Origin: Geomonas ferrireducens
GTDB taxonomy: Bacteria; Desulfobacterota; Desulfuromonadia; Geobacterales; Geobacteraceae
Length of the DNA stretch: 64,000 nt
NCBI RefSeq assembly: GCF_004917065.1
Contig: NZ_SSYA01000001.1
Location: 619,001-683,000, forward strand
Direction of reading: 5' to 3'
Shown: positions 1-64,000 of the stretch, piece by piece
How positions within the stretch are numbered: position 1 is the stretch's first letter
Layout of the letters: every line of letters starts with the position of its first letter
Position numbers and translations under genes: made by a program
Notes under the pieces: model-generated
What the model saw: the letters and a program-made list of their open reading frames with translations, nothing else
What the model was told of the DNA's origin: nothing
Database searches by the model: none

Positions 1-1239
1 CCCCATGGGGACCGCCTCACCTTTCGGCAGGAGCAGGTTCAGCAGGATGGCCGCTATGCCGCAGAGGCTCACACCGTGCAGGTGCTGACCGGCCACATTG
101 ATGGACAGCCCGCCGATGCCGAAGACCAGCACGAGCGAGACGATGATCAGGTTGCGCGGGCGGTGCATGTCGACTTGGGCGTGGATGAGGGTGTTGAGAC
201 CGACCGAGGCGATGGAGCCGAACAACAGCATCATGATGCCCCCCATGACCGGTGCCGGGATCGACTGCAGGATGGCGTTGAACTTTCCGAAGAAGGCCAT
301 CACGACGGCGAAGCCTGCGGCCCAGGTCATGATGACCGGGTTGTAGCAGCGGGTGATCATGACGGCGCCGGTAACCTCGGCGTAGGTGGTGACCGGGGGG
401 CCGCCTACGAGGGCCGCGGTGCAGACCGCGAGGCCGTCGCCCAGCATGGTGCGGTGCAGGCCCGGCTTTACGGTGTAGTCCTTGCCGGTGACCGCGCCGA
501 TGGCGACGATGTCTCCCACGTGCTCGATGGCTGGCGCGAGGGCGACCGGCACCATGAAGAGGACGGCGGACCAGTTCCACTGCGGCGTCACGAAGGTGGG
601 GACCTGGATCCAGGGGGCCGCCGCGACCTTGGCGAAGTCGACGAGCCCCAGGAAGATGGAAAGGACGTACCCTACCGCTACGCCGGAGAGAACCGGCAGC
701 AGCCGGAAGATACCGCGGGCGCGCACGGCGACGAGGGCGGTGGTGAGAAGCGAGACGCCTGCGACCAAGAGCGCAGTGTCATAGTCGACGAGAACGGCGC
801 TGCCGTCGCCGGTCTTGCCCATGGCCATGTTGACCGCGACGTTGGCAAGGCCAAGGCCGATGATCATGATGATCGGGCCGACCACCACCGGCGGCATGAT
901 GCGGTGGATGAATTCCGCGCCGCGCAGGTAAATGGCGGCCGAGAAAGCAAGATAGAGAAAGCCCGCGGCGAAGAGCCCACCCATGGTGGCGGGAAGCCCC
1001 CAGGTCTGCACGCTGTAGATGATCGGCGCGATGAAGGCGAAGGAAGAACCGAGGAAGATGGGGACCTCACGCCCGGTGCAGAGCTGGAAGATGATAGTGC
1101 CGACCCCGGCGCCCAGAAGCGCCATGCTGGGGTTGAGGCCGGTAAGGATCGGCACGAGCACCAGCGCGCCAAAGGCGACAAAAAGGATCTGCGCTCCGGA
1201 AAGCGCCTGGCGCCAGACCGGTTCTTTTACTTCGGACAT
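1..1239 (-). CDS. uraA: Uracil permease, NCS2 family (3'-truncated by window edge)
   Basis: Inner-membrane nucleobase:cation symporter that imports uracil. Reading leftward from ATG 1239 the frame stays open to base 1 (413 codons), so only the last residues are missing. The translation begins [20 protein letters not shown] and has many hydrophobic segments, an early [10 protein letters not shown] stretch, an acidic [13 protein letters not shown] segment and a [18 protein letters not shown] stretch, all characteristic of the NCS2 uracil/xanthine permeases. A GAGG Shine-Dalgarno lies about 8 nt before the start. It follows upp by 64 bp on the same strand, the classical salvage arrangement in which UPRT traps imported uracil as UMP. 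That pairing makes uracil, rather than xanthine, the likely substrate. Confidence 0.92.
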
Positions 1240-1303
1240 GCAAAAACCTCACTTGGAATGGAAGATACGGAGGGGATACCCCCGCTCGATGACAGCAGGG
1301 GTG

Positions 1304-1933
1304 CTACTTGGTGCCGAAGATCTTGTCCCCGGCGTCGCCGAGCCCGGGGAGGATGTAGCCGTGCTCGTTCAGGCGCTCGTCGATGGCCGCCACGTAGATG
1401 TCGATCTCGGGGTACGCATCGGCGATCTTTTTCAGCCCCTCGGGTGCGGCGACGAGGCAGAGCACGCGGATCTGGAGGCAGCCGTTCTTCTTGAGCATCT
1501 CGATGGTCGCCGCCATCGAGCCGCCGGTGGCGAGCATCGGGTCGATGATGAGGGCGAGGCGCTCGTCGAGTTTAGTCACGAAGCGTTCGAAGTAGGTGTG
1601 CGCCTCCAGGGTTTCCTCGTTCCTGGCGAGTCCCACCACGCTCACCTTGGCGTTGGGGATCATGTCGAGCACGCCGTCCAGCATACCGATGCCGGCGCGC
1701 AGGATGGGGACCACGGTGACCTTCTTCCCCTTGATCTGCTGGATCTCGAACTTACTGCCGTCCCAACCGGTAATGGTCCGCGGCTCCAGCTGAAAGTCTC
1801 TCGTGGCCTCGTAGGCGAGCAGGCAGGCGATCTCGGAGGTGAGTTCCCGGAACTTCTTCGTGCTGATGCCGCTCTCGCGCATCAGGCCAATCTTGTGCTT
1901 CACCAGGGGGTGGTTTACTTCGTGGACGCTCAT
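1304..1933 (-). CDS. upp: Uracil phosphoribosyltransferase
   Basis: Cytoplasmic salvage enzyme that converts uracil and PRPP to UMP and pyrophosphate. The 209-residue product has the normal length for Upp. It shows the PRPP-binding loop [16 protein letters not shown] around residues 130-145 and the C-terminal [13 protein letters not shown] that closes over uracil. The ATG at 1933 is preceded by GAGAGG. It is the first gene of a upp-uraA operon read leftward. A candidate sigma70 promoter lies about 30 bp upstream (1962-1990). Confidence 0.97.
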
Positions 1934-1961
1934 AGCCTCTCCCGTCGAAAAATTTGGTCAT

Positions 1962-1990
1962 ACCATACCGGATTTTATCCATGCAAACAA
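1962..1990 (-). promoter_or_regulatory. Candidate sigma70 promoter of upp-uraA
   Basis: On the minus strand TTGTTT (1985-1990) and TATGGT (1962-1967) are separated by exactly 17 bp, placing the start of transcription roughly 20-25 bp before the upp start codon. The match to consensus is moderate, so this is a prediction by eye only. Confidence 0.35.
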
Positions 1991-2073
1991 GCAGTTACGC
2001 ATTAGACAGATCCAATCGACACGGCAGATCAAGCGACGATAAACGGCTGTCGCCGACTGGGTGGAAGGACGGG

Positions 2074-2904
2074 CTAGAGGAAGCGGTAGGCGAGGGAGAG
2101 GAAGGCGGCCCAGGCGAGAACGGCAAGGGTCGCGATAAGGCAGGCGATGGCGATGGCGTGGTGGGCGGCGCTTTCCCGGCTCCGCTCGCGGTACCCAAGT
2201 ATCTTCGCGGCGACGATGCCCCCCACGATGCCGCCGCCGTGGCCCCAGTTGTTGATGCCCGGCATGATGAGGCCGAACACGACGAGGCTTATGAGCCAGC
2301 CGCTCACCTCGCGGGAGACCGCGGCGCCGTAGTTGCCGCCACGGCTCTTGCCGAAATAAAAGAGTGCTCCGATGAGACCGCAGACCGAGGCGGAGGCCCC
2401 GATGGTGAAGGGAATACCGGCAAAGCAGGAGGCCACGTAGCCGGCGACGCCGCTTAGCGTGTAGATGACGAACATGCGGCTCGTGCCGAACTCGGCGCTC
2501 ACCCAGGGGCCGATCTGTCTTAACGCCATCATGTTGAAGAGGATGTGCAAAAGACCGCCGTGGAGGTAACTGGCGGAGATGAGGGTCCAGAGGCGTCCCA
2601 TCTCGAAAACCGGAACGGTACCGGTTGCCCCCAAAAGGAACAGGCTGTTCTGGTCCGGGGAGAGAAAGCCGAAGAGCCCTCCCTCGAGGCCGGTTCTTTT
2701 ACTCAGGAAAAGCGACAGGAGGTAGAAGACGACGTTCGCCGCGATGATGCCGTTGATGACAGAACCGGGACCGGAAGCGCCAGACAGCACCCGACGCACC
2801 GCGCCTCCCGGACGGGAGAGGGCGGCGCCGCACCAAAGGCATGAGCCGTAACGGGCGTCGGTGGGTTGCCCGCAGTTCGGGCAGGTTATGGAGGGGTGGG
2901 CCAT
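2074..2904 (-). CDS. Rhomboid-family intramembrane serine protease with N-terminal zinc ribbon
   Basis: Polytopic inner-membrane serine protease that would cleave transmembrane segments of client proteins. I place the start at ATG 2904 because AGAGG precedes it, although the frame is open further upstream. Residues 8-25 carry a CPNCG...CLWCG zinc-ribbon knuckle. The membrane core shows the HxxxxHxxxN motif (H115, H120, N124), a GASAS serine motif (S171 the likely nucleophile) and GHGGG with H222 as the catalytic base. About six hydrophobic segments follow residue 50. The serine motif reads GASA where GxSG is more usual, a modest departure. It is divergent from the dehydrogenase at 3130, and the substrate is unknown. 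Confidence 0.88.
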   Translation of the reverse strand: MAHPSITCPNCGQPTDARYGSCLWCGAALSRPGGAVRRVLSGASGPGSVINGIIAANVVFYLLSLFLSKRTGLEGGLFGFLSPDQNSLFLLGATGTVPVFEMGRLWTLISASYLHGGLLHILFNMMALRQIGPWVSAEFGTSRMFVIYTLSGVAGYVASCFAGIPFTIGASASVCGLIGALFYFGKSRGGNYGAAVSREVSGWLISLVVFGLIMPGINNWGHGGGIVGGIVAAKILGYRERSRESAAHHAIAIACLIATLAVLAWAAFLSLAYRFL

Positions 2905-3129
2905 TCCCGGGGACCTCTGAGTAAGATTGCGCCTCACTGTACCATTTTCACTGAATAAAACAACCACAGAGCGAAGGTCGCGGCAGGAACAGAAAGTGAC
3001 AGATCCAAGGGGTCGTTTCCGATATGACAACACGCGCCAGCGTCGTTGCGCCGTCCGCCGCACGTGATAGATTATCAGCGTCACTTCTTCCTCCATCACA
3101 TGCCCGTCCGATATCCTACGAGGTGCGCT

Positions 3130-4221
3130 ATGACAGAAACAGCATGCGACGAATTCGGCCCCTGCCGTGTCATCCAGCTCTACTCTCCCAAGGAGGAGCT
3201 ACGGGCCTTCGTGGTCGTCGACAACACGGCACTAGGCCCCGCGGTGGGAGGCGTCCGCATGTCGCCTACGGTGAGCCTCGACGAGGTGCGCCGCCTGGCC
3301 CGGACCATGACCCTGAAGAATGCAGCGGCGGGACTGCCGCACGGCGGGGCCAAGGCCGGTATCCTGGCTTCCCCCGCTGCCCCGGACAAGGAAAGGATCT
3401 TCCGCGTCTTCGCCCGGATGATCAGGGACATCGCGGACTACATACCCGGCCCCGACATGGGGTGCGACGAGACGGCCATGGCTTGGATACGCGACGAGAC
3501 GGGTCGCTCGGTCGGGCTGCCCGAAGAGATCGGCGGACTCCCGTTGGACCGGCTCGGCGCCACCGGGTTCGGCATCGCCGAATGTGCCGAGGTGGCCGCG
3601 GGCTTCGCGGGGTTCGATCTCGAGGGGGCACGGGTCGCAATCGAGGGTTTCGGCAGCGTGGGCAAGGCGGCCGCCCGGTTCCTGGCCGAGAAGGGGGCGG
3701 TTCTGGTGGCGGTATCGGACTCGAGGGGCGGGGTATACCACCCTGCGGGGTTCGATCACGCCGCGCTCACCGAGGTGAAGCGGCAAGGGGGGAGCGTAGC
3801 CGACTGCGGCAAGGGTGAGGCGCTACCGCGCGACGGGATATTCGCCGTCCCCTGCGACATCTTGGTGCCGGCGGCCACCCCCGACGTGATCCACGCGGGA
3901 AACGTCGGGAAGATCCAGGCCCGTCTCGTCCTGGAAGGGGCCAACATCCCGGCAACACCAGAAGCAGAAAGGGAGCTGCAGGCTCGCGGCGTCCTGGTAC
4001 TGCCGGACTTCATCGCCAATGCCGGAGGGGTAATCATGGCGGCCATGGAGTACGCCGGCAGGAGCGAGCAGGATGCCTTCACCGCAATAAGCGAGCGGAT
4101 CAGGAGGAATACGAGGCTTACCCTCGAAAGGGCGGCGGGAGATAAGGTCCTGCCCCGCACGGCGGCCGATCTGCTGGCGCGAGAGCGGGTGAGGCGGGCA
4201 ATGAGTTACCGGGACTACTGA
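3130..4221 (+). CDS. Glu/Leu/Phe/Val dehydrogenase (probably branched-chain amino acid dehydrogenase)
   Basis: NAD(P)-dependent oxidative deaminase giving a 2-oxoacid and ammonium. ATG 3130 with GAGGTG about 6 nt upstream gives 363 residues, the length of leucine dehydrogenases rather than the 420-450 of glutamate dehydrogenases. The catalytic segment TLKNAAAGLPHGGAKAGI supplies two lysines (K63, K75) spaced as in leucine dehydrogenase. A Rossmann stretch IEGFGSVGKAAARFLAEKGA follows, then PDFIANAGGVIMAAMEYAGR. The convergent neighbours encode a 2-oxoacid dehydrogenase complex that could take over the deaminated product, which supports a role in leucine/valine/isoleucine catabolism. Substrate preference cannot be read with certainty. 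Confidence 0.85.
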   Translation: MTETACDEFGPCRVIQLYSPKEELRAFVVVDNTALGPAVGGVRMSPTVSLDEVRRLARTMTLKNAAAGLPHGGAKAGILASPAAPDKERIFRVFARMIRDIADYIPGPDMGCDETAMAWIRDETGRSVGLPEEIGGLPLDRLGATGFGIAECAEVAAGFAGFDLEGARVAIEGFGSVGKAAARFLAEKGAVLVAVSDSRGGVYHPAGFDHAALTEVKRQGGSVADCGKGEALPRDGIFAVPCDILVPAATPDVIHAGNVGKIQARLVLEGANIPATPEAERELQARGVLVLPDFIANAGGVIMAAMEYAGRSEQDAFTAISERIRRNTRLTLERAAGDKVLPRTAADLLARERVRRAMSYRDY

Positions 4222-4280
4222 AAGAAGAGTGGAGGTTACACGTCCCGCTTCGGGATGTCGGTGCCCCCCAGTAATCGCTC

Positions 4281-5516
4281 CTAACCGCAGTCGAGAAACA
4301 AAAGAGCGGGGTCTTCCAGGTACCGGAGCACCTTGCCGAGAAAACGGGCGGCGTCGGCCCCGTCGGTGGCGCGGTGATCGAAGGTGAGTGACAAGGGAAG
4401 GATCTTCCTGATGGTGATCTCCCCGCGGTGCACCCAGGGGCGTTCCACGATGCGGCCGAACCCCATGATGGCGACGTCGGGCCAGTTGATGATGGGTGTC
4501 GCGAAGGTGCCGCCGAAATGCCCGTAGTTGGTGATGGTGAAGCTGCTCCCCTTCAGTTCCTCAAGCGTTATGCTCCGCTCGCGCGCCTTGCGCCCCAGCT
4601 CCTGAACCGCCTGGGCGAGCTCGACGATGCTCTTTTTGTCCACGTCCCGGATCACCGGGACCATGAGTCCTTCGGGGGTATCCACCGCGAGACCGAAATG
4701 GTAGTGCCGTTTTAGGACCAGCTCCTGAGTCTCGTCATCGATCGAGGCGTTCAGGAGGGGATGTTCCTTAAGGGCGTGCTGCACCGCCTTGATGAAGAAG
4801 GGAAGAAAGGTAAGGTGCGTGCCGCGGGATTCCACCTCTCCCTGCTCCCGCGTCCGCATCTCAAAGATCTCGGTGATGTCCACCTCCTCCATGCTGGTCA
4901 CGAAAGCGGTGGTCCGCTGCGAGGCGGTCACGTTTCGGGCGATGGTCCGGCGCAGTCCGCGCAGCGGTACCCGCTCCTCCGGCCCCGCCCCACTAGGCGC
5001 GGCGGCAGCGACCGTCTCCAGGTCCTCGGGCCTTATGCAGCCGCGCGGCCCACTCCCCTTGATGGTTCCAAGATCGATGCCGCGCTCCCGCGCCATCCTG
5101 CGCACCATGGGGGTGGCGAGCACCTCGACGGAAGCCGGTGAGGCGGAAGGAGCAGCCTCTCTGGCTGCCTCGGCAGGCTCTTCCTCGGCCTCGGGAAGCG
5201 AGCCCACGATGCCAACCGATGCCGGGCGCTGTGGGGACTGCTGTTGCGGCTGTGTGGGTTGCTGCTGCAGCTCGGGCTTGCCTTCAGCTATGGAGAGAAG
5301 TACCTCCCCGACCTGAACCGTCTCACCTTCCTTCCGGTGCAGGCGCTCGACGACACCTTCCCGGGGCGACGGGACCTCGACCACCGCCTTGTCGGTCTCC
5401 ACCTCCAACAGTGGCTGGTGTTCACGAACCGTGTCACCTGCCGAGACCAGCCAGCGGCGCAGTTCCACCTCGGTGATCCCCTCGCCCAAATCCGGAAGTT
5501 TGAAATCGAAAGACAT
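4281..5516 (-). CDS. 2-oxoacid dehydrogenase E2 (dihydrolipoamide acyltransferase)
   Basis: Core acyltransferase of a branched-chain 2-oxoacid or pyruvate dehydrogenase complex. It transfers the acyl group from its own lipoyl arm to CoA. The 411-residue protein has one lipoyl domain (residues 1-80, lipoylated K43 in ETDKAVVEV). A Pro/Gln/Ala-rich flexible linker follows, then a peripheral subunit-binding domain (about 125-165, ATPMVRRMARERGIDL) and the catalytic domain ending in FDHRATDGADAARFL, where the His and Asp-Gly are catalytic. It is the last gene of the E1 alpha-E1 beta-E2 run and lies 46 bp after E1 beta. A single lipoyl domain plus the adjacent amino-acid dehydrogenase favours a branched-chain substrate, but acyl specificity is inferred. 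Confidence 0.92.
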   Translation of the reverse strand: MSFDFKLPDLGEGITEVELRRWLVSAGDTVREHQPLLEVETDKAVVEVPSPREGVVERLHRKEGETVQVGEVLLSIAEGKPELQQQPTQPQQQSPQRPASVGIVGSLPEAEEEPAEAAREAAPSASPASVEVLATPMVRRMARERGIDLGTIKGSGPRGCIRPEDLETVAAAAPSGAGPEERVPLRGLRRTIARNVTASQRTTAFVTSMEEVDITEIFEMRTREQGEVESRGTHLTFLPFFIKAVQHALKEHPLLNASIDDETQELVLKRHYHFGLAVDTPEGLMVPVIRDVDKKSIVELAQAVQELGRKARERSITLEELKGSSFTITNYGHFGGTFATPIINWPDVAIMGFGRIVERPWVHRGEITIRKILPLSLTFDHRATDGADAARFLGKVLRYLEDPALLFLDCG

Positions 5517-5562
5517 GCTCTCTCCTTGTCGTTGCCGTCCCTGAATGCTCCTGAGGAATGAA

Positions 5563-6525
5563 TCAGTATTGAAGCACTTGGTCTAACGCCGCCCTGATCT
5601 GCTTAGGACCGGGTAGGTAGTGATCGATCAGCTTCGCCAGCGGAACCGGGACGTCGGGCGCGGTGACCCGGAGGATGGGGCCCCGCAGGTGCAAGATCGC
5701 CTCCTCGGCCACGGTGGCCGCGATCTCGGCGCCGAAACCGCAACTCTTCGCCGCCTCGTGCACGATAACGAGTCGCCCGGTCTTTCGCACCGAGGCGAGC
5801 ACCGCCCCGATATCGAAGGGGCTCAGGGTGAGGAGATCCAGCACTTCGGCGTCGTAGCCATCCACCGCTTTCAGCACCCGCTCGAGCATGCTCCCCCACG
5901 CGACCACGGTGACCGCGCCACCGGCCCGCGCCACCCGCGCCTTCCCAAGCTCCACCACGTATTCCCCTTCCGGCACCTCCTCGCGGATCAGGCGGTAAAG
6001 CCTGGTCGGCTCCAGAAAGAGCACGGGGTCGGGGTCGCGCAGTGCCGACAACAAGAGCCCTTTGGCCATGTAGGGGCCGGAGGGGACGACCACCTTAAGT
6101 CCCGGCACCTGGCAAAAGAGCGCCTCGGTGCTCTCCTCGTGCAGCTCGGGTGCCTTGATGCCGCCTCCATAGGGGGTGCGTACCACGAGGGGACAGGTGA
6201 ACCGGCCGCGGGAGCGGGAACGGATGCGCGCGGCGTGGGCGAAGAGCTGTTCGAAGGCGGAGTAGGTGAACCCCATGAACTGTATTTCCGGCACCGGGCA
6301 CAGACCGTAAGCAGCCATGCCGATGGCCGCCCCCATGATTCCCGACTCGCAAAGCGGCGTATCCAGGACGCGCTCGGAGCCGAAACGCTCCAGGAGCCCC
6401 TCGGTCACCCGGAAGACCCCGCCGTCGCGCCCCACGTCCTCGCCTAAAAGGACCACCCGGTCGTCGCGCTCCATCTCGTAGGCGAGCGCCTGGTTTATCG
6501 CCTGCACCATCTTCAGTTGCGCCAT
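5563..6525 (-). CDS. 2-oxoacid dehydrogenase E1 component, beta subunit
   Basis: Beta subunit of the thiamine-diphosphate-dependent E1 that decarboxylates a 2-oxoacid and reductively acylates E2. I chose ATG 6525 (MAQLKMVQAINQAL, AAGGGA upstream), one base after the stop of the alpha gene. The longer upstream frame reads through the alpha gene and has no family similarity. It has 320 residues, the usual size. Family landmarks are LLGEDVGRDGGVFRVTEGL, FGSERVLDTPLCE and IQFMGFTYSAFEQL near the N-terminus, and a C-terminal transketolase domain with VIVHEAAKSCGFGAEIAA. Near-contiguity with the alpha gene implies translational coupling and equal stoichiometry. Confidence 0.93.
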   Translation of the reverse strand: MAQLKMVQAINQALAYEMERDDRVVLLGEDVGRDGGVFRVTEGLLERFGSERVLDTPLCESGIMGAAIGMAAYGLCPVPEIQFMGFTYSAFEQLFAHAARIRSRSRGRFTCPLVVRTPYGGGIKAPELHEESTEALFCQVPGLKVVVPSGPYMAKGLLLSALRDPDPVLFLEPTRLYRLIREEVPEGEYVVELGKARVARAGGAVTVVAWGSMLERVLKAVDGYDAEVLDLLTLSPFDIGAVLASVRKTGRLVIVHEAAKSCGFGAEIAATVAEEAILHLRGPILRVTAPDVPVPLAKLIDHYLPGPKQIRAALDQVLQY

Positions 6526-6526
6526 G

Positions 6527-7582
6527 TCAAAGTCCCTTTTTCTGCTCGGCCTGGCGCGGGGTGAGCGCGGCGAGCACGCCGTCGAAAAGCTCCGCCGGGG
6601 CCGGAGAAAGCACATTCTCCATCTCCCGGATCGCATCGTCGATGATACGCGCCGCTTTTTCCGTCGCCTCGACCCGCCGCTGCGGCGTCCACGCCCCGCG
6701 CGCCTCGAGGAAGCGTTCGAGCCTCGTTATCGGGTCGCGTTCGCGCCAGAGCGCCACCTCCTCGGGCGGACGGTAGCGACCGGCATCGTCGGCGGTTGTG
6801 TGGTCGGCCATGCGGTAAGTGAGGCATTCGATGAAGGTGGGGCCGCCCCCTCCCCTCGCCTTCTCCACCGCCTCGCGCGTCGCCCGGTACACGGCAAAGA
6901 CGTCGTTGCCGTCCACCTGCACCCCTTCGAAACCGTAAGCGACCGCCTTCTGGGCGAGGGAGGTGGTGGCGGTTTGCGTTCTGAGCGGCACCGAGATGGC
7001 CCACTGGTTGTTCTGGCAGATGAAGACCATGGGGAGGTTGAAGACCCCTGCCATGTTCATCCCTTCGTGGAAGTCTCCCTTCGAGGTCGCGCCGTCGCCG
7101 AAGTAGGTGACTACCACCGCCGGGTCGCGGCGGTAGCGGACGGCGAGGGCGGCGCCGACAGCATGGGGTATCTGGCTTGCCACCGCGACACAGAAGGGAA
7201 AGATATTCAGCCCGTCGGGGGCTTTCTGGGCGCGCTCGTCACCGCCCCAGTATTGCAGGAGCTGAGCTATGGGAAAGCCGAGGGTGAGGTGCGCCCCCAT
7301 CTCGCGGAAGGAGGGAAAGACCCAGTCGCCCGGAGAAAGGGCGAAGGCGCTTCCCACCTGGGCCGCCTCCTGCCCGAGAATGGGGGGATAGGTGCCGATG
7401 CGCCCCTCCCGCTGCAGCGCGACGGCGCGTTCGTCGAAGACGCGGGCGAGCAGCATGAACTCGTACATGCGCCGGATCTCCTCTTCCGATAATTGCGGCA
7501 TGAGATCCGGGTCCGCTTCCCCGCGCTCGTTCAGCACGCCAAGGCGCTTCGTCTCGAATTTTCCGATCGACTCTAACGGCAT
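6527..7582 (-). CDS. pdhA: Thiamine-dependent 2-oxoacid dehydrogenase E1 component, alpha subunit (PdhA/BkdA1 type)
   Basis: Alpha subunit carrying the thiamine-diphosphate site of the E1 heterotetramer. The 351-residue protein has the cofactor motif GDG (162-164) through NN (191-192) with GATSKGDFHEGMN between, and ERDPITRLERFL downstream. The N-terminal IGTYPPILGQEAAQVGSAFAL resembles Bacillus-type PdhA and BkdA1. First gene of the E1 alpha-E1 beta-E2 operon. No dedicated lipoamide dehydrogenase is in the operon, although a related flavoprotein is encoded about 1 kb upstream. Pyruvate and branched-chain enzymes of this type are hard to separate by eye, so the symbol is provisional. Confidence 0.88.
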   Translation of the reverse strand: MPLESIGKFETKRLGVLNERGEADPDLMPQLSEEEIRRMYEFMLLARVFDERAVALQREGRIGTYPPILGQEAAQVGSAFALSPGDWVFPSFREMGAHLTLGFPIAQLLQYWGGDERAQKAPDGLNIFPFCVAVASQIPHAVGAALAVRYRRDPAVVVTYFGDGATSKGDFHEGMNMAGVFNLPMVFICQNNQWAISVPLRTQTATTSLAQKAVAYGFEGVQVDGNDVFAVYRATREAVEKARGGGGPTFIECLTYRMADHTTADDAGRYRPPEEVALWRERDPITRLERFLEARGAWTPQRRVEATEKAARIIDDAIREMENVLSPAPAELFDGVLAALTPRQAEQKKGL

Positions 7583-7686
7583 GATCCACTCTCTTATTAA
7601 AATTGGAGCCCGACGAGTATGAGAGTGTAAACGGACACTTGGGGGATGTCAAAAGTCGGCAGGGGAAAGGGGGGGCGTAGCATTTC

Positions 7687-7803
7687 TTCTAAGTGGGAGC
7701 CGAAGGGAGAGCCTGCCCCCCCGTAGCTTTATGCGAAGGGGGTAGCTTTATGCGAAGGGGCGGAGGGGGAGCCTGCCCCCCGTAGCCCCAACGGGGCGGA
7801 GGG
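7687..7803. repeat. GC-rich intergenic repeat cluster with a 19-bp tandem duplication
   Basis: The gap between E1 alpha and the TVP38 gene holds two perfect head-to-tail copies of gtagctttatgcgaagggg (7723-7741 and 7742-7760). A gagcctgcccccc block occurs twice, 60 bp apart (7709 and 7769), followed by a gccccaacggggc hairpin. No reading frame explains it. The sequence resembles dispersed palindromic elements, and a related ccccccttcgcaaagggggg hairpin occurs at 42095-42114. Confidence 0.7.
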
Positions 7804-7806
7804 GGG

Positions 7807-8490
7807 TCATCGCACGCTCTTTCCCCGCGTGATCCTGCCGTAGAGCACCGGCAGCAGCGCAAAAAGCCCCAAGAGGGCGAAAGAGCCGAGCACGCGGGGG
7901 GATGCGACGTCGGAGAGGGAGTTGATGGTGGCAAGGCTCGCCCCGGCGTTCACGAAGACGAAGCCGCCAGGGATGATGCCTATGAAGGTGCCGAGCACGA
8001 AGACCCGCAAGGGGAGCCTGGTGAGCCCGGCGGCCAAGTTGATCAGAAAGAAGGGAAAGAGCGGCACAAGACGCAGAAACAAAAGGTAGTTCCAGCCGCG
8101 CTCCTCGAGTTCGCGATTTATCCCCTCCAGACGCGCACCGAAACGGGAAAGGATCGCGTCGCGCAGCAGGTAGCGCGTGGCGAGAAAGGCGAGCGTCGCC
8201 CCGATGGTGGCCGCCGCCACGGCGTACACCGTACCGGCCAGCGGGCCGAAGACGGCGCCTGCGGCAAGCGACAGCACCGCAGCGCCGGGAAGCGAGAACG
8301 CGGTCTGCAGGATGTAGATCGCCATGAAAAGTGCGACGGCGCCGACGGTATGGGAGGCATAGTAGTCCGCCAGCAATTGGCGGTTCGCCTTGAGAGCCTC
8401 GAGGGTCAGTAAGCGCTGCAGGTCGAAATAAAAGAAAAGGGCCACCGCCACGCACGCGGTGAGAACGATGAGGATCTTTTTCGGGTTCAT
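7807..8490 (-). CDS. TVP38/TMEM64 (VTT/DedA-like) membrane protein
   Basis: Polytopic inner-membrane protein of the TVP38/TMEM64 (SNARE-associated, VTT-domain) family, relatives of which act as lipid scramblases or transporters. The 227-residue product has an N-terminal anchor (ILIVLTACVAVALFFYF), then the family core with SLPGAAVLSLAAGAVFGPLAG and a later FLRLVPLFPFFLINLAAGLT segment whose Arg and Pro residues are typical of the VTT re-entrant loop. I prefer ATG 8490 (GGGAG 11 nt upstream); in-frame ATGs at 8508 and 8520 are possible. It lies 64 bp after the flavoprotein gene on the same strand, a pairing familiar from other bacteria. Its function here is unknown. Confidence 0.85.
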   Translation of the reverse strand: MNPKKILIVLTACVAVALFFYFDLQRLLTLEALKANRQLLADYYASHTVGAVALFMAIYILQTAFSLPGAAVLSLAAGAVFGPLAGTVYAVAAATIGATLAFLATRYLLRDAILSRFGARLEGINRELEERGWNYLLFLRLVPLFPFFLINLAAGLTRLPLRVFVLGTFIGIIPGGFVFVNAGASLATINSLSDVASPRVLGSFALLGLFALLPVLYGRITRGKSVR

Positions 8491-8554
8491 GTGAAATTCG
8501 GCTCCCATTCGGCTTGGCAATATGCGATTTCTAGCATATAAACCGCGCCGGGGG

Positions 8555-10081
8555 TTACCATTTTCTTCGCCAGGAGAGCCAGGCGCGCAGAAGCCTCTGT
8601 ACGAATGGGGTGAGCCGGCGGCGCTGGTGGAGGTCGGCGAGCTTTTTGAGCACCTCGGCCTGGGTGGGATAGGGGTGGATGGTGTTGCCGATGGCGGTAA
8701 GCCCCAGACCGGAGGAGATGGCGAGGGTGACCTCGCCGATCATCTCCCCGGCGTGCCTCGCCACGATGGTCGCGCCGAGGATGGCGTCGCTCCCCTTCTT
8801 CAGGTGCACCCGTGCGAACCCTTCCTCTTCGCCGTCCAAAACCGCCCGGTCCACATCGGAAAGCGGGACAGTGAGGGTGTCGATCGCCACGCCGCGAGCA
8901 AGGGCGTCCGCCTCGGTTACCCCCACGTGCGCCACCTCCGGATCGGTGTAGGTGCACCACGGGACGGTAAGGGCGGAGTTGCGGCGCCTTCCCATGAAGA
9001 GCGCGTTTGCGATGACGATGCGCGCCTGGGCATCCGCCGTGTGGGTGAACCTGAGGCGGGAGCAGACGTCCCCGGCGGCGTAGATGCGCGGGTTGGAGGT
9101 GCGCAGCGTGTCGTCCACCCGCACCCCCTCACGGTCATAGCCAACCCCGGCAAGATCGAGCCCAAGCCCCTCGACGTTGGGGGCGCGCCCGGCGCCGACC
9201 AGGATGGCGTCCACCTCGAGCTCGAAGGGCCGCCCCGCACGCTCCAGATGCAGGATCTTCCCGTTCGCCCGTGCCTCGACCGATGTGACCCCGGTCTCAA
9301 GGTGCACCTCGATTCCTTCGCGCAGGAAAGCCCGGAGCATCAGTGAGGAGGCGTCGGCCTCGTCGCGCGCGAGGAGCCGCCCGCCGTGCTCTATGAGATG
9401 GACCCGCGCACCGAAGCGGGCAAAGCCCTGGGCGAGCTCGCAGCCGATCGGGCCGCCCCCGATCACCGCCAGCCGCCGCGGCATTTCGGTGAGCGAGAAG
9501 ACGGTCTCGTTGGTGAGGTATCCCACCTCGGTGAGGCCGTGTATGGCCGGGGCCGCGGCCCTGGCACCGGTGCAGACGGCGGCTCTCGCGAAGGAAAGCG
9601 TCGCGCCGGCGACCTCGATGCGGTCGGGCCCGGTGAAGCGCCCCGCCCCGAAGAAGACATCGACGCCCAGCTCGTCCCGAAAGCGCCTGGCGGAGTCGTG
9701 CCCGCTGAGCCCCGCCCTCAGCCTGCGCAGTCGCTCCATGGCCGCGCCGAAGTTCCCTGCCGTCCCCTCCCCCCCGGTCACGCCGAAGGGCGCGCCGCTG
9801 CGGGCGTCGAAGACGGCGCGCGCCGCCTTAAGGAACGCTTTCGAGGGTACGCAGCCGACGTTCAGGCAGTCTCCACCCATGAAACCGCGCTCGATCAGGG
9901 CTACCTTTCCCCCCAAAGCGGCCGCACCCGCGGCGCAGACGAGACCGGCGGTGCCGGCGCCTATGACGACCAGGTTGTAGCGCCCGGCAGGCTCGGGGTT
10001 CACCCAGTCCGCTGGATGTACGTTGTCAGCGAGCAGACGATTTTCCTCTGTATCGGGTTCCATCCCGTGACGCGTGCTCAT
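8555..10081 (-). CDS. Mercuric-reductase/dihydrolipoamide-dehydrogenase-like flavoprotein disulfide oxidoreductase
   Basis: FAD-dependent pyridine nucleotide disulfide oxidoreductase, class I, cytoplasmic. The 508-residue product has a 35-residue N-terminal extension, an FAD-binding VVIGAGTAGLVCA (about 38-50) and the redox-active pair C72/C77 in GGDCLNVGCVPSKA. It also has an NAD(P) fold (AVIGGGPIGCELAQGFARFG), a second FAD motif (IYAAGDV) and the C-terminal HPYPTQAE, whose His-Glu acts as base. It lacks the N-terminal heavy-metal domain and C-terminal Cys pair of MerA, so mercury reduction is unlikely. It could supply E3 activity to the nearby 2-oxoacid dehydrogenase, but the GGDCLN variant and coupling to TVP38 point to a separate, uncharacterised subgroup. 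Start ATG 10081 follows GAGGGG. Confidence 0.85.
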   Translation of the reverse strand: MSTRHGMEPDTEENRLLADNVHPADWVNPEPAGRYNLVVIGAGTAGLVCAAGAAALGGKVALIERGFMGGDCLNVGCVPSKAFLKAARAVFDARSGAPFGVTGGEGTAGNFGAAMERLRRLRAGLSGHDSARRFRDELGVDVFFGAGRFTGPDRIEVAGATLSFARAAVCTGARAAAPAIHGLTEVGYLTNETVFSLTEMPRRLAVIGGGPIGCELAQGFARFGARVHLIEHGGRLLARDEADASSLMLRAFLREGIEVHLETGVTSVEARANGKILHLERAGRPFELEVDAILVGAGRAPNVEGLGLDLAGVGYDREGVRVDDTLRTSNPRIYAAGDVCSRLRFTHTADAQARIVIANALFMGRRRNSALTVPWCTYTDPEVAHVGVTEADALARGVAIDTLTVPLSDVDRAVLDGEEEGFARVHLKKGSDAILGATIVARHAGEMIGEVTLAISSGLGLTAIGNTIHPYPTQAEVLKKLADLHQRRRLTPFVQRLLRAWLSWRRKW

Positions 10082-10302
10082 ACCGTTTCCCCTCGCTGGC
10101 TCAGCGCCCTCCCCTGCAGGAACTCCCGGTAAAACCGAAACAATGTGCCGCTTCGCATGAAGCTTCGCTTCGATAATTCCCGGTGCAGTTTTACCATAAT
10201 TACCTTATCATTTTCCTCAGAATGACGAAGTTATACAAGGAGCCTTTTCCCACCCTGCTGCCAGCGAGTGTGACGACATCGCTGATCTGCAGCGTAAGCT
10301 AA

Positions 10303-10316
10303 AGCCCCCCGGGGCT
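10303..10316 (+). other. Short GC hairpin in the leader of the GGDEF-EAL gene
   Basis: agcccc and ggggct pair around a 2-nt loop, 18 nt before the start codon and just 5' of the GGAGGAA Shine-Dalgarno. It could modulate initiation, but no known riboswitch fold was recognised. The rest of 10082-10334, between divergent genes, is moderately AT-rich and probably carries both promoters. Confidence 0.3.
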
Positions 10317-10334
10317 GAGAGCACGGAGGAACCC

Positions 10335-12911
10335 ATGAGCGGTGCAGATTCAGACACCAACAGCTCCGGGACCAGTTACGACAGCAGAAAAGAGGCGAAA
10401 AGGATGAGTTTCAAGGCGAACCACCTTCCCCGCAAGGCGCTCGCCGCCGAATTGGAGCTTTACAACGACCTCTACGAGTCCACCCCCATCGCCCACTTCA
10501 CCCTGGACCGCTTCGGCGTGATCCGCGGCACGAACCAGACGAGCGCCGACCTCCTTCGCACGGAGAGGGAAACCCTTCTGGGTCGCAGCTTCGAGGACCT
10601 GGTCGACGACTCCTCGCGCCCTACCATCGCTTCCCTTTTAAGCAGGCTCTCCGGTGCAGACGCCCGGGCAAGCTGCGAGGTGAGCCTCCTCGTGGAGGGC
10701 GCCCAGGCGCCGCGGGTGCGCATCGAGGCGCGTTCCTGCCGCGAAGGGTGGGAGTACCGGCTGGCCCTTGTGGACATCACGGAGAGCAGGCGGGCCGCCG
10801 AGGCGCTCGAAGTTTCCGAGGCGCGCTACCGCGGGCTGTTCGAGGCCGCCAAGGACGGCATCATGATCGTTGATGCGGCCAGCGGCGAGATCACCGACGT
10901 GAACCCCTCCATGATCCGCATGCTCGGGTGCGGCAGGGAGCAACTCGTCGGGCACAAGCTGTGGAACGTCCCCTCCCTGAGCGCCATCGCCGCGAACCAG
11001 ACCGAGTTCGCCATGCTGCACTACAACGATTTCATGCACAACATCGACCAGCACCTGGAAACCTACGACGGGCGCAGCATCGCGGTCGAGGTGATCAGCA
11101 ACAGCTACCGCGTCAACGAGACCACCGTGCTGCAGTTCAATATCCGCGACATCACCATCAGGAAGAATGCGGAGGATGCTCTGCTCAAGAGCGAGGAGCA
11201 GTGCCGCACCATCGTAAGCAACATAAACGAGTACGTCTACAGCGTCCGCTTCGAAAACGGCGACATCAAGTCGGTCTACCACAGCCCCAAGTGCCTCGAC
11301 ATCACAGGCTACACCCCCGAGGAGTACTACAAGGACCCGCTTTTGTGGTTCACCATGATCCACGAGGAAGACCGAAACCAGGTGGTGCAGTTCCTGAACA
11401 GCATCTTCGCCGGCGAGGACCAGGAACCGATCAGGCACCGCATCGTGCACAAGGACGGCTCGGTGCGCTGGATCCTGAACAACTGCGCCGTGCAGCGGGC
11501 CAGGAGAGGGGAAAAGGTCAGCATCTCGCGTCTGGACGGCTTCATCCTGGACATCACCGACATCAAAAGGGCAGAGGAGAACATCTTTTTCCTGGCGCAC
11601 CACGACCCGCTCACAAAGCTACCCAACCGCAGCACCCTCTACGCTAAGATCGAGCAGGTCATCTCGGTCGCGCTGAGGAACAGGCGCAACGTGGCACTTT
11701 TGTTTCTCGACATCGACGGGTTCAAGCAGATCAACGACTCGATGGGGCACGACGTTGGGGACCGGCTGCTGCAGACCGTGGCGCGAAAACTAAGCGACTG
11801 CACCCGCTCCTGCGACGTGGTTGCGCGGCTTGGGGGGGACGAGTTCGTCGTCGTGCTTTGGGACTGCGGCGTCACCGAAACCACGCTGGTCGCCGAGAAG
11901 ATCATCAACGCAGGGTTCCCGCTGCAGGGGACCAACATCATGGTCACCCCTAGCATCGGCATCAGCATCTTCCCGGAGGACGGCAAGGACTACCTCGCCC
12001 TTTTGAAGCACGCCGACATAGCCATGTACCACGCCAAGAAAACGGGTGGGAACAATTTCCAGTTCTTCACCCCGCGCCTGAACCAGATGGCCCACGAGCG
12101 GTTCGCCGTGGAGGCGGAGCTGCGCCGGGCGCTCGAGCATGAGGAGTTCGTGCTGCACTACCAGCCGAAGGTGGACCTGGTGACCGGGCACTTCAGCGGA
12201 ATGGAGGCGCTGATCCGTTGGCAGCACCCGGTGCGCGGCCTCATCATGCCCGAGGAGTTCATCACCATCGCCGAGGAGAGCGGCCTTTTACATCAGATCA
12301 GCAAGTGGATCATCCCGACAGTCTGCCGTCAGATCCAGCAGTGGCAGCAACAGGGGATCGACAAGATCTCCGCGGCGGTCAACCTCTCGGCGAGCTTCTT
12401 CCAGCACCGCGACTTCGAGGAGACCGTCGAGGCATCCCTTCTGGAGACCGGCATCCCGCCGGAATGCCTGGAACTCGAGCTCACCGAGGCGACCATCATG
12501 AGCGACCCGCAACGGGTCCTCGGGAGCATGGCGGCGATGAAGGCGCTCGGGCTGCAGCTCTCCATAGACGACTTCGGCATCGGCTACTCGAGCCTCAGCT
12601 ATCTTAAGAAGCTTCCTGTGGACAAGCTGAAGATCGACCAGTCCTTCATACGGAACATCGCACGGGACCAGGACAACGCCGCCGTCGTACGCGCCGTGAT
12701 TTCGATCGGTCGCAGCATGCAGCTCAAGGTGATCGCGGAGGGGGTCGAAAACGCTTCACAGCTCGCCTGGCTGCAGGCCGAGGGGAGCGAAGAGGCGCAG
12801 GGGTACTACTTCAGCCGCCCGCTGCCGGTACCTAAGATGACGGCGCTTCTGAAGCAGAACGCGAACTTCCTCCACAACCCGCGCGGCCGGGAACAGATGA
12901 AGCAGCATTGA
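10335..12911 (+). CDS. PAS-PAS-PAS-GGDEF-EAL cyclic-di-GMP turnover protein
   Basis: Bifunctional-type c-di-GMP enzyme of 858 residues, apparently cytosolic because no transmembrane segment is visible. Three PAS domains span roughly residues 40-155, 160-280 and 285-415; the third is of the PAS_3 type (RHRIVHKDGSVRWI). The diguanylate cyclase domain retains GGDEF (500-504) and an RSCD inhibitory I-site five residues before it. The EAL domain retains E624-A-L, the Mg-binding DDFGIGYSSL loop and QGYYFSRPL. Both halves therefore look catalytically competent, and the net direction must depend on the PAS inputs. Start at ATG 10335 with GGAGGAA. A strong terminator follows immediately, so it is probably monocistronic. 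Confidence 0.95.
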   Translation: MSGADSDTNSSGTSYDSRKEAKRMSFKANHLPRKALAAELELYNDLYESTPIAHFTLDRFGVIRGTNQTSADLLRTERETLLGRSFEDLVDDSSRPTIASLLSRLSGADARASCEVSLLVEGAQAPRVRIEARSCREGWEYRLALVDITESRRAAEALEVSEARYRGLFEAAKDGIMIVDAASGEITDVNPSMIRMLGCGREQLVGHKLWNVPSLSAIAANQTEFAMLHYNDFMHNIDQHLETYDGRSIAVEVISNSYRVNETTVLQFNIRDITIRKNAEDALLKSEEQCRTIVSNINEYVYSVRFENGDIKSVYHSPKCLDITGYTPEEYYKDPLLWFTMIHEEDRNQVVQFLNSIFAGEDQEPIRHRIVHKDGSVRWILNNCAVQRARRGEKVSISRLDGFILDITDIKRAEENIFFLAHHDPLTKLPNRSTLYAKIEQVISVALRNRRNVALLFLDIDGFKQINDSMGHDVGDRLLQTVARKLSDCTRSCDVVARLGGDEFVVVLWDCGVTETTLVAEKIINAGFPLQGTNIMVTPSIGISIFPEDGKDYLALLKHADIAMYHAKKTGGNNFQFFTPRLNQMAHERFAVEAELRRALEHEEFVLHYQPKVDLVTGHFSGMEALIRWQHPVRGLIMPEEFITIAEESGLLHQISKWIIPTVCRQIQQWQQQGIDKISAAVNLSASFFQHRDFEETVEASLLETGIPPECLELELTEATIMSDPQRVLGSMAAMKALGLQLSIDDFGIGYSSLSYLKKLPVDKLKIDQSFIRNIARDQDNAAVVRAVISIGRSMQLKVIAEGVENASQLAWLQAEGSEEAQGYYFSRPLPVPKMTALLKQNANFLHNPRGREQMKQH

Positions 12912-12920
12912 AAAGTCAAG

Positions 12921-12955
12921 AGGCCGGCAGGGTGATCCCCGCCGGCCTCTTTTTA
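12921..12955 (+). terminator. Rho-independent terminator after the GGDEF-EAL gene
   Basis: gaggccggc (12921-12929) pairs with gccggcctc (12942-12950), extended by ggg/ccc inside, and is followed by TTTTT. It sits 10 bp after the stop codon. Confidence 0.9.
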
Positions 12956-12984
12956 TCCTTCCGGCACACCTGATCGGTACCGGC

Positions 12985-13818
12985 CTAATCCTCGTCCTCT
13001 TCGCCCCCGCTATCTTCTTCGTCATCGCTCCCATTCATGGCAGGGGCGCCCGGCTGAAGCATCCTCATCATCTCCTCGTGGTTACGCTCCATCTCCTCGG
13101 TCATCTCGGCACGTTGCTGCGCCATCCTCTTGACCGTCTCCACCACGAGGTCGAGCTTCTTGTCGGCGGGAGCCTGATCGAGCTCCAGCAGGAGCTCCTC
13201 GAGGTCCTCGTCCTGCTCCTTCGCCCTATCCAGCATCCTTTCCATCATCATGCCGTGCATGCCGGGGGCACCACCACGCGGCCCCATCCCCTGAGGGGAG
13301 CGTCCCGGCATCAGGCCGCAACCGGCCTGGCGGTACCCGGCCAGGAGCGGTTCGAGATGGCTCTTCACCTGGGCCGCATCGATACGGTCGGCGCGCACCA
13401 GATCCTCCAACGCCCTCAGGTGCATCTTCACGTCGATCAGGTGCTGTTCCATCATCTTCTGCCGCTGCGGCGGAAGCTGCATTCCGGCGCGGTACTTTTC
13501 CATCTCTTCCACGCTGCGCCGCATCTCCGCGACGGCAACCCGCGCGAGCTGCGGTGCCACTGGCGCCCCCGCATCGGCGGCTGCATAGAGCAGCTGAGCG
13601 AAGTTGGCCACGTTCCTGTGGTAGGCCATCATGAGCAGGTGCTCCGGAGTACGCGTCATCTCCCGCCGCATGGAGCCTTTCATGATGTAGCCCGGCGACC
13701 CGGGCACCGCATCTTTCATCTGGGGCATATCCGCGTAGGCCGGGGCGGGTTTGTCGGCGGCAAAGGCCGGCAGGGCTGCGAGGAGAAGAATTGCTACTGC
13801 TGCTGACATGCGTTTCAC
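12985..13818 (-). CDS. Met/Glu-rich exported protein of unknown function
   Basis: I do not recognise a family. A GTG start at 13818 is chosen because a perfect AGGAGG sits 7 nt upstream; the in-frame ATG further up lies inside a terminator hairpin. The 277-residue product starts with a Sec signal peptide (cleavage after AFA, about residue 20). Residues 45-150 form a helical region with MRREMTRTPEHLLMMAYHRN and QKMMEQHLIDVKMHL. A Gly/Met segment (PGMHGMMMERM) follows, then a Glu-rich helix and a very acidic tail (DDEEDSGGEEDED). Dense Met and His residues in a periplasmic protein suggest metal (Cu/Ag) binding, but this is inference. It lies downstream of small stress-type membrane proteins. 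Confidence 0.7.
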   Translation of the reverse strand: MKRMSAAVAILLLAALPAFAADKPAPAYADMPQMKDAVPGSPGYIMKGSMRREMTRTPEHLLMMAYHRNVANFAQLLYAAADAGAPVAPQLARVAVAEMRRSVEEMEKYRAGMQLPPQRQKMMEQHLIDVKMHLRALEDLVRADRIDAAQVKSHLEPLLAGYRQAGCGLMPGRSPQGMGPRGGAPGMHGMMMERMLDRAKEQDEDLEELLLELDQAPADKKLDLVVETVKRMAQQRAEMTEEMERNHEEMMRMLQPGAPAMNGSDDEEDSGGEEDED

Positions 13819-13834
13819 GGTTTGTCCTCCTTTC

Positions 13835-13858
13835 AAAAAAAGGCCGGGTTGACCCGGC
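13835..13858 (-). terminator. Intrinsic terminator immediately before the Met-rich gene (possible attenuator)
   Basis: On the minus strand GCCGGG-TCAA-CCCGGC is followed by a run of seven T. The T-run ends only about 5 nt before the AGGAGG Shine-Dalgarno of the GTG-started gene. It would end transcripts from the small-protein genes upstream (13891-14287), or attenuate a transcript that includes the Met-rich gene. Confidence 0.75.
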
Positions 13859-13890
13859 TCAATGGATGTCGATGACGGTAGTTAAAACAG

Positions 13891-14040
13891 TCACAGTGGC
13901 CGTTGTTTCTGGATCAGGTTCAGTATAACAAGTATCCCGGCAATCCCAAGCAGCAGATGGAGGTATCCGCCGAAGGTATAGTGGGTCACCAGACCGATCA
14001 GCCACACAACGAGCAATACCACGATGATTGCCTTGAGCAT
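13891..14040 (-). CDS. Small lmo0937-type membrane protein (49 residues)
   Basis: A 49-residue hydrophobic peptide with two membrane segments (AIIVVLLVVWLIGLVTHY and LHLLLGIAGILVILNLIQ). It matches the general pattern of the lmo0937 family of small membrane proteins often found beside stress genes. The start at ATG 14040 is fixed by GGAGGTGGGC directly upstream. It lies 55 bp after the next small membrane protein gene and before an intrinsic terminator. Function unknown. Confidence 0.75.
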   Translation of the reverse strand: MLKAIIVVLLVVWLIGLVTHYTFGGYLHLLLGIAGILVILNLIQKQRPL

Positions 14041-14095
14041 GCCCACCTCCGCCGGAAAGCTTCCGGCCCGCCCTATCAAGGGGCGTCAGCCGCTG

Positions 14096-14287
14096 TTACT
14101 TCCCGACCCTAAGCCTGGTGAGATTTTCCATCAGGCCGAACACGTTCAAAAGCCAAAGGACCACGACGATGACAACGACGGCGTTGAGAATGGACTTGAT
14201 CGAGCCTGCCATGGGGATGAAGGTATTGACGAGCCACAGCAGGACGCCGACCACGATGAGAACGAGCAGCACGTGCACCAAGGGCAT
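14096..14287 (-). CDS. Small Thivi_2564-type membrane protein (63 residues)
   Basis: The 63-residue product has two hydrophobic helices (VLLVLIVVGVLLWLVNTF and ILNAVVVIVVVLWLLNVF) joined by a short IPMAGSIKS loop. This pattern is typical of the Thivi_2564 small membrane protein family. Start ATG 14287 is preceded by GAGGAGGTG. It is co-oriented with CsbD upstream and the 49-residue peptide downstream, suggesting a small stress-responsive operon. Function unknown. Confidence 0.75.
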   Translation of the reverse strand: MPLVHVLLVLIVVGVLLWLVNTFIPMAGSIKSILNAVVVIVVVLWLLNVFGLMENLTRLRVGK

Positions 14288-14436
14288 GACGAACACCTCC
14301 TCTTTCGGTCCGGCTGACCTTCGCCCTTTGCAGGGCATCCCAGATCGCCAGCAGAGCGACCGCAGCCACCGCCGCCTGGAGAGCGGCGGCCAGCGCCCCG
14401 GCACTGTTTCCACCCGGTGGCAGGCCAGGTGTGGCG

Positions 14437-14616
14437 CTATTTCTCCAGATCCTTCTCCGCCTTACCGACGTCTTTCTGAATCTTGCCGGTTATCTTCTCC
14501 CCCCTGCCTTGATGTTCCATGGAGACATTACGGGTGGTCTTACCGACCGTTTCCTTTGCTTGACCCTTCAGTTCCTGCAGTTTTCCTTTGCTCTGGTCTT
14601 TCGTGCTTGCTTTCAT
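14437..14616 (-). CDS. CsbD-family stress-response protein
   Basis: Small hydrophilic Lys/Glu-rich protein of 59 residues beginning MKASTKDQSKGKLQELKG and containing GQAKETVGK and GKAEKDLEK. These are the short repeats typical of the CsbD family, induced by general stress in many bacteria with unknown biochemical function. The start ATG 14616 has GGAGGT upstream. It appears to lead the small-protein cluster. The 149-bp gap before the next gene has an open frame containing a hydrophobic stretch but no convincing start codon. Confidence 0.85.
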   Translation of the reverse strand: MKASTKDQSKGKLQELKGQAKETVGKTTRNVSMEHQGRGEKITGKIQKDVGKAEKDLEK

Positions 14617-14856
14617 GGTGTACCTCCTGAGCGATACCTCTTGGCCGGAAGATGCTGGCTAATCAGTGACTGCGGTCGCTCTGCTGGCGATCGACGCGCC
14701 GGCGGCTGTGGAATCGCGCAAAGACATCATTAAATAGCACCAATCAAACCCGACAAAGTGTATAGTGCCGACTTTTGCTGTCAAGCGGGAACAAGGGGTG
14801 AAAAGCGGAGCAGCCGGCAGTGCCGGCTCTTTCTTGAAAGGGAAGACGGGGGGAGG

Positions 14857-15084
14857 TTACTTCTTCTTTTTTGGGGAAACGGTGAATTTGGCGTGGTGCG
14901 GGTGACGGCACAGGAACTGATGTCCGAAGGCGAGCGCATGCTCACAGAAACGGTTCTTCACAAGACAGATGGAGAAGCTGTCAACGAGCGCATTGGTGCG
15001 GCAAGTTGTGCGGCACTCCTCCAAAGCCTCGGCATCGGTAGCCTGGCTTTCGTCCTTTTCCTTTTCTTGTTCCTGATCGGGCAT
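14857..15084 (-). CDS. Small Cys/His-rich protein (75 residues), probably metal-binding
   Basis: No family name recognised. The product starts MPDQEQEKEKDESQATDA and then has ordered cysteines and histidines: EECRTTCRTN, SICLVKNRFCEHALAFGH, FLCRHPHHAKF. It ends in SPKKKK. This arrangement resembles a small zinc- or metal-binding fold and is unlikely to be random. GGAG 8 nt upstream supports ATG 15084. The opposite strand has a 116-codon frame with no recognisable features. The region 14617-14856 before it contains no other gene that I can support. Confidence 0.55.
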   Translation of the reverse strand: MPDQEQEKEKDESQATDAEALEECRTTCRTNALVDSFSICLVKNRFCEHALAFGHQFLCRHPHHAKFTVSPKKKK

Positions 15085-15192
15085 GCTTCACTCCTGGCAC
15101 AGTGGTAACTAAGCCATGACAAAGCCAGTATTAAGGGAAGCGCCCGCACAAATAAATAGGTCAATAAGCAGAGAAGGATGCCAGTACTCACA

Positions 15193-15843
15193 TCACTTCA
15201 ACGAGGTCAGCCCCTGCCTTACCGCGTACTTGGTGAGTTCCGCTATGCTGAAGAGGTCCAGCTTCTTCATGATGCTGTGCCGCTGGTTCTCGACGGTCTT
15301 GACACTTACGCCGAAGGCGAAGGCGATCTCCTTGGCGTTGCTGCCGTTGGCTATCAGTTGCAGGATCTCCCTTTCGCGCGCGGAGAGGTTCTCATAGGTA
15401 GCAGGCACCTCGTCCGGGATGCGCTGCAAGTACTCCTTGATGAGGAGGGTGGTCACCCTCGGGGGGAGGTAGGTCTCCCCGGCGGCGACGGCCCTAATCG
15501 CGCTCGCCAGCTCGGCGAAGGCCGCATCCTTCAGGACATAGCCGTTCGCACCCGCCTTAAGGACCTCCACCACGAAACGGCGGTCGGACTCCATGGAGAG
15601 CGCCAGCACCTTCACCTCTGGGAACTCGGCCATGATGCTGCGCGTGGCATCGATGCCGTTCACGTCCGGCATGGATATGTCCATCACAATGACGTCGGGG
15701 CGCTCCTTGCGCGTCAGGCCGATCGCCTCGGCGCCGGTCCCGGCTTCCGCGCTCACCATCATATCCTCTTCCTTGTCGATCAATGCGCGCAGCCCCTGCC
15801 GGACGATGGCATGGTCATCGGCGATCAAAATCTTCATCTTCAT
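15193..15843 (-). CDS. NarL/LuxR-family response regulator
   Basis: DNA-binding two-component regulator of 216 residues. The receiver domain (1-120) has acidic residues D9/D10, phospho-acceptor D55 in VIVMDISMPDVNG and a conserved Lys in YVLKDA. The C-terminal LuxR-type helix-turn-helix (about 150-212) contains LSAREREILQLIANGSNAKEIA and VSVKTVENQR. The start at 15843 follows GAGGAGGAGACAA. It lies 12 bp behind the sensor kinase gene, which itself overlaps a substrate-binding lipoprotein gene, so the kinase is its obvious partner. Confidence 0.95.
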   Translation of the reverse strand: MKMKILIADDHAIVRQGLRALIDKEEDMMVSAEAGTGAEAIGLTRKERPDVIVMDISMPDVNGIDATRSIMAEFPEVKVLALSMESDRRFVVEVLKAGANGYVLKDAAFAELASAIRAVAAGETYLPPRVTTLLIKEYLQRIPDEVPATYENLSAREREILQLIANGSNAKEIAFAFGVSVKTVENQRHSIMKKLDLFSIAELTKYAVRQGLTSLK

Positions 15844-15855
15844 TTGTCTCCTCCT

Positions 15856-17802
15856 CTAAAAACCGTCAAGCGGCACCGTTACCGTGGCCAGGGTCCCACC
15901 GGCAGCCTTGCCCACGATGGAAAAGGCCCCGCCCAAATGTTCTATTTTCTGCCTTACGTTCAAAAGCCCGAAGCCCCCTTCTCTGGTAGCACCCTTTGCG
16001 ACCGCGTCCCCATTCAGCCCGATGCCGTCGTCGTCCACCTGGACCACGAGGAAGCCGTTGGAGCGCAGGACCGCCACGCGGCACTGCATGGTCCCGGCAT
16101 GCTTGGCGACGTTGAGCATCAGCTCCCTGACCGCCTGGAACACCGTCGAGCGGATCTCGTAGCGCAGGGGCTTCTCCTTGCCGTCATCGCTGAATTCGAC
16201 CTGCAACCCGAAGTCGGCGTAGAGTTCCTCGCCCAGCCAGCGCAGCGCAGCTTCGAGCCCGGCGCTCGCCAGAAGCGGGGGTCTCAGTTGGAAGGTGAGC
16301 GACCTGATGTCCTGCAGGGTCTGCTCGATTAGCCCCCCGATCCCGTCGGCCTCGGACTCGCACTCCCCAGTCGGCACGCTGCTCGCGAGGGCGTCGAGCT
16401 TGATCTTCGCCAGGATGAGCCGCTGCCCCACTTGGTCGTGCAGCTCGCTTGCGATCCGGTCGCGCTCCCGTTCCTCGGCCATGGCGAGATCGAGCGCCAT
16501 ATCCTGGAGTTTTTGCTGTTGGGTGAGGAGTTCGACCTCGATCTTCTTCCTGATCTTTATCTCTTGCAGCAGGTGTTTGTTGGTGAGCTGCAGTTTCGCG
16601 GTGCGCTGATGCACCTCTTCCTCGAGCTGCTGGCGCGCCCCGGCCATCACCTCTTCGGCCGCTTTGCGTTCCGTAATGTCCAGCACGACCCCCATAAGAC
16701 CGGTCACCTCCCCTCCCGTGGAGAGAATCGGCTGGTAGTTGGCCAGCCAGTGGCGCGGCTGCTTTTGGGAAGCATCTGCCCTTCCGTGCAACTCGACGTT
16801 CCGGATACACTCGCCACCCTCAAGCACCGGCCGCCAGATTTCCTTGAGCTGGGTGGTGATCTCCGGCGCGAGCACCTCGTCGATGGTGCGCCCCACGTGC
16901 TCGCAGATGCTCTTGCAGTTCATCTCCGCCAGGCGCTCGTTAAGGCGCAGGAACCTGAGGTCCCGGTCCACGACGAAAAGGCCGACCGGGGTGTGCGTGT
17001 AGACGTTGGCCAGTTCCTGCAACTGCATCCGGTAGCGCTGCTCGCTGTCGTGCAGCGCCTTGGTGTAGTCCTGCACCTGCTGCGTCACGTTGTTGAAGAC
17101 CCGGCTCATCTCGGCCAGCTCGTCGGTCCCCTCCGCCGAGATGCGGTGGTCCAGGTTCCCCGCGGCGACCTGGTCGGCGGCCTCCTTGACCGCCATCATG
17201 CGGCGGTGCAGCACGGCGTTCAGATAAATGGAATTCACAATGGTCCCGAGCGCCATAAGGAACACCAGCACCAGGGTCAGGGTGATCATCCGGTTCGTCG
17301 CCTGCTCGAACCTCTCGCGTGCCGACTTCTGCAGGCTCACCGCTTCCTGCTGCAGCGCCGAATCCTTGAGCATGATCTGACTGTACAGACGGCTCGCGAA
17401 CTCGTCGTGGTGCACGTAGGCAGGATCTACCCCGGCAACCCCGCGCATCCGCTCTACAAGGCGCTGCGATATGAGCTGCGATTCAGCCAGTTCGCGCATC
17501 ACCCGTTCCAGCGCCTCACGCGACGGCCGGTCGCCGAACTCCGTATGCCCCACACCTGCCAGGTGCGCGGTCTTCTCCGTGAGCGAGAACCACTGCAGCC
17601 TCGCCCGCTCTACACCGTACAGGAAGTACTCATCGCGCAGCGTGGCACGCTGGAACACCACCGATTGGATACGGTCGGCCAGGGCGTGCTTCTCCCCGGC
17701 CAGGTGCAGCTCTCTGCTCGTCCACGCAAGCAGAGAGGCCACGATCAGCAACAGCGTGAGGGACAGGAGCGCGCTTACTTTGAGCCTGCGGGCAAAGGTC
17801 AC
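15856..17802 (-). CDS. Sensor histidine kinase (HAMP-PAS-HisKA_3), NarX/DegS type
   Basis: Membrane sensor kinase of 648 residues. One transmembrane helix (about 10-28) and a second (about 175-197) bracket a helical periplasmic domain of about 145 residues. HAMP (about 198-250), a PAS domain (265-390), a coiled-coil and a HisKA_3 dimerisation domain follow, with phospho-acceptor His in RDRIASELHDQVGQR. The HATPase ends in GFGLLNVRQKIEHLGG. The first codons overlap the stop of the upstream lipoprotein gene by 4 nt (ATGA), and the response regulator follows after 12 bp. Coupling to an orphan substrate-binding protein suggests that this liganded lipoprotein modulates the kinase. Confidence 0.93.
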   Translation of the reverse strand: MTFARRLKVSALLSLTLLLIVASLLAWTSRELHLAGEKHALADRIQSVVFQRATLRDEYFLYGVERARLQWFSLTEKTAHLAGVGHTEFGDRPSREALERVMRELAESQLISQRLVERMRGVAGVDPAYVHHDEFASRLYSQIMLKDSALQQEAVSLQKSARERFEQATNRMITLTLVLVFLMALGTIVNSIYLNAVLHRRMMAVKEAADQVAAGNLDHRISAEGTDELAEMSRVFNNVTQQVQDYTKALHDSEQRYRMQLQELANVYTHTPVGLFVVDRDLRFLRLNERLAEMNCKSICEHVGRTIDEVLAPEITTQLKEIWRPVLEGGECIRNVELHGRADASQKQPRHWLANYQPILSTGGEVTGLMGVVLDITERKAAEEVMAGARQQLEEEVHQRTAKLQLTNKHLLQEIKIRKKIEVELLTQQQKLQDMALDLAMAEERERDRIASELHDQVGQRLILAKIKLDALASSVPTGECESEADGIGGLIEQTLQDIRSLTFQLRPPLLASAGLEAALRWLGEELYADFGLQVEFSDDGKEKPLRYEIRSTVFQAVRELMLNVAKHAGTMQCRVAVLRSNGFLVVQVDDDGIGLNGDAVAKGATREGGFGLLNVRQKIEHLGGAFSIVGKAAGGTLATVTVPLDGF

Positions 17803-18791
17803 GGTCTTAGCACCTGCGGGTCCACGGCTTCCGGTTTCACCGACAGCAGCGGGCGCGGATCAATGACTTCCAGGAAGTTCGGCATCCTGACGTTGCGCGC
17901 CAGGCGGTGCTTCGCCGCCCAGCGGGTTTCCTCCTCGAGAGCCAGGAGCAGGGCGTGGTCCAGGGCGACGGTGCACGAGCCTTCCTCCCACAATTCGGCA
18001 ACCAGTGCCGGTGGAAGCTTGAGGTCCGCAAAGACGATCGCCTGAGCCTCCTGCGGGTGACGCAACGCGAACTCTTCGGCCCGGAGCAGGGCACGCAACA
18101 TGCGCCGCATCGCCTCCTGGTTGCCGTTCACAAACGAGGCGTGCCCTGCAATAACGAAGGTTTCCGTATAGATGTGAGGGTCGTTCAACACCACCCCGTC
18201 GGCCCCCATCCTCTCGGCGATGATCTTGCCGGTGGGGTCCCAGGTGGAAACTGCGTCCACCCTCCCAGAAAGAAGGGCTTCCTGCATCTGTTCCGGCGGC
18301 AAGTCAACCAGCCTCACCTCATCCATGGCCAAGTGGTTGGCGGTCAGGAAAGAGGAGAGAAATATGTGGGAGGTGGTTCCCTGCGTGAAGGCGATGCGCT
18401 TGTTCTTCAAATCTCCGGGGGCGGAGATGCCGCTTTTCCTGCGTGCGACGATGCCGTTTTTCTTGTTCGAGGTATAGATGCTGCCGATCACGGAGAGTTT
18501 CTGCCCACCAAGAACGGCAAACATGAGCGGAGTTTCGGCGACGGTGGCGAGGTCGGCCTTCCCATCCAGCACCGCCTGCAACGCCGCCTTGCCGTAGCCG
18601 CAAGGCTGCACTTGGACGGCGAGCCCCGCATCTTTGAAGAACCCCTTGGCAGCGGCAAGCTGCACCAGCGAACAATCGTGCAAGTTGGCCCAAGCGAGGC
18701 GCAAGGGAATGGGCGGGCCGGCTTCTTGCGCACGCTGACCTTTGCAACCTGAAACTAGCAGACACAGTATCAGTATCAGCGCAACTCTCAG
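17799..18791 (-). CDS. NitT/TauT (SsuA/THI5)-like substrate-binding lipoprotein, likely CTG start
   Basis: Periplasmic substrate-binding protein, anchored as a lipoprotein, of the nitrate/sulfonate/taurine-type family. Typical features are RLAWANLHDCSLVQLAAAKGF, a PCGYGKAALQAVLDGKADLA segment and VDAVSTWDPTGK. No transporter ATPase or permease adjoins it; it overlaps the kinase gene by 4 nt. The TTG at 18704 would remove the export signal. Reading upstream gives a perfect lipobox (LLVSGC, Cys codon 18744-18746) and hydrophobic core. Between the in-frame stop (18819-18821) and the lipobox there is no ATG, GTG or TTG. CTG 18791, 6 nt after GAGGAG, is the best start (330 residues, lipidated C16). 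Confidence 0.8.
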   Translation of the reverse strand: MRVALILILCLLVSGCKGQRAQEAGPPIPLRLAWANLHDCSLVQLAAAKGFFKDAGLAVQVQPCGYGKAALQAVLDGKADLATVAETPLMFAVLGGQKLSVIGSIYTSNKKNGIVARRKSGISAPGDLKNKRIAFTQGTTSHIFLSSFLTANHLAMDEVRLVDLPPEQMQEALLSGRVDAVSTWDPTGKIIAERMGADGVVLNDPHIYTETFVIAGHASFVNGNQEAMRRMLRALLRAEEFALRHPQEAQAIVFADLKLPPALVAELWEEGSCTVALDHALLLALEEETRWAAKHRLARNVRMPNFLEVIDPRPLLSVKPEAVDPQVLRP

Positions 18792-18918
18792 TATCCACTC
18801 CTCATGATCGGCGCATGCTTACACGGCTGCAGGGAGGTCGCTCCGTTCTTTCACAGGACGCGGCCGCAATGTGTCTGCACGGCCTTATCCATGTCAAAGC
18901 CCGGCAAAGTACCGGTGA

Positions 18919-18948
18919 ATAATATGACGAGTAGCTAACAAAGTGCAA
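18919..18948 (-). promoter_or_regulatory. Candidate promoter of the lipoprotein-kinase-regulator operon
   Basis: On the minus strand TTGCAC (18943-18948) and TATTAT (18919-18924) are spaced 18 bp apart in an AT-rich stretch about 130 bp before the coding start. The -10 is good and the -35 is weak. Apart from this and the terminator at 19013-19036, the gap 18792-19091 shows no gene. Confidence 0.35.
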
Positions 18949-19012
18949 TTAATTTTAGCACTCCCCGCACCAAATACAGCAAATTGCATAAAATAGCGCC
19001 GCAGAATGAAAA

Positions 19013-19036
19013 AAGGGCAGGCCAAGGCCTGCCCTT
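19013..19036 (-). terminator. Intrinsic terminator of the M48/CHAT operon
   Basis: aagggcaggcc (19013-19023) and ggcctgccctt (26-36) form an 11-bp perfect stem with a 2-nt loop. On the minus strand it is followed by TTTTTT counting the stem end. It lies 55 bp after the stop of the M48 gene. Confidence 0.85.
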
Positions 19037-19091
19037 CTCTTTGGTGTTGCCGGTATCAAAGCATGTTCTCATAAACTTTGACAGTCGACCG

Positions 19092-19982
19092 TCACTTTGT
19101 CGTTTTGGAAGCCTTCCCCCCCTTGGCGAACTTCGCGAAACGCGTCGGCAGCTTGGCAAGCGACGCCCGGTCCGGGTACTTCTTAAGCCCGGCGGCCACC
19201 CGCGCCAGGCGCTCGTCCAGCGGCGGGTGGGTCGAGAACCAGGAGCCGTTCTTCGTCGCGGTCGCCTCCTGGCGCTTGAGCTTTTCCAGCACTGTCGTCA
19301 TGGCGGAGGGATCGTAGCCGGTCCGGTAGGTGGTCTCCAGGGCCGCCTGGTCCGCCTCGAACTCCATCCCCTGGTCGAGACCCTTGTCGAAGAGGGTCGA
19401 CTGCATGTCGCCGATCATCGACTCGAACTGCTGCCCCTTGCTCCCCTTCATGGTCGCGGCGGTGATGCTCGCCGCCCCCTGCAGGAACTGGGCGCGCCGG
19501 ATGCTTTTCAGGGCGTGCTTCTCCGCCACATGCCCCACCTCGTGGGCGAGGACCGCGGCAAGCTCCGCCTCGTTGTCCAAGATGTTCAAAAGGCCTCGGC
19601 TGATGAAGACGATGCCGCCGGGGGCGGCGAAGGCATTTTGCACCGGGCTGTCCAGCACCACGAAACGGTACGGGATGGTGGAGCGGCGGCTGTTGCGCGC
19701 CACGGCGTTGCCGACCAGGTTCACGTATTTCTGCAACGCCTCGTTGTTCACCGGCTTGCCGAAGCGCTGCATGCTGTCAAGCGCAAGGCTCTCGCCGACG
19801 GTGCACTCGGTCTGGTAGGTCATCTCCTGCGACGAGGAGAGCACCTGGGTAGCACCGGAGAGGATTTTCCCCTCCTTGGACTCGGGGTTCATCAGGTTGT
19901 TCAGCTTGTCCTGCCATCCGGCGTGGGCCGGTAGCGCGGCGAGGCAGGAGAGAGCCGCAAGGGAAACGATCAGTCTTTTCAT
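19092..19982 (-). CDS. M48-family metalloprotease (LoiP/BepA-like), exported
   Basis: Zinc metalloendopeptidase acting in the periplasm or at the outer membrane, 296 residues. A signal peptide (cleavage after AHA, about residue 21) precedes the protease domain. The zinc motif HEVGH is at 147-151 in ELAAVLAHEVGHVAEKHA, with the third ligand in MEFEADQAALE (about 205). FAAPGGIVFISRGLL is the usual family segment. Two ATGs compete: AGGAGG touches the first (19988) and lies at ideal distance from the second (19982), so I use 19982. It is the last gene of a minus-strand run behind the SH3 protein (12-bp gap) and is followed by a terminator. E. coli relatives degrade misfolded outer-membrane proteins. 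Confidence 0.93.
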   Translation of the reverse strand: MKRLIVSLAALSCLAALPAHAGWQDKLNNLMNPESKEGKILSGATQVLSSSQEMTYQTECTVGESLALDSMQRFGKPVNNEALQKYVNLVGNAVARNSRRSTIPYRFVVLDSPVQNAFAAPGGIVFISRGLLNILDNEAELAAVLAHEVGHVAEKHALKSIRRAQFLQGAASITAATMKGSKGQQFESMIGDMQSTLFDKGLDQGMEFEADQAALETTYRTGYDPSAMTTVLEKLKRQEATATKNGSWFSTHPPLDERLARVAAGLKKYPDRASLAKLPTRFAKFAKGGKASKTTK

Positions 19983-19994
19983 GGGCATCCTCCT

Positions 19995-20495
19995 TTAGCG
20001 GGCGTACTCGCCGATTTTTCCTTCCTTGAGGAAGGTCTTAACTTCTTTGTCGGAAACCTTGCGGGCGAGGATCCGGTCCAGCTCCTTCTTGAGCCCTTCC
20101 GGCGTACCGTGCTGTTTCGCGTATGCGGCAGTCTCCGGGGAAAGGCCGCGGATGCTGCGGGCGCTGTCCGACTTCGCCGTGTTGATCTGGCTTTGCTGCA
20201 TGGTGCCACCTAAAAGGCCGTCGCCTCCCCCCACCTCGGCGACCGGTGCCGCGTCGGCGACCCGCCCCGCGTAAACCCACCCTTCCTTGCCGTCGGCGGT
20301 TTGCACCTTGAGCCAACGCCCCCCGTCCTCGACCAGGGTGAGCTCAGCCCCCACCGGCAGGTCCGCCAGGTTCGCAGCACTTACCGACTGCTCGCTCTTC
20401 AACGTGGTCCCTTCGCTTACCACCCAGCGCTTCTCGGCGCCGAACGCCGTGGCCGCCGCCAGCATCAAGAGGGCGGCGAAAACCGTTTTCTTCAT
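19995..20495 (-). CDS. Exported bacterial SH3-domain protein
   Basis: A 166-residue protein with a signal peptide (AATAFGA cleavage near residue 20) and one SH3b-type domain (about 22-80). The SH3b repeat is recognisable from LADLPVGAELTLVEDGGRWLKV and GKEGWVYAGRVA. SH3b domains usually bind peptidoglycan or partner proteins. The remaining C-terminal half is helical (LSPETAAYAKQHGTPEGLKK) and unassigned. ATG 20495 has GGAGGT at 5 nt. It lies between the CHAT giant (39-bp gap) and M48 (12 bp), so it may act as an adaptor or inhibitor for one of the two proteases. The adaptor role is inference. Confidence 0.85.
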   Translation of the reverse strand: MKKTVFAALLMLAAATAFGAEKRWVVSEGTTLKSEQSVSAANLADLPVGAELTLVEDGGRWLKVQTADGKEGWVYAGRVADAAPVAEVGGGDGLLGGTMQQSQINTAKSDSARSIRGLSPETAAYAKQHGTPEGLKKELDRILARKVSDKEVKTFLKEGKIGEYAR

Positions 20496-20534
20496 GGTCA
20501 CCTCCGTTATGGCCGGAATGGCTCCGGCGCTTCG

Positions 20535-23500
20535 TTACTTGTAATCACCCGTTAGTACGAACGCCCCCCAGTAGCCGGGGTGCGGGTAGCGCTTTCTCAC
20601 GTGCTGCATGGCGAGACCGAGCGCCTGCGCCTTGTCGGTGCCGGCGTAGTCCCGGTAGAACTGCTTCATCAGGATGGCGCTCGATACGTCGGAAACGCGC
20701 CACAGGCTCGAGACCAGGGCGTGGGTCCCGGCGAAGATGAAGGCGCGGTTCATGCCGATCACGTCGTCGCCGCTCTTCACGTCGCCCAGGCCGGTCTGGC
20801 AGGCGGAGAGGACCACGAGGTCCGCCTTGATGTCGAGCCCGAACACCTCCTCGGCCTGCAGCCTGCCATCGTTTCCAGCGTCCTTGGCGAGCCTGATCGA
20901 GGAGAAGAGCGGGTTCACCGGGTCGAACTCGCCGTGCGAGGCGAGGTGAATGATACCGAACCGTGAGATATTCTCACGCACCCAACTCTCGGTGGCGCGC
21001 TCGCGGGTCAGCATGGTCACGTCGGCGTAGTTCCAGCGCAGCGTCCCGGCCTCCTTCTCGGCAAACGGGAGGTCGAGTGAGGCGTTCCCCAGGTCGGGGT
21101 TGCCGATGGCTAAGATGCGCAGGTTCTTCGCCGCCTGGCGCCGGGCCAGGGTGTTGCGGTACACCGAGGCGGCCGGGAGATGGAACAGGTTATGCCGGTC
21201 CACCAGGTAATCGCGCCCGTCGTAGAGGGTCGCGAAGGAGAGGTAGTGGAGGCTGCCGTGCGGCACGATCCCGACCGTGTTCCCCTGCGCCACGCCGGAC
21301 AGGGGGGCGGAGAGGAGCAGCCGGTAGAGTTCCCGGGAGTTCTCCTCCAAGGGCTCCAGGTTCTGCAGCATGCGCCGGTAGGTGGCGATCTTCCCGGAAA
21401 GCTCGGCGGCCGGGACCGGGAGGACGAAGAGGCGGCTTCCCTCCCGCTCCAGACGCCAGCACAGGAGCCGGTCCGGGAGCTGGTAGTAGGAGAGCAGGGT
21501 CACCCCCGGCTCCAAGAGCGAGCGCACCTCCGGCACGGTGACCGGCGCCACCTTGACGAGCGACAACAGTTCCGGTCGGCGCCGTTCTATGTCGATCAGA
21601 AGGTCATGGTAGGAGCCGCGCAGCCGCTCGAGTGCCGCCTGGTACATGGCGCGCTCCGCCGGGTTCGCCGCCTGCTGCGCCAACTGCTCCTGCTCGACGA
21701 TCTGCTCGCGCAGCCGGTTCTGACGCTCGTAGAGATCGCGGTCGGCGCCGCCGGCAAGCGAGAGGCGCTGGCGACCGAGGATGTCGATCAGGTTCCTGGC
21801 GCGGGAGCGCTCGGCGACGGCGAAGGCCTCATCGTCGCGCCCCATTTCCACCAGGAGTCCGACCAGCCCCTGGTAAACGTCCATCTTGTCGGCGAGGAAG
21901 CCGTCCTTCAGCTGGTCCAGTTTGATCTCGGCACGGAGCTCCTCGATGGTGGCTAGCGCGTCGCGGTAGGAGGAGACGGCACCTTCCCGGTCCCCGGCAC
22001 CCTCTTTCAGACGGGCGAGCCCCAGAAGGGCGCGCCAGCGCACCTCGCGCAGCAGCATGAGGTCGGCGAGCTCGAGCGCCTTCTTGTAGCTCCCCTGCGC
22101 CTCGCCTTTCATACCGCTTTTGGCCCGGGCGTCCCCGAGGGAGAGGTGGATCTTCGCCTGGTTCACCCGGTCGCCGGTGCCGTCGGCAAGCGTCGCCGCT
22201 TCGTCGAGGAGCTTCAGCGCCCCGGCAGGGTCTCCCATCCGGAGGCGGGTTTGTCCCAGGTTTCTCAGGTCATAGGCGATGGCCCAGCGCGAGCCTAGGA
22301 CGCGGTCGATGGCAAGCGCCTCACCAAGAGTCTGAAGCGCCCCCTGGTAGTCTCCCGACTCGCGCCGCACGAGCCCTATGTTGTTCAGCGTGGTCGCCCT
22401 CTCGTCCCGGCGCGCCTCCAACTTGCCGGTGAGATCCAGCGCCTGTTTGAGTTCCACAAGCGCCCGCCTTGAGTCCCCCAGGGTCCACCAGATGAGGCCG
22501 CCGGTGTTCTTCGCCATCACCTCTTCCAGGGGCCAGTTTTCCCTCTGCGCGGCCCGCTCCACCTGTTCACGCATATCGAAGGCGTCCTGGTAGCGCCCCT
22601 GGAACCAGGCGTTGTTCCCCTGCTCCAAGACGATCCTCATACGGGTCTTGAGCGCGGCGTCACCCACCTTTGCGAGCGCCTCGCGGTAGAGGAGGTCCGC
22701 ATCCGCGAAGTTCCCGAGCAGGCGACGGCAGCGCCCCCGCTCCAGGATGGTCTCGGCTTCCAGCGCCCGGTTGCCGTTTTTCGCGTAGAGTTCCTGGGCC
22801 TTCGCGTAGTAGCGCTCGGCGGCGGCGAACTGGTTCAGGCGCAGGTCGAGGATACGCCCGAGGTTCCGGTACTGGTCGGCCAGGTTCAGTTCGTCCTTCA
22901 ACTGGGCGTTCAGCCCCGCGGCCTCCTCGAAAAGCGAACGGGCCGCCGGGTAGTCCACCGCGTTCTCCATCACCGCGCCGAAATCGGAGAGCGCCGCGGC
23001 CTGTTCTTTCGCCAGCCCCAGTTCGGCGAAGATGGAGACACCCTCCTTGAGCGATGCGGCTGCCTCGGAGAAGCGCTCCAGGCGTCCCTGCAGAAGACCC
23101 AGCCTGAAGAGCGCATCGGCGTGCTCGGCGGAGTACGGCTTTTCCTTCGCCAGGCGTTTCACCAGGGCATCCGCGTGTAGGACGGCGCGTTCGGTGAGCC
23201 CGGCGCCGAAGGCGCTCTCACGCGCATGGCGGTGCAGGGGAGCGCGCTGTTTGGCAAGCTCCGGGGTCGCGTCCGCCACGACGAGCGCGTTGTCGAAAAG
23301 CGCCAGGGCCTGCGCGTAGCGCCCCTCGTTGTGCGCCGTCACCGCGCGCTTCACCACGTCGTTGAACTGCTTCTTGGCGAGCTGCGCGCTCTCGGCGGCG
23401 TTGCCACCCCAGTCGCCGATCAGGAGCCAACCCGGAGGGAGTTCACGCCGCGCCGTGGCGAGCGAGGCGTCCGCGTAGCTTTTCGCGAAGGGGGAGAGAT

Positions 23501-26500
23501 CGGCACCGCTCCCTTCGGAAAGAAGCAGGCTCGGCACCCCGGCGAGCGAAGCGAGCTGCCCGAGATAATAGGCTTCGTCCCTCCCCCCGCGCGGAGCGAC
23601 TATCAGCGAGACCGACTCGCCCGCAGCCAGCGCGAGAAGGTCGCGGCGCGCCCCAGTGGCGTCCTCGAAGAGGGGATCGAGCCCCCCTCCCCCGCCGGGA
23701 CGGGCGGGTACCGTCGGGAGAAGCCCTGCGGCGCCGGGGAGGGTCAGTGTGTGGGCGTCGGGCAGCCGCTCCGGCAACCCGTCGGGAGGAAGCTTTGTGA
23801 AGGGGGGAAGCGACGGCCATACCCCGGCCGGGTCGAGCACCTGCGTCCTGAGCGGCCTGCGCTGCTCTATGCTCTGCAAGAGCTGGCTGGCACTCACCCC
23901 CCAGGTGAGGACGCGAGCGTCGGCGAAGGCGCCGGGCTCCTCGTAGATGGCGACGAGCGCAGGATCGTTCAGGCGCGAGGCGGCTGCGGCGCGCGTCACG
24001 GTTTCGGCGCGGACACCATCCTTGCCACCCAAGGTGAAGAGGAGGAAGCGGTCGCCGGGAAGCGCCACCAGGCGGAGCACGCTCCGGCCCGGGAGCCGTT
24101 CCAGGACGTCGATCGCCTCGGCGGGCTGCGGTGTGAGCGCCCGACAAAGACGCGGCGCCTTTCCGGAGGCGCACCCCTTGCGGAAGGAGGCGAGGCGGGC
24201 CCGGAAGCCCTCTTCCTTCTCGCCCCCCGGAAGGGCTGCCGCCGAGGCGGCGAGACGCAGGGCGGCGGGACCAGCCGCGGCGTAGTAAGGGGGAAGTAGC
24301 CCCAACTCCTTGCCGAGCATGGCGTCGAGAACCGCCTGTTCCTGCTCGGCGCGCAGCTTAAGGTACGCGGGGTCCGCCGGCGCCGGGCCAGCAAGCTCGG
24401 CGCGAACCCGGTCCAGCTCGAAGAGGTGCGGTGCGGCCCTTTGCAGGAGGGCGAGCACGGCGGGGTCGTCCATGCCGAGGAGGCTTTTCCCGAGAATCTG
24501 GACCCGCTCCAGCTCGGAGAGGCGCTCAACGAGGGCGAAGCCCTGTTCCGGGTCCTTCGCGGTCAGCGCCTCGATGCGGGGGGCGAAGCGCTCAGTGAGC
24601 TCGCCTAAGTGCAGGTCGTATTGCGTGGGGGGGAGCCGGTCGAGGAGTTTCAGCGCCTCGTCGAAGTCGCCAAGTCCCGCGAGCGCACGCCAGGCCATGG
24701 CACCGTTACCGGCGGTGCGCGCCTCGGCGAGAGCATCGCGGTAACCGGCAGCCGCCGCGTCAGGGAGGCCGAGCGAGGAGAGCGCCGCCGCACGGTTCAG
24801 GCTCGCCGCGAGGCCCAAGGTGCTATTCGCCGAAGAACCGGCTTCCCCCTTCGCGGGTGAACCCGCTACGGGGGACAAGACGGGGGACACGGGGGACGGC
24901 GACAGCCGCAGCACGCGGTCCCACATCCCGATGGCGCGGTAGACGAGGGCCTGACGGCTGCCGTCATCGGGACGGCCGGAGGCGAGACGTGCCAGGAGGG
25001 CGGCGGAGTCGTTGCCGTAGCGCGCCAAAGCATCGGCGGGAAGGGCGCCGCGGTAGGAGTCGGCAAGGGCGGAGACGCGGGCCTGCGCCGCCAGGAACTC
25101 GGCCACTGTCTCCGGCGCGGCGTCGGCCGGGATGAGCATCCCCCAGTTCACCAGGTTCAACATGGCGCCGACAGCGTTGCTGCTTCGAAGCGCGATCTCG
25201 GTCCCTTTCCGGAAACCTTCCGCGGCCCCGGCGCGGTCGCCGCGCGCGTAGTCGAGCTGGGCGGCACGGTGGCTCAGGAGCCCGACGCCAAAGAGGTCCC
25301 CCTCGGTGAGCTGATCGACCCGAACGGGGTAGCGGCCGAGAAGCTCCTTGAAGAGCCGCGCCGCAGCTTGGTTATCGCCAAGCTCGGAGGCGATGCGGGC
25401 GAGATAGCTCTGCGCGAGACGCCGCTCCTGCTCGGTAGAGAAACCGAAGGCGGCCTCGGTGGCGTCACCCTTGTTCAGGGCGACGTCGGCGCCCACCTTG
25501 ATCAGCCCGCCGCCTCGCTTCGGCGCCGCTTTCTTCGCAGAGGGGTAGCGGTCCAGTAGCGTCAGCACCTCGTTGAAGCCGTCCCGGGCGAGGTCGAGGA
25601 GCTGACGCCTGTCGCCGCCCGAGGCGCTCTCGGCCTGGCGGTAGAGAGCGATGCTCGCGGAACGGCGGTTCGCGGCCAGGTTCGCCGTCCTGCCCAGGTC
25701 GCGGTTCAGGCGGTAGGCGACATCGAATCGCTCCGCCGCCTCCTTGAAGCGCTCGGCGTCGAAGAGCGCAAGCCCCAGCCGATCGCTTAGTTTCGCCTGC
25801 GTCTCCACCAGGCGCGGCACGGCGGCGAGCTCGCGTTCCACGGCGGCCGCCATGGCAGTAAGTTCCAGAACGTACTTCTCCCCCTGCGGGGTACCGGCGC
25901 CGGCTGCGGCGACCAACTCCTTTTCACGGGAGAGCAGCTTTTTCAACGCCTCCTCGAAGCGCTCCCACGCGGGGGACGGCGGAGGCTCCACGCGCTCCGC
26001 GCCGAGAAATTCCAGTTCCGCGTTGATCTCGCGCTGCCGGGCAAGCAAATGCTCCCGCTCAGGAGAGAGCTTTTCCCCGGCGAAGAGACGCTCGTTCGCC
26101 CGGCGCGTCAGGCGGCCGAACTGCTCGAGCGCCCGCGCCGGATCGAGCCGAGACTGGGCAAGGGAAAGCGCACGGCCGTACCCTTCGATGGCAGCGTCCT
26201 TCTCACCCACCTGGAACGCGGCCGCGGCGTAGCGCTCGTGGAAGAGAAGCTCGGTCTCCGGGTTGTCGAAGGGTACCTTGGAGCCTAAGCGCTGGCGGTA
26301 GAAGCTCCATGCCGTTGCGTTCCTCCCGAGCAAGAAGGCGACGTTGCCAATGTTCAAGGAGAGGTTGGCGGCGTTCTCCGGGTTCACCTCGGGACGGTTC
26401 AAAAGCTTCGCCCTTCGGTAGAGGTTCAGGGCGCGCTCGAGCCCTCCCGCCTCTCCTTGCACCGTCTCGAGCACCTCTGCGATGTAGCCGCGGGTCTGGA

Positions 26501-28814
26501 AGGGGTACTCGGAGCCGGGAAGGCGCTCGGCGGAGCGCGCGATGAGACGGTCTCCCTCCTTGAGCGCATCCTTGCCGGGGAGGTAGGTGAGGCAGAGCCC
26601 GGCAGCGTAGAGGAGCACCGGGTCGTCCGGGTACTTCTTCAGCATCTCTCGGTAGAGCGCCAGGAGCTCCGGGGCCTGCCCCTGGGCGGCGACCGACTTC
26701 ACGTAACCGCGGTGTGCCTCGAGGCTGCGCCCATCGTAGCGGATCAGGTCGAGGAAGGCGGCGCGGGCCGCGGCGATCTCGCCCAGGCGGTACAGGCTCT
26801 CCCCGGCGGCGAGGCTCTTTCTGATGTAGGCGGCACGGGCCAACTGGTAGAGCGGCGCGTCCTCGGGGTGCAGCGCCATTTCCTTCTCGTACAGGGCGGT
26901 CGCCTCGCCGAAGCGTTCCTCGCGATACAGGATCTCGGCGAGCGCGAAACGGGCCGCCGCCGTCGGCGTCGCAAGCGGCGGGAACTGCTCCAGCACGGTG
27001 CGGTAGGCGTCCTTCGCACGCACCCAGTCGCCGCCGCGGTAGGCAAGATCGCCGCTTCGGTTCCAGGCGCCCATGGCGAGGCGCGGCAGGGTGGTGCGGT
27101 ACTGCTCGGCCAAGGCCGCCAGACGCTCACGCGGCTCGGTCGAACCCGCGGTCAGCTGGTCCAGGATGCCGGCAATGGCCGCCTCGGCCCAGCGCTCCTG
27201 CCGGTCGTAACGCTTGGCCACTTCGACGAGCGCGGCAACTGACCCCTCCCCTCCCTCGATTGCCGAGAGGAGACGGGCGCGGCGGTAGGCAGCTTCCCCC
27301 CGGAGCGCCTCGTCCACGGCGGGGTCGGCGGCGGCCTTTTCGAGGAGTGCTATGGCGGCCAACTGGTCCCCCGCGCCGGAGCCATACTCGGCCTGCAGGC
27401 GCGCGGCATCGATGAGCGCCCGCGCCGCAGCGTCGCGCCCCTTGTTCCCGGCCGCGGCGACCATCTCACGCTGCGCCTCGGCGATCACCTCGCTGCGCCT
27501 CCCGGCCACTACGACCTCCTCGCAGCGCAGGGCGGCCCGCAGCCGCACCCCTGCCACCTGCGCGAGAGCGGCCTCGGCCGGGAACGCGGCGTAGCGACGC
27601 GACGCCTCGTGGTAGCGCTCCAGGGCGCCCGGATAATCCTTCGCCTCTTCCATGAGCCCGGCAAGCGCCAGCGAGGCGAGCGCTCCCTCGCGGGTGGGCT
27701 TATCCTCCCGCGCCAGGACGCGCAAGAGGGCGAGCCTTGCCGTCGCCGGATCGGCGGGCTGGCGCTCGAGGATCAGGCGCGCGAGGTCCCACTGGGAGGC
27801 GAGGTCGGGCCGGTCCGGGATTTCGCCGGAAAGGGGAAGCGACACCACCTGTCCCCCGGCTGCCCCTCCGGCGACGAAGAGCACGGAGTCAGGGGCGGGA
27901 ACCGGCGCAACGGTGGAGAGAAGGCCCGAGGTGAGGGGGAAGGCGGCGGGGAGCCCCCCCTCACCGGCACGCTTTAGTTGCAGCCGGAAGACGGCGCCCC
28001 CTTCCGGTCCGGTGGCGGAGTCCCCGGCGGGAGGGGCGAAGCGGGTGAAGAGGATGGTGTCGTCGTCCTGCCAGGCGGGGTAGAGGTCGCGCTCCCCCCC
28101 GGCGGTGAGCGGGCTCAGGCGCCGGGCGCGCAGGTCCCAGAGCCAGAGGTCGCCGCCGGGGTCCTTTTCCCGCGAGACGAAGGCTAGGCGCCCGCCGTCC
28201 GGCGAGGGGACCGCGAAGGCGGCGTCGATGCCTATGGGGATGGTCTCCCCCCTGCCGGAGGTGAGGTCGAAGCGGACGATCTCGCGGCGCCCGGAACCGG
28301 GGAGCTCACGCTGGTAGAAGAGAACGTTCCCGTCCCTTGCGAAGGAGGGGGCGTCCTCGCCGGCGTCGTTACCGGTCAGGCGCACCGGTTCGGCGTCCGG
28401 CCGGGTGAGGTCCAGAAGCCAGACGTCCCCCTTCAGGTCGTCGCGCTCGTCGGTGAAGGCAAGCCGGGTCGCGCCGGCGTCGAAGGCGGGGGCGGCTAAG
28501 CGCACCGGGCTCTTGCGCAGAAGGCGCGGCAGCTTTTCCGTGGCGCCGGCCGGGTGCAACCAGAGCTCGTACCCCGCGTCACCTTTTTCCACCGTCGCCA
28601 TCCACTTGCCGTCCAGGGAACGCGTGGCATAGAGCACCGACTGCGGCGTGTAGAGCGCGGCGGCAGGCGCCGTTTCCGGCCGCGAACGCGGAGCCGGGCG
28701 GGGTGCCGCGGGGGCTAAGAGTTCCTCACCGAGCGGCACCGCTTCCGCGACGCCCGCGGCAAGGAGCGAGGCTAAGGCCAGGAAGAGGGCTGTTTTTCTT
28801 GCCGACGCCTTCAT
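20535..28814 (-). CDS. Giant exported beta-propeller/TPR/CHAT (caspase-like) protein, 2759 residues
   Basis: Start ATG 28814 overlaps the upstream stop (ATGA). Visible order: signal peptide (1-25); WD40/TolB-like beta-propeller (about 45-335, e.g. LDGKWMATVEKG, KGDVWLLDL); a very long TPR solenoid (about 340-1560); a CHAT-like but non-catalytic segment (about 1570-1805); a second TPR array (about 1815-2300); a coiled coil; and a C-terminal CHAT peptidase (about 2425-2759). The last carries the clan-CD pair H2627 in IIHLASHGEF and C2672 in VVLSACQTGLGD, plus the terminal WGAFVLTGDYK. CHAT domains are caspase/separase-like proteases, normally cytoplasmic and regulated by TPRs; here a signal peptide predicts export. 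Substrate unknown. Neighbours are envelope proteins and an M48 protease. Confidence 0.9.
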   Translation of the reverse strand: MKASARKTALFLALASLLAAGVAEAVPLGEELLAPAAPRPAPRSRPETAPAAALYTPQSVLYATRSLDGKWMATVEKGDAGYELWLHPAGATEKLPRLLRKSPVRLAAPAFDAGATRLAFTDERDDLKGDVWLLDLTRPDAEPVRLTGNDAGEDAPSFARDGNVLFYQRELPGSGRREIVRFDLTSGRGETIPIGIDAAFAVPSPDGGRLAFVSREKDPGGDLWLWDLRARRLSPLTAGGERDLYPAWQDDDTILFTRFAPPAGDSATGPEGGAVFRLQLKRAGEGGLPAAFPLTSGLLSTVAPVPAPDSVLFVAGGAAGGQVVSLPLSGEIPDRPDLASQWDLARLILERQPADPATARLALLRVLAREDKPTREGALASLALAGLMEEAKDYPGALERYHEASRRYAAFPAEAALAQVAGVRLRAALRCEEVVVAGRRSEVIAEAQREMVAAAGNKGRDAAARALIDAARLQAEYGSGAGDQLAAIALLEKAAADPAVDEALRGEAAYRRARLLSAIEGGEGSVAALVEVAKRYDRQERWAEAAIAGILDQLTAGSTEPRERLAALAEQYRTTLPRLAMGAWNRSGDLAYRGGDWVRAKDAYRTVLEQFPPLATPTAAARFALAEILYREERFGEATALYEKEMALHPEDAPLYQLARAAYIRKSLAAGESLYRLGEIAAARAAFLDLIRYDGRSLEAHRGYVKSVAAQGQAPELLALYREMLKKYPDDPVLLYAAGLCLTYLPGKDALKEGDRLIARSAERLPGSEYPFQTRGYIAEVLETVQGEAGGLERALNLYRRAKLLNRPEVNPENAANLSLNIGNVAFLLGRNATAWSFYRQRLGSKVPFDNPETELLFHERYAAAAFQVGEKDAAIEGYGRALSLAQSRLDPARALEQFGRLTRRANERLFAGEKLSPEREHLLARQREINAELEFLGAERVEPPPSPAWERFEEALKKLLSREKELVAAAGAGTPQGEKYVLELTAMAAAVERELAAVPRLVETQAKLSDRLGLALFDAERFKEAAERFDVAYRLNRDLGRTANLAANRRSASIALYRQAESASGGDRRQLLDLARDGFNEVLTLLDRYPSAKKAAPKRGGGLIKVGADVALNKGDATEAAFGFSTEQERRLAQSYLARIASELGDNQAAARLFKELLGRYPVRVDQLTEGDLFGVGLLSHRAAQLDYARGDRAGAAEGFRKGTEIALRSSNAVGAMLNLVNWGMLIPADAAPETVAEFLAAQARVSALADSYRGALPADALARYGNDSAALLARLASGRPDDGSRQALVYRAIGMWDRVLRLSPSPVSPVLSPVAGSPAKGEAGSSANSTLGLAASLNRAAALSSLGLPDAAAAGYRDALAEARTAGNGAMAWRALAGLGDFDEALKLLDRLPPTQYDLHLGELTERFAPRIEALTAKDPEQGFALVERLSELERVQILGKSLLGMDDPAVLALLQRAAPHLFELDRVRAELAGPAPADPAYLKLRAEQEQAVLDAMLGKELGLLPPYYAAAGPAALRLAASAAALPGGEKEEGFRARLASFRKGCASGKAPRLCRALTPQPAEAIDVLERLPGRSVLRLVALPGDRFLLFTLGGKDGVRAETVTRAAAASRLNDPALVAIYEEPGAFADARVLTWGVSASQLLQSIEQRRPLRTQVLDPAGVWPSLPPFTKLPPDGLPERLPDAHTLTLPGAAGLLPTVPARPGGGGGLDPLFEDATGARRDLLALAAGESVSLIVAPRGGRDEAYYLGQLASLAGVPSLLLSEGSGADLSPFAKSYADASLATARRELPPGWLLIGDWGGNAAESAQLAKKQFNDVVKRAVTAHNEGRYAQALALFDNALVVADATPELAKQRAPLHRHARESAFGAGLTERAVLHADALVKRLAKEKPYSAEHADALFRLGLLQGRLERFSEAAASLKEGVSIFAELGLAKEQAAALSDFGAVMENAVDYPAARSLFEEAAGLNAQLKDELNLADQYRNLGRILDLRLNQFAAAERYYAKAQELYAKNGNRALEAETILERGRCRRLLGNFADADLLYREALAKVGDAALKTRMRIVLEQGNNAWFQGRYQDAFDMREQVERAAQRENWPLEEVMAKNTGGLIWWTLGDSRRALVELKQALDLTGKLEARRDERATTLNNIGLVRRESGDYQGALQTLGEALAIDRVLGSRWAIAYDLRNLGQTRLRMGDPAGALKLLDEAATLADGTGDRVNQAKIHLSLGDARAKSGMKGEAQGSYKKALELADLMLLREVRWRALLGLARLKEGAGDREGAVSSYRDALATIEELRAEIKLDQLKDGFLADKMDVYQGLVGLLVEMGRDDEAFAVAERSRARNLIDILGRQRLSLAGGADRDLYERQNRLREQIVEQEQLAQQAANPAERAMYQAALERLRGSYHDLLIDIERRRPELLSLVKVAPVTVPEVRSLLEPGVTLLSYYQLPDRLLCWRLEREGSRLFVLPVPAAELSGKIATYRRMLQNLEPLEENSRELYRLLLSAPLSGVAQGNTVGIVPHGSLHYLSFATLYDGRDYLVDRHNLFHLPAASVYRNTLARRQAAKNLRILAIGNPDLGNASLDLPFAEKEAGTLRWNYADVTMLTRERATESWVRENISRFGIIHLASHGEFDPVNPLFSSIRLAKDAGNDGRLQAEEVFGLDIKADLVVLSACQTGLGDVKSGDDVIGMNRAFIFAGTHALVSSLWRVSDVSSAILMKQFYRDYAGTDKAQALGLAMQHVRKRYPHPGYWGAFVLTGDYK

Positions 28815-29413
28815 CGGGCGCCCCACGCCCCGTCGTCCTGCTGCACCCTGGTCCCCGGTGCGCTGTTCTGACGGTTGATCCGGGCGAAGACCTTGCGGAT
28901 CGCCGGGAGGTCGCCCGCGGTGAAGTTCTCGTTGGTGCGCACCACCCGGTTCATCAGCAACTCGCGGGAGCGGTTCACCTCGCCGACCACCTGGCGGAAC
29001 TCACCCTCGCTGTAGCGCGCCGCGAACGCCTTCAGGTCGGCGGGGGCCTTTTCCGGAACCTCGCGTGCGAAGGGGGTCAGCGTCCCATCCAAGTTCTCCC
29101 CTACCCAGCCGAGCCGCTTAAGGGTGTCCACGTCATCGGCGTGGAAGGCGATGGTTTCCAGGGCCTGCGCCGCCTCCTGCTGTTCCGGGGAGTGTTTCGG
29201 GGGCGTTTCCACCTTCCCGGTCGGCGAGACACCGCGCACCGAGGCGACGAGCAGCACGTCATCGGAGAGGGCGTTGTAGGTACCGAGCACCTGGTTCTCC
29301 AGCGAGGTCCGCTCGCTCACCACGTTCACGTCGACTTTGGCGAGGGTGCAGCCGGAAGCAAGAAGAAGGGCGAGGGCAAGTCCGATGGACAATTGACGAT
29401 GGACAATTGACAA
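28811..29413 (-). CDS. YdbL-like DUF1318 lipoprotein
   Basis: Predicted lipoprotein of about 200 residues. The export signal GLALALLLASGC ends in a lipobox. The C-terminal half (EVNRSRELLMNRVVRTN ... GDLPAIRKVFARINRQNS) aligns by eye with E. coli YdbL, and the end (VQQDDGAWGAR) fits that family's terminal Trp. The start is unclear: TTG 29413 behind a GGGGAGGGG stretch is my choice, TTG 29392 is possible, and the frame opens at ATG 29530 through a repeat-rich junction. It follows a YdbH-like gene, as ydbL follows ydbH in E. coli, but no separate YnbE gene is visible. It overlaps the CHAT gene by ATGA. Confidence 0.75.
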   Translation of the reverse strand: MSIVHRQLSIGLALALLLASGCTLAKVDVNVVSERTSLENQVLGTYNALSDDVLLVASVRGVSPTGKVETPPKHSPEQQEAAQALETIAFHADDVDTLKRLGWVGENLDGTLTPFAREVPEKAPADLKAFAARYSEGEFRQVVGEVNRSRELLMNRVVRTNENFTAGDLPAIRKVFARINRQNSAPGTRVQQDDGAWGAR

Positions 29414-29513
29414 CGAGAAGACGCCCCTCCCCCTTTGGGGGCGGGGATGCCACGGCGACTTGTTCGAAAGCAGCGAAGGTTTCAACGTAGAACGTAGATC
29501 GCAGAACGTAGAA
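29379..29513. repeat. Micro-repeat junction between ydbH-like and ydbL-like genes
   Basis: Three unrelated simple structures are stacked here. There are four tandem heptamers of the type cgtagaa (29486-29513). A GC-rich inverted repeat, gcccctccccc-ttt-gggggcgggg, spans 29424-29446. Two perfect tandem copies of a cgatggacaattga 14-mer span about 29383-29410. The last lies inside the signal-peptide region of the lipoprotein. The pattern suggests insertion of a small repeat element at a former gene overlap. Confidence 0.6.
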
Positions 29514-29519
29514 CGTGTT

Positions 29520-32500
29520 TCATTCCGCATGTTTTCTCCTTTTCAGGGACAGCTTCCCCTTCTCGTCGACGACAAGGGTGTCGGAGCGGACCAGGTCGAG
29601 GAGCAGTTGGGAGCTCCTTATCGCCTGGATCAGGCTTTTCAGCTCGTTGTCTATCGGGAGCTCGGAAAGACGCAGACGGTCGATCCTCGGGATGGCAACG
29701 TCCACCCCCTTCACGGCAAGCTCCCCTTCGCAGTCGAGGGCGCCGTCCACGGCGCTCACCCGGAGCCCCTTCAGATCGGCCATCTTGAGCGCCTTTCGCT
29801 GCGCCACGATCTTCTCGTTTCTCTGGTACGGGTCGACGGCGAAAAGGGCGCGGTCCAAGACCCGAGAGCTGAAGCGGCGCAGGTTCAGGTTCATACGCAT
29901 CCCTTCCAGAAGCGCCCTCTTCTCGGTGGCAAGCGGCGCGGAAAGGCTCAACTCGCCGGTCAGCTCTCCCTCGCCTCCGGGACGAAGGGACCCGGCAGCC
30001 GGGAAGAGAAGCACCGGATCGAGGCGCGAGAAGTTGCAGTAGGTGGAAAGCACCGGGGTCGCTCCGGTGAGGTCTATCATGCCCCGGGCGCGCACCGTCC
30101 CCCCGGCGAACTCGGCCTGGAAGAAGGAGAGGCCGAGCGATTCGGGCTCCAGGAGGAGGTCGGCCTCCAGGGCGCTCGCGGCAAGCGGCAGGGCGCCGGA
30201 CCTGAAGGAGGCGCTGCGGACGCCGATCTTACGCGGACCGCTGCTTTCGCCGCGCAGGTCCTGGTAGATCCGGTTCGCGAGATCGGAGTTCGCCACGGCG
30301 AACGGGGCAACCGGAGCGGGACGCACGAGTGCTGTGGAGAGCGGCTCCCACGACTCCCCCTTTCCTTGCGCCAGCGCATAGGTCCGGTCGAGCACGAGGT
30401 CGGCACGCATGCCGTCCGCCCCCACCCCCTTGCCGTCGGCAACACCCAAGTCGCGGCACTTGCCGTAGCCGCGCACCTTGAGCTCCTTGGCCGCGGTCAG
30501 ATCGACGCGCGCGCCTGCGGCGACGTTGCCGGCTAGGCGCCATCCAGCGATGACCTGCTTCGCCTCGGGGGGGAAGTTCCCCTCCAGGTGGGCGAACATG
30601 GTGGCGTCGAGGCGCTTCAAAAGGGTCGCCGTGTCGAGCTTCAACTCGCGCTCATCCATGAGGGCGTCGAGGCGCCCAACGGTGAGTTCGGCCACCTGGG
30701 AAAGGCCGAGCGACGCCACGGTCAGCTCCTCGGTCAGGCGAAGCTCCTTCCAACCGGAAAGCTCCCCCTGCAGCTTGAGCGCACCGGATTGCAAAGGGAG
30801 CGTCGCCGCCGCGCCGGTAAGCCCCTCTAGTGCGGCGAAGCGCACCCCGCCATCAATGGCGAGGGGAAGATCGGCGCGCGGCACGGAAAAGCGCAGCTGC
30901 GGCGCCGTGCTTAACCCCTTGATCCGGTACCCTCCCTGGGCGGCTGGAAGCTTCAGGTCCATGTCGTTCAGCTTCACGGTCAGCTCGCCGCGCTCCAGCA
31001 GGGCGACGCCCCCCTTCGCCTTGCGCAGCGGGTTCGTCTCCGCGGGAGCCTGCGCCAACGGCAGCGGCAGGGAGAGGTCCCACGCGGCGGAGGCGAGCCC
31101 GGCAGCGTCGAAGCCGGCGGGGAGGAAGGGGGCGGCAACCGGCATGAGGCGGCGCAGGTCGATGTGCGCCTCTCCCTTGGTCGCCGCGAGCTGCCTCCCC
31201 TCTCCGGTGAGCGCCCCTTGGGCGGTGAGGGTAAGCGCGTCGGACGCGGCCAGGGTGAAGTGCGCCTGCGCCACCGTCGGGCTCCCCTTACCCTTGGCCG
31301 GCAGATGCACCCCTTCCGCGGCGAGACGCGCAGCGAAGGGACGCAGCGTCACGACCCGCGCCCCCTGGCGCGCCCGCAGCGACGCGGCCTCAAGATTTAA
31401 AAGCGGAAGCGACGCGTCCACGGCGCCGCCGGAAAGCACGCGCCCCTTGAGCGAGACCTCCTCGCGCAGCTTCTCGAACGCCAGGTCCTCCCCAACGGCC
31501 AGCCGCTCGATGCCCAGGCTCTGGGTGGCGTCGGCGACGGCGCGCTTTCCCTTAAGGTCGATGCCGGAGAGGTTCAGGGCCACCCGCCCCCGCACCCCCT
31601 GCGCACGCAGAAGCTTCTTCCCCGCCGCCTCGAGTGTTGCAGCCGAAAGGGATAGTTCTGCAGTCGCCCGCACCGGCGTCATCTTTTTAAGCGGCAGAAC
31701 GGCCCGGTCGAGGGAAAGCACGATTTTCTCCCCCTGCACCGCACCGGCGGGGCGCTTCAGAGAAAGCCGCGGCAGGGCCAGAGCCAGCCCGGACACCGCC
31801 ACCTCGCCGTCGTTCTCCGGCCCCTTGAAGCGCGCGGTAAGCTTCGCAAGTGTCGCGTTCCCGGTCAGATCCTTGAGCGGCAGAGCCTTCCCGAGGAAAG
31901 GTGCGGCGAGTGCGGCGGCGCGGGAAAGCTCGAGGCGCACCCCGGAAAGCTCGACGGAAACGGCGCGGGACTTCTCGGTGGGACGGTCGACGACGGCACT
32001 CCAGGAGGCGGTGAGCAATCCCGGGCTCGCGAGGCTTCCCTCGCTGAAGGTCACCTGCTGCCTTTTGTGATCACTCTTCAGCTTCTGGCGCAAGCGAAGG
32101 TCGAGGGGCGCCACCTTCCCCCTTTTCCCCGGGAGCTTGCTTACGGACAGGCGCTCGCCGTCGAGCGCCAGTGCCAGGCGCAGGTCCCCCGCCTGATCGG
32201 TCTCCCCATCGAGGGCCACCTGGAGGGCTCCTCCAAGCTCCGGCAGAGGCTTCTTCGCCAAAGGCGCCGCCAGTTTCATCACCTCGGCAAGGGAGAGCTG
32301 CAGCCGCGCCTTCAGCCCTTCCGGGCGCGACACGCCCCCTTTCACGTCGAAATCGGCGCCGGGAAGGCCCGCCTGCACCGCGAACAGCGCCCGGGACGGC
32401 TTGATGCGATGCGCCGCGGTAACGAGATCGGCGACCCGCACCTTGAGGCGAACCGGCTGGGCTTTGCCGCCGTCGACAGCCACCTCTCCGGTGAGCGACG

Positions 32501-33122
32501 CCGTGACCGGCAGCGTGGAAAGCGAGGGGACCGCGAGCCCGAAGGCGAAGTTATTCATGAGGAGCTCGCGCTTGGACTCCGGATCGGCGTAACGCAGCGT
32601 CATCGGGGCCGCCTCGACCATCGCCCGCACCTCGACCGGGAGCGGCCACTCCATGGTGTGGAACTTCTGCACCCCTTCCGCGATCCGCGTGAGCGGGTCC
32701 GGCAGCTTCTCCTTAGGCTTTTGCGGCCCAGGGGCGAGGTCCGCATCGAGCTTCGCGAGCTTCACCTCCAGGCTCACGCGCCAGCGCCCGGAGCTCTCCT
32801 CGCGGGAAAGGCCGGGAACGATCTTCAGCTCTTTGAGTGCGGCATGCAGCAGCGGGGGCGGCCCTTCACCGAGGTTAAGGCCGGAGATCGCGATGCCGCG
32901 GGACCAGGAAGCGGTGAGATCATCCCAGGATATGGGACGTTTGAGGGCCTTCGAGATACCGAGTCTCAGCAGTGATTGCACCGGGGAGGTGGAGATGAGG
33001 GTCGGCAGGGACACCAGGAGCAGCGCCAAAAGGAGGAGTCCGGCCAGTGCCACTGCACTCCCGACAAGGAGTACGCGTCTGAGGCGGATTGTGCTGATGT
33101 AGGCGAGGAGACGAGGGCGCAT
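29520..33122 (-). CDS. YdbH/AsmA-like intermembrane (phospho)lipid transport protein
   Basis: A 1200-residue protein with one N-terminal membrane anchor (VLLVGSAVALAGLLLLALLLVSL, about 16-40) and a very long beta-rich, low-cysteine body. The body shows repeated patterns such as LSGVRLELSRAAAL and the AsmA-type opening ISKALKRPISWDDLTASWSRG. The C-terminal portion (GMIDLTGATPVLSTYCNFSRL; MRMNLNLRRFSSRVLDRALF) resembles the YdbH/dicarboxylate-transport domain. TamB/YhdP/YdbH proteins form periplasm-spanning grooves that move phospholipids to the outer membrane; E. coli YdbH is about 880 residues, so this one is longer. It heads the ydbH-ydbL-CHAT-SH3-M48 run. Start ATG 33122 has only a weak GGGA upstream. 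Confidence 0.8.
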   Translation of the reverse strand: MRPRLLAYISTIRLRRVLLVGSAVALAGLLLLALLLVSLPTLISTSPVQSLLRLGISKALKRPISWDDLTASWSRGIAISGLNLGEGPPPLLHAALKELKIVPGLSREESSGRWRVSLEVKLAKLDADLAPGPQKPKEKLPDPLTRIAEGVQKFHTMEWPLPVEVRAMVEAAPMTLRYADPESKRELLMNNFAFGLAVPSLSTLPVTASLTGEVAVDGGKAQPVRLKVRVADLVTAAHRIKPSRALFAVQAGLPGADFDVKGGVSRPEGLKARLQLSLAEVMKLAAPLAKKPLPELGGALQVALDGETDQAGDLRLALALDGERLSVSKLPGKRGKVAPLDLRLRQKLKSDHKRQQVTFSEGSLASPGLLTASWSAVVDRPTEKSRAVSVELSGVRLELSRAAALAAPFLGKALPLKDLTGNATLAKLTARFKGPENDGEVAVSGLALALPRLSLKRPAGAVQGEKIVLSLDRAVLPLKKMTPVRATAELSLSAATLEAAGKKLLRAQGVRGRVALNLSGIDLKGKRAVADATQSLGIERLAVGEDLAFEKLREEVSLKGRVLSGGAVDASLPLLNLEAASLRARQGARVVTLRPFAARLAAEGVHLPAKGKGSPTVAQAHFTLAASDALTLTAQGALTGEGRQLAATKGEAHIDLRRLMPVAAPFLPAGFDAAGLASAAWDLSLPLPLAQAPAETNPLRKAKGGVALLERGELTVKLNDMDLKLPAAQGGYRIKGLSTAPQLRFSVPRADLPLAIDGGVRFAALEGLTGAAATLPLQSGALKLQGELSGWKELRLTEELTVASLGLSQVAELTVGRLDALMDERELKLDTATLLKRLDATMFAHLEGNFPPEAKQVIAGWRLAGNVAAGARVDLTAAKELKVRGYGKCRDLGVADGKGVGADGMRADLVLDRTYALAQGKGESWEPLSTALVRPAPVAPFAVANSDLANRIYQDLRGESSGPRKIGVRSASFRSGALPLAASALEADLLLEPESLGLSFFQAEFAGGTVRARGMIDLTGATPVLSTYCNFSRLDPVLLFPAAGSLRPGGEGELTGELSLSAPLATEKRALLEGMRMNLNLRRFSSRVLDRALFAVDPYQRNEKIVAQRKALKMADLKGLRVSAVDGALDCEGELAVKGVDVAIPRIDRLRLSELPIDNELKSLIQAIRSSQLLLDLVRSDTLVVDEKGKLSLKRRKHAE

Positions 33123-33207
33123 CGGTCAGGGTCCCGGGAGGTCCAGCGGAAGTTGCGAGGCAATTTCTCTTATCATCTCCAACTTTTAAAGTCAAACGGC
33201 GCGGCCC

Positions 33208-33621
33208 TCAGCGCAGCAGCCTGTGGCAGATGCCGCAGAGCTGGTCGCCCGCCCGTATCAGGTGTGGCGCGGGTTGCGTGAGATCATGGCAGGAGAGGCA
33301 GGTGATCTTGCCGTCCTCGAGAATGCATCCCGCGGCAAGGACCTCGGCGGCCGACGCGTACTCCATCTCTTTGCCAAGCGGGGGGTAGCGGTGCATGAGG
33401 GAATGGTCGTTGGTGTAGAGACAGTGGTCATCGAGACATATGGCCACCGGATGCGTCGACCCTTCAGAGTGACAGGCGATGCACTCCTGCATGGTGAGGA
33501 TGCCGCTGGCGCTGGTCAGGTGGTCGATGTTCGCCTCCCCCATGCGCAAGAAGAGGAAGGCACCCAAAGCAACAGCGAGCAGTGCTGCCAGCCATAAACG
33601 GATCTTCCCTGATTCAGGCAT
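33208..33621 (-). CDS. Membrane-anchored triheme c-type cytochrome
   Basis: Small cytochrome of 137 residues with an N-terminal hydrophobic anchor (LWLAALLAVALGAFLFL) that probably stays uncleaved, tethering it to the periplasmic face. Three CXXCH haem-binding motifs are present: CIACH (47-51), CLSCH (108-112) and CGICH (129-133). An extra pair C62/C67 flanks CLDDHC. Several spaced histidines (H57, H73, H77) could serve as distal ligands. TGGAGG precedes ATG 33621. The ydbH-like gene begins 85 bp downstream on the same strand, so co-transcription is possible. Role presumably electron transfer across the envelope; the partner is unknown. Confidence 0.9.
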   Translation of the reverse strand: MPESGKIRLWLAALLAVALGAFLFLRMGEANIDHLTSASGILTMQECIACHSEGSTHPVAICLDDHCLYTNDHSLMHRYPPLGKEMEYASAAEVLAAGCILEDGKITCLSCHDLTQPAPHLIRAGDQLCGICHRLLR

Positions 33622-33885
33622 GAGGCCTCCAGTTCATGGAAGTCTTCAACTCAATCAGCGGCTCCGATTCGCTGTCTGCCGCTTTGCTACTTTGGGGTGA
33701 TAAAAAGTCTAGCACGGCAGCTATGACAGACAACGGGACCTCGATTATATTCGCCTCATTGGCCAGTGTCAGCTGCGCCTAAACTTGAGAGTCCGTTCAT
33801 AATTTCTTTGACCGTCGCCCCACTTCTGCTAAAGTGGGCGTTCCGTAAACAGAACAGGCAAGCCTCATCCAAGGAGGAACCTTTC

Positions 33886-34575
33886 GTGTTGCAGCTTCGC
33901 GACGTGGTGAAGTCTTACGAGGGCAAATCGATGGTGACGGCGCTGGCGGGGGTCTCCTTCTCCATCGCCGCTGGGGAGATGGTTGCCATCATGGGGCCGT
34001 CTGGGTCGGGGAAATCGACCCTTTTGAACCTGATGGGGGGGCTCGACGTGCCGACCTCCGGACAGGTGCTGGTGGCGGGGAGTGACCTTGCCCTGGAAAG
34101 CGAAAAAGGGCGCTCGCTCTTCAGGCGCACGCACGTCTCGTACATCTTCCAGGCCTACCATCTGATGCCGACGCTCAGGGTGCGGCAAAACGTGGCGCTA
34201 CCCCTGAGGCTGGCCGGCATGGGGGCGAAGGAGGCGGAACTCAGGGTCGAGCGCGCCCTGGCCGAGGTCGGCCTGGAAAAGCGGGGCGACCACCTCCCGG
34301 ACGAACTCTCCGGCGGCGAGCGCCAGCGCGTCGCCATCGCCCGCGCCCTGGTCACCGAGGCTCCGCTTCTGCTCGCCGATGAGCCGACCGGCAACCTGGA
34401 CAGCGCCCGCGGCAGGGAGATCCTCGCCCTGCTCCGCTCCATCCACGCCCGGCGCGGCACCACCATCGTCATGGTGACCCACGACCGCGACGCCGCCTCC
34501 GCCTGCGACCGCCTCATCCTGCTGCGGGACGGACGCGTCGAGGAGGACGGCGCGGTCCCGGGAGTCACCCGATGA
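33886..34575 (+). CDS. ABC transporter ATP-binding protein, LolD/MacB type
   Basis: ATPase subunit of 229 residues with Walker A (GPSGSGKST), signature LSGGERQRVAIARAL, Walker B plus LLLADEPTGNLD and the switch His in VMVTHDRD. NLD after the Walker B is typical of the LolD/MacB/FtsE class that powers mechanotransmission permeases. The GTG start at 33886 is fixed by AAGGAGG 8 nt upstream; the longer upstream frame lacks similarity. It overlaps the permease gene by ATGA and heads a four-gene operon. The 263-bp gap before it shows no gene. Confidence 0.95.
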   Translation: MLQLRDVVKSYEGKSMVTALAGVSFSIAAGEMVAIMGPSGSGKSTLLNLMGGLDVPTSGQVLVAGSDLALESEKGRSLFRRTHVSYIFQAYHLMPTLRVRQNVALPLRLAGMGAKEAELRVERALAEVGLEKRGDHLPDELSGGERQRVAIARALVTEAPLLLADEPTGNLDSARGREILALLRSIHARRGTTIVMVTHDRDAASACDRLILLRDGRVEEDGAVPGVTR

Positions 34576-37124
34576 GATACCTGCTGCGCCACCTCTCCCT
34601 TTCCTATGCCCGCCGCCACCTAGCGAAGACCGTCCTCACCCTTTTGGGCGTGGTGGTCGGCGTCACCACCTTCAGCTCAATCAGGACCGCACAGGACGCC
34701 CTCGTCGCCGGGATCGGTTCCACCGTGGACCGGGTCGCCGGGAAGGCGCACCTGCAGGTCACCATGGAGGGGGGCGTCCCCGAGGGGGTGCAGGAGCAGC
34801 TCAGAAACCTCCCCGGTGTCCGCGCCACCTCCCCGGTGATAGAACAGATCGTGGTCCCGGAAAAAGGGGAGCTCGGCAGTCTCATGGTGATCGGCGTCGA
34901 CCTCTTGGGCGACCGGGAGATGCGCGACTACGGCTTCGAGGGTGACGACGCCGACCTCGACGACCCGCTCCTGTTCCTGGCCCAGCCCGACTCCGCCCTT
35001 TTCACCCGCGACTTCGCCAAACGTGCCGGCCTCACCACCGGGGGGACGCTGGCGGTCAGGGTCCCGACCGGCACGAGGAAAGTCACCGCGCGCGGCCTCA
35101 TGAGCCCGAAGGGGTTCGCACAGGCCTTCGGCGGCAACCTCATGGTGGTGGACGTCTACGCCGCGCAGGAGCTCTTCGGCCGTGGGCGCCGCTTCGACCG
35201 CATCGACGTCCGGCTGGCCGAGGGGGTGACCGTGGCGCAAGGGACCGAGATGCTCAAAAAGGCGCTCGGCCCGGCGTACCGGGTGGAAACCCCGGCCCGG
35301 CGCGGCGAGCAGATGGAGCGCCTCGTGGCGAACTTCACCGCCGGGTTCAACGTCTCCAGCGCCTTCGCCCTCTCCATCGGCATCTTCCTCATCTTCAACG
35401 CCTTCAACGTCGCGGTGAACCGCAGGCGGCGCGACATCGGCACCCTGCGCGCCCTGGGCGCCACGCCGCGCCAGGTGCAGCTCCTGTTCCTGGTCGAGGC
35501 CCTCATCATCGGCCTTGCCGGCGGGGCGATCGGCTGCGTCGCCGGGACCGCATTCTCGCAGGCGCTCCTCGTGAGCATGGGGCAGAGCACCGAGATGGTG
35601 TACGGCATCAGCGGCTCCGGCATCGTGCACCTCACCCCGGCGGTCGTGTTCCACTCCATGCTGCTTGGGCTCATCGCCTCGCTCGCCGGGGCCTGGGGGC
35701 CAGCCCTCGCCGCCTCGCGCATCTCCCCCACGGAGGCCTTCGCCAAAGGGAGTTTCCAGGCGCGGGTCCAGCGTAGGGCGACCCCGAGGCTCGTTTTCGG
35801 TGTGCTCTTGGTCGCGGCCGCAGCGGGACTAGCCCTGAGCCGGGTCATGAAGGGAGACGGACTCGTGCTTTCGGTGCTCCTTCTGGGCGGCGTGGGGCTC
35901 GTGCTTCTGATCGGCCCGGTCTCGCGGGGGATCCTCCTCGCCCTCGCCCCGCCGCTTGGGCGCCTTTTTCCCTCCGCCGGACCGCTCTCGTGCGACGCCC
36001 TTTTGGGGAACCCGCGCCGCAGTGCGGGCACCATCATGGCCATGGCCCTCTCGCTCACCTTCGTACTCGGCCTGGGGGGCTACATGGGATCGACGCGGCT
36101 CACCATCGAGCGCTGGATGGACGACATCCTCACCTGCGATCTCTTCGTGCGCGCCTCGGCGAACTTCTCGCGCCCCGACTTTCTCTACCCCGGAAAACTG
36201 AAGGACGAGATCCTCTCCCTCCCCGGGGTACGCACCGTGGAAAGCTACCGGGCGATAAGACCGCAGTTTCGCGGGAGGCAGATCCTGGTGGGGTCGGTGG
36301 AGATGGATACCCTCACCAAAAGGGTGCGCTACGAGTTCGCCCAGGGGGATCTCGCCGGGCTGCGCGACGGCCTCATCAACCGGGGGATGTGCGCGGTCAC
36401 CGAGAATTTCTACGACCGCTTCGGCCTGGGCAAGGGTGACACCGTCGAGCTCACGACCCCGGGGGGCGTGATGCGCTTCCCCATCGCCGCGGTGATAAGG
36501 GACTACAGCTCCGACCAGGGGGCGGTCTTCCTGGACCGCAACGTGTTTTTGAAGCACTGGCAGGACGACCGCGTCGACATCTACGACGTCTCGGTCACCC
36601 CCGGCACCGATCCCGGCAAGGTGCGCGACACGATCCGCGCGCGGCTCTCCGGCCGCTACCCGGCGCTCATCTCGACCCAGCGCGAGTTCAAGGAGGAGAT
36701 CGGCAAGGCGATCGACGCCTTCTACGCCGTCATGCGCATCACCGTCTTCCTCGCCCTCGGGGTCGCCTTCTTAGGCATCGTCACATCGCTTCTCATCTCG
36801 GTGGCGGAGCGCACGCGCGAGATCGGCATCCTGAAGGCGCTGGGGGCGCTCCCCGGCCAGATCGCGCGCAGCGTGGTGCTGGAGGCGCTGGTGCTCGCCC
36901 TGGTCGGGCTCGTCGTCGCCCTCCCGGCCGGGAACCTCTTCGCCTCCTTCATGGAGGGACCGGTGGCGCGGGCCTTCACCGGCTGGGCCATGCCGCACCA
37001 CTACCCGTGGGAGGTGCTCGGGCAGCTCCTTGTCCTTTTGCCGCTGGTGTCCTTCCTCGCCGCCGGGATCCCCGCACGACAGGCCGCAACGGTCAAGGTG
37101 ACCGAGGCGGTCGGGTACGAGTAG
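34572..37124 (+). CDS. ABC transporter permease, FtsX/MacB-like with two FtsX domains
   Basis: Inner-membrane permease of 850 residues. A first membrane helix near residue 20-35 (KTVLTLLGVVVGVTTF) is followed by a MacB-type periplasmic domain and an FtsX domain (about 250-400, with RRRDIGTLRALGATPRQVQLL). A central pair of helices, a second periplasmic domain (about 500-700) and a C-terminal FtsX domain (about 715-845, with RTREIGILKALGALPGQIAR) follow. This duplicated layout fits the DUF/YbbP-like or LolCE-type exporters, which extract lipids or lipoproteins from the inner membrane rather than pump solutes. Its LolA-like and outer-membrane neighbours support envelope lipid or lipoprotein traffic. 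Confidence 0.92.
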   Translation: MRYLLRHLSLSYARRHLAKTVLTLLGVVVGVTTFSSIRTAQDALVAGIGSTVDRVAGKAHLQVTMEGGVPEGVQEQLRNLPGVRATSPVIEQIVVPEKGELGSLMVIGVDLLGDREMRDYGFEGDDADLDDPLLFLAQPDSALFTRDFAKRAGLTTGGTLAVRVPTGTRKVTARGLMSPKGFAQAFGGNLMVVDVYAAQELFGRGRRFDRIDVRLAEGVTVAQGTEMLKKALGPAYRVETPARRGEQMERLVANFTAGFNVSSAFALSIGIFLIFNAFNVAVNRRRRDIGTLRALGATPRQVQLLFLVEALIIGLAGGAIGCVAGTAFSQALLVSMGQSTEMVYGISGSGIVHLTPAVVFHSMLLGLIASLAGAWGPALAASRISPTEAFAKGSFQARVQRRATPRLVFGVLLVAAAAGLALSRVMKGDGLVLSVLLLGGVGLVLLIGPVSRGILLALAPPLGRLFPSAGPLSCDALLGNPRRSAGTIMAMALSLTFVLGLGGYMGSTRLTIERWMDDILTCDLFVRASANFSRPDFLYPGKLKDEILSLPGVRTVESYRAIRPQFRGRQILVGSVEMDTLTKRVRYEFAQGDLAGLRDGLINRGMCAVTENFYDRFGLGKGDTVELTTPGGVMRFPIAAVIRDYSSDQGAVFLDRNVFLKHWQDDRVDIYDVSVTPGTDPGKVRDTIRARLSGRYPALISTQREFKEEIGKAIDAFYAVMRITVFLALGVAFLGIVTSLLISVAERTREIGILKALGALPGQIARSVVLEALVLALVGLVVALPAGNLFASFMEGPVARAFTGWAMPHHYPWEVLGQLLVLLPLVSFLAAGIPARQAATVKVTEAVGYE

Positions 37125-37149
37125 GGCGGCCCCTCCCCGGCCCTCCCAA

Positions 37150-37170
37150 CCTCCCCCCTCCGGGGGGAGG
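37150..37170. repeat. Perfect GC hairpin between permease and LolA-like genes
   Basis: cctcccccc (37150-37158) and ggggggagg (37162-37170) form a 9-bp stem with a 3-nt loop. No T-run follows, so it is more likely an mRNA-stability hairpin or dispersed repeat than a terminator. Confidence 0.5.
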
Positions 37171-37212
37171 AGAAGATGATGAATACATCGAATTACTGGA
37201 GGATTCCGCACG

Positions 37213-38019
37213 ATGACCCTAAAAAACATCAAACAGCTTCTCTGGTTGGCCGTAGCCGTTGTGATCATCCCTTTTTATCCAGCCGCAGCCCTCGCCGCGC
37301 CGGACGCGCGCGCCCTTTTAAGAGATTCGGAAAGCCGGCACCGCACCAAGACCCAGCAGTACTCGGGCGACCTCACCGTGGTGAACAAGGAGGGGAAGGT
37401 CCGGAAGAAGGGGTGGAACAGCTACCGGCAGGGGTACGCCGGGGACTCGAAGAACCTGATCCGCTTTACCGATCCCCCCGAGGTGAAGGGGGTCGGCTTT
37501 CTCTCCCTGCCGCGCGCAGGCTCGGACAACCCGGACCAGTGGCTCTACCTACCCTCCATGAAGCGCGAACGCAGGATCGCCCCCCAGGACCGCGACGCCT
37601 CCTTCGTCGGGACCGACTTCAACTACGAGGACATGGAGGAGTTCGACCACGAGAAATACAAGGTGTCACTGGAGGGTGAGGAAACCGTGGAGGGGCACCC
37701 CTGCTATGTGATCAAGGCGATCCCGCTCGAGAAGGGGAGCAAGTCCATCTACCAGAAGCTCACCCTCTACCTGAGAAAGGACATCCTCTACCTGGTGCGC
37801 GAGGACCTCTACCGCAAGGGGGAGAGCCAGCCGGCGAAGCGCCTGATCCTCTCCGATATCAAGAACGTCGAGGGGCACTGGATAGCGGCGCGCATGGAGA
37901 TGACCGACCTGAAAAAGGGAAGCCGCACCACGGTGACCCTCAAGCAGATCTCCTTCAACCGGCCGCAGCCCGCGAGCCGCTTCACGCTGCAGAACCTGAC
38001 CCGCGAGGGGGGCGATTGA
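37213..38019 (+). CDS. LolA-like outer-membrane lipoprotein-sorting protein
   Basis: Periplasmic protein of 268 residues with a signal peptide (cleavage after ALA, about residue 28). The beta-sheet body matches the LolA_like/lipoprotein-sorting family: YSGDLTVVNKEGKVRKKGW, then RFTDPPEVKGVGFLSLPR, WLYLPSMKRERRIAPQDR and SFVGTDFNYEDME. Members form a half-barrel that shields a lipid or hydrophobic ligand and usually sit beside RND or FtsX-type transporters. ATG 37213 has GGAGGA upstream, 88 bp after the permease. It overlaps the barrel gene by 4 nt. Confidence 0.88.
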   Translation: MTLKNIKQLLWLAVAVVIIPFYPAAALAAPDARALLRDSESRHRTKTQQYSGDLTVVNKEGKVRKKGWNSYRQGYAGDSKNLIRFTDPPEVKGVGFLSLPRAGSDNPDQWLYLPSMKRERRIAPQDRDASFVGTDFNYEDMEEFDHEKYKVSLEGEETVEGHPCYVIKAIPLEKGSKSIYQKLTLYLRKDILYLVREDLYRKGESQPAKRLILSDIKNVEGHWIAARMEMTDLKKGSRTTVTLKQISFNRPQPASRFTLQNLTREGGD

Positions 38020-39251
38020 GGGTCTTCGCACTCCTTCTTTTCTTCCTGCTCGTTCTCCCCTGCGCCGCTCTCGCCGAAGGGTTTTCCGGCTATGCCGAGT
38101 TGAAGGGTATGGCCTACAGCGAGCGCTCGCCGGGTGATCCCTACGCGGCCGGCTGGGGCACCGTCTACGGCAAGTGGGAAGAGCGCCTAGCCGAGAGCCA
38201 GCTCACCGCGTCCCTGCGCGCGGAGTGGCTCACCTCGCCGCAGACGAGCCCGCTTGTCTTCGACCCGGCGGACCGGAAGTTGAGGCGTCCCCCCTTGAGC
38301 ATCCCAGAGCTCTGGCTGCGCGTCCCGCTCGCCTCCTCGCACGACCTCGAGCTCGGGCGCTTCCAGCTCGGCTGGGGCAAGACAGACGGCTACTCTCCGG
38401 CCGACGCCTTTCTCCCCCGCGACCTGACCGACCCTTTCGCCGACGAGAAGCTACCGCTCTGGGGGGTGCGCGCAAGCGGGCAGGAGGAGAACCTCCGCTA
38501 CCAGGCCGTGCTGGTGCCGGTGACCACGCCGTGGCGCATCCCACCGCTTGGAAGCCGTAACGCCCCCATCGCCTCCGGCGCCCTCCCGCATGGGACGGTT
38601 CTGCGCGAGGCGGACGACGCGCCTCCCCTACCCGGTTTTGCCGCGCTGCGCCTCCTCGCCACGCACGGCGACTGGGACCTCGGCGTCTGGGCAAGGACCG
38701 GCGTGCGACCGGCACCGATCCTTCGCTTCACCGCGGACCCTGCCCTGCAGGACGGGCCGGTCCCGGTGGTGACGGTCACCCGGCGCTATCCGCGCGAGCA
38801 CGCGGCCGGGGTCGAGGTCTCCAGGGTCGCCGGTCCCTATGTCCTGCGGGGGGAGTTGGCCGCCCTTTTCTCGGGCGACGCCGAACTGGGCGACGCCGTC
38901 ATCGCCACCTTGAGCCTCGAGCGGGGCTTCGGCGACGGTACGCTTCTGGTCACCCTGGCCGGCAACGCCATCGATCCGCCCGTCGACCCCACCCTGCTCT
39001 TCGACCGGGGCACCCTCCCCGCCCTCATCGTCGCCTGGAACCGCACCGAGGAGTGGGGCGCGTGGAAGGCGGTCTGGGACTGCGGCCTCGAGCGCGGCGA
39101 CGGCATCCTGAAGGGTGAGGTCGCCTACAACGTCACCGACACCTGGAAGGTCACCGTCGGAGGCGATCTCCCGTATGGCTCACGCCAGGGTGCGCTCGGC
39201 GCCCTGCACGACGCGCGCCGTCTCGTCGCCGCCGTCCGCCGCAGCTGGTGA
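38016..39251 (+). CDS. Outer-membrane beta-barrel protein linked to LolA-like/ABC operon
   Basis: Predicted outer-membrane barrel of 411 residues. TTG at 38016 overlaps the previous stop (TTGA) and is preceded by GAGGGGGG. It starts a clean signal peptide (VFALLLFFLLVLPCAALA). The body alternates polar and aromatic/hydrophobic residues (GFSGYAELKGMAYSERSPGD, LELGRFQLGWGKTDGYSPAD, GDGTLLVTLAGNAIDPP), and the last residue is Trp after VAAVRRS, a plausible C-terminal strand. No specific family was recognised. Coupling to an FtsX-type exporter and LolA-like carrier suggests that it receives or places cargo at the outer membrane. Confidence 0.75.
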   Translation: MRVFALLLFFLLVLPCAALAEGFSGYAELKGMAYSERSPGDPYAAGWGTVYGKWEERLAESQLTASLRAEWLTSPQTSPLVFDPADRKLRRPPLSIPELWLRVPLASSHDLELGRFQLGWGKTDGYSPADAFLPRDLTDPFADEKLPLWGVRASGQEENLRYQAVLVPVTTPWRIPPLGSRNAPIASGALPHGTVLREADDAPPLPGFAALRLLATHGDWDLGVWARTGVRPAPILRFTADPALQDGPVPVVTVTRRYPREHAAGVEVSRVAGPYVLRGELAALFSGDAELGDAVIATLSLERGFGDGTLLVTLAGNAIDPPVDPTLLFDRGTLPALIVAWNRTEEWGAWKAVWDCGLERGDGILKGEVAYNVTDTWKVTVGGDLPYGSRQGALGALHDARRLVAAVRRSW

Positions 39252-39296
39252 CCCGCACGCCCCCCTAGACCCTACTCCGCCGGAAAGCTCCCCGGA

Positions 39297-39335
39297 TGTA
39301 TACGCGTCTGCAACACCGCGGGCGGTATACGTTTT
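39297..39335 (+). terminator. Possible terminator after the ABC-LolA-barrel operon
   Basis: gtatac (39298-39303) and gtatac (39325-39330) with adjoining gc/gc pairs can close a hairpin, followed by GTTTT. The stem is imperfect and the loop long, so support is weak. Confidence 0.3.
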
Positions 39336-39446
39336 AGACAGCCCCCCACCTTTTAAGCTACCATCGAACCCTCTCCGGCAGCTCCCCGCGCCGCGGCGCA
39401 TCCTTTCGCGCTGTCCGCGACATCCTTCTGCCGGAGCAGGAGAGCG

Positions 39447-42029
39447 ATGGGCACCATCAGTTGCGAAACCATTTCCGGGATCCGTCTCTTTAACTGCCTC
39501 GCCCCGGACGACCTCCGGCAGGTGGCCGGGCGCCTCGAGTTGCGCCAGTTCGCCGCGGACGCGATCATCCTCGCAAGGAACGAGCCGGCGATGGAGCTCT
39601 ACGTGATCCTCTCGGGGCGCATCCGGGTGGAGCTTTTGGACCGCTCAGGGCAGATCCTGAACCTCACCGAACTTGGGATCGGCAACGTGATCGGCGAACG
39701 CGCCATCCTGACCGACGAGAAGCGCTCCGCCGACGTGCGCGCCATCACCGAGGTGCAGGCGGCACGGCTCACCCGGCAGGACTTCGAGGAGCTCCTCGAG
39801 CGCATGCCGATACTCTACGCCAACATGAGCCGCATCCTCGCGGCGCAGCTCGGGAGCTGGGCGCACCGCCACCAGCGCGAGGAGAGCGAGCACCGCGAGG
39901 TGATCACCAACATCATCGGCTGGCAGCTCCTCCCGGAGTTCGGGGAGTTCCCCGGCATCTCCCCCTGGGTACGCCTGCTCAACAAGCGCCTCGAGCACCT
40001 GGCCGGCACCAGGAGCCACGTCCTCATCCTCGGCGAGCCCGGCACCTGGAAGGACCTGGCCGCCCGCCTGATCCATTTCCACAGCGACGACAACCGCCCC
40101 GTACTCTTCCTCGACTGCGCCGCGCCGCCGCCGGTTCTGGGGGAGGAATGCGCCGCAAGCGAGTCGGCGGCACAGAGCTCGCTCCTGCTCGGTCTCGCCC
40201 AGGAGGCCGCGCTCTTCGGCCACGCCCCGGAGGGGACGATGTACGCGCGCCGGGTGCGGCGCGGCATGATCGAGCTTGCCGCCGGCGGCGACATGATCCT
40301 CAGAAACATCGACTGTCTCACCCCGGCGGTGCAGGAGGAACTGGTCGAGTTCATGGAATCCGGCCACTTCACGCGCCGCGGCGAGACGAAGCTTAGAAGC
40401 GCCCAGGTGCGCATCATCGCGACGAGCGGCAAGCCGCTCGCCCCCATGGTCGACAGCGGCAAGTTCAACGCGGTCCTCTTCAAGAAGCTGTCGGGGGAAA
40501 CACTTGAGTTGGCGCCGCTAAGGGAGCGCAAGAAGGACATCCCGGTCATCGCGAGGAGCCTCCTCAAGTCCCTCAACGCGAAGCACCACAAAAACGTGCG
40601 CCGCCTCTCCCAGGACGCGCTGAACCGCCTGGTGGACCACGACTGGCCCCTGAACGCGAGCGAGCTGTACCAGGTCGTCTCGCGCGCCGTGGTGGTGTGC
40701 AACGACGACGAGATCCACCCCGAGCACATCTCCCTGCAGGGGCACCCCTTCGGGGACGGCCACTTCGACCTCCTTACCCTCCCGGCGGTGGAGCGCCTCG
40801 CGCGCAACCCGCGCTTCCCGCGCCTTTTGCGCTACGTCACCGTGCCGCTCTTTCTGGCGGTGACGCTCTACACCCTCTTCGGGCCCCGCCTGAACAACGC
40901 CGCGAACCTCGCCGCCTGGACCATAGGATGGCCGGCACTTCTCGTGACCGCCTTTCTCTTCGCCCGCGGCTGGTGCAGCTTCTGCCCCATGGAGGCGATC
41001 GGCGAGTATATCGGGGTGTCGAGCCGGGTGGTGCGCGACCCGGCCCCCTGGCTGCGCCGCTGGGGCCCCACCCTCTCCTTCGTCGCGCTCGTGCTGATCC
41101 TTCTGGCCGAGCAGGCGACCGGTATGTTCACCTACGCCGGGGCGACCGGGCTTCTGCTTTTCGGCATCCTCGGCGCCACGGTGAGCGCCGACCTCGTCAT
41201 CGGGCGCCGCGGCTGGTGCAAGTTCCTCTGTCCGCTCGGGCGCATCGTGAGCCTCGTCTCGCGCATCTCGCCGCTCGAGATGCACAGTAACCACAACGTC
41301 TGCCTGAGCCGCTGCCGGGTCGACGACTGCATCAAGGAAAAGGGTTGCCCCATGGGGCTCCACCCTTCCGGGGTCGACAGCTCGGACCATTGCGTCCTCT
41401 GCCTGAACTGCGTGAGGAGCTGCCCGCACCACTCCATGCAGCTAGACCTCAGAAACCCGACCTGGGGCGGGTTCAACCGCGCCCGGCGCGGCCTGCGCGA
41501 GGCCTTCTTCAGCACCACCCTGGTCGGCGTGGTCATCGCCGCCAAGGGAACTCCGCTCGTCGCAGGCCGCCACATCGAGATCTTCTCGCGCACCCTCTGG
41601 AGCGTCACCGATTACCTGGTCGCCCTCACCATCGTGGCCGGCTTCACCCTCCTCACCATGCTCGCCTCGGCGACAGTGCGCGGGACTGGGTGGCGCCAGG
41701 TCTTCACCACGAGCGGCCTCGCCTACCTGCCGCTTGCCGCGGCCGGGCTCTTCCTCATCTTCTTCCGCGCCCTGGTTGAGGGAGGTGCTGCGCTCGTGCC
41801 GCTCATGATCGACGCCATAGGGCTCGACGGCCGGCTCGACGCAGCGCGGCTCACCCCCGAGTTCGGCACGCTGCGCCTGCTCATCTACCCGCTCATCGTG
41901 CTCGCGGCGCTCTTCTCACTCAAGATCCTCGGCAAGCTGCAGCGCCAGGACGGTCTCCCCGGCGGCGCTCTCGCCGGTCACCGCTTCCTGATCGTCGCTG
42001 CGGCGACGGTTTTCGTGGTGATCCTCTAG
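39447..42029 (+). CDS. Fusion: cNMP-binding / degenerate sigma54-type AAA+ / NapH-like [4Fe-4S] membrane protein
   Basis: An 860-residue multidomain protein. Residues 1-130 form a CRP-type cyclic-nucleotide-binding domain (LSGRIRVELLDRSGQ, GNVIGERAIL). Residues about 170-440 follow the sigma54-activator AAA+ pattern, but Walker A is GEPGTWKD instead of GESGTGKE. The GAFTGA region reads EGTMYARRV and the Walker B acidic pair is RNID, so ATPase and sigma54 contact are probably lost. From about 470 the protein is polytopic and resembles NapH/NosR: CSFCPMEAIGEY (about 508), CKFLCPLGRI and a Cys series at about 615-632. A ferredoxin cluster C649xxC652xxC655xxxC659P follows. No C-terminal DNA-binding helix is present. 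It is likely a redox membrane protein gated by a nucleotide or ligand. AGGAG precedes ATG 39447. Confidence 0.85.
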   Translation: MGTISCETISGIRLFNCLAPDDLRQVAGRLELRQFAADAIILARNEPAMELYVILSGRIRVELLDRSGQILNLTELGIGNVIGERAILTDEKRSADVRAITEVQAARLTRQDFEELLERMPILYANMSRILAAQLGSWAHRHQREESEHREVITNIIGWQLLPEFGEFPGISPWVRLLNKRLEHLAGTRSHVLILGEPGTWKDLAARLIHFHSDDNRPVLFLDCAAPPPVLGEECAASESAAQSSLLLGLAQEAALFGHAPEGTMYARRVRRGMIELAAGGDMILRNIDCLTPAVQEELVEFMESGHFTRRGETKLRSAQVRIIATSGKPLAPMVDSGKFNAVLFKKLSGETLELAPLRERKKDIPVIARSLLKSLNAKHHKNVRRLSQDALNRLVDHDWPLNASELYQVVSRAVVVCNDDEIHPEHISLQGHPFGDGHFDLLTLPAVERLARNPRFPRLLRYVTVPLFLAVTLYTLFGPRLNNAANLAAWTIGWPALLVTAFLFARGWCSFCPMEAIGEYIGVSSRVVRDPAPWLRRWGPTLSFVALVLILLAEQATGMFTYAGATGLLLFGILGATVSADLVIGRRGWCKFLCPLGRIVSLVSRISPLEMHSNHNVCLSRCRVDDCIKEKGCPMGLHPSGVDSSDHCVLCLNCVRSCPHHSMQLDLRNPTWGGFNRARRGLREAFFSTTLVGVVIAAKGTPLVAGRHIEIFSRTLWSVTDYLVALTIVAGFTLLTMLASATVRGTGWRQVFTTSGLAYLPLAAAGLFLIFFRALVEGGAALVPLMIDAIGLDGRLDAARLTPEFGTLRLLIYPLIVLAALFSLKILGKLQRQDGLPGGALAGHRFLIVAAATVFVVIL

Positions 42030-42214
42030 CGCTTCCAGCCCTCCCCCGAGGTTCTTCAGGCAATGTTTCGAAGCGGTGAGCATGGCGTCACGTTCCCCCC
42101 TTCGCAAAGGGGGGAGCTTTAAGGCCACCGTTCTCAGCGATAGTGGACACGGGCTGCAACCGGACCCCTCTGGGGTGAAAGGCGGTAACTGTCGCCATTT
42201 CCGACGATAACGGG
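42030..42214. other. Gene-free stretch upstream of the Mg2+ locus
   Basis: No coding signal. It contains a strong hairpin, cccccc-ttcgcaaa-gggggg (42095-42114), resembling the repeat at 7723-7760. The hairpin has only a short CTTT after it, so it is a weak terminator candidate for the upstream gene. Confidence 0.5.
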
Positions 42215-42241
42215 TTGACAATTTTTCCGACAGGGTATAAA
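42215..42241 (+). promoter_or_regulatory. Predicted promoter of the M-box leader
   Basis: TTGACA (42215-42220, consensus) and TATAAA (42236-42241) are 15 bp apart, shorter than the usual 17. The predicted start lies a few bases before the M-box aptamer, which supports the assignment. Confidence 0.55.
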
Positions 42242-42252
42242 CAGACAGGGTT

Positions 42253-42412
42253 CCTCGTTAAGATGAGGCGTTTGCACAAACACAGGCTACTGCCCGGAAA
42301 CGTCGAAAGACGCCAATGGGTAGACCAGGTATTGCCGGATTAAGGCTCTACTTAAGGTAGCTGGTCCCTTGCGACCTACGTTGTGCACTGCCGAAAACCG
42401 ACGAGTGGGGAA
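42253..42412 (+). ncRNA. M-box (ykoK) magnesium riboswitch aptamer
   Basis: Mg2+-sensing mRNA leader. The conserved cores are readable: gttaagatgagg at the 5' end, gctactgccc (42286-42295), then gaaagacgccaatgggt (42305-42321). The closing half has ggtagctggtcccttgcgacctacgttgtgcactgccgaaa in three pieces (42356-42395) and a final acgag that pairs with the opening ctcgt. These match the B. subtilis mgtE leader motif block by block as I remember it. It lies between a promoter and a terminator and precedes an MgtA-type ATPase, the expected target. High Mg2+ should favour the terminator. Confidence 0.9.
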
Positions 42413-42427
42413 CCGTGAGGCACATTC

Positions 42428-42456
42428 AGGCCCGGGTTCTCCCGTGGCCTTTTTTC
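42428..42456 (+). terminator. M-box expression-platform terminator
   Basis: aggcc-cggg (42428-42436) pairs with cccg-t-ggcct (42441-42450) across a ttct loop and is followed by TTTTTC. It starts 15-20 nt after the aptamer, as expected for Mg2+-dependent attenuation. Confidence 0.85.
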
Positions 42457-42809
42457 GTTTCCGCACATCACACAGAAAGGTGGTGGTTTTTCACATTGGA
42501 CAGTCATAGTAGCGAATATCCGTTACCCATCCCGTTCCCGCGGCGATAACCCCCTTCAAAGCCTTCCTCCTTCCCTGCCCGCTTTGATCCGGTTCCGCCC
42601 CCAGGAACGGGACTCGATAAGCAGCGGGGAGTCTTCCACACGAACTCCCTTTTGATGCAAGCACCGACCGGCTTACGCAGGGCGCTCTACGCCCGTGGCG
42701 CATCCGGCGTCGTATTGCGGTCACACGCGCCGTCGCAGCACCGGTCCGTCCGGCTGCGGATGTGGTACGCTTTGGCCGCACGCAAGGTTGCCGTACAGGA
42801 GAAGGCAGG
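42457..42809. other. Long leader between riboswitch terminator and mgtA
   Basis: About 350 bp with no credible gene on either strand. It includes GC-rich inverted segments (e.g. gggcgctctacgcccgtggcgc near 42679-42700). It may be a long 5' UTR or contain a second promoter; nothing specific was recognised. Confidence 0.4.
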
Positions 42810-45491
42810 ATGTTCATCGTTTCCAATATACCGGGAGGGCGTTCGACAAAGCAGACGCCCGCCCAGCGCCATCAGGCGCACAAAACGGCGTCGCAAGGGG
42901 AAAGCGAGCGCCGCCTGGTGGAGCTCTGCTCCATCTCGGTGCGCGACGCGCTGAAAGAGCTCGACACGAAGGCGAAGGAGGGGCTCTCCGCCGAGGAGGC
43001 CGAAAAACGCCTCGACGAGTACGGCGCCAACGAACTCGCCCACGCAAGACGCCTCACCGTGCTCGCCGACCTCCTCGAGCGCTGCAAGAGCCCGCTCGTA
43101 ATCCAGCTCCTCATCATCGCCATCATCTCCGGCATCGTCGGCGAGACCAAGTCGGCCCTCATCGTGAGCGCCATGATCATCTTGAGCGTCGGACTATCCT
43201 TCATCCTGGACCGCCGCTCCGGCCAGGCGGTCGAGGCGCTCGGCAAGAGGGTCCAGTCGCGTACCCTCGTGCTGCGTGACGGCGAGGAGACCGAGATCCG
43301 CATAAGCGACGTGGTCCCAGGCGACATCGTGCTCCTCATGGCGGGCTCCATCATCCCCGCCGACGTGAGGCTCCTCTCCGCCAAGGACTTCTTCGTGAGC
43401 CAGTCCGCGCTCACCGGCGAGTCGATGCCGGTGGAAAAAAGCGCCATGGTCGACAAGGAGCACGATACCGGGCTCTCCGCCTGGGAACTCCCGAACGCCT
43501 GCTACTTGGGCTCCAGCGTGAACAGCGGCTCGGCGCGCGCCGTCGTCGTCAACACAGGCGTCAGGACCCTCTTCGGCTCCATCTCCGCCTCGCTTGCCGA
43601 AAAGCCGGAGGATACGAGCTTCGACAAGGGGACCCGCTCCTTCACCTGGCTCATGATCCGCTTCATGCTGGTGATGACCGCGGCGGTCTTCATGATCGTC
43701 GGCATGACCAAGGGGAACTGGGTCGATGCCCTCCTTTTCGGCCTCTCCATCGCCGTCGGCCTCACCCCCGAGATGCTCCCGATGATCGTCACGGTGAACC
43801 TCGCCAAGGGCGCGCTCACCATGGCGGCCAAGAAGGTGATCATCAAGCGGCTCCCCTCGATCCAGAATTTCGGCGCCATCGACATCCTCTGCACCGACAA
43901 GACCGGCACGCTGACCCAGGACCAGGTCGTCCTCGAGAAGTACGTCGACCTGACCGGTCGCACCAGCGAAGACGTCCTCACCTACGCCTACCTGAACAGC
44001 CACTACCAGACGGGGCTTAGAAACCTGATCGACCGCGCCATCCTCGACCACACCGAGATGAACGTCCAGCTCTGCCGCCTGGTGGACGAGCTCCCCTTCG
44101 ACTTCCAGCGCCGCCGCATGTCGGTCGTCGTCGACTTCGAGGGTGACCACGTGCTCATCTGCAAGGGGGCGGTGGAGGAGATCTACGAGTGCTGCAGCCA
44201 CTACCAGATCGGCGAGGAGGTCTTCCCCCTCTTCGACATGATCCGGGACAACCTCTTCGAGGAGGTGGAAAGGCACAACCGCGACGGTTTCCGCGTACTC
44301 GCCATCGCCTACCGCGAGTTCCCGCGCGAGAAGACCCAGTTCGAGGTGAAGGACGAGTCGCGCATGATCCTCTTGGGGTTCATCGCCTTCTTCGATCCCC
44401 CGAAGGCGCAGGCGAGCGAGGCGCTCGCCCTCTTGCAGGAGGCGGGTGTGCGCGTGAAGGTGCTCACCGGCGACAACGGGCTCGTGACGAAGAAGGTCTG
44501 CAGCAACGTGGGACTGAAGGCGGAGGGGATGCTGACCGGTGCGGAGCTCGCGCGCCTGGACGACGAGGAGTTCGCGCGGGTGGTCCGCGAGGTGGACGTC
44601 TTCGTGAAGCTCTCCCCGGCCCAGAAGGAACAGATCGTGCGCAGCCTGCGCGACAGCGGCCACGTGGTCGGCTTTTTGGGGGACGGCATCAACGACGCCC
44701 CGGCGCTGAAGGCCGCCGACGTCGGCATCTCGGTCGACTCCGGGGTCGACGTCGCCAAGGAGACCGCCGACATCGTGCTCCTGGAGAAGAGCCTTCTCGT
44801 CCTCGAAGAGGGGATCATGGAAGGGCGCCGCGTCTTCGCGAACATCATCAAGTACATCCGGATGGGGTCCTCCTCCAACTTCGGCAACATGTTCTCGGTG
44901 ATCGGGGCGAGCTACCTGCTCCCCTTCCTCCCGATGCTGCCGGTGCAGATCCTCGCCAACAACCTCCTCTACGACTTCTCCCAGACCGGGATACCGACCG
45001 ACCGGGTCGACGAGGAACTGGTGGCGAAGCCGCTTAAGTGGAACATCGGCAACATCAAGCGCTTCATGTTCTGCATAGGCCCCATAAGCTCGCTCTTCGA
45101 CTACGCGACCTTCGCGCTCATGTGGTATGTCTTCGGCTGCGCCGCCTACAACGCCCCCGGCGTCACCGCGCTGCAGCAGGACGGGCTTGCGCGGCTCTTC
45201 CAGACCGGCTGGTTCGTGGAGTCGCTGCTCACCCAGACCCTGATCGTGCACATCATAAGGACCCGGCGCATACCGTTCTTCGGCAGCTCGGCCTCGCTTC
45301 CGATGACCCTCACCACGCTGGCGATCATGGGGATCGGCGCCTGGCTCCCCTACTCCCCCTTCGCGGGGGCGCTGAGCCTCGTGCCGTTGCCGCCGGTGTA
45401 CTGGGTCTATATCGTCGCGTTCCTTTTGACCTATTCCATCCTTACCCACTTCGTGAAGACCTGGTTCTTCAAACGCTTTGGAGGTGACTGA
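42810..45491 (+). CDS. mgtA: Magnesium-importing P-type ATPase
   Basis: P3B-type ATPase of 893 residues, close to the usual MgtA/MgtB length, that brings Mg2+ into the cytoplasm. It shows the TGES actuator motif (SALTGESMPVEK), the phosphorylated aspartate in CTDKTGTLTQD, the hinge GDGINDAPALKAADVGIS and the MgtA signature MLPVQILANNLLYDFSQ. About ten membrane helices flank these domains. ATG 42810 with AGGAG upstream is preferred over the open frame at 42762. The M-box riboswitch and terminator upstream support the Mg2+ assignment independently of the protein sequence. The next gene starts 2 bp downstream and is translationally coupled. Confidence 0.95.
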   Translation: MFIVSNIPGGRSTKQTPAQRHQAHKTASQGESERRLVELCSISVRDALKELDTKAKEGLSAEEAEKRLDEYGANELAHARRLTVLADLLERCKSPLVIQLLIIAIISGIVGETKSALIVSAMIILSVGLSFILDRRSGQAVEALGKRVQSRTLVLRDGEETEIRISDVVPGDIVLLMAGSIIPADVRLLSAKDFFVSQSALTGESMPVEKSAMVDKEHDTGLSAWELPNACYLGSSVNSGSARAVVVNTGVRTLFGSISASLAEKPEDTSFDKGTRSFTWLMIRFMLVMTAAVFMIVGMTKGNWVDALLFGLSIAVGLTPEMLPMIVTVNLAKGALTMAAKKVIIKRLPSIQNFGAIDILCTDKTGTLTQDQVVLEKYVDLTGRTSEDVLTYAYLNSHYQTGLRNLIDRAILDHTEMNVQLCRLVDELPFDFQRRRMSVVVDFEGDHVLICKGAVEEIYECCSHYQIGEEVFPLFDMIRDNLFEEVERHNRDGFRVLAIAYREFPREKTQFEVKDESRMILLGFIAFFDPPKAQASEALALLQEAGVRVKVLTGDNGLVTKKVCSNVGLKAEGMLTGAELARLDDEEFARVVREVDVFVKLSPAQKEQIVRSLRDSGHVVGFLGDGINDAPALKAADVGISVDSGVDVAKETADIVLLEKSLLVLEEGIMEGRRVFANIIKYIRMGSSSNFGNMFSVIGASYLLPFLPMLPVQILANNLLYDFSQTGIPTDRVDEELVAKPLKWNIGNIKRFMFCIGPISSLFDYATFALMWYVFGCAAYNAPGVTALQQDGLARLFQTGWFVESLLTQTLIVHIIRTRRIPFFGSSASLPMTLTTLAIMGIGAWLPYSPFAGALSLVPLPPVYWVYIVAFLLTYSILTHFVKTWFFKRFGGD

Positions 45492-45493
45492 TC

Positions 45494-46285
45494 ATGGACA
45501 GCCTGCTCGACGCACTACAGGAAGGGCGTCTCCTCGAGATCCCCGACGATTACGACAAGGAGGACGCGCTCCGCTTCCTCGCCCACATACTGGAGGCGGT
45601 GCCGTCGCTTCCCGCCGACACCGACGTGGCCGGGCTCATCCTCGCCAAGGAGGCGGCCTCGAAGACCGCCCTCGGCAAGGGGTGGGCCTGCCCCGACGCC
45701 CGCGTTCCCTTCGACGAGGACCTGATCTGCGTCGTCGGCTGGAGTCCCAAGGGGATCGACTACGGCACGCCGGACGGGAAACCGGTGAAGGTGATCGCCA
45801 TGTACCTCGTCCCTGAGAACCAGCGCAGCAACTACCTGCGCGAGATCTCCCTCCTGGCGAAGGCGCTCGAGATCTACCCGGAGATCGAGCGGCTGAACGC
45901 GGCCGACAGCCTGAACGACATCCGCGACCACCTGCTCGACCTGATCAGCACCACGAGGGGGACGGTCGGCCCCGACTCCCGCGCCAGGATGATCCGCCTG
46001 CAGGGGAAAGCGGCCGCCGTTGAGCCGGTCCCCCAGGACCTCGCGAACCTGCTCGTCGAGCCCGTCACCATCCTCGTGGGCGCCCGGCTCTCCCCGGTGG
46101 TGCTCGGACACGACCAGGCGCTCGTTGAGCTCCTTGAGGGGCATCCCGGGCTCGCCGAGGAGGTGACGGCGCACAGCTCCTTCAACGTCGGCGGCTGGCG
46201 CATCGTCAAGCGCAAGGACGCCTCCTTCACCGGCGAGCGCCTGCTCATCGATTGCCTGGCATTGAGGACTTCGGGCGGGAAGTAA
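45494..46285 (+). CDS. PTS EIIA-like domain protein with Asp in place of the active-site His
   Basis: The N-terminal 155 residues follow the fructose/Ntr-type PTS IIA fold: a helical start, SKTALGKGWACPDARVPF, then VGWSPKGIDYGTPDGKPVKV and NYLREISLLAKALE. In active EIIA proteins the third segment reads GxAxPHxR; here it is CPDAR, so D68 replaces the phospho-accepting His. The protein could mimic a constitutively charged form or only sense by binding. The C-terminal 100 residues (PVTILVGARLSPVVLGHD) are unassigned. Its Shine-Dalgarno GGAGGTG lies inside the end of mgtA, 2 bp before the intergenic junction. A role in regulating Mg2+ transport is inferred from position. Confidence 0.75.
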   Translation: MDSLLDALQEGRLLEIPDDYDKEDALRFLAHILEAVPSLPADTDVAGLILAKEAASKTALGKGWACPDARVPFDEDLICVVGWSPKGIDYGTPDGKPVKVIAMYLVPENQRSNYLREISLLAKALEIYPEIERLNAADSLNDIRDHLLDLISTTRGTVGPDSRARMIRLQGKAAAVEPVPQDLANLLVEPVTILVGARLSPVVLGHDQALVELLEGHPGLAEEVTAHSSFNVGGWRIVKRKDASFTGERLLIDCLALRTSGGK

Positions 46286-46299
46286 ACGGGAGGGTTGCC

Positions 46300-46890
46300 A
46301 TGACGGAAGCAAACGATCTGCAGCAGCGCCTCGACTCGTCAGAGGAGAAAAACGCGCTCAACAACAAGGTCGCCGTGGCGGTCGCCATCATCTCGGTCTT
46401 CATGGCGGTGTCCAAGGTGAAGGACGACAACATCGTCCAGGCAATGCTGCAGGCTAAATCGGACCAGGTGGACACCTGGAACGAATACCAGGCGAAGAAG
46501 CTCAAACAGCACCTTGCCGAGCTCGGGCTGAACCAGGTGACGGCGATAAGCGCGCTGGCGCCGCGGGAGAGCTCTCCCGCGCTCGAGCGGCAGAAGAAGG
46601 AGTACGGCGACAACATCGCGCGCTACAAGGGTGAAGAGGAAAAGCTCGCCGCCCGGGCGAACGGACTCGGCAAGCAGTACGACGACTTGAACTACCGGGA
46701 CGACCAGTTCGACCTCTCCGACGCGACACTCGCGGTATCGCTCGCCATGCTCGCCATCGCCTCGCTCACCGGGAAGAAAAAGCTCCTGTACCTGGCGCTC
46801 GCCTTGGCGGGGTTCGGGATCGTCATGGGTGTCGCAGGCTTGGCCGGCCTGCCGCTGCATCCTACCGCGCTGGTGCGCGCCCTCTCCTAG
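46300..46890 (+). CDS. DUF4337-type membrane protein
   Basis: A 196-residue protein with an N-terminal membrane helix (NNKVAVAVAIISVFMAVSKV), a charged coiled-coil middle (SDQVDTWNEYQAKKLKQHLA, RQKKEYGDNIARYKGEEEKL) and two C-terminal helices (TLAVSLAMLAIASLTG; LLYLALALAGFGIVMGVAG). This is the layout of DUF4337 proteins. ATG 46300 has GGGAGG upstream. It probably belongs to the mgtA operon (15-bp gap). Its 3' end overlaps the convergent gene at 46862 by 29 bp. Function unknown. Confidence 0.8.
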   Translation: MTEANDLQQRLDSSEEKNALNNKVAVAVAIISVFMAVSKVKDDNIVQAMLQAKSDQVDTWNEYQAKKLKQHLAELGLNQVTAISALAPRESSPALERQKKEYGDNIARYKGEEEKLAARANGLGKQYDDLNYRDDQFDLSDATLAVSLAMLAIASLTGKKKLLYLALALAGFGIVMGVAGLAGLPLHPTALVRALS

Positions 46891-48358
46891 CTCCGTCCCC
46901 CTCGATCGCGGCGAAGAGCTCCGACACTACCTTGGAGAGGTGGCACCCCGACAGTAGTGCCGCGTAGGACGCGTCGTCGGTGATGATCCGCTTCCTGAGC
47001 GGGCGGTGCTCACTCTCCGCCAGCAATTCCTCGAGCGTCGCCTTGATGCTTTTGCCCCGCGGCCGGACCTCGATGCCGCGCCCGCAGCCGGAGTCGTCCA
47101 GGGCGGTCACGTACCAGAGCCTTAGCGGGGCGAGGCTCGGGTCCGCCTCGATGTGGCCGCTCGCCCTCACGTATTCGAGCACCTTTTGCGCGAGCTGCAG
47201 CTTCGCCATCTCGTAGCACGACTCGTCGACGATGTTGCCGTGCTCGAAGAAGGGGATCACGTGCAGCCACGGCTCGCTGCGCACCTGCGCCGTCCCCGGT
47301 TTTTGCTCCCGCCCCACCACGAAGAGCGCCCATACGTACGCGGTGTAGAAGAGCCGCGAGCTCGCCGGGTTTCCCACCACGCTGTGCCCCTCGTACTCAA
47401 GGATGAAGGCCTCGCGGTCCGTGTTCAAAAGCTCCTGCTGCGCTCCGCAGATCTCCCCCTGGAAAAAGCTGCTCGGGGGCCAGAGCTTGCCGGTTACGCT
47501 CGCATGCAGGGCCGGGTGTGCCGCCCCTGTTTGTGCTGCCGCCTTTCTCAGGTCGGAGAGAAGCTGGTCCTTCCTCTCGTCCCTCACCCTCACGCGCACC
47601 GAGTTGTTCTCGTCGCCGAAGCCGTACTGCAGCGTGATGGGACCCTGCCACTGCTCGCAACTGCAGATCGGGACGCTCGGTCCCCACAAGAGCCAGAGGT
47701 TGAAAATGGTCATCTGCTGCGCCGAAAAGCCGCGGTGCGACATACGGTCGTACGAGGAGATGATGGGGTCCCAGTCGTCGGAGAAGCGCGACATGAGCCC
47801 GGCCAAGAGGTTCAAAGGCAGAAGAAAGCCGTGCTCGATCTTCACGCTGCAGAGAAAGGAGGCCTCCTCGTCGAGCGATAGGCGCAGTTGCGACACGGCG
47901 AGCAGGTACTGCTTGATCCCGTTCTTGGTGCTTTCATCGTTCAACCTGAAGACATCCACCACCTCGATCACCGGCTCGCGCTCCTTGATCTTCAAGGCGC
48001 CGAACTTGGCCCGGTTCGCCCGCCGCCACTCGGCAAGCTCGCGTCGGTAGGCCTCATCGTCGAACTGCAGCTGGTACCTCTTGGTCTTCGCGTCGAGGTA
48101 CCAGGCGGGCTCCTTGCACGGCTTCGGGTGCAAAAGCCTGAGCTCCAGCCAAAGCCGCATCTGCCTTCTGAACATTGCCGGTTTGAAGGGCCAGGCGGAG
48201 TCCCAGCAGGCCTTCAGCGTGTTCATCACGGGGAGGTTTTCCTCGGTGGAGAGGCAGCGCCAGACCAGGCGGACGGGGGGGAGGAAGAACCACAGCAGGT
48301 AGAAAAAGGCGGTGGCAGCCGCGACGACAAAGGCGGCGATCTCCTGGTAGCTTTTCAT
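46862..48358 (-). CDS. Membrane-anchored protein of unknown function (498 residues)
   Basis: I recognise no family. One N-terminal helix (IAAFVVAAATAFFYLLWFFL) anchors a large soluble domain. The soluble part contains several Trp/aromatic-rich segments (WLELRLLHPKPCKEPAWYLD; TIFNLWLLWGPSVPICSC), an EYEGHSVVGNPASSRLFYTA stretch and a basic C-terminus (RRGRAPAR). ATG 48358 follows GGGAGGCG. It is convergent with, and overlaps by 29 bp, the DUF4337 gene, and is divergent from a sensor kinase 190 bp away. The protein looks cytoplasmic beyond the anchor, but topology is uncertain. Confidence 0.75.
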   Translation of the reverse strand: MKSYQEIAAFVVAAATAFFYLLWFFLPPVRLVWRCLSTEENLPVMNTLKACWDSAWPFKPAMFRRQMRLWLELRLLHPKPCKEPAWYLDAKTKRYQLQFDDEAYRRELAEWRRANRAKFGALKIKEREPVIEVVDVFRLNDESTKNGIKQYLLAVSQLRLSLDEEASFLCSVKIEHGFLLPLNLLAGLMSRFSDDWDPIISSYDRMSHRGFSAQQMTIFNLWLLWGPSVPICSCEQWQGPITLQYGFGDENNSVRVRVRDERKDQLLSDLRKAAAQTGAAHPALHASVTGKLWPPSSFFQGEICGAQQELLNTDREAFILEYEGHSVVGNPASSRLFYTAYVWALFVVGREQKPGTAQVRSEPWLHVIPFFEHGNIVDESCYEMAKLQLAQKVLEYVRASGHIEADPSLAPLRLWYVTALDDSGCGRGIEVRPRGKSIKATLEELLAESEHRPLRKRIITDDASYAALLSGCHLSKVVSELFAAIEGDGARRGRAPAR

Positions 48359-48547
48359 GGGCGCCTCCCTTTGGTGTATTAAAAAGCACCAACGAATTGT
48401 ATCTGCGGCACTCGCTTTTGCAATGGCACTGCGTTAAACCAGTGCCGGCTCCCCCTCCGGTTCGTTTTTTCCCTCACAGTTTCCCGTGCAACGGTCGATA
48501 AGAGTGATGTAGCTGTGCACCGCACATACCCCGCCCATGCGGCGGCC

Positions 48548-51421
48548 ATGGTCTTCACTATGATGCAGAGGTTCATACAGAAAAGGGCGCTCGCCCTGCT
48601 GGTCGTTGTCGCCACAATCGTGTGCGGGCTCATCTTCACACTCTCCTATGACAAGGCGAAAGATGCGGCCATCTCCAGGCTGCATGACGAGCAGATGATC
48701 CACGCCAGACAGGCGGCCCAGGGTATCGAGGAATATTTCGCCACCTGGACCGGCATCCTCGGTTCCCTGGCACGGATGAAGGAGATCGCCGTTCTCGACG
48801 CTCCCGGGCGGCAGCAGATGGAGTTCTTCTACGACGCCCACAAGGAGCAGATCCGATCTTTCACCCGCGTGGACGAAAACGGGGTCATTCTCTTCACCGT
48901 TCCGCAGCGGGAAGCCGAAGGGAAAAACATCGCGGATCAAAAGCATATCCGCGAACTTTTGCGAACGCACCAGCCGGTTGTGAGCGACGTATTCCGGGCG
49001 GTGCAGGGATACGACGCGGTAGCCCTCCATGTCCCGGTTTTCGACGGGACACGCTTCAAGGGGAGCATCGCCATCGTCATCAACTTCCAGAACCTCGCGC
49101 ACCGCTACTTCGACGTGATCAGGATCGGCAAGACCGGGTACACCTGGGTGGTCAGCCGCGACGGAACCGAGCTGTACTGCCCCGTGCCCGGGCACAGTGG
49201 CAGGAGCGTTTTCGAGAACGCCAAAGAGTCCCCTTCCCGTCAAGCCATGGCGCGCGAGATGCTGAAGGGGCGCCCCGGTACGGGGAGCTACACGGCAAGA
49301 GTGGACGCGCGGGAGAGCAAGCCGACGAAACAGCTCGCGGTCTACTACCCGGTGGCGCTTGGAAACACCTTCTGGTCCATCGCGGTCACCTCGTCGGAAA
49401 AGGAGATCCTCGCCTCCCTTACCTCGTACCGCAACCGCCTGATCGCGCTGCTCGCTTTCCTTCTGGCGGCGGGCATCGCCGTCTCCGGCTTCATCGTCCG
49501 CGCCATGCTGATCTTCAAGGAGGAGGCGGCCCGCAAGGAAACCGAGGCCGAACTGCGCGCGAGCGAGCAGAGATACCGCGACCTCTTCGAGCACAACCCG
49601 GCTCCCATGCTGATCTACGAGCGCGGGAGCATGGAGATGGTCGCGGTGAACGAGGCGTTCGTCATCGCCTACGGCTACGCGCGCGAGGAGGCGCTGGCAC
49701 TCCACCTGACCGACCTCTACCCGGATTACGAGAAAAGCAGGATCAGCGATGTCGCGGCAAAGCTCACCGGGCACACCTACGTGGGGGAGTGGCACCACCG
49801 CAGAAAGGACGGCTCGGTCTTCCCCATCGTGGTCACCTCGCACGATATCGTCTACAAGGGGCGCACCAGCCGCATCGCCGTCATCACCGACATCACCGAT
49901 CGCAAGAAAATGGAGCGGGTCATCGAGGAGGAGTCGAAGCTGAACCGGGTCCTCCTCGAGCAATCTCCCGACGGCATCGTCATCATCGACCCGGAGACGG
50001 CGCGTTTTCTCAACTTCAACGGCGCGGTTTGCAGGCAGTTGGGATACAGCCGCGAGGAGTTCGCGGAGCTCACCATCTTCGACGTTGAGGCCCAGGAGAC
50101 GCAGGAGGAGACGCGCGAGCGGATAGCGGAGATCGTCAGGGAGGGGCGTGGGAGTTTCGAGACGGTGCAGCGCACCAAGAGCGGTGAGCTCAGAAACGTC
50201 GAGGTCAACGCGCAGATCGTCAACATCCAGGACCGCCGGGTCTACTACTGCATCTGGCGGGACGTGACCGAGCACAAGAGGCTCGAGGAGCAGCTAAGAC
50301 AGTCCCAGAAGATGGAGTCGGTCGGAAGACTCGCCGGCGGCGTCGCCCACGACTTCAACAACATGCTCGGCGTCATCATCGGCGCCGCGGAGCTTTGCCG
50401 GCACCGCATCCCCGACGACGCGCCGGAGCAGAAGTTCCTCGAACACATCCTGAAGGCGGCGCAGCGCTCCAGCGAGATCACGCGGCAGTTGCTCGCCTTC
50501 TCGCGCAAGGAGATCGTTTCCCCCAAGGCGGTGAACCTGAACAGCCAGGTCCTCGCCGCGGAGAGCATGCTCTGCCGCCTGATCGGCGAGGACGTGAAGC
50601 TCACCTTCAAGCCCGCGACGCCGCTTTGGACCGTCCTCATCGATCCCTCGCAGTTCGACCAGATCCTCATGAACCTCTCGGCGAATTCCCGGGACGCCAT
50701 GCCCGACGGCGGCAACCTGAACATCGATACCGCCAACATCCGCCTCAACGCGGATTACTGCCGCCACCACGCCGGCTGCGTCCCCGGCGACTACGTGAAG
50801 GTCACCGTGAGCGACACCGGCACCGGGATGGACCGGGAGACGCGGGAGCACATCTTCGAGCCGTTCTTCACGACGAAGGGGGTGGGGGTCGGCACAGGAC
50901 TCGGGCTCGCCACGGTGTACGGCATCGTCACCCAGAACAACGGCTTCATCAACGTCTACAGCGAGCCGGGACAGGGCACCGTGTTCAACATCTACCTGCC
51001 GCGTCACCACGAGGAGGCGCGCGAGGAGGAGGTCGATGCCGCCCTGCCGAAAAGCGGCAGCGGCACCATCCTGCTCGTCGAGGACGAGGAGATGCTCCTT
51101 TGCACCACGACCATGATGCTCGAGGAGATGGGATACACGGTGATCCAGGCGGGGACGCCGGAAAGCGCCATCGACATCTGCGCGCAGGGGGGTGAGATCG
51201 ACATGGTCCTGACCGACGTGGTGATGCCGGGGATGAACGGCAGAGAGATGGCCGAGCGCATCAGGGGGATCCGGCCCGGGATGAGGGTGCTCTTCATGTC
51301 CGGCTACACCGCCGACATCGTCGCCCAGCGCGGCATCGTGGAGGAAGGGATGCACTACATCTCGAAGCCGCTCGACTCCCGGCAGCTCCACGAAAAGATC
51401 GCCCAGTTGCTGGCACGTTGA
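48548..51421 (+). CDS. Hybrid sensor kinase: Cache-PAS-PAS-HisKA-HATPase-REC
   Basis: Membrane sensor of about 957 residues. Two helices ([19 protein letters not shown] and [20 protein letters not shown]) enclose a double-Cache-type ligand-binding domain ([29 protein letters not shown]). Two PAS domains precede the kinase with H-box [14 protein letters not shown] and HATPase [15 protein letters not shown]-terminal receiver ([10 protein letters not shown] ... [12 protein letters not shown]) completes it. No DNA-binding domain is present, so its output must pass to another regulator. The start is uncertain: ATG 48548, an upstream in-frame GTG 48515 or ATG 48560 are possible, and none has a strong Shine-Dalgarno. 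Confidence 0.9.
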
Positions 51422-51494
51422 GCCCGGCGCCCCTTAGTCTTTCCACGGCAGCTGCTGGGTGCAGTGCCTCCGGGAGGGAGCCCACCCGAAACCT

Positions 51495-53774
51495 TCATGC
51501 GGCCGGTGTCGTCGAACGGTCGAGGATGTCCCGTACCTTCCGCAGCAACTCCGTAGGCTGAACCGGTTTCATGATGAGCTCGGTCTCCTCGGCCAGGGCG
51601 TCGCGGATGTCGATGAACTCCCTGGTGTAGCCGCTCGTGAACGCCACGCGCATCGCCGGGTCGACCTTCCTGATCTCCTCACAGGCCTCCTTGCCGTTCA
51701 TCCTGGGCATGATGAGGTCCATAAGCACAAGCGCGATGGTTCCCGGCGGCGCCCCCTGAAACTTCTCGATGGCATCCTCCCCGTCCTGCGCCAGGATGAC
51801 CCGATACCCGTGGCCGGTCAGGATGCTGTCCAGGAGCTGACGCAGCGAGGGCTCGTCCTCCACGACCATGATCGTTTCCGTTCCCCGTCCGGGAGCATCC
51901 GGCTCCGCGGCGCTTTCCTCGGCAGCCCCTCCGATCCGGTACAGCGGCAGGTAGATCCTGAAGGTGGTCCCTACTCCCGGTTCGCTGTACACGTTGATGA
52001 AACCGTTATGCTGCTTGATGATGCCGTACACGATGGACATGCCGAGGCCGGTCCCCTTGCCGGGCTCCTTGGTGGTGAAGAAGGGCTCGAAGATCCTGGT
52101 CCTCGTCGTCTCGTCCATCCCGGCCCCGGTGTCCGAGACGGAAACGACCGCGTAAGGACCGGGCGCGGGGTGCTCACCGGCCGATGTTCCGCTCTCCTCG
52201 ATCATCTGCCGGTGGGTCTCGATGGTGACCACGCCGCCCCCCGGCATGGCGTCACGGGCGTTGGTGACCAGGTTCATCAGGACCTGGTCGATCTGGCCGC
52301 TGTCGACCCTGACCGGCAGCGGCTCCGCGTTTACCGACGATCTGAGCTGGACATCCTCCCCGATGACCCGCGCCAGGAACTTCTGCACCTGCAGGATGAT
52401 GTCGTTCAGGTTGGCAGGCTGCAGCCTCATCACCTGCTTGCGGCTGAAGGCGAGCAGGCTTGAGGTGAGCTGGGCGGCCCGGTCGGCGTACTCGAGGATG
52501 TGTTCGACCTTCTCCTTCTGCTCGGGAGCGAGGAGGCTGTCCCCTTTCAGCATGGCGCCGTACCCCATGATGACCATGAGGATGTTGTTGAAATCGTGGG
52601 CCACGCCCCCTGCGAGCTGCCCGATCGCCTCCATCTTCTGCGATTGCAGCAGCTGCTCCTCCAGCCGGTGCCGCTCCGTTATGTCTTCCTTGATGGTCAC
52701 GTAGTGGGTGACGACCCCGTCCCTGGTGCGGACCGGCGAAACGGTGACGCGCGTCCAGAGAAGCCGGCCGTCCCTGGTGCGGCTCGGCATCTCTCCCTGC
52801 CAGACCGTCCCCGAGGTGATGCAATCCCAGAGGGTCTGGTGGTCCGCCTCCTGCGCCTGCTCCGACAGCAGGATGTCCGCCTGCTTCCCTACCATCTCCT
52901 CCGCCGTATAGCCGCTCATCCGTGTGAAGCTCGGGTTCACGAACTCGACGACCCCGTTCTTCGCCGTGATGCGGATGGAAAGCGGGCTCTGCTCCACGAC
53001 GTGATACAGCTTCTGTACCAGCTCCTCGGTCTGCCGGCGCTCCGTGAGGTCGTCGACGAGGGTGATCAGGTAATCCGGCTTTCCATGACCGTCGAGCGAA
53101 ACCGAGGAGGTGAGCCGGCTCCAGCGCTCCCCCTGCGGCGTCGCCACCGGGGCCTCCCGGACCACGAGCTGCCCGGGGTGGCCGAGCGGCTCGGCCGGGT
53201 CGAACCCGGGCAACCAGTCGCTCAGTTGCGCTCCCAGGAGCTCCGCTTCCGTTGCCCCCAGGAATTCCTGCAGTTTGCCGTTGGCCCGCAGTATGCGCCC
53301 CTCCAGTTCGAGGTGTGCAAGCCCAAGCCCCGCCTGCTCGAAGGTGCTCCGGAAGCGCCGCTCGCTCTCCACCAGCCGGCGCTGCGTCATGATCGATTCC
53401 AGCGCGTTGGAGAGCGTCAGGCGGATCTCGGTCTCGTTCCACGGCTTCTTGAAGTAGTAGTAGATCTGGCTGCGGTTGATGGCGTTGATGACGGCGTCGA
53501 TGTCCGAATACCCGGTGAGGATCATGCGGATGCAGTCCGGATAGGCCGCCGCGACCTTCTCCAGGAACTCGGTCCCCGTCATGCCTGGCATGCGCTGGTC
53601 GGAAACCACAAGGGGGATGTCGTGCCCGGAAAGGAGCGCGAACGCCTCGTCGGTGGTCTCGGCGATGAACACCTCGTAGGTGTCGCGCAAAAGAGCACGC
53701 AGCGCCACGAGATTCGGCCGTTCGTCGTCGACGTAGAGGAGTCTCGGTTTGGCTGCAGGAGGTTTTTCGCTCAT
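51495..53774 (-). CDS. REC-PAS-PAS-histidine kinase-REC hybrid protein
   Basis: Soluble 759-residue protein. An N-terminal receiver (RLLYVDDERPN, LVVSDQRMPGMTG) is followed by two PAS domains (about 135-260 and 265-385). The kinase core has H-box [17 protein letters not shown] and HATPase GTGLGMSIVYGII, and a second receiver is C-terminal (IMVVEDEPSL, LVLMDLIMPRMNG). AAAGGAG precedes ATG 53774. It is the third gene of a run with the two kinases to its right (13-bp gap). Receivers at both ends suggest that it is phosphorylated by a partner, probably one of those two, and relays onward. Confidence 0.92.
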   Translation of the reverse strand: MSEKPPAAKPRLLYVDDERPNLVALRALLRDTYEVFIAETTDEAFALLSGHDIPLVVSDQRMPGMTGTEFLEKVAAAYPDCIRMILTGYSDIDAVINAINRSQIYYYFKKPWNETEIRLTLSNALESIMTQRRLVESERRFRSTFEQAGLGLAHLELEGRILRANGKLQEFLGATEAELLGAQLSDWLPGFDPAEPLGHPGQLVVREAPVATPQGERWSRLTSSVSLDGHGKPDYLITLVDDLTERRQTEELVQKLYHVVEQSPLSIRITAKNGVVEFVNPSFTRMSGYTAEEMVGKQADILLSEQAQEADHQTLWDCITSGTVWQGEMPSRTRDGRLLWTRVTVSPVRTRDGVVTHYVTIKEDITERHRLEEQLLQSQKMEAIGQLAGGVAHDFNNILMVIMGYGAMLKGDSLLAPEQKEKVEHILEYADRAAQLTSSLLAFSRKQVMRLQPANLNDIILQVQKFLARVIGEDVQLRSSVNAEPLPVRVDSGQIDQVLMNLVTNARDAMPGGGVVTIETHRQMIEESGTSAGEHPAPGPYAVVSVSDTGAGMDETTRTRIFEPFFTTKEPGKGTGLGMSIVYGIIKQHNGFINVYSEPGVGTTFRIYLPLYRIGGAAEESAAEPDAPGRGTETIMVVEDEPSLRQLLDSILTGHGYRVILAQDGEDAIEKFQGAPPGTIALVLMDLIMPRMNGKEACEEIRKVDPAMRVAFTSGYTREFIDIRDALAEETELIMKPVQPTELLRKVRDILDRSTTPAA

Positions 53775-53787
53775 GGCGGCTCCTTTC

Positions 53788-55050
53788 TCAGGTTTCGAGC
53801 TGCGGCAGGATCACGCGGAATGCGCTCCCCTGCCCGGCGCGGCTCTCCACCTCGATGACGCCCTGGTGGTCGCGGACGATGCCGTGCGAGATGGAAAGCC
53901 CGAGGCCGACCCCCTTGCCGACTTCCTTGGTGGTGAAGAACGGTTCGAACAGGTGCGTCAGCACTGCGTCCGTCATGCCTGTCCCGCTGTCCGCGATCTC
54001 CACCACGGCGCAGCAACGTCCGTCGCGCTCCTCCATCCGGGTGCTGACGCGGATGGTCTCGTCAACTTTTTCCGGTTTGGCAAGGATCGCGTCAACGGCG
54101 TTTGCCAGCAAATTCATGAACACCTGGTTCAGCCTGCCGGGCTGGCACAGCCAGGGGGGGAGATCGTCGTAGTGCCGTTCGATGCGGATGCGGTCCTTGT
54201 AGGAGCCGTGCAAAAGCAGCAGGGCGGCGTCGAGGCACTCGTGCAGGTTCACGCTCTTTCGCTCCGCCTCATCCATACGGGAGAAGATCCTCAGGCTGCT
54301 CACGATCTCGGCGGCCCGGTTCGCGCCATAACAGGCGTTGTTCACGAGCTCATTCATGCTCTCGCGCAGTTCACCAAGCTCGTTGTCCCGGCACCACGTC
54401 TCGATGCGGCCGGTCACCTCATCGCATACCCCGCCCGGTAGGGCCTGGCAGAGCGCCATCAGCTCGTCGATCGGCGCCACGGTCTTTTTCAGCCCCTGTA
54501 CGCTGGCGGCGATGAAGTTAAGGGGGTTGTTGAGTTCGTGTGCGACCCCCGCGGTCAGAAGCCCCAGGGCCGCCATCTTCTCCGACTGCACCAGGTGCAC
54601 CTGGGCGCGGGTCAGGTTCTCCAGAGTCCGCGCGAGTTCGGCATTTTGCCTTTGCAGCTCTCCACGCACCCGGGAGAGCTCGAGATGGGTCTCCACCCGG
54701 GCGAGCACTTCCTGCGCCTGGAACGGCTTGGTCACGTAATCAACGCCCCCCTCGTCGAAGGCACGCAGCTTGTCCGCAGTCTCCACCGCGGCGGAGACGA
54801 AGATCACCGGGATGGAGGCGAGTGCCGGGTCCCCTTTCAACGCGCGGCAGACCTCGAAACCGTTCATCTCCGGCATGTTTATGTCGAGCATGACCAAGTC
54901 CGGGGGCTGCAGCCGCGCCGCCTTGAGGGCCATGGAACCGTTGATGGCCCCCCGCACCTCGTACCCCTTCTCCTTCAGGATCGATTCCAGCAGCTGCAGG
55001 TTGGCCGGGGTGTCGTCGACGATCAGGATCATTGCCGTTTTTTCCGTCAT
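53788..55050 (-). CDS. Receiver-histidine kinase (REC-HisKA-HATPase)
   Basis: Soluble 420-residue protein. The receiver ([32 protein letters not shown]) joins by a coiled coil to a kinase with H-box [17 protein letters not shown] and HATPase [16 protein letters not shown]. It lacks a sensor domain, so it is presumably phosphorylated by the larger kinase whose stop it overlaps by 4 nt (ATGA). It then lies 13 bp before the REC-PAS kinase gene. The arrangement reads as a phosphorelay operon. Confidence 0.93.
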
Positions 55051-57563
55051 ACCGTGTCCGCCTCTCTACCCGAAACCGCAGGTTCCCCGACCTGCCCCGG
55101 CGTTTGCAGGAGCACCTCCTCGATCAGATCGAAACGGTACCCTTCAGCATGGTCGCGCAGGCGGTCGGCCACCCCGGGCGCGCTCTCGCTGATGCATCCA
55201 AGCAGGGAAAGGATGCGCCCGCGGTCCAGCTCCCGCGCCGCGGCGATCAGTTCGGAGCGCACCTCATTGGGAAGGAGCGCCACCGCCTCGGCCATCCCCG
55301 CATCCGACAAGACGCCTTCCCCGCTTGCGACCGGGGCGCCCTCCTCGTCTTCATACTCGAACTCGACCGGAAGCAGCCGGCCCACCTTCTCGAAAAGCTC
55401 CTCCTCGCGAAACGGCTTGCGCAGGAAATCGTCGACCCCCGCCGCCATGACTTCCCGCAACTGCTCCTCGAAGACGCTGGCCGAAACGGCTATGATGGGG
55501 ACGTCCTTCCCCTCGGGCAGGGCGCGTATGCGCCTGGTCGCCTCGCGCCCGTCCATGACCGGCATCACCACGTCCATGAAAACGAGGTCCGGCGTATGGG
55601 AGGCGAACGCTTCGATGCCGCTTTGCCCGTCCTTCGCCTCGATGACGCTGAACCCCGCCGGGGTGAGCATCTTCACCAGGATCTCCCGGTTCGTTTCGCG
55701 GTCGTCCACCACTAAAAGCAGCCAGGTCCGCTTTCCCGGCTTCAGGCGCAGCACCCGGCGCGGCTGCCCGGCAGGCACCGGAGCGGGCGCCTGCTCCGCC
55801 TCGACCACGGGAAGGGTCACGCGGAAACATGCGCCGTGCCCCGCTTCGCTGGAAACCGACAACTCCCCTCCCATGAGCCGTGCGTACTCGCGGCTGATCG
55901 GGAGTCCGAGCCCGGTCCCTCCCTGGGTCCTCCGGCCGACGTCCGCCTGCTCGAAGAGGCCGAAGACGTGCTGGATGTCCTCCGGAGCCACGCCGGGTCC
56001 GGTATCTTCCACCTCCACTTCCACGAACTGGCGGCCGTCACGCATGCCCCCCCGCGTGCGCAGCGCGACCCACCCCTGGTCGGTGAACTTCACCGCGTTT
56101 CCCACCAGGTTGATGACGATCTGGCGCAGCTTCCCCGCATCCCCAAGCACGTAGCGCGGCGTATCCGGATGTACGTCGAGCATGAGCTGCAACTCCTTGG
56201 AAGCCGCCTTGGGAGAGAAAACCTCCACCACATCCTGCAGCACTCCGGGCAGATCGAAAGGGAGCGCCTCAACGCTCATGCGCCCCGATTCGATCTTGGC
56301 CATATCGAGCACGTCGTTGATCAGGGCCAGGAGGTGCTCGCCGGAGCGGTTGACCGTCTTTAGGTTGCGCCGGTTCGCCGGCGAGAGGTTGGGGTCGTGC
56401 AGGACGATCTGGCTGAACCCGAGTACCGCGTTCAGCGGAGTTCTGATTTCATGGCTCATGTTGGCGAGGAACAGCGACTTCGCGCGGTTGGCCGCCTCGG
56501 CCCCCTCCTTGGCAAGGGCCAGTTCGTCCAGGGCGTTACACAGCTGCTGGTTCGCCTGCCGCAACGAACTGGTACGCTCGTCGATGCGCTGCTCCATCTC
56601 CCGGTTGATCTGTTGCAGCTCCCTGGTCCGTACGTTCACCTGCTGTTTCAGGACGACCCCGCCAACCAGGCTCATGATCAGTGCGGCGCCCAGCACCCCT
56701 CCGAGGAGCGGCAGCCAGGCCGGGAGGTTGAAGTGCACCTCTTCCGAGGTCCACCGCTTCAGCGTGGCGTAGTACGCGGACTGCGGATCCTTTTTCATCG
56801 CGGTCAGGTGGCCGTCGATGACCTCCAAAAGCTGCAGCGGCCCTGCGGCGTCCTTTCGGGCCGCGAAGCAGTAAGGGGCCGGGTCGAACATGATCGGGGT
56901 ATCCTCCAATCCCGATTTCCTGGCGAACATCAACCCGTAATAGCGGTTGGTGACCCCGGCATCGACCTTGCCCGAGGCGATCATCTCGAATTCCGTCTTG
57001 TAGTTCGAGACCGGCACCTGGGTGATCTTCAAGCCGAAGCTCTTCGCCTGCCGGTCCAGGGTTTCCAGCTGGATGGTCTTCTCAAGGCCCGCCACGCGCT
57101 TGCCGTTCAGGTCCAGTATCGACTGGATGCCGCTTCCCTTGCGGGCATAGACCTGCGACCAACCGGAAAGGACGGCTACCTTGTTGAAGGAATAGACCTT
57201 CTCGCGCTCCGCCGTGTATGCGACATCCGGCATCAGGTCTATTTCGCCTTTTTGCAGGCGCTCGAGCCCTTGGCTCCAAGACCCGGTCACGTACTTAAGC
57301 TGCCACCCCTCCCTTGCGGCTATGTGCTCGATGATGTCGACGAAGATCCCCGCAGGCTTACCGGCGGCCGAGACGAAAATCTTCGGGGGGTTATCGTAGA
57401 TGCCGACGGAGACGGTTCTGGAAGAGGCGAGGACGGCGGTAGGGACAAGGCAAGACAACAGCAAGACGAGACTGAAGATAAGGAGCGGGAAAACGAAGAT
57501 GAAGAAGCGGGCAAAGGATGAAGGCAGGTGTCCCTGGTCATGCCAGGATCCCTTCGAGTTCAT
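55047..57563 (-). CDS. SBP_bac_3 sensor hybrid histidine kinase (BvgS/EvgS-like)
   Basis: Membrane sensor of 838 residues. A signal-anchor ([21 protein letters not shown]) leads to one periplasmic amino-acid-binding-protein-like domain ([16 protein letters not shown] ... [16 protein letters not shown] ... [17 protein letters not shown]). A membrane helix ([23 protein letters not shown]), a coiled coil and a kinase with H-box [18 protein letters not shown] and HATPase [18 protein letters not shown] follow. A receiver ([10 protein letters not shown] ... [12 protein letters not shown]) and a helical C-terminal segment without an evident HPt His complete it. ATG 57563 with GAGGT is preferred over ATGs at 57575 and 57614. 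First gene of the three-kinase operon; promoter candidate at 57689-57717. Confidence 0.92.
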
Positions 57564-57688
57564 GGGTAACCTCATAGCAGCACAGGTTCCGAAGTCTGCC
57601 GCATGACGGCCCACGCGTCGGGCGGGCAGCTATTTTGACAGTACTTCCTGTGACAACACAGTTCCGCAGCCTCTCTTAAAGAGCCGTT

Positions 57689-57717
57689 AATATAGTGCAA
57701 TCCTCGAGACAATACAA
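57689..57717 (-). promoter_or_regulatory. Candidate sigma70 promoter of the three-kinase operon
   Basis: Minus-strand TTGTAT (57712-57717) and TATATT (57689-57694) are 17 bp apart, about 125 bp before the start codon. The intervening leader contains a small CTCTTTAAGAG inverted repeat. Confidence 0.45.
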
Positions 57718-57775
57718 TGAAGTAGCTATTGCGATAAACGCAGGTAAGAATTCGATTTCCCTTACCGTGACCGAT

Positions 57776-59935
57776 TTAAAGCAGGGACTCCAGCACTGAC
57801 GCCATCGCCTGCGCGTCGAAAGGCTTGTGCAGGGCCTTCAAGAAACCGTAGTCGCGGAAGTTCGCCATGACCGGGTCGTTGGAGTAGCCGCTCATCACGA
57901 CCAGGCGCGCTTTCGGATCGAGGGAGAGGATCTGCTGCGCCGCGTCCTTCCCCCCCATCCCACCGGGTATGGTGAGGTCCACCAGCACCGCAGAGAAGGG
58001 AGCCCCCTCCTGCAGCGCCGCCCGGTACAATTCCACCGCGTCGCCGCCGTCGGCGCAGGTCACCACCCGGTGCCCTAGATGCCCTAGCATCCCCGCCGCC
58101 AACTGCCGGATCACCTCCTCGTCGTCCATCACCAGCAGGGAAAGCGCGGCGGGAGGCACCTGGCTGACGCGCGTCACCTCGGGTGCTTGTTCCTCACCGC
58201 TCGCCCCCAACGAGGGCAGATAGACGGTGAAGGTCGTACCATCGCCTTTTTGAGAATCGACGCTCACGCTGCCGCCGTGCCTTTTGACGATGGAGTAGAC
58301 CGAGGCGAGCCCCAGCCCCTTCCCCTGCGGTTTGGTGGTGAAGTAGGGATCGAAAACCTTCTGGAGGTCCTCCTGCGGGATGCCGCCCCCCTCATCGGAG
58401 AACGCGATGCTCACGTACGGCCCGGGCGGGAGCTTCTGCCAGTTGTTCGCCTCGAGAAGGTGGTCGCGGGCGGTGATGACGAGCAGCCCCCCCTCGGGCA
58501 TCGCCTGCACGGCGTTCATGATGATGTTGCTGAAAGCCTGGCACATCTGTCCCGCATCGGCCTCCACGGCGCTCAGCGCCGCCGGGACGTCGACGATCCC
58601 TTTCACGTTGGAACCGCTCAGGGTGAGCGAGACGGCCTCGTCCACCAGCACGCCCACCGAGGTGACCGCCCGGACCGGCGCTCCGCCGCGTGCGAAGGTG
58701 AGCAGTTGCTTGGCAAGGTCTCCCGCACGCAGCGACGCGCGCTCCGCCGCCTCTAAAAGGGGCTGGGAGCGGTGCTCCGGCTCCAGTTGCATCCTCGCAA
58801 AGGAGAGGTTACCCATGATGCCGGTCAGGATGTTGTTGAAATCATGCGCGATGCCGCCGGCTAAGATGCCGAGGGATTCCAGTTTCTCCATCTTGAGCCG
58901 CTCGTCCTCCATCGCCTTCAGCGCCTGCTCCGCCTCCCTGCTGCGGTCCCACTCGCGGTTGAAAACCTGCGTGAGCGTCGTCGTCATGATCATGAAGACA
59001 AGCACGAAGAGGACCCCGCGATAGAGGTCGTTGTACCAGTTGGCAAGGTAATCGGCCGTGGACATGGCGACGAAGACGTAGAGCGGCTGCGGTAGCGCGA
59101 TCTTTCGGAAGGAGAAGACCCGCTCCACCCCGTCCACGCTGCTCTTCGTGCGGTAGGTCCCCATGCTCTCCCCCTTGGCGAGCAGCGACCTGAACCGGTT
59201 GGAAGTGACCTTGATCTCGGAGCCGCCGGGGGAGCGGTTCAATTTGGGGTAGCGCGCCACGACGCTCAAGTCCGACGCCACCAGCGACAACAGCCCCTGT
59301 TTGCCGATATTGAGCTTGGAGAAAGTATGGGACAGGTAGTCGAGGGACACCCCGGCATAGGCAAGCCCTGCGAAGGAGCCGTCCGGAGCGTTCACGCGCC
59401 GGGCAAGGACGATCATCCATTTACCGGAGATGCCGCCGATGAGCGGCTTGGAGATGACGAGCCCCGCGTCGGGGGTCTGGCGCAGGTATATGAAGTAGTC
59501 GCGATGGGCGAGGCTTTTCGTGGTTGCCGGCGTGACATTGGGACCGTATAAAGCGACCCCCGCCACATCGCTAGCTCGGAGCGAAACCAGTTCCGGGAGC
59601 CGGGCCTGCTGCCGAACTATGAAGCGGCTGAGGGCAGCGGAATCCACCCGCCCGGCCCCGAGCTGCCGTTCGTACTCGTCGCAGACCGCCTGCAACGATA
59701 TGTCTATCTTGGAGAAGATGCCGGAGATGTTCTCGTCGAGCACCCGGGCAAGGTTCTGCGTCGTGACGCTTGCCCGCTCCGTGTACACGTCGCGGCTTTT
59801 CATCAAGGCGAACGAGACCATCCCGGCAACGACTATGTTCAGCACCACCACCCCGGCGAACAGGTGCCGTTTCAGAACATTGACCGATCTGCCGAGTGCT
59901 GTGTCAGTCTTAGCTTTTCCCTTTGCCATTAACAT
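57776..59935 (-). CDS. Cache-domain hybrid histidine kinase with C-terminal receiver
   Basis: Membrane sensor of 719 residues. Two helices (LFAGVVVLNIVVAGMVSFAL and YRGVLFVLVFMIMTTTLT) bracket a double Cache domain of about 250 residues (SLAHRDYFIYLRQTPDAG, SKPLIGGISGKWMIVLARRV), a typical small-molecule sensor. The kinase has H-box GGIAHDFNNILTGIMGN and HATPase GKGLGLASVYSIVKRHGG, followed by a receiver (LLVMDDEEVI, AVLVDLTIPGGMGG). The first codons offer ATGs at 59935 and 59929; neither has a close Shine-Dalgarno. It lies 212 bp upstream of the three-kinase operon and is probably transcribed separately. Confidence 0.92.
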   Translation of the reverse strand: MLMAKGKAKTDTALGRSVNVLKRHLFAGVVVLNIVVAGMVSFALMKSRDVYTERASVTTQNLARVLDENISGIFSKIDISLQAVCDEYERQLGAGRVDSAALSRFIVRQQARLPELVSLRASDVAGVALYGPNVTPATTKSLAHRDYFIYLRQTPDAGLVISKPLIGGISGKWMIVLARRVNAPDGSFAGLAYAGVSLDYLSHTFSKLNIGKQGLLSLVASDLSVVARYPKLNRSPGGSEIKVTSNRFRSLLAKGESMGTYRTKSSVDGVERVFSFRKIALPQPLYVFVAMSTADYLANWYNDLYRGVLFVLVFMIMTTTLTQVFNREWDRSREAEQALKAMEDERLKMEKLESLGILAGGIAHDFNNILTGIMGNLSFARMQLEPEHRSQPLLEAAERASLRAGDLAKQLLTFARGGAPVRAVTSVGVLVDEAVSLTLSGSNVKGIVDVPAALSAVEADAGQMCQAFSNIIMNAVQAMPEGGLLVITARDHLLEANNWQKLPPGPYVSIAFSDEGGGIPQEDLQKVFDPYFTTKPQGKGLGLASVYSIVKRHGGSVSVDSQKGDGTTFTVYLPSLGASGEEQAPEVTRVSQVPPAALSLLVMDDEEVIRQLAAGMLGHLGHRVVTCADGGDAVELYRAALQEGAPFSAVLVDLTIPGGMGGKDAAQQILSLDPKARLVVMSGYSNDPVMANFRDYGFLKALHKPFDAQAMASVLESLL

Positions 59936-60209
59936 GGAGGCGGATGTCAGCTCCTATGATATTGGTTCCGTATATGTTCCAGACAGTTTGCTTCATTTTG
60001 TCAGTATGGCAATAGCTGGAATTAAAATTCTCGGGTAAAACATGCGCTCTGTAGTATGTCGATCCGGCTCAAGAAAGCACACAGAGATAAAACATGTGAC
60101 GGGTCGGCGTCGGGGCGCAAAACCTTTGACTGATTTAGCTGCACTCCGGGAAAGGACTGCTATATTGAGTAAGGTTTTTTAATTCCAATCTCCGCGGACA
60201 TGAGGCTTC

Positions 60210-63113
60210 ATGGCCCCCTACCTCAACCACTTACAGCCTACGGAACAACACCTGCGACGCGGCGCGGCCCTAAGCGGCATCGTCGCGGCCGTGATCGGAG
60301 CGATACATCTCGTCTTCTGGCTCTCCGGCCTCCTTACCTCAAGCGGTTTGCACCATTTCGTGATGAAGACGAACGCCTCGTTGTGCCTCCTTCTCTGCGG
60401 CCTTGCCGTTGCCGTAGTTGCGGAAGGGCCAAGGGGCGCCAGGAGTTTGGCGGCCGTCCTGGCGGCACCCGCAGCGGTGATCGCTGCGCTCACCCTGCTC
60501 GAGCACCTCCTCGACGTCGATTTCGGCATCGACCAACTCGTGGCGTATGAACAGCCGGGTGCACTGGGGGTCCTGCACCCGAACCGGATGGGTCCCCCCG
60601 GTGCCACCGCATTCACCCTCTGCGGCATCGGCATCTTTTTGCTGCTGCAAGGAAAAAGGGTGGCGACCCAGGTGGCCCAGTTGCTGGGGGGCGTCCTTTG
60701 CCTGCTGGGTCTGATGGGGTTTCTCGGGTACCTTTACCACGTCGAAGGGCTCTATGCGGCCCCGCGCGTGACCGGCATCGCCTGGCCTACGACCTTATCG
60801 CTCATTCTCCTCGGTATCGGGCTTCTCCTCGCAAGGCCGCGAGATGCGTTCATGGCGGTATTCACGTCACCCACGCCAGGCGGCTTCGTATCGCGAGCCC
60901 TGCTGCTGCCGGCGGTTACCCTCCCCATCCTGCTCGGGTGGCTCGTCCTCACCGGCGAGGCTTACGGCCTCTACAGCATCACCTTCAGCATAAGCCTCCT
61001 CATGCTCTCCTGGATCGTCATCTTCTCGGTGATCGTCTACCAAATAGGAAAACGCGCGGAGATCCATGTGCAGGCGGTGGAAGGCCAGAAGACCCGCGAA
61101 GCGCTGCGCCAAAGCGAGGAAAAGCTGCGGGACATCATCGACAACATGGCGGAGGGACTCATCGTCATCGACGTGGAGACCGCGGGGCTCTACTGGAACC
61201 GCCGGGCCCTGGAGATGTACGACTTCGAAGAAGAGTCGGACGAAATCAAGACCTTCGAGAGCGCGGTCCGAACCATTGAGCTGAGAACGATGGAAGGGGA
61301 ACTCCTGCCTCTGGAACAGTGGCCGGTTCGTCGGATTATGAGGGGCGAGGAGCTGCACGACGTCGAGCTTTTGGTAAGGCATCGGGAGCGGACATGGCAG
61401 AGGATCTACAGCTATCGGGGTACGGCGATCCGTAATACGCAAGGAAAACTGCACATGGGAGTCCTGACGATTCGGGACATTACCATCAAAAGGCAGGCCC
61501 AGGAGGCGCTCAGGGAAAGCGAGGAACTGCTGAGCACCGTGCTTGAGACGCTTCCCGTCGGGGTATGGGTGATTACCGCGAGCGGCGACATCCTGCATGC
61601 CAACAGGGCTGCTGAAGAGATATGGGGCGGCGCGCCAAAGGTCGGGATCGCCGGATACGAAAGGTACAAGGGGTGGCGGACCGATTCCGGAGAAGCGATT
61701 GCCGCAGAAGAGTGGGGAGGCGCGCGGGCCATCCTGAAAGGGGAGACCATCCTCAACGAAGAAGTGGAGATTGAAGCGTTTGACGGCAGCCGAAAGGTCA
61801 TCCTTCTTTCCGCGGTCCCCATCAGGAATGACAAAGGCGAGATCACCGGGGCCGTCGCGGTAAACCAGGAAATAACGGTGCGCAAGCGGATAGAGACCGC
61901 CCTTCGGGAGAGTGAGGAGAAGTTCCGTGCCGTCTTCGAGCAGGCGGCGGTCGGGATGGGACGGGTCTCCTTTGAAGATGCGCGCTGGATCGATGTCAAT
62001 GCGGCATTCTGCAACATGTTGGGCTACAGCCGCGAGGAGATGCTGACGATTCCCTGGCCCGACATCACTCACCCTGAGGACCTGGACCTTGACCTTGCGC
62101 CGTTCAGGAAGATGGCAGCGGGCGAGTTGGACAGCTACAGCGTGGAGAAGCGCTTCATCCACAAAACGGGGGACCAGGTATGGGCGCGGCTCACCCTGTC
62201 GTTGGTGCGCGATTTCGGCGGCAGGCCAAAATTCGAAGTGGCGATCATCGAGGACATCACACGCCGGAAAGAAGCGGAGGAGGCCCTGCGCAAGGCGAAG
62301 GACGAACTCGAGCTGCGGGTAAGAGAGCGGACGGCGGAGCTGGAGCAGGCGTACCTTGCGCTGCAGCGGGAAACCGACCAGCGCCTTGCCGCTGTGGAAG
62401 ACTTACGGGAAAAGGAGCAGCTCCTCGTTCGGCAGAGCCGGCTGGCGACCATGGGGGAGATGCTGGCCAACATCGCCCACCAGTGGCGGCAGCCGTTGAA
62501 TGTCCTCGGGCTCGTCGTCCAGCAGTTGCAGCTGACCTACGAATTGGGGCAGTTCAGCGGCGAGTTCCTGAAGGGGGAGGTCGACAGGGTGATGGCGCTC
62601 ATCCAGCACATGTCGAACACCATCAATGACTTCAAGGATTTTCTGAAAGAGGAAAAAGAGCCGCAGCCGTTTGATGTAAATTCCGCCGTGGACGCCACGG
62701 TGAAACTTCTGGAAGCGCCTCTTAAAGCGTTGAGCGTCGATCTGCGTATCGAGGAGGTGGACAAGCTCGTCGTGACCGGGCACCGAAACGAGTTCTCCCA
62801 CGTCATCATGAATCTGGTGAACAACGCTACGGAAGCGCTCAAGGAGCGGGGGGTGGCAACGCCGCGGATATCGATCCGCATTTTCAGGGATGGGGGGATT
62901 TCTGTGGTCACTGTCGCGGATAACGCCGGGGGCATTCCTGAGGAGATATTGCCGCGCATCTTCGAGCCGTACTTCACGACGAAAGGGCCGGAAAAGGGAA
63001 CCGGGATCGGGCTCTACATGTCCAGGAACATCATCGAGAAGGGCGCGGGCGGGCGGCTCAGCGTACGGAACACCGAAGACGGTGCGGAATTCAGGATCGA
63101 GTTTCCCTGCTAG
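60210..63113 (+). CDS. Polytopic-membrane PAS histidine kinase
   Basis: A 967-residue kinase. The first 290 residues form a seven- to eight-helix membrane domain of MASE-like appearance (GIVAAVIGAIHLVFWLSGLL, AFTLCGIGIFLLLQG, SLLMLSWIVIFSVIVYQIG) of uncertain family. Three PAS domains (about 300-430, 435-560, 565-690) and a coiled coil lead to a HisKA domain with H757 in NIAHQWRQPLNVLG. The HATPase has DNAGGIPEEILPRIFEPYF and GTGIGLYMSRNII. There is no receiver. GAGG lies 5 nt before ATG 60210. No cognate response regulator is adjacent. Confidence 0.92.
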   Translation: MAPYLNHLQPTEQHLRRGAALSGIVAAVIGAIHLVFWLSGLLTSSGLHHFVMKTNASLCLLLCGLAVAVVAEGPRGARSLAAVLAAPAAVIAALTLLEHLLDVDFGIDQLVAYEQPGALGVLHPNRMGPPGATAFTLCGIGIFLLLQGKRVATQVAQLLGGVLCLLGLMGFLGYLYHVEGLYAAPRVTGIAWPTTLSLILLGIGLLLARPRDAFMAVFTSPTPGGFVSRALLLPAVTLPILLGWLVLTGEAYGLYSITFSISLLMLSWIVIFSVIVYQIGKRAEIHVQAVEGQKTREALRQSEEKLRDIIDNMAEGLIVIDVETAGLYWNRRALEMYDFEEESDEIKTFESAVRTIELRTMEGELLPLEQWPVRRIMRGEELHDVELLVRHRERTWQRIYSYRGTAIRNTQGKLHMGVLTIRDITIKRQAQEALRESEELLSTVLETLPVGVWVITASGDILHANRAAEEIWGGAPKVGIAGYERYKGWRTDSGEAIAAEEWGGARAILKGETILNEEVEIEAFDGSRKVILLSAVPIRNDKGEITGAVAVNQEITVRKRIETALRESEEKFRAVFEQAAVGMGRVSFEDARWIDVNAAFCNMLGYSREEMLTIPWPDITHPEDLDLDLAPFRKMAAGELDSYSVEKRFIHKTGDQVWARLTLSLVRDFGGRPKFEVAIIEDITRRKEAEEALRKAKDELELRVRERTAELEQAYLALQRETDQRLAAVEDLREKEQLLVRQSRLATMGEMLANIAHQWRQPLNVLGLVVQQLQLTYELGQFSGEFLKGEVDRVMALIQHMSNTINDFKDFLKEEKEPQPFDVNSAVDATVKLLEAPLKALSVDLRIEEVDKLVVTGHRNEFSHVIMNLVNNATEALKERGVATPRISIRIFRDGGISVVTVADNAGGIPEEILPRIFEPYFTTKGPEKGTGIGLYMSRNIIEKGAGGRLSVRNTEDGAEFRIEFPC

Positions 63114-63143
63114 CGGTGACAGGTCCGGATGACGAGATTCAAA

Positions 63144-63476
63144 CTAAGGACGCTGTGACGCGGTTACCGGAGGCCTCTGCAGGACAACCTTCTCGCCGCG
63201 CGCTATCTCACGCTGAAAGCTCTCGGGAATGCGAGCCCAGTCCAAGACGTCGACCAGTATCGGTAGCCCGCTTTCGCGGAGCGCCTCCCGCAGGGAATAA
63301 AGGTCGGCTTGCGGCGTCCCGATCTCCAAAGGATTCCTGACCACCAGGTCGAGATCGCTCCCGTCGTGGGACGTCCCCTGGACCCGGCTGCCGTAGGCCC
63401 ATACTTCCGCATCGGGGACATGAACGGCAAGAAGCTCGCGTACGATCTCCAGCCATTCCGGGCGAATATCAAGCAT
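63144..63476 (-). CDS. MNT-type nucleotidyltransferase antitoxin (MntA-like)
   Basis: Minimal nucleotidyltransferase of 110 residues with the motif YGSRVQGTSHDGSDLDLVV (GS...DxD) that binds NTP and Mg2+. In type VII systems such proteins neutralise HEPN toxins by AMPylating them. ATG 63476 overlaps the HEPN gene's end by 8 nt, so both are translated from one message. The first residues MLDIRPEWLEIVRELL match the usual helix of the family. Alternatively it is the catalytic half of a non-toxic HI0073/HI0074-like enzyme. Confidence 0.88.
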   Translation of the reverse strand: MLDIRPEWLEIVRELLAVHVPDAEVWAYGSRVQGTSHDGSDLDLVVRNPLEIGTPQADLYSLREALRESGLPILVDVLDWARIPESFQREIARGEKVVLQRPPVTASQRP

Positions 63477-63906
63477 CGTGCCCGCCGTTTCCCAATCGCT
63501 CACGCAAGGTTGCCTCCAGAGCGCGGGCATCCGTGAGGAATCCCGGCAGCAGCTTAAGAGTATCTTCGGCGAAACCGACGCCGTAGTCATGGGCGGTGCT
63601 GTTTCTGTTGTCGCGATAGATGAACCAGCGTGCCACAGTGTCTGTATCGAGCAGGCCGTGCTTGGCTGCGTGCCGCAGCACATCTTTGTAGGTGAGGGCA
63701 TCGACTTCCCTTGGGCTGCCGGTGAACGCCTTCAGAGCCTTACGCAGGAGTTTTCCACCCGTCTCAAGAGTCAGTTCGAAACCTTTCACCACTGCGTTTC
63801 GAAAAATCTCGTAGTCGATGCTTTCAGGGTCGGATTTGCCGAGGAGGGTCAGGGATGTTTCGAGGGTCTTGATGCAGCGAGCAAAGTGATCGGTGTTGAG
63901 GTACAT
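63469..63906 (-). CDS. HEPN-domain toxin / nucleotidyltransferase substrate-binding protein (HepT/HI0074-like)
   Basis: All-helical HEPN protein of 145 residues. The C-terminal half contains YRDNRNSTAHDYG, which fits the RX4HXY motif of HEPN ribonucleases, including the Tyr that is AMPylated in HepT toxins. The N-terminal part (FRNAVVKGFELTLETGGKLL) resembles the HI0074 nucleotidyltransferase-substrate-binding family. CGGAGG precedes ATG 63906. It is followed by the overlapping MNT gene, giving a toxin-first pair. RNase toxicity is inferred from the motif. Confidence 0.88.
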   Translation of the reverse strand: MYLNTDHFARCIKTLETSLTLLGKSDPESIDYEIFRNAVVKGFELTLETGGKLLRKALKAFTGSPREVDALTYKDVLRHAAKHGLLDTDTVARWFIYRDNRNSTAHDYGVGFAEDTLKLLPGFLTDARALEATLRERLGNGGHDA

Positions 63907-63961
63907 GGCACCTCCGGATCGAAGCTGGGAGGATGAGCTCCCATAGAGTTTGTAAAAAAAG

Positions 63962-63985
63962 AGGTCAGCTATTCCTAGCTGACCT
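63962..63985 (-). terminator. Bidirectional intrinsic terminator at the right edge
   Basis: aggtcagct and agctgacct form a 9-bp perfect stem with a 6-nt loop. Minus-strand readers meet TTTTTTT after the stem and plus-strand readers meet TCTTTATTTTT, so it can end a leftward transcript entering from outside the window. Confidence 0.8.
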
Positions 63986-64000
63986 TCTTTATTTTTGGGT

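Follow-up and report, generated by a model that had tools for sequence, protein, structure and literature searches.

A five-gene envelope gene set of Geobacterales, kept or lost together, that links an AsmA-type protein to a predicted caspase-like protease

Introduction

What does a run of genes do in the cell envelope when it encodes an AsmA-like protein, a DUF1318 lipoprotein, a very large exported TPR-CHAT protein, an SH3 protein and an M48 protease, and do these genes belong together? The locus that raises this question lies in a stretch of 64,000 nucleotides (the window) from Geomonas ferrireducens (contig NZ_SSYA01000001.1, forward-strand positions 619,001 to 683,000). An initial annotation had labelled the first two products YdbH and YdbL and had proposed that the set monitors or remodels the envelope through two proteolytic activities.

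Proteins of the AsmA superfamily have been proposed to act as bridges for phospholipid; the partner of YdbH is the outer-membrane lipoprotein YnbE (PMC8593681, PMC11784454, PMC12977461). The factors needed by such bridges, and their control, are described as largely open (PMC12977461). For Csx29, a TPR-CHAT protein of CRISPR type III-E, activation is reported to require a change in the TPR domain that brings His and Cys into alignment; the active enzyme then cuts one site of one partner (PMC10028731).

Results

Gene layout

The features of the locus are as follows.

29520..33122, minus strand: predicted AsmA-superfamily protein of 1200 aa with an N-terminal membrane anchor (orthologs' AsmA matches, beta-type hydropathy alternation)
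28811..29530, minus strand: DUF1318 (YdbL-like) lipoprotein (PF07027 match, invariant lipobox Cys)
20535..28814, minus strand: exported TPR-CHAT protein of 2759 aa (PD40/TolB-like N-terminus, TPR stretches, a mid region with no family assigned, C-terminal CHAT)
19995..20501, minus strand: exported SH3_3 protein with a conserved C-terminal extension (start GTG 20501 or ATG 20495)
19092..19988, minus strand: predicted exported M48 metalloprotease (start ATG 19988 or 19982; HEVGH plus E211)
19013..19036, minus strand: intrinsic terminator 3' of the M48 gene (14-bp stem, then U-rich)
33208..33621, minus strand: small protein with an N-terminal hydrophobic segment and three CXXCH motifs, outside the conserved core (Paired_CXXCH_1)
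33744..33772, minus strand: sigma-70-like promoter site 5' of the CXXCH gene (consensus match alone, 11/12)

As initially annotated, five genes run in one direction on the minus strand from 33122 down to 19092, in the order AsmA-like, DUF1318, TPR-CHAT, SH3, M48, and the run is closed by an intrinsic terminator (-23.3 kcal/mol, z -3.9) with a U-rich tract next to its stem. Most of the junction distances given earlier were found again: the DUF1318 and CHAT genes share an ATGA overlap (CHAT ATG at 28814; same overlap in 34/37 relatives), CHAT and SH3 are 39 nt apart (counted to the SH3 ATG at 20495), and SH3 and M48 are 12 nt apart (counted to the M48 ATG at 19982). The gap of about 107 nt reported between the AsmA-like and DUF1318 genes is really an overlap of 11 nt with the AsmA-like stop, as an internal DUF1318 start had been taken in place of the ATG at 29530; 34 of the 37 relatives have an ATG that overlaps this stop by 8-14 nt. 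An alternative CHAT start, GTG at 28826, gives a protein of 2763 aa, with His2631 and Cys2676 in that numbering.

All products had been said to carry an export signal or anchor. Hydrophobic N-terminal segments of this kind, called by a simple hydropathy rule and not by a trained predictor, were present in relatives of all five proteins (AsmA-like 47/47, DUF1318 51/51, CHAT 51/51, SH3 45/45, and M48 41/44).

The CXXCH gene lies 85 nt upstream of the AsmA-like gene in the same direction. Its product matches Paired_CXXCH_1 at E 0.0015, below the model cut-off, and its cluster occurs in six of 61 loci (window included). With this gene so close and a sigma-70-like site before it, the transcript may here start with the CXXCH gene.

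Inheritance of the five genes within the order

Conserved synteny, whose absence had been named beforehand as refuting the proposal, was present. In tblastn searches the five genes stood in the same order in 35 of 37 fetched regions; of the two exceptions, L063 ends at the contig end after CHAT and L075 (genome G096) is without the last two genes there. The draft genome G096 carries its SH3-M48 pair inside another contig, retained though unlinked. Among 141 genomes of the order, which include related genomes and are not independent, 43 had all five genes, 92 had none and six had a partial set, and in all six partial sets a gene stops at a contig end. Presence per family was 46 for CHAT, 46 for SH3, 44 for DUF1318, 47 for M48 and 47 for AsmA-like, at E thresholds chosen for this analysis (1e-100, 1e-15, 1e-15, 1e-90 and 1e-40, respectively). 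The SH3_3 protein was found in 45 of the 46 CHAT carriers; its 46th genome is G053, a partial set in which the last 119 CHAT residues are still visible at the contig edge.

Within the genus the set is carried by 14 of 19 genomes and the other five carry nothing of it. The same response-regulator gene lies near the set in 14/14 carriers. An empty site was sought in the non-carriers, and no clean one was obtained, since this regulator was absent at E 1e-80 from four of them (G004, G008, G015, G016) and lies near a contig start in G018, where the absence of the set may be an assembly gap. Several genera contain both carriers and non-carriers, which suggests that joint gain or loss of the five genes happened more than once. 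Their divergence is correlated (r 0.92-0.98, uncorrected for shared ancestry). A few copies look broken, by decay or sequencing error: frameshifts interrupt the DUF1318 gene as well as the CHAT gene of G007, and the AsmA-like gene is split over two frames in G040 and G087. Taken as a whole, a five-gene unit with all-or-none inheritance is firmly supported.

Clustering of flanking genes in the 61 loci (window included) placed the five families as the most widespread. The next families reached 21 and 19 loci, which belong to Geobacterales or lie close to it. Three Desulfobacterales loci (L124, L137, L139) share an ARMT1-like gene near the set. Apart from the five, the 61 loci, whose flanking genes are partly annotated, revealed no neighbour that is widely shared.

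Distribution beyond the order

The wider scan covered a contig collection of 84,980 species with two conserved CHAT peptide patterns, so that carriers in other phyla are possible, and yielded 60 loci. All five genes in order were seen in Geobacterales, in some Desulfobacterales loci (e.g. L124, L126, L142) and in one Deferrisomatales locus (L136). The CHAT start was on the contig in 51 of the 60 loci and the DUF1318 gene adjoined it in 51/51; the remaining nine begin inside CHAT. M48 was found in 44 loci and was missing despite DNA downstream of CHAT in L121 (G096), L132, L143, L127 (1.8 kb examined) and L133 (2.5 kb examined), and the other 11 loci end within CHAT or soon after. Not every part can be obligatory: within 28 kb L132 shows DUF1318 and CHAT alone, L133 (Desulfobulbaceae) shows genes one to three alone, and in L143 the 10 kb downstream of CHAT hold no SH3 or M48. 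A tree placed L132 in Nitrospirota, the single locus seen outside the phylum; L120 bears a Myxococcota label, yet it groups with Geobacterales rows. In a phylum sample the DUF1318 family was detected at E 1e-10 in just 12 of 395 genomes, and the set is therefore patchy; CHAT was present in 11 of those 12 loci. Carriers include named isolates of Geomonas and Citrifermentans.

The AsmA-like protein and the DUF1318 lipoprotein

The label YdbH proved too specific. The YdbH model PF11739 gave no match at E 0.01 in the genome of the window, with E. coli and Caulobacter controls matching, and none among 41 orthologs of the AsmA-like protein; E. coli YdbH gave no alignment with the AsmA-like profile (hhalign 1.9% with profile A5, 8.5% with a wider one). 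The identity with YdbH proper was thus rejected. Membership of the AsmA superfamily is predicted through orthologs only: the window protein reaches a marginal 10.5 bits (E 0.25) with the AsmA model PF05170, and four of six distant orthologs exceed its cut-off of 29.8 bits over their first 130-200 residues. At E 0.01 the AsmA match was found in 5/41 orthologs, and some orthologs match AsmA, DUF748 and YhdP models.

The family-averaged hydropathy of the AsmA-like protein alternates as in amphipathic beta strands (lag-1 -0.28, lag-2 +0.13; shuffles sd 0.03, highest lag-2 among 500 shuffles 0.09), most weakly in the last quarter. E. coli YdbH and the second AsmA protein of the genome, each as a single sequence, show the same signs at weaker values, and TPR stretches are without beta-type alternation. 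Against solved structures the profile gave a chance-level match alone (E 0.83).

The second AsmA protein belongs to another AsmA/DUF748-DUF1318 pair of this genome (L160; G000:C1 1579255-1583524). It aligned with the diverse AsmA-like profile at hhalign 70% (E 4e-5, 355 columns; hmmsearch E 0.0016) and with a narrower profile at 0.4%. This pair resembles the set described here in having an AsmA-type protein plus a DUF1318 lipoprotein and differs in having no CHAT adjoining, the only CHAT match of the genome (E 0.001) being that of the window. TamB is also encoded in the genome, and with TamB and a second pair available the AsmA/DUF1318 pair of the window need not be an essential transporter.

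For the second gene, the name YdbL held at the level of DUF1318. The window protein matches the DUF1318 Pfam model at E 2e-5, with a PF07027 score of 25.3-26.1 bits against a cut-off of 27 that was passed in the genome search only when neighbouring stretches were added (28), and 13/13 family members match at E 0.01. The family aligned with E. coli YdbL at hhalign 89% (E 2e-6) using the wider profile and 52.8% using the narrower, and with the second-locus lipoprotein at 77.5% and 18.8%. The name fails in that the protein here is a lipoprotein, its lipobox Cys being invariant in 52/52 sequences (window included). E. coli YdbL is not known to be a lipoprotein. No YnbE-like N-terminus was found in the DUF1318 lipoprotein (hhalign 5.9%, 2.4%), and its profile had no match among solved structures at E 1.

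Given the AsmA matches of orthologs, the hydropathy alternation and the diverse-profile alignments to the second pair and to YdbL, the first two genes probably encode an AsmA-DUF1318 pair that is akin to YdbH-YnbE-YdbL but has diverged. As in E. coli, a predicted AsmA-superfamily protein, here with a putative N-terminal anchor, is encoded directly before a DUF1318 gene and a lipoprotein takes part. Unlike in E. coli, the AsmA-like protein is not of PF11739, the lipoprotein and DUF1318 parts (YnbE and YdbL there) are one protein, and CHAT, SH3 and M48 genes are coupled to the pair.

The TPR-CHAT, SH3 and M48 proteins

The claim of a 2759-residue exported caspase-like protein was borne out: from the ATG at 28814 the product contains a CHAT domain (E 2e-56; 191.7 bits against a cut-off of 24), and its relatives have the hydrophobic N-terminus. 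Profile searches added TPRs and a PD40/TolB-like N-terminus, and CHAT and TPR matches occur together in 39/39 relatives. The catalytic His and Cys are identical in 46/46 full-length proteins (this count, like those for M48 and the lipobox, uses rows covering 90% of the profile and includes the window). By these matches the window protein is of the TPR-CHAT type with a predicted intact catalytic His/Cys. Apart from the broken G007 copy, its length is 2728-2779 aa across the 37 regions; identity to the window protein is 58-96% there, 97% for the Geomonas edaphica counterpart and 34-41% in distant loci. The CHAT profile had no match among solved structures at E 0.001. A degenerate second CHAT domain, suspected by eye in the mid region (residues ~1565-1810), was rejected (hhalign 2%, profile A6 against A7).

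Like Csx29, this protein combines a TPR array with a His/Cys CHAT domain, and like HetF, a membrane protein of the divisome, it is linked to the envelope. It is unlike both in being exported, in its length of 2759 aa, in its PD40/TolB-like N-terminus and in its tie to an AsmA/DUF1318 pair.

The fourth product matches SH3_3 (E 1e-8) and the fifth matches Peptidase_M48 (E 5e-35). HExxH and the downstream Glu are invariant in 38/38 M48 sequences; with the HExxH motif and Glu ligand present, the protein is a predicted M48 peptidase. The two proteases announced for this set thus both keep intact active-site residues. The M48 protein resembles the outer-membrane proteases BepA and LoiP in being exported and in its HExxH..E, and differs in scoring under both model cut-offs (BepA E 9e-29, 100.6 against 570; LoiP E 2e-19, 70.2 against 365) and in lacking a TPR match over its 298 aa, as BepA would have. 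Its closest solved chain is 3c37, 'Peptidase, M48 family'.

Discussion

We propose, with a probability of roughly 0.45, that the best explanation of this locus is an envelope module whose five genes function as a unit, in which an AsmA-type bridge is read by a TPR-CHAT protease. The AsmA-type protein, anchored in the inner membrane, would form a beta-rich lipid groove across the periplasm, and the DUF1318 lipoprotein would be its docking partner at the outer membrane, doing the jobs of both YnbE and YdbL of E. coli. The periplasmic TPR-CHAT protein may use its propeller and TPR stretches to sense the state of the bridge and, on triggering, would cut a module partner specifically, as the cytoplasmic Csx29 does. 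The SH3 protein could tether the complex to the cell wall or to a substrate, and the M48 protease could clear cut or misassembled parts. That the module monitors or remodels the envelope, as first suggested, is plausible.

A more specific version is a protease-gated lipid bridge, in which the periplasmic caspase-like enzyme would read the conduit and a single cut in the bridge or the docking lipoprotein would switch lipid flow or signal envelope stress. We regard this version as rather doubtful.

Control of cell-wall growth is an unlikely alternative. The lipoprotein, TPR-CHAT protein and SH3 protein would form a protease complex limiting peptidoglycan enzymes, with the AsmA-like protein as a scaffold or as a lipid supplier matching wall growth. 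Precedents are HetF, a CHAT protein of another lineage that is described as a divisome component at septal peptidoglycan synthesis (PMC8406250), and LbcA-CtpA of Pseudomonas aeruginosa, an envelope complex described as controlling cell-wall endopeptidases by proteolysis (PMC12569750). The pairing of SH3_3 with CHAT in nearly all of its 46 genomes out of 141 favors such a complex, whereas the 61 loci, with partly annotated flanks, held no widely shared gene besides the five. Bacterial SH3 domains bind proteins too, which also counts against this reading. LbcA-CtpA is of an unrelated protease family and is not known to include an AsmA-like protein.

It is similarly improbable that the set is a maturation system, in which the proteases would trim certain surface proteins, lipoproteins or cytochromes, or assemble them, and the AsmA-like protein would aid outer-membrane insertion, as proposed for TamB. 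Such a role would agree with exported proteases, with the similarity of M48 to the beta-barrel assembly-enhancing protease BepA, with a patchy distribution (CHAT in 46/141 genomes) as for an optional function, and with the CXXCH gene that precedes the unit in a few loci. However, the same 61 loci revealed no conserved substrate gene widely alongside the module.

Defence or programmed death, with CHAT as an executioner that damages the envelope upon attack, appears very improbable. The CHAT protein has weak PADLOC matches (BovA E 1e-5, TPR E 6e-7) and matches the Csx29 NCBIfam model at E 4e-9, but the score of 35.8 is far under the cut-off of 300, all five products have export signals, CHAT is conserved at full length and the response regulator marks a stable neighbourhood in the genus. 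The mature DUF1318 protein, the sole module protein searched there, also had no match among 72,556 plasmid records.

That unrelated envelope genes merely share an operon is hardly credible: the families do occur separately elsewhere, and the second AsmA/DUF1318 pair has no CHAT beside it, but inheritance is all-or-none, the unlinked SH3-M48 pair was kept in G096, and distant members of the phylum conserve the order despite mostly different flanking genes.

Searches of the literature, with few subscription journals and no preprints covered and partly by titles among the matches listed, returned no description of such a module and no paper joining a CHAT domain with YdbH or with Geobacter. DUF1318 was named in a single paper there, whose title points to another subject. 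Each protein belongs to a known superfamily, and their union in one heritable unit appears to be new. Should the protease-gated bridge be true, a caspase-type switch under regulation would operate outside the cytoplasm, and its core would be the pair of DUF1318 lipoprotein and CHAT protein. For the five-gene module working as one unit, the linkage of an AsmA-type protein, a lipoprotein and two proteases provides direct candidates for the control of AsmA-type lipid bridges, and it places a predicted caspase-like protease in the periplasm. Five genes that are kept or lost together suggest a machine, so far undescribed, through which proteolysis would control the bacterial envelope.

Surroundings of the module and a second pair

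The module is followed downstream by genes for a response regulator, a histidine kinase and an NMT1-type binding protein, and the response regulator was found near the module in 14/14 carriers of the genus. Elsewhere in the window an M-box riboswitch precedes a P-type cation ATPase gene, and elsewhere in the same genome (locus L160) a GAPDH-like gene precedes a second pair of AsmA/DUF748 and DUF1318 lipoprotein genes.

15193-18704, response regulator, histidine kinase and NMT1-type binding protein
42247-42416, magnesium riboswitch of the M-box class, scoring 140.9 bits
42762-45491, P-type cation ATPase
L160:6256-10525, second AsmA/DUF748 - DUF1318 lipoprotein pair

Frameshifted and partial copies

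In locus L060 of genome G007, which is assembled as one contig, both the DUF1318 and the CHAT genes carry frameshifts. A DUF1318-CHAT pair is present in a Candidatus Magnetocorallium MAG (Nitrospirota; L132:9328-18358), where the AsmA-like, SH3 and M48 profiles had no match within 28 kb. At L143:2819-3343 a LEA_2 protein follows CHAT, in the position where SH3/M48 would stand.

The N-terminus of the DUF1318 lipoprotein

An in-frame filler (29383-29516) separates the start codon of the DUF1318 gene from its signal peptide, and contains short direct repeats: a 14-nt and a 12-nt unit, each present twice. Other repeat-like fillers occupy the same position in relatives, for example in loci L054 and L059, and that of L068 is of the TTETRRHGES type. 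In-frame insertions therefore seem to be tolerated between the DUF1318 start codon and the signal peptide.
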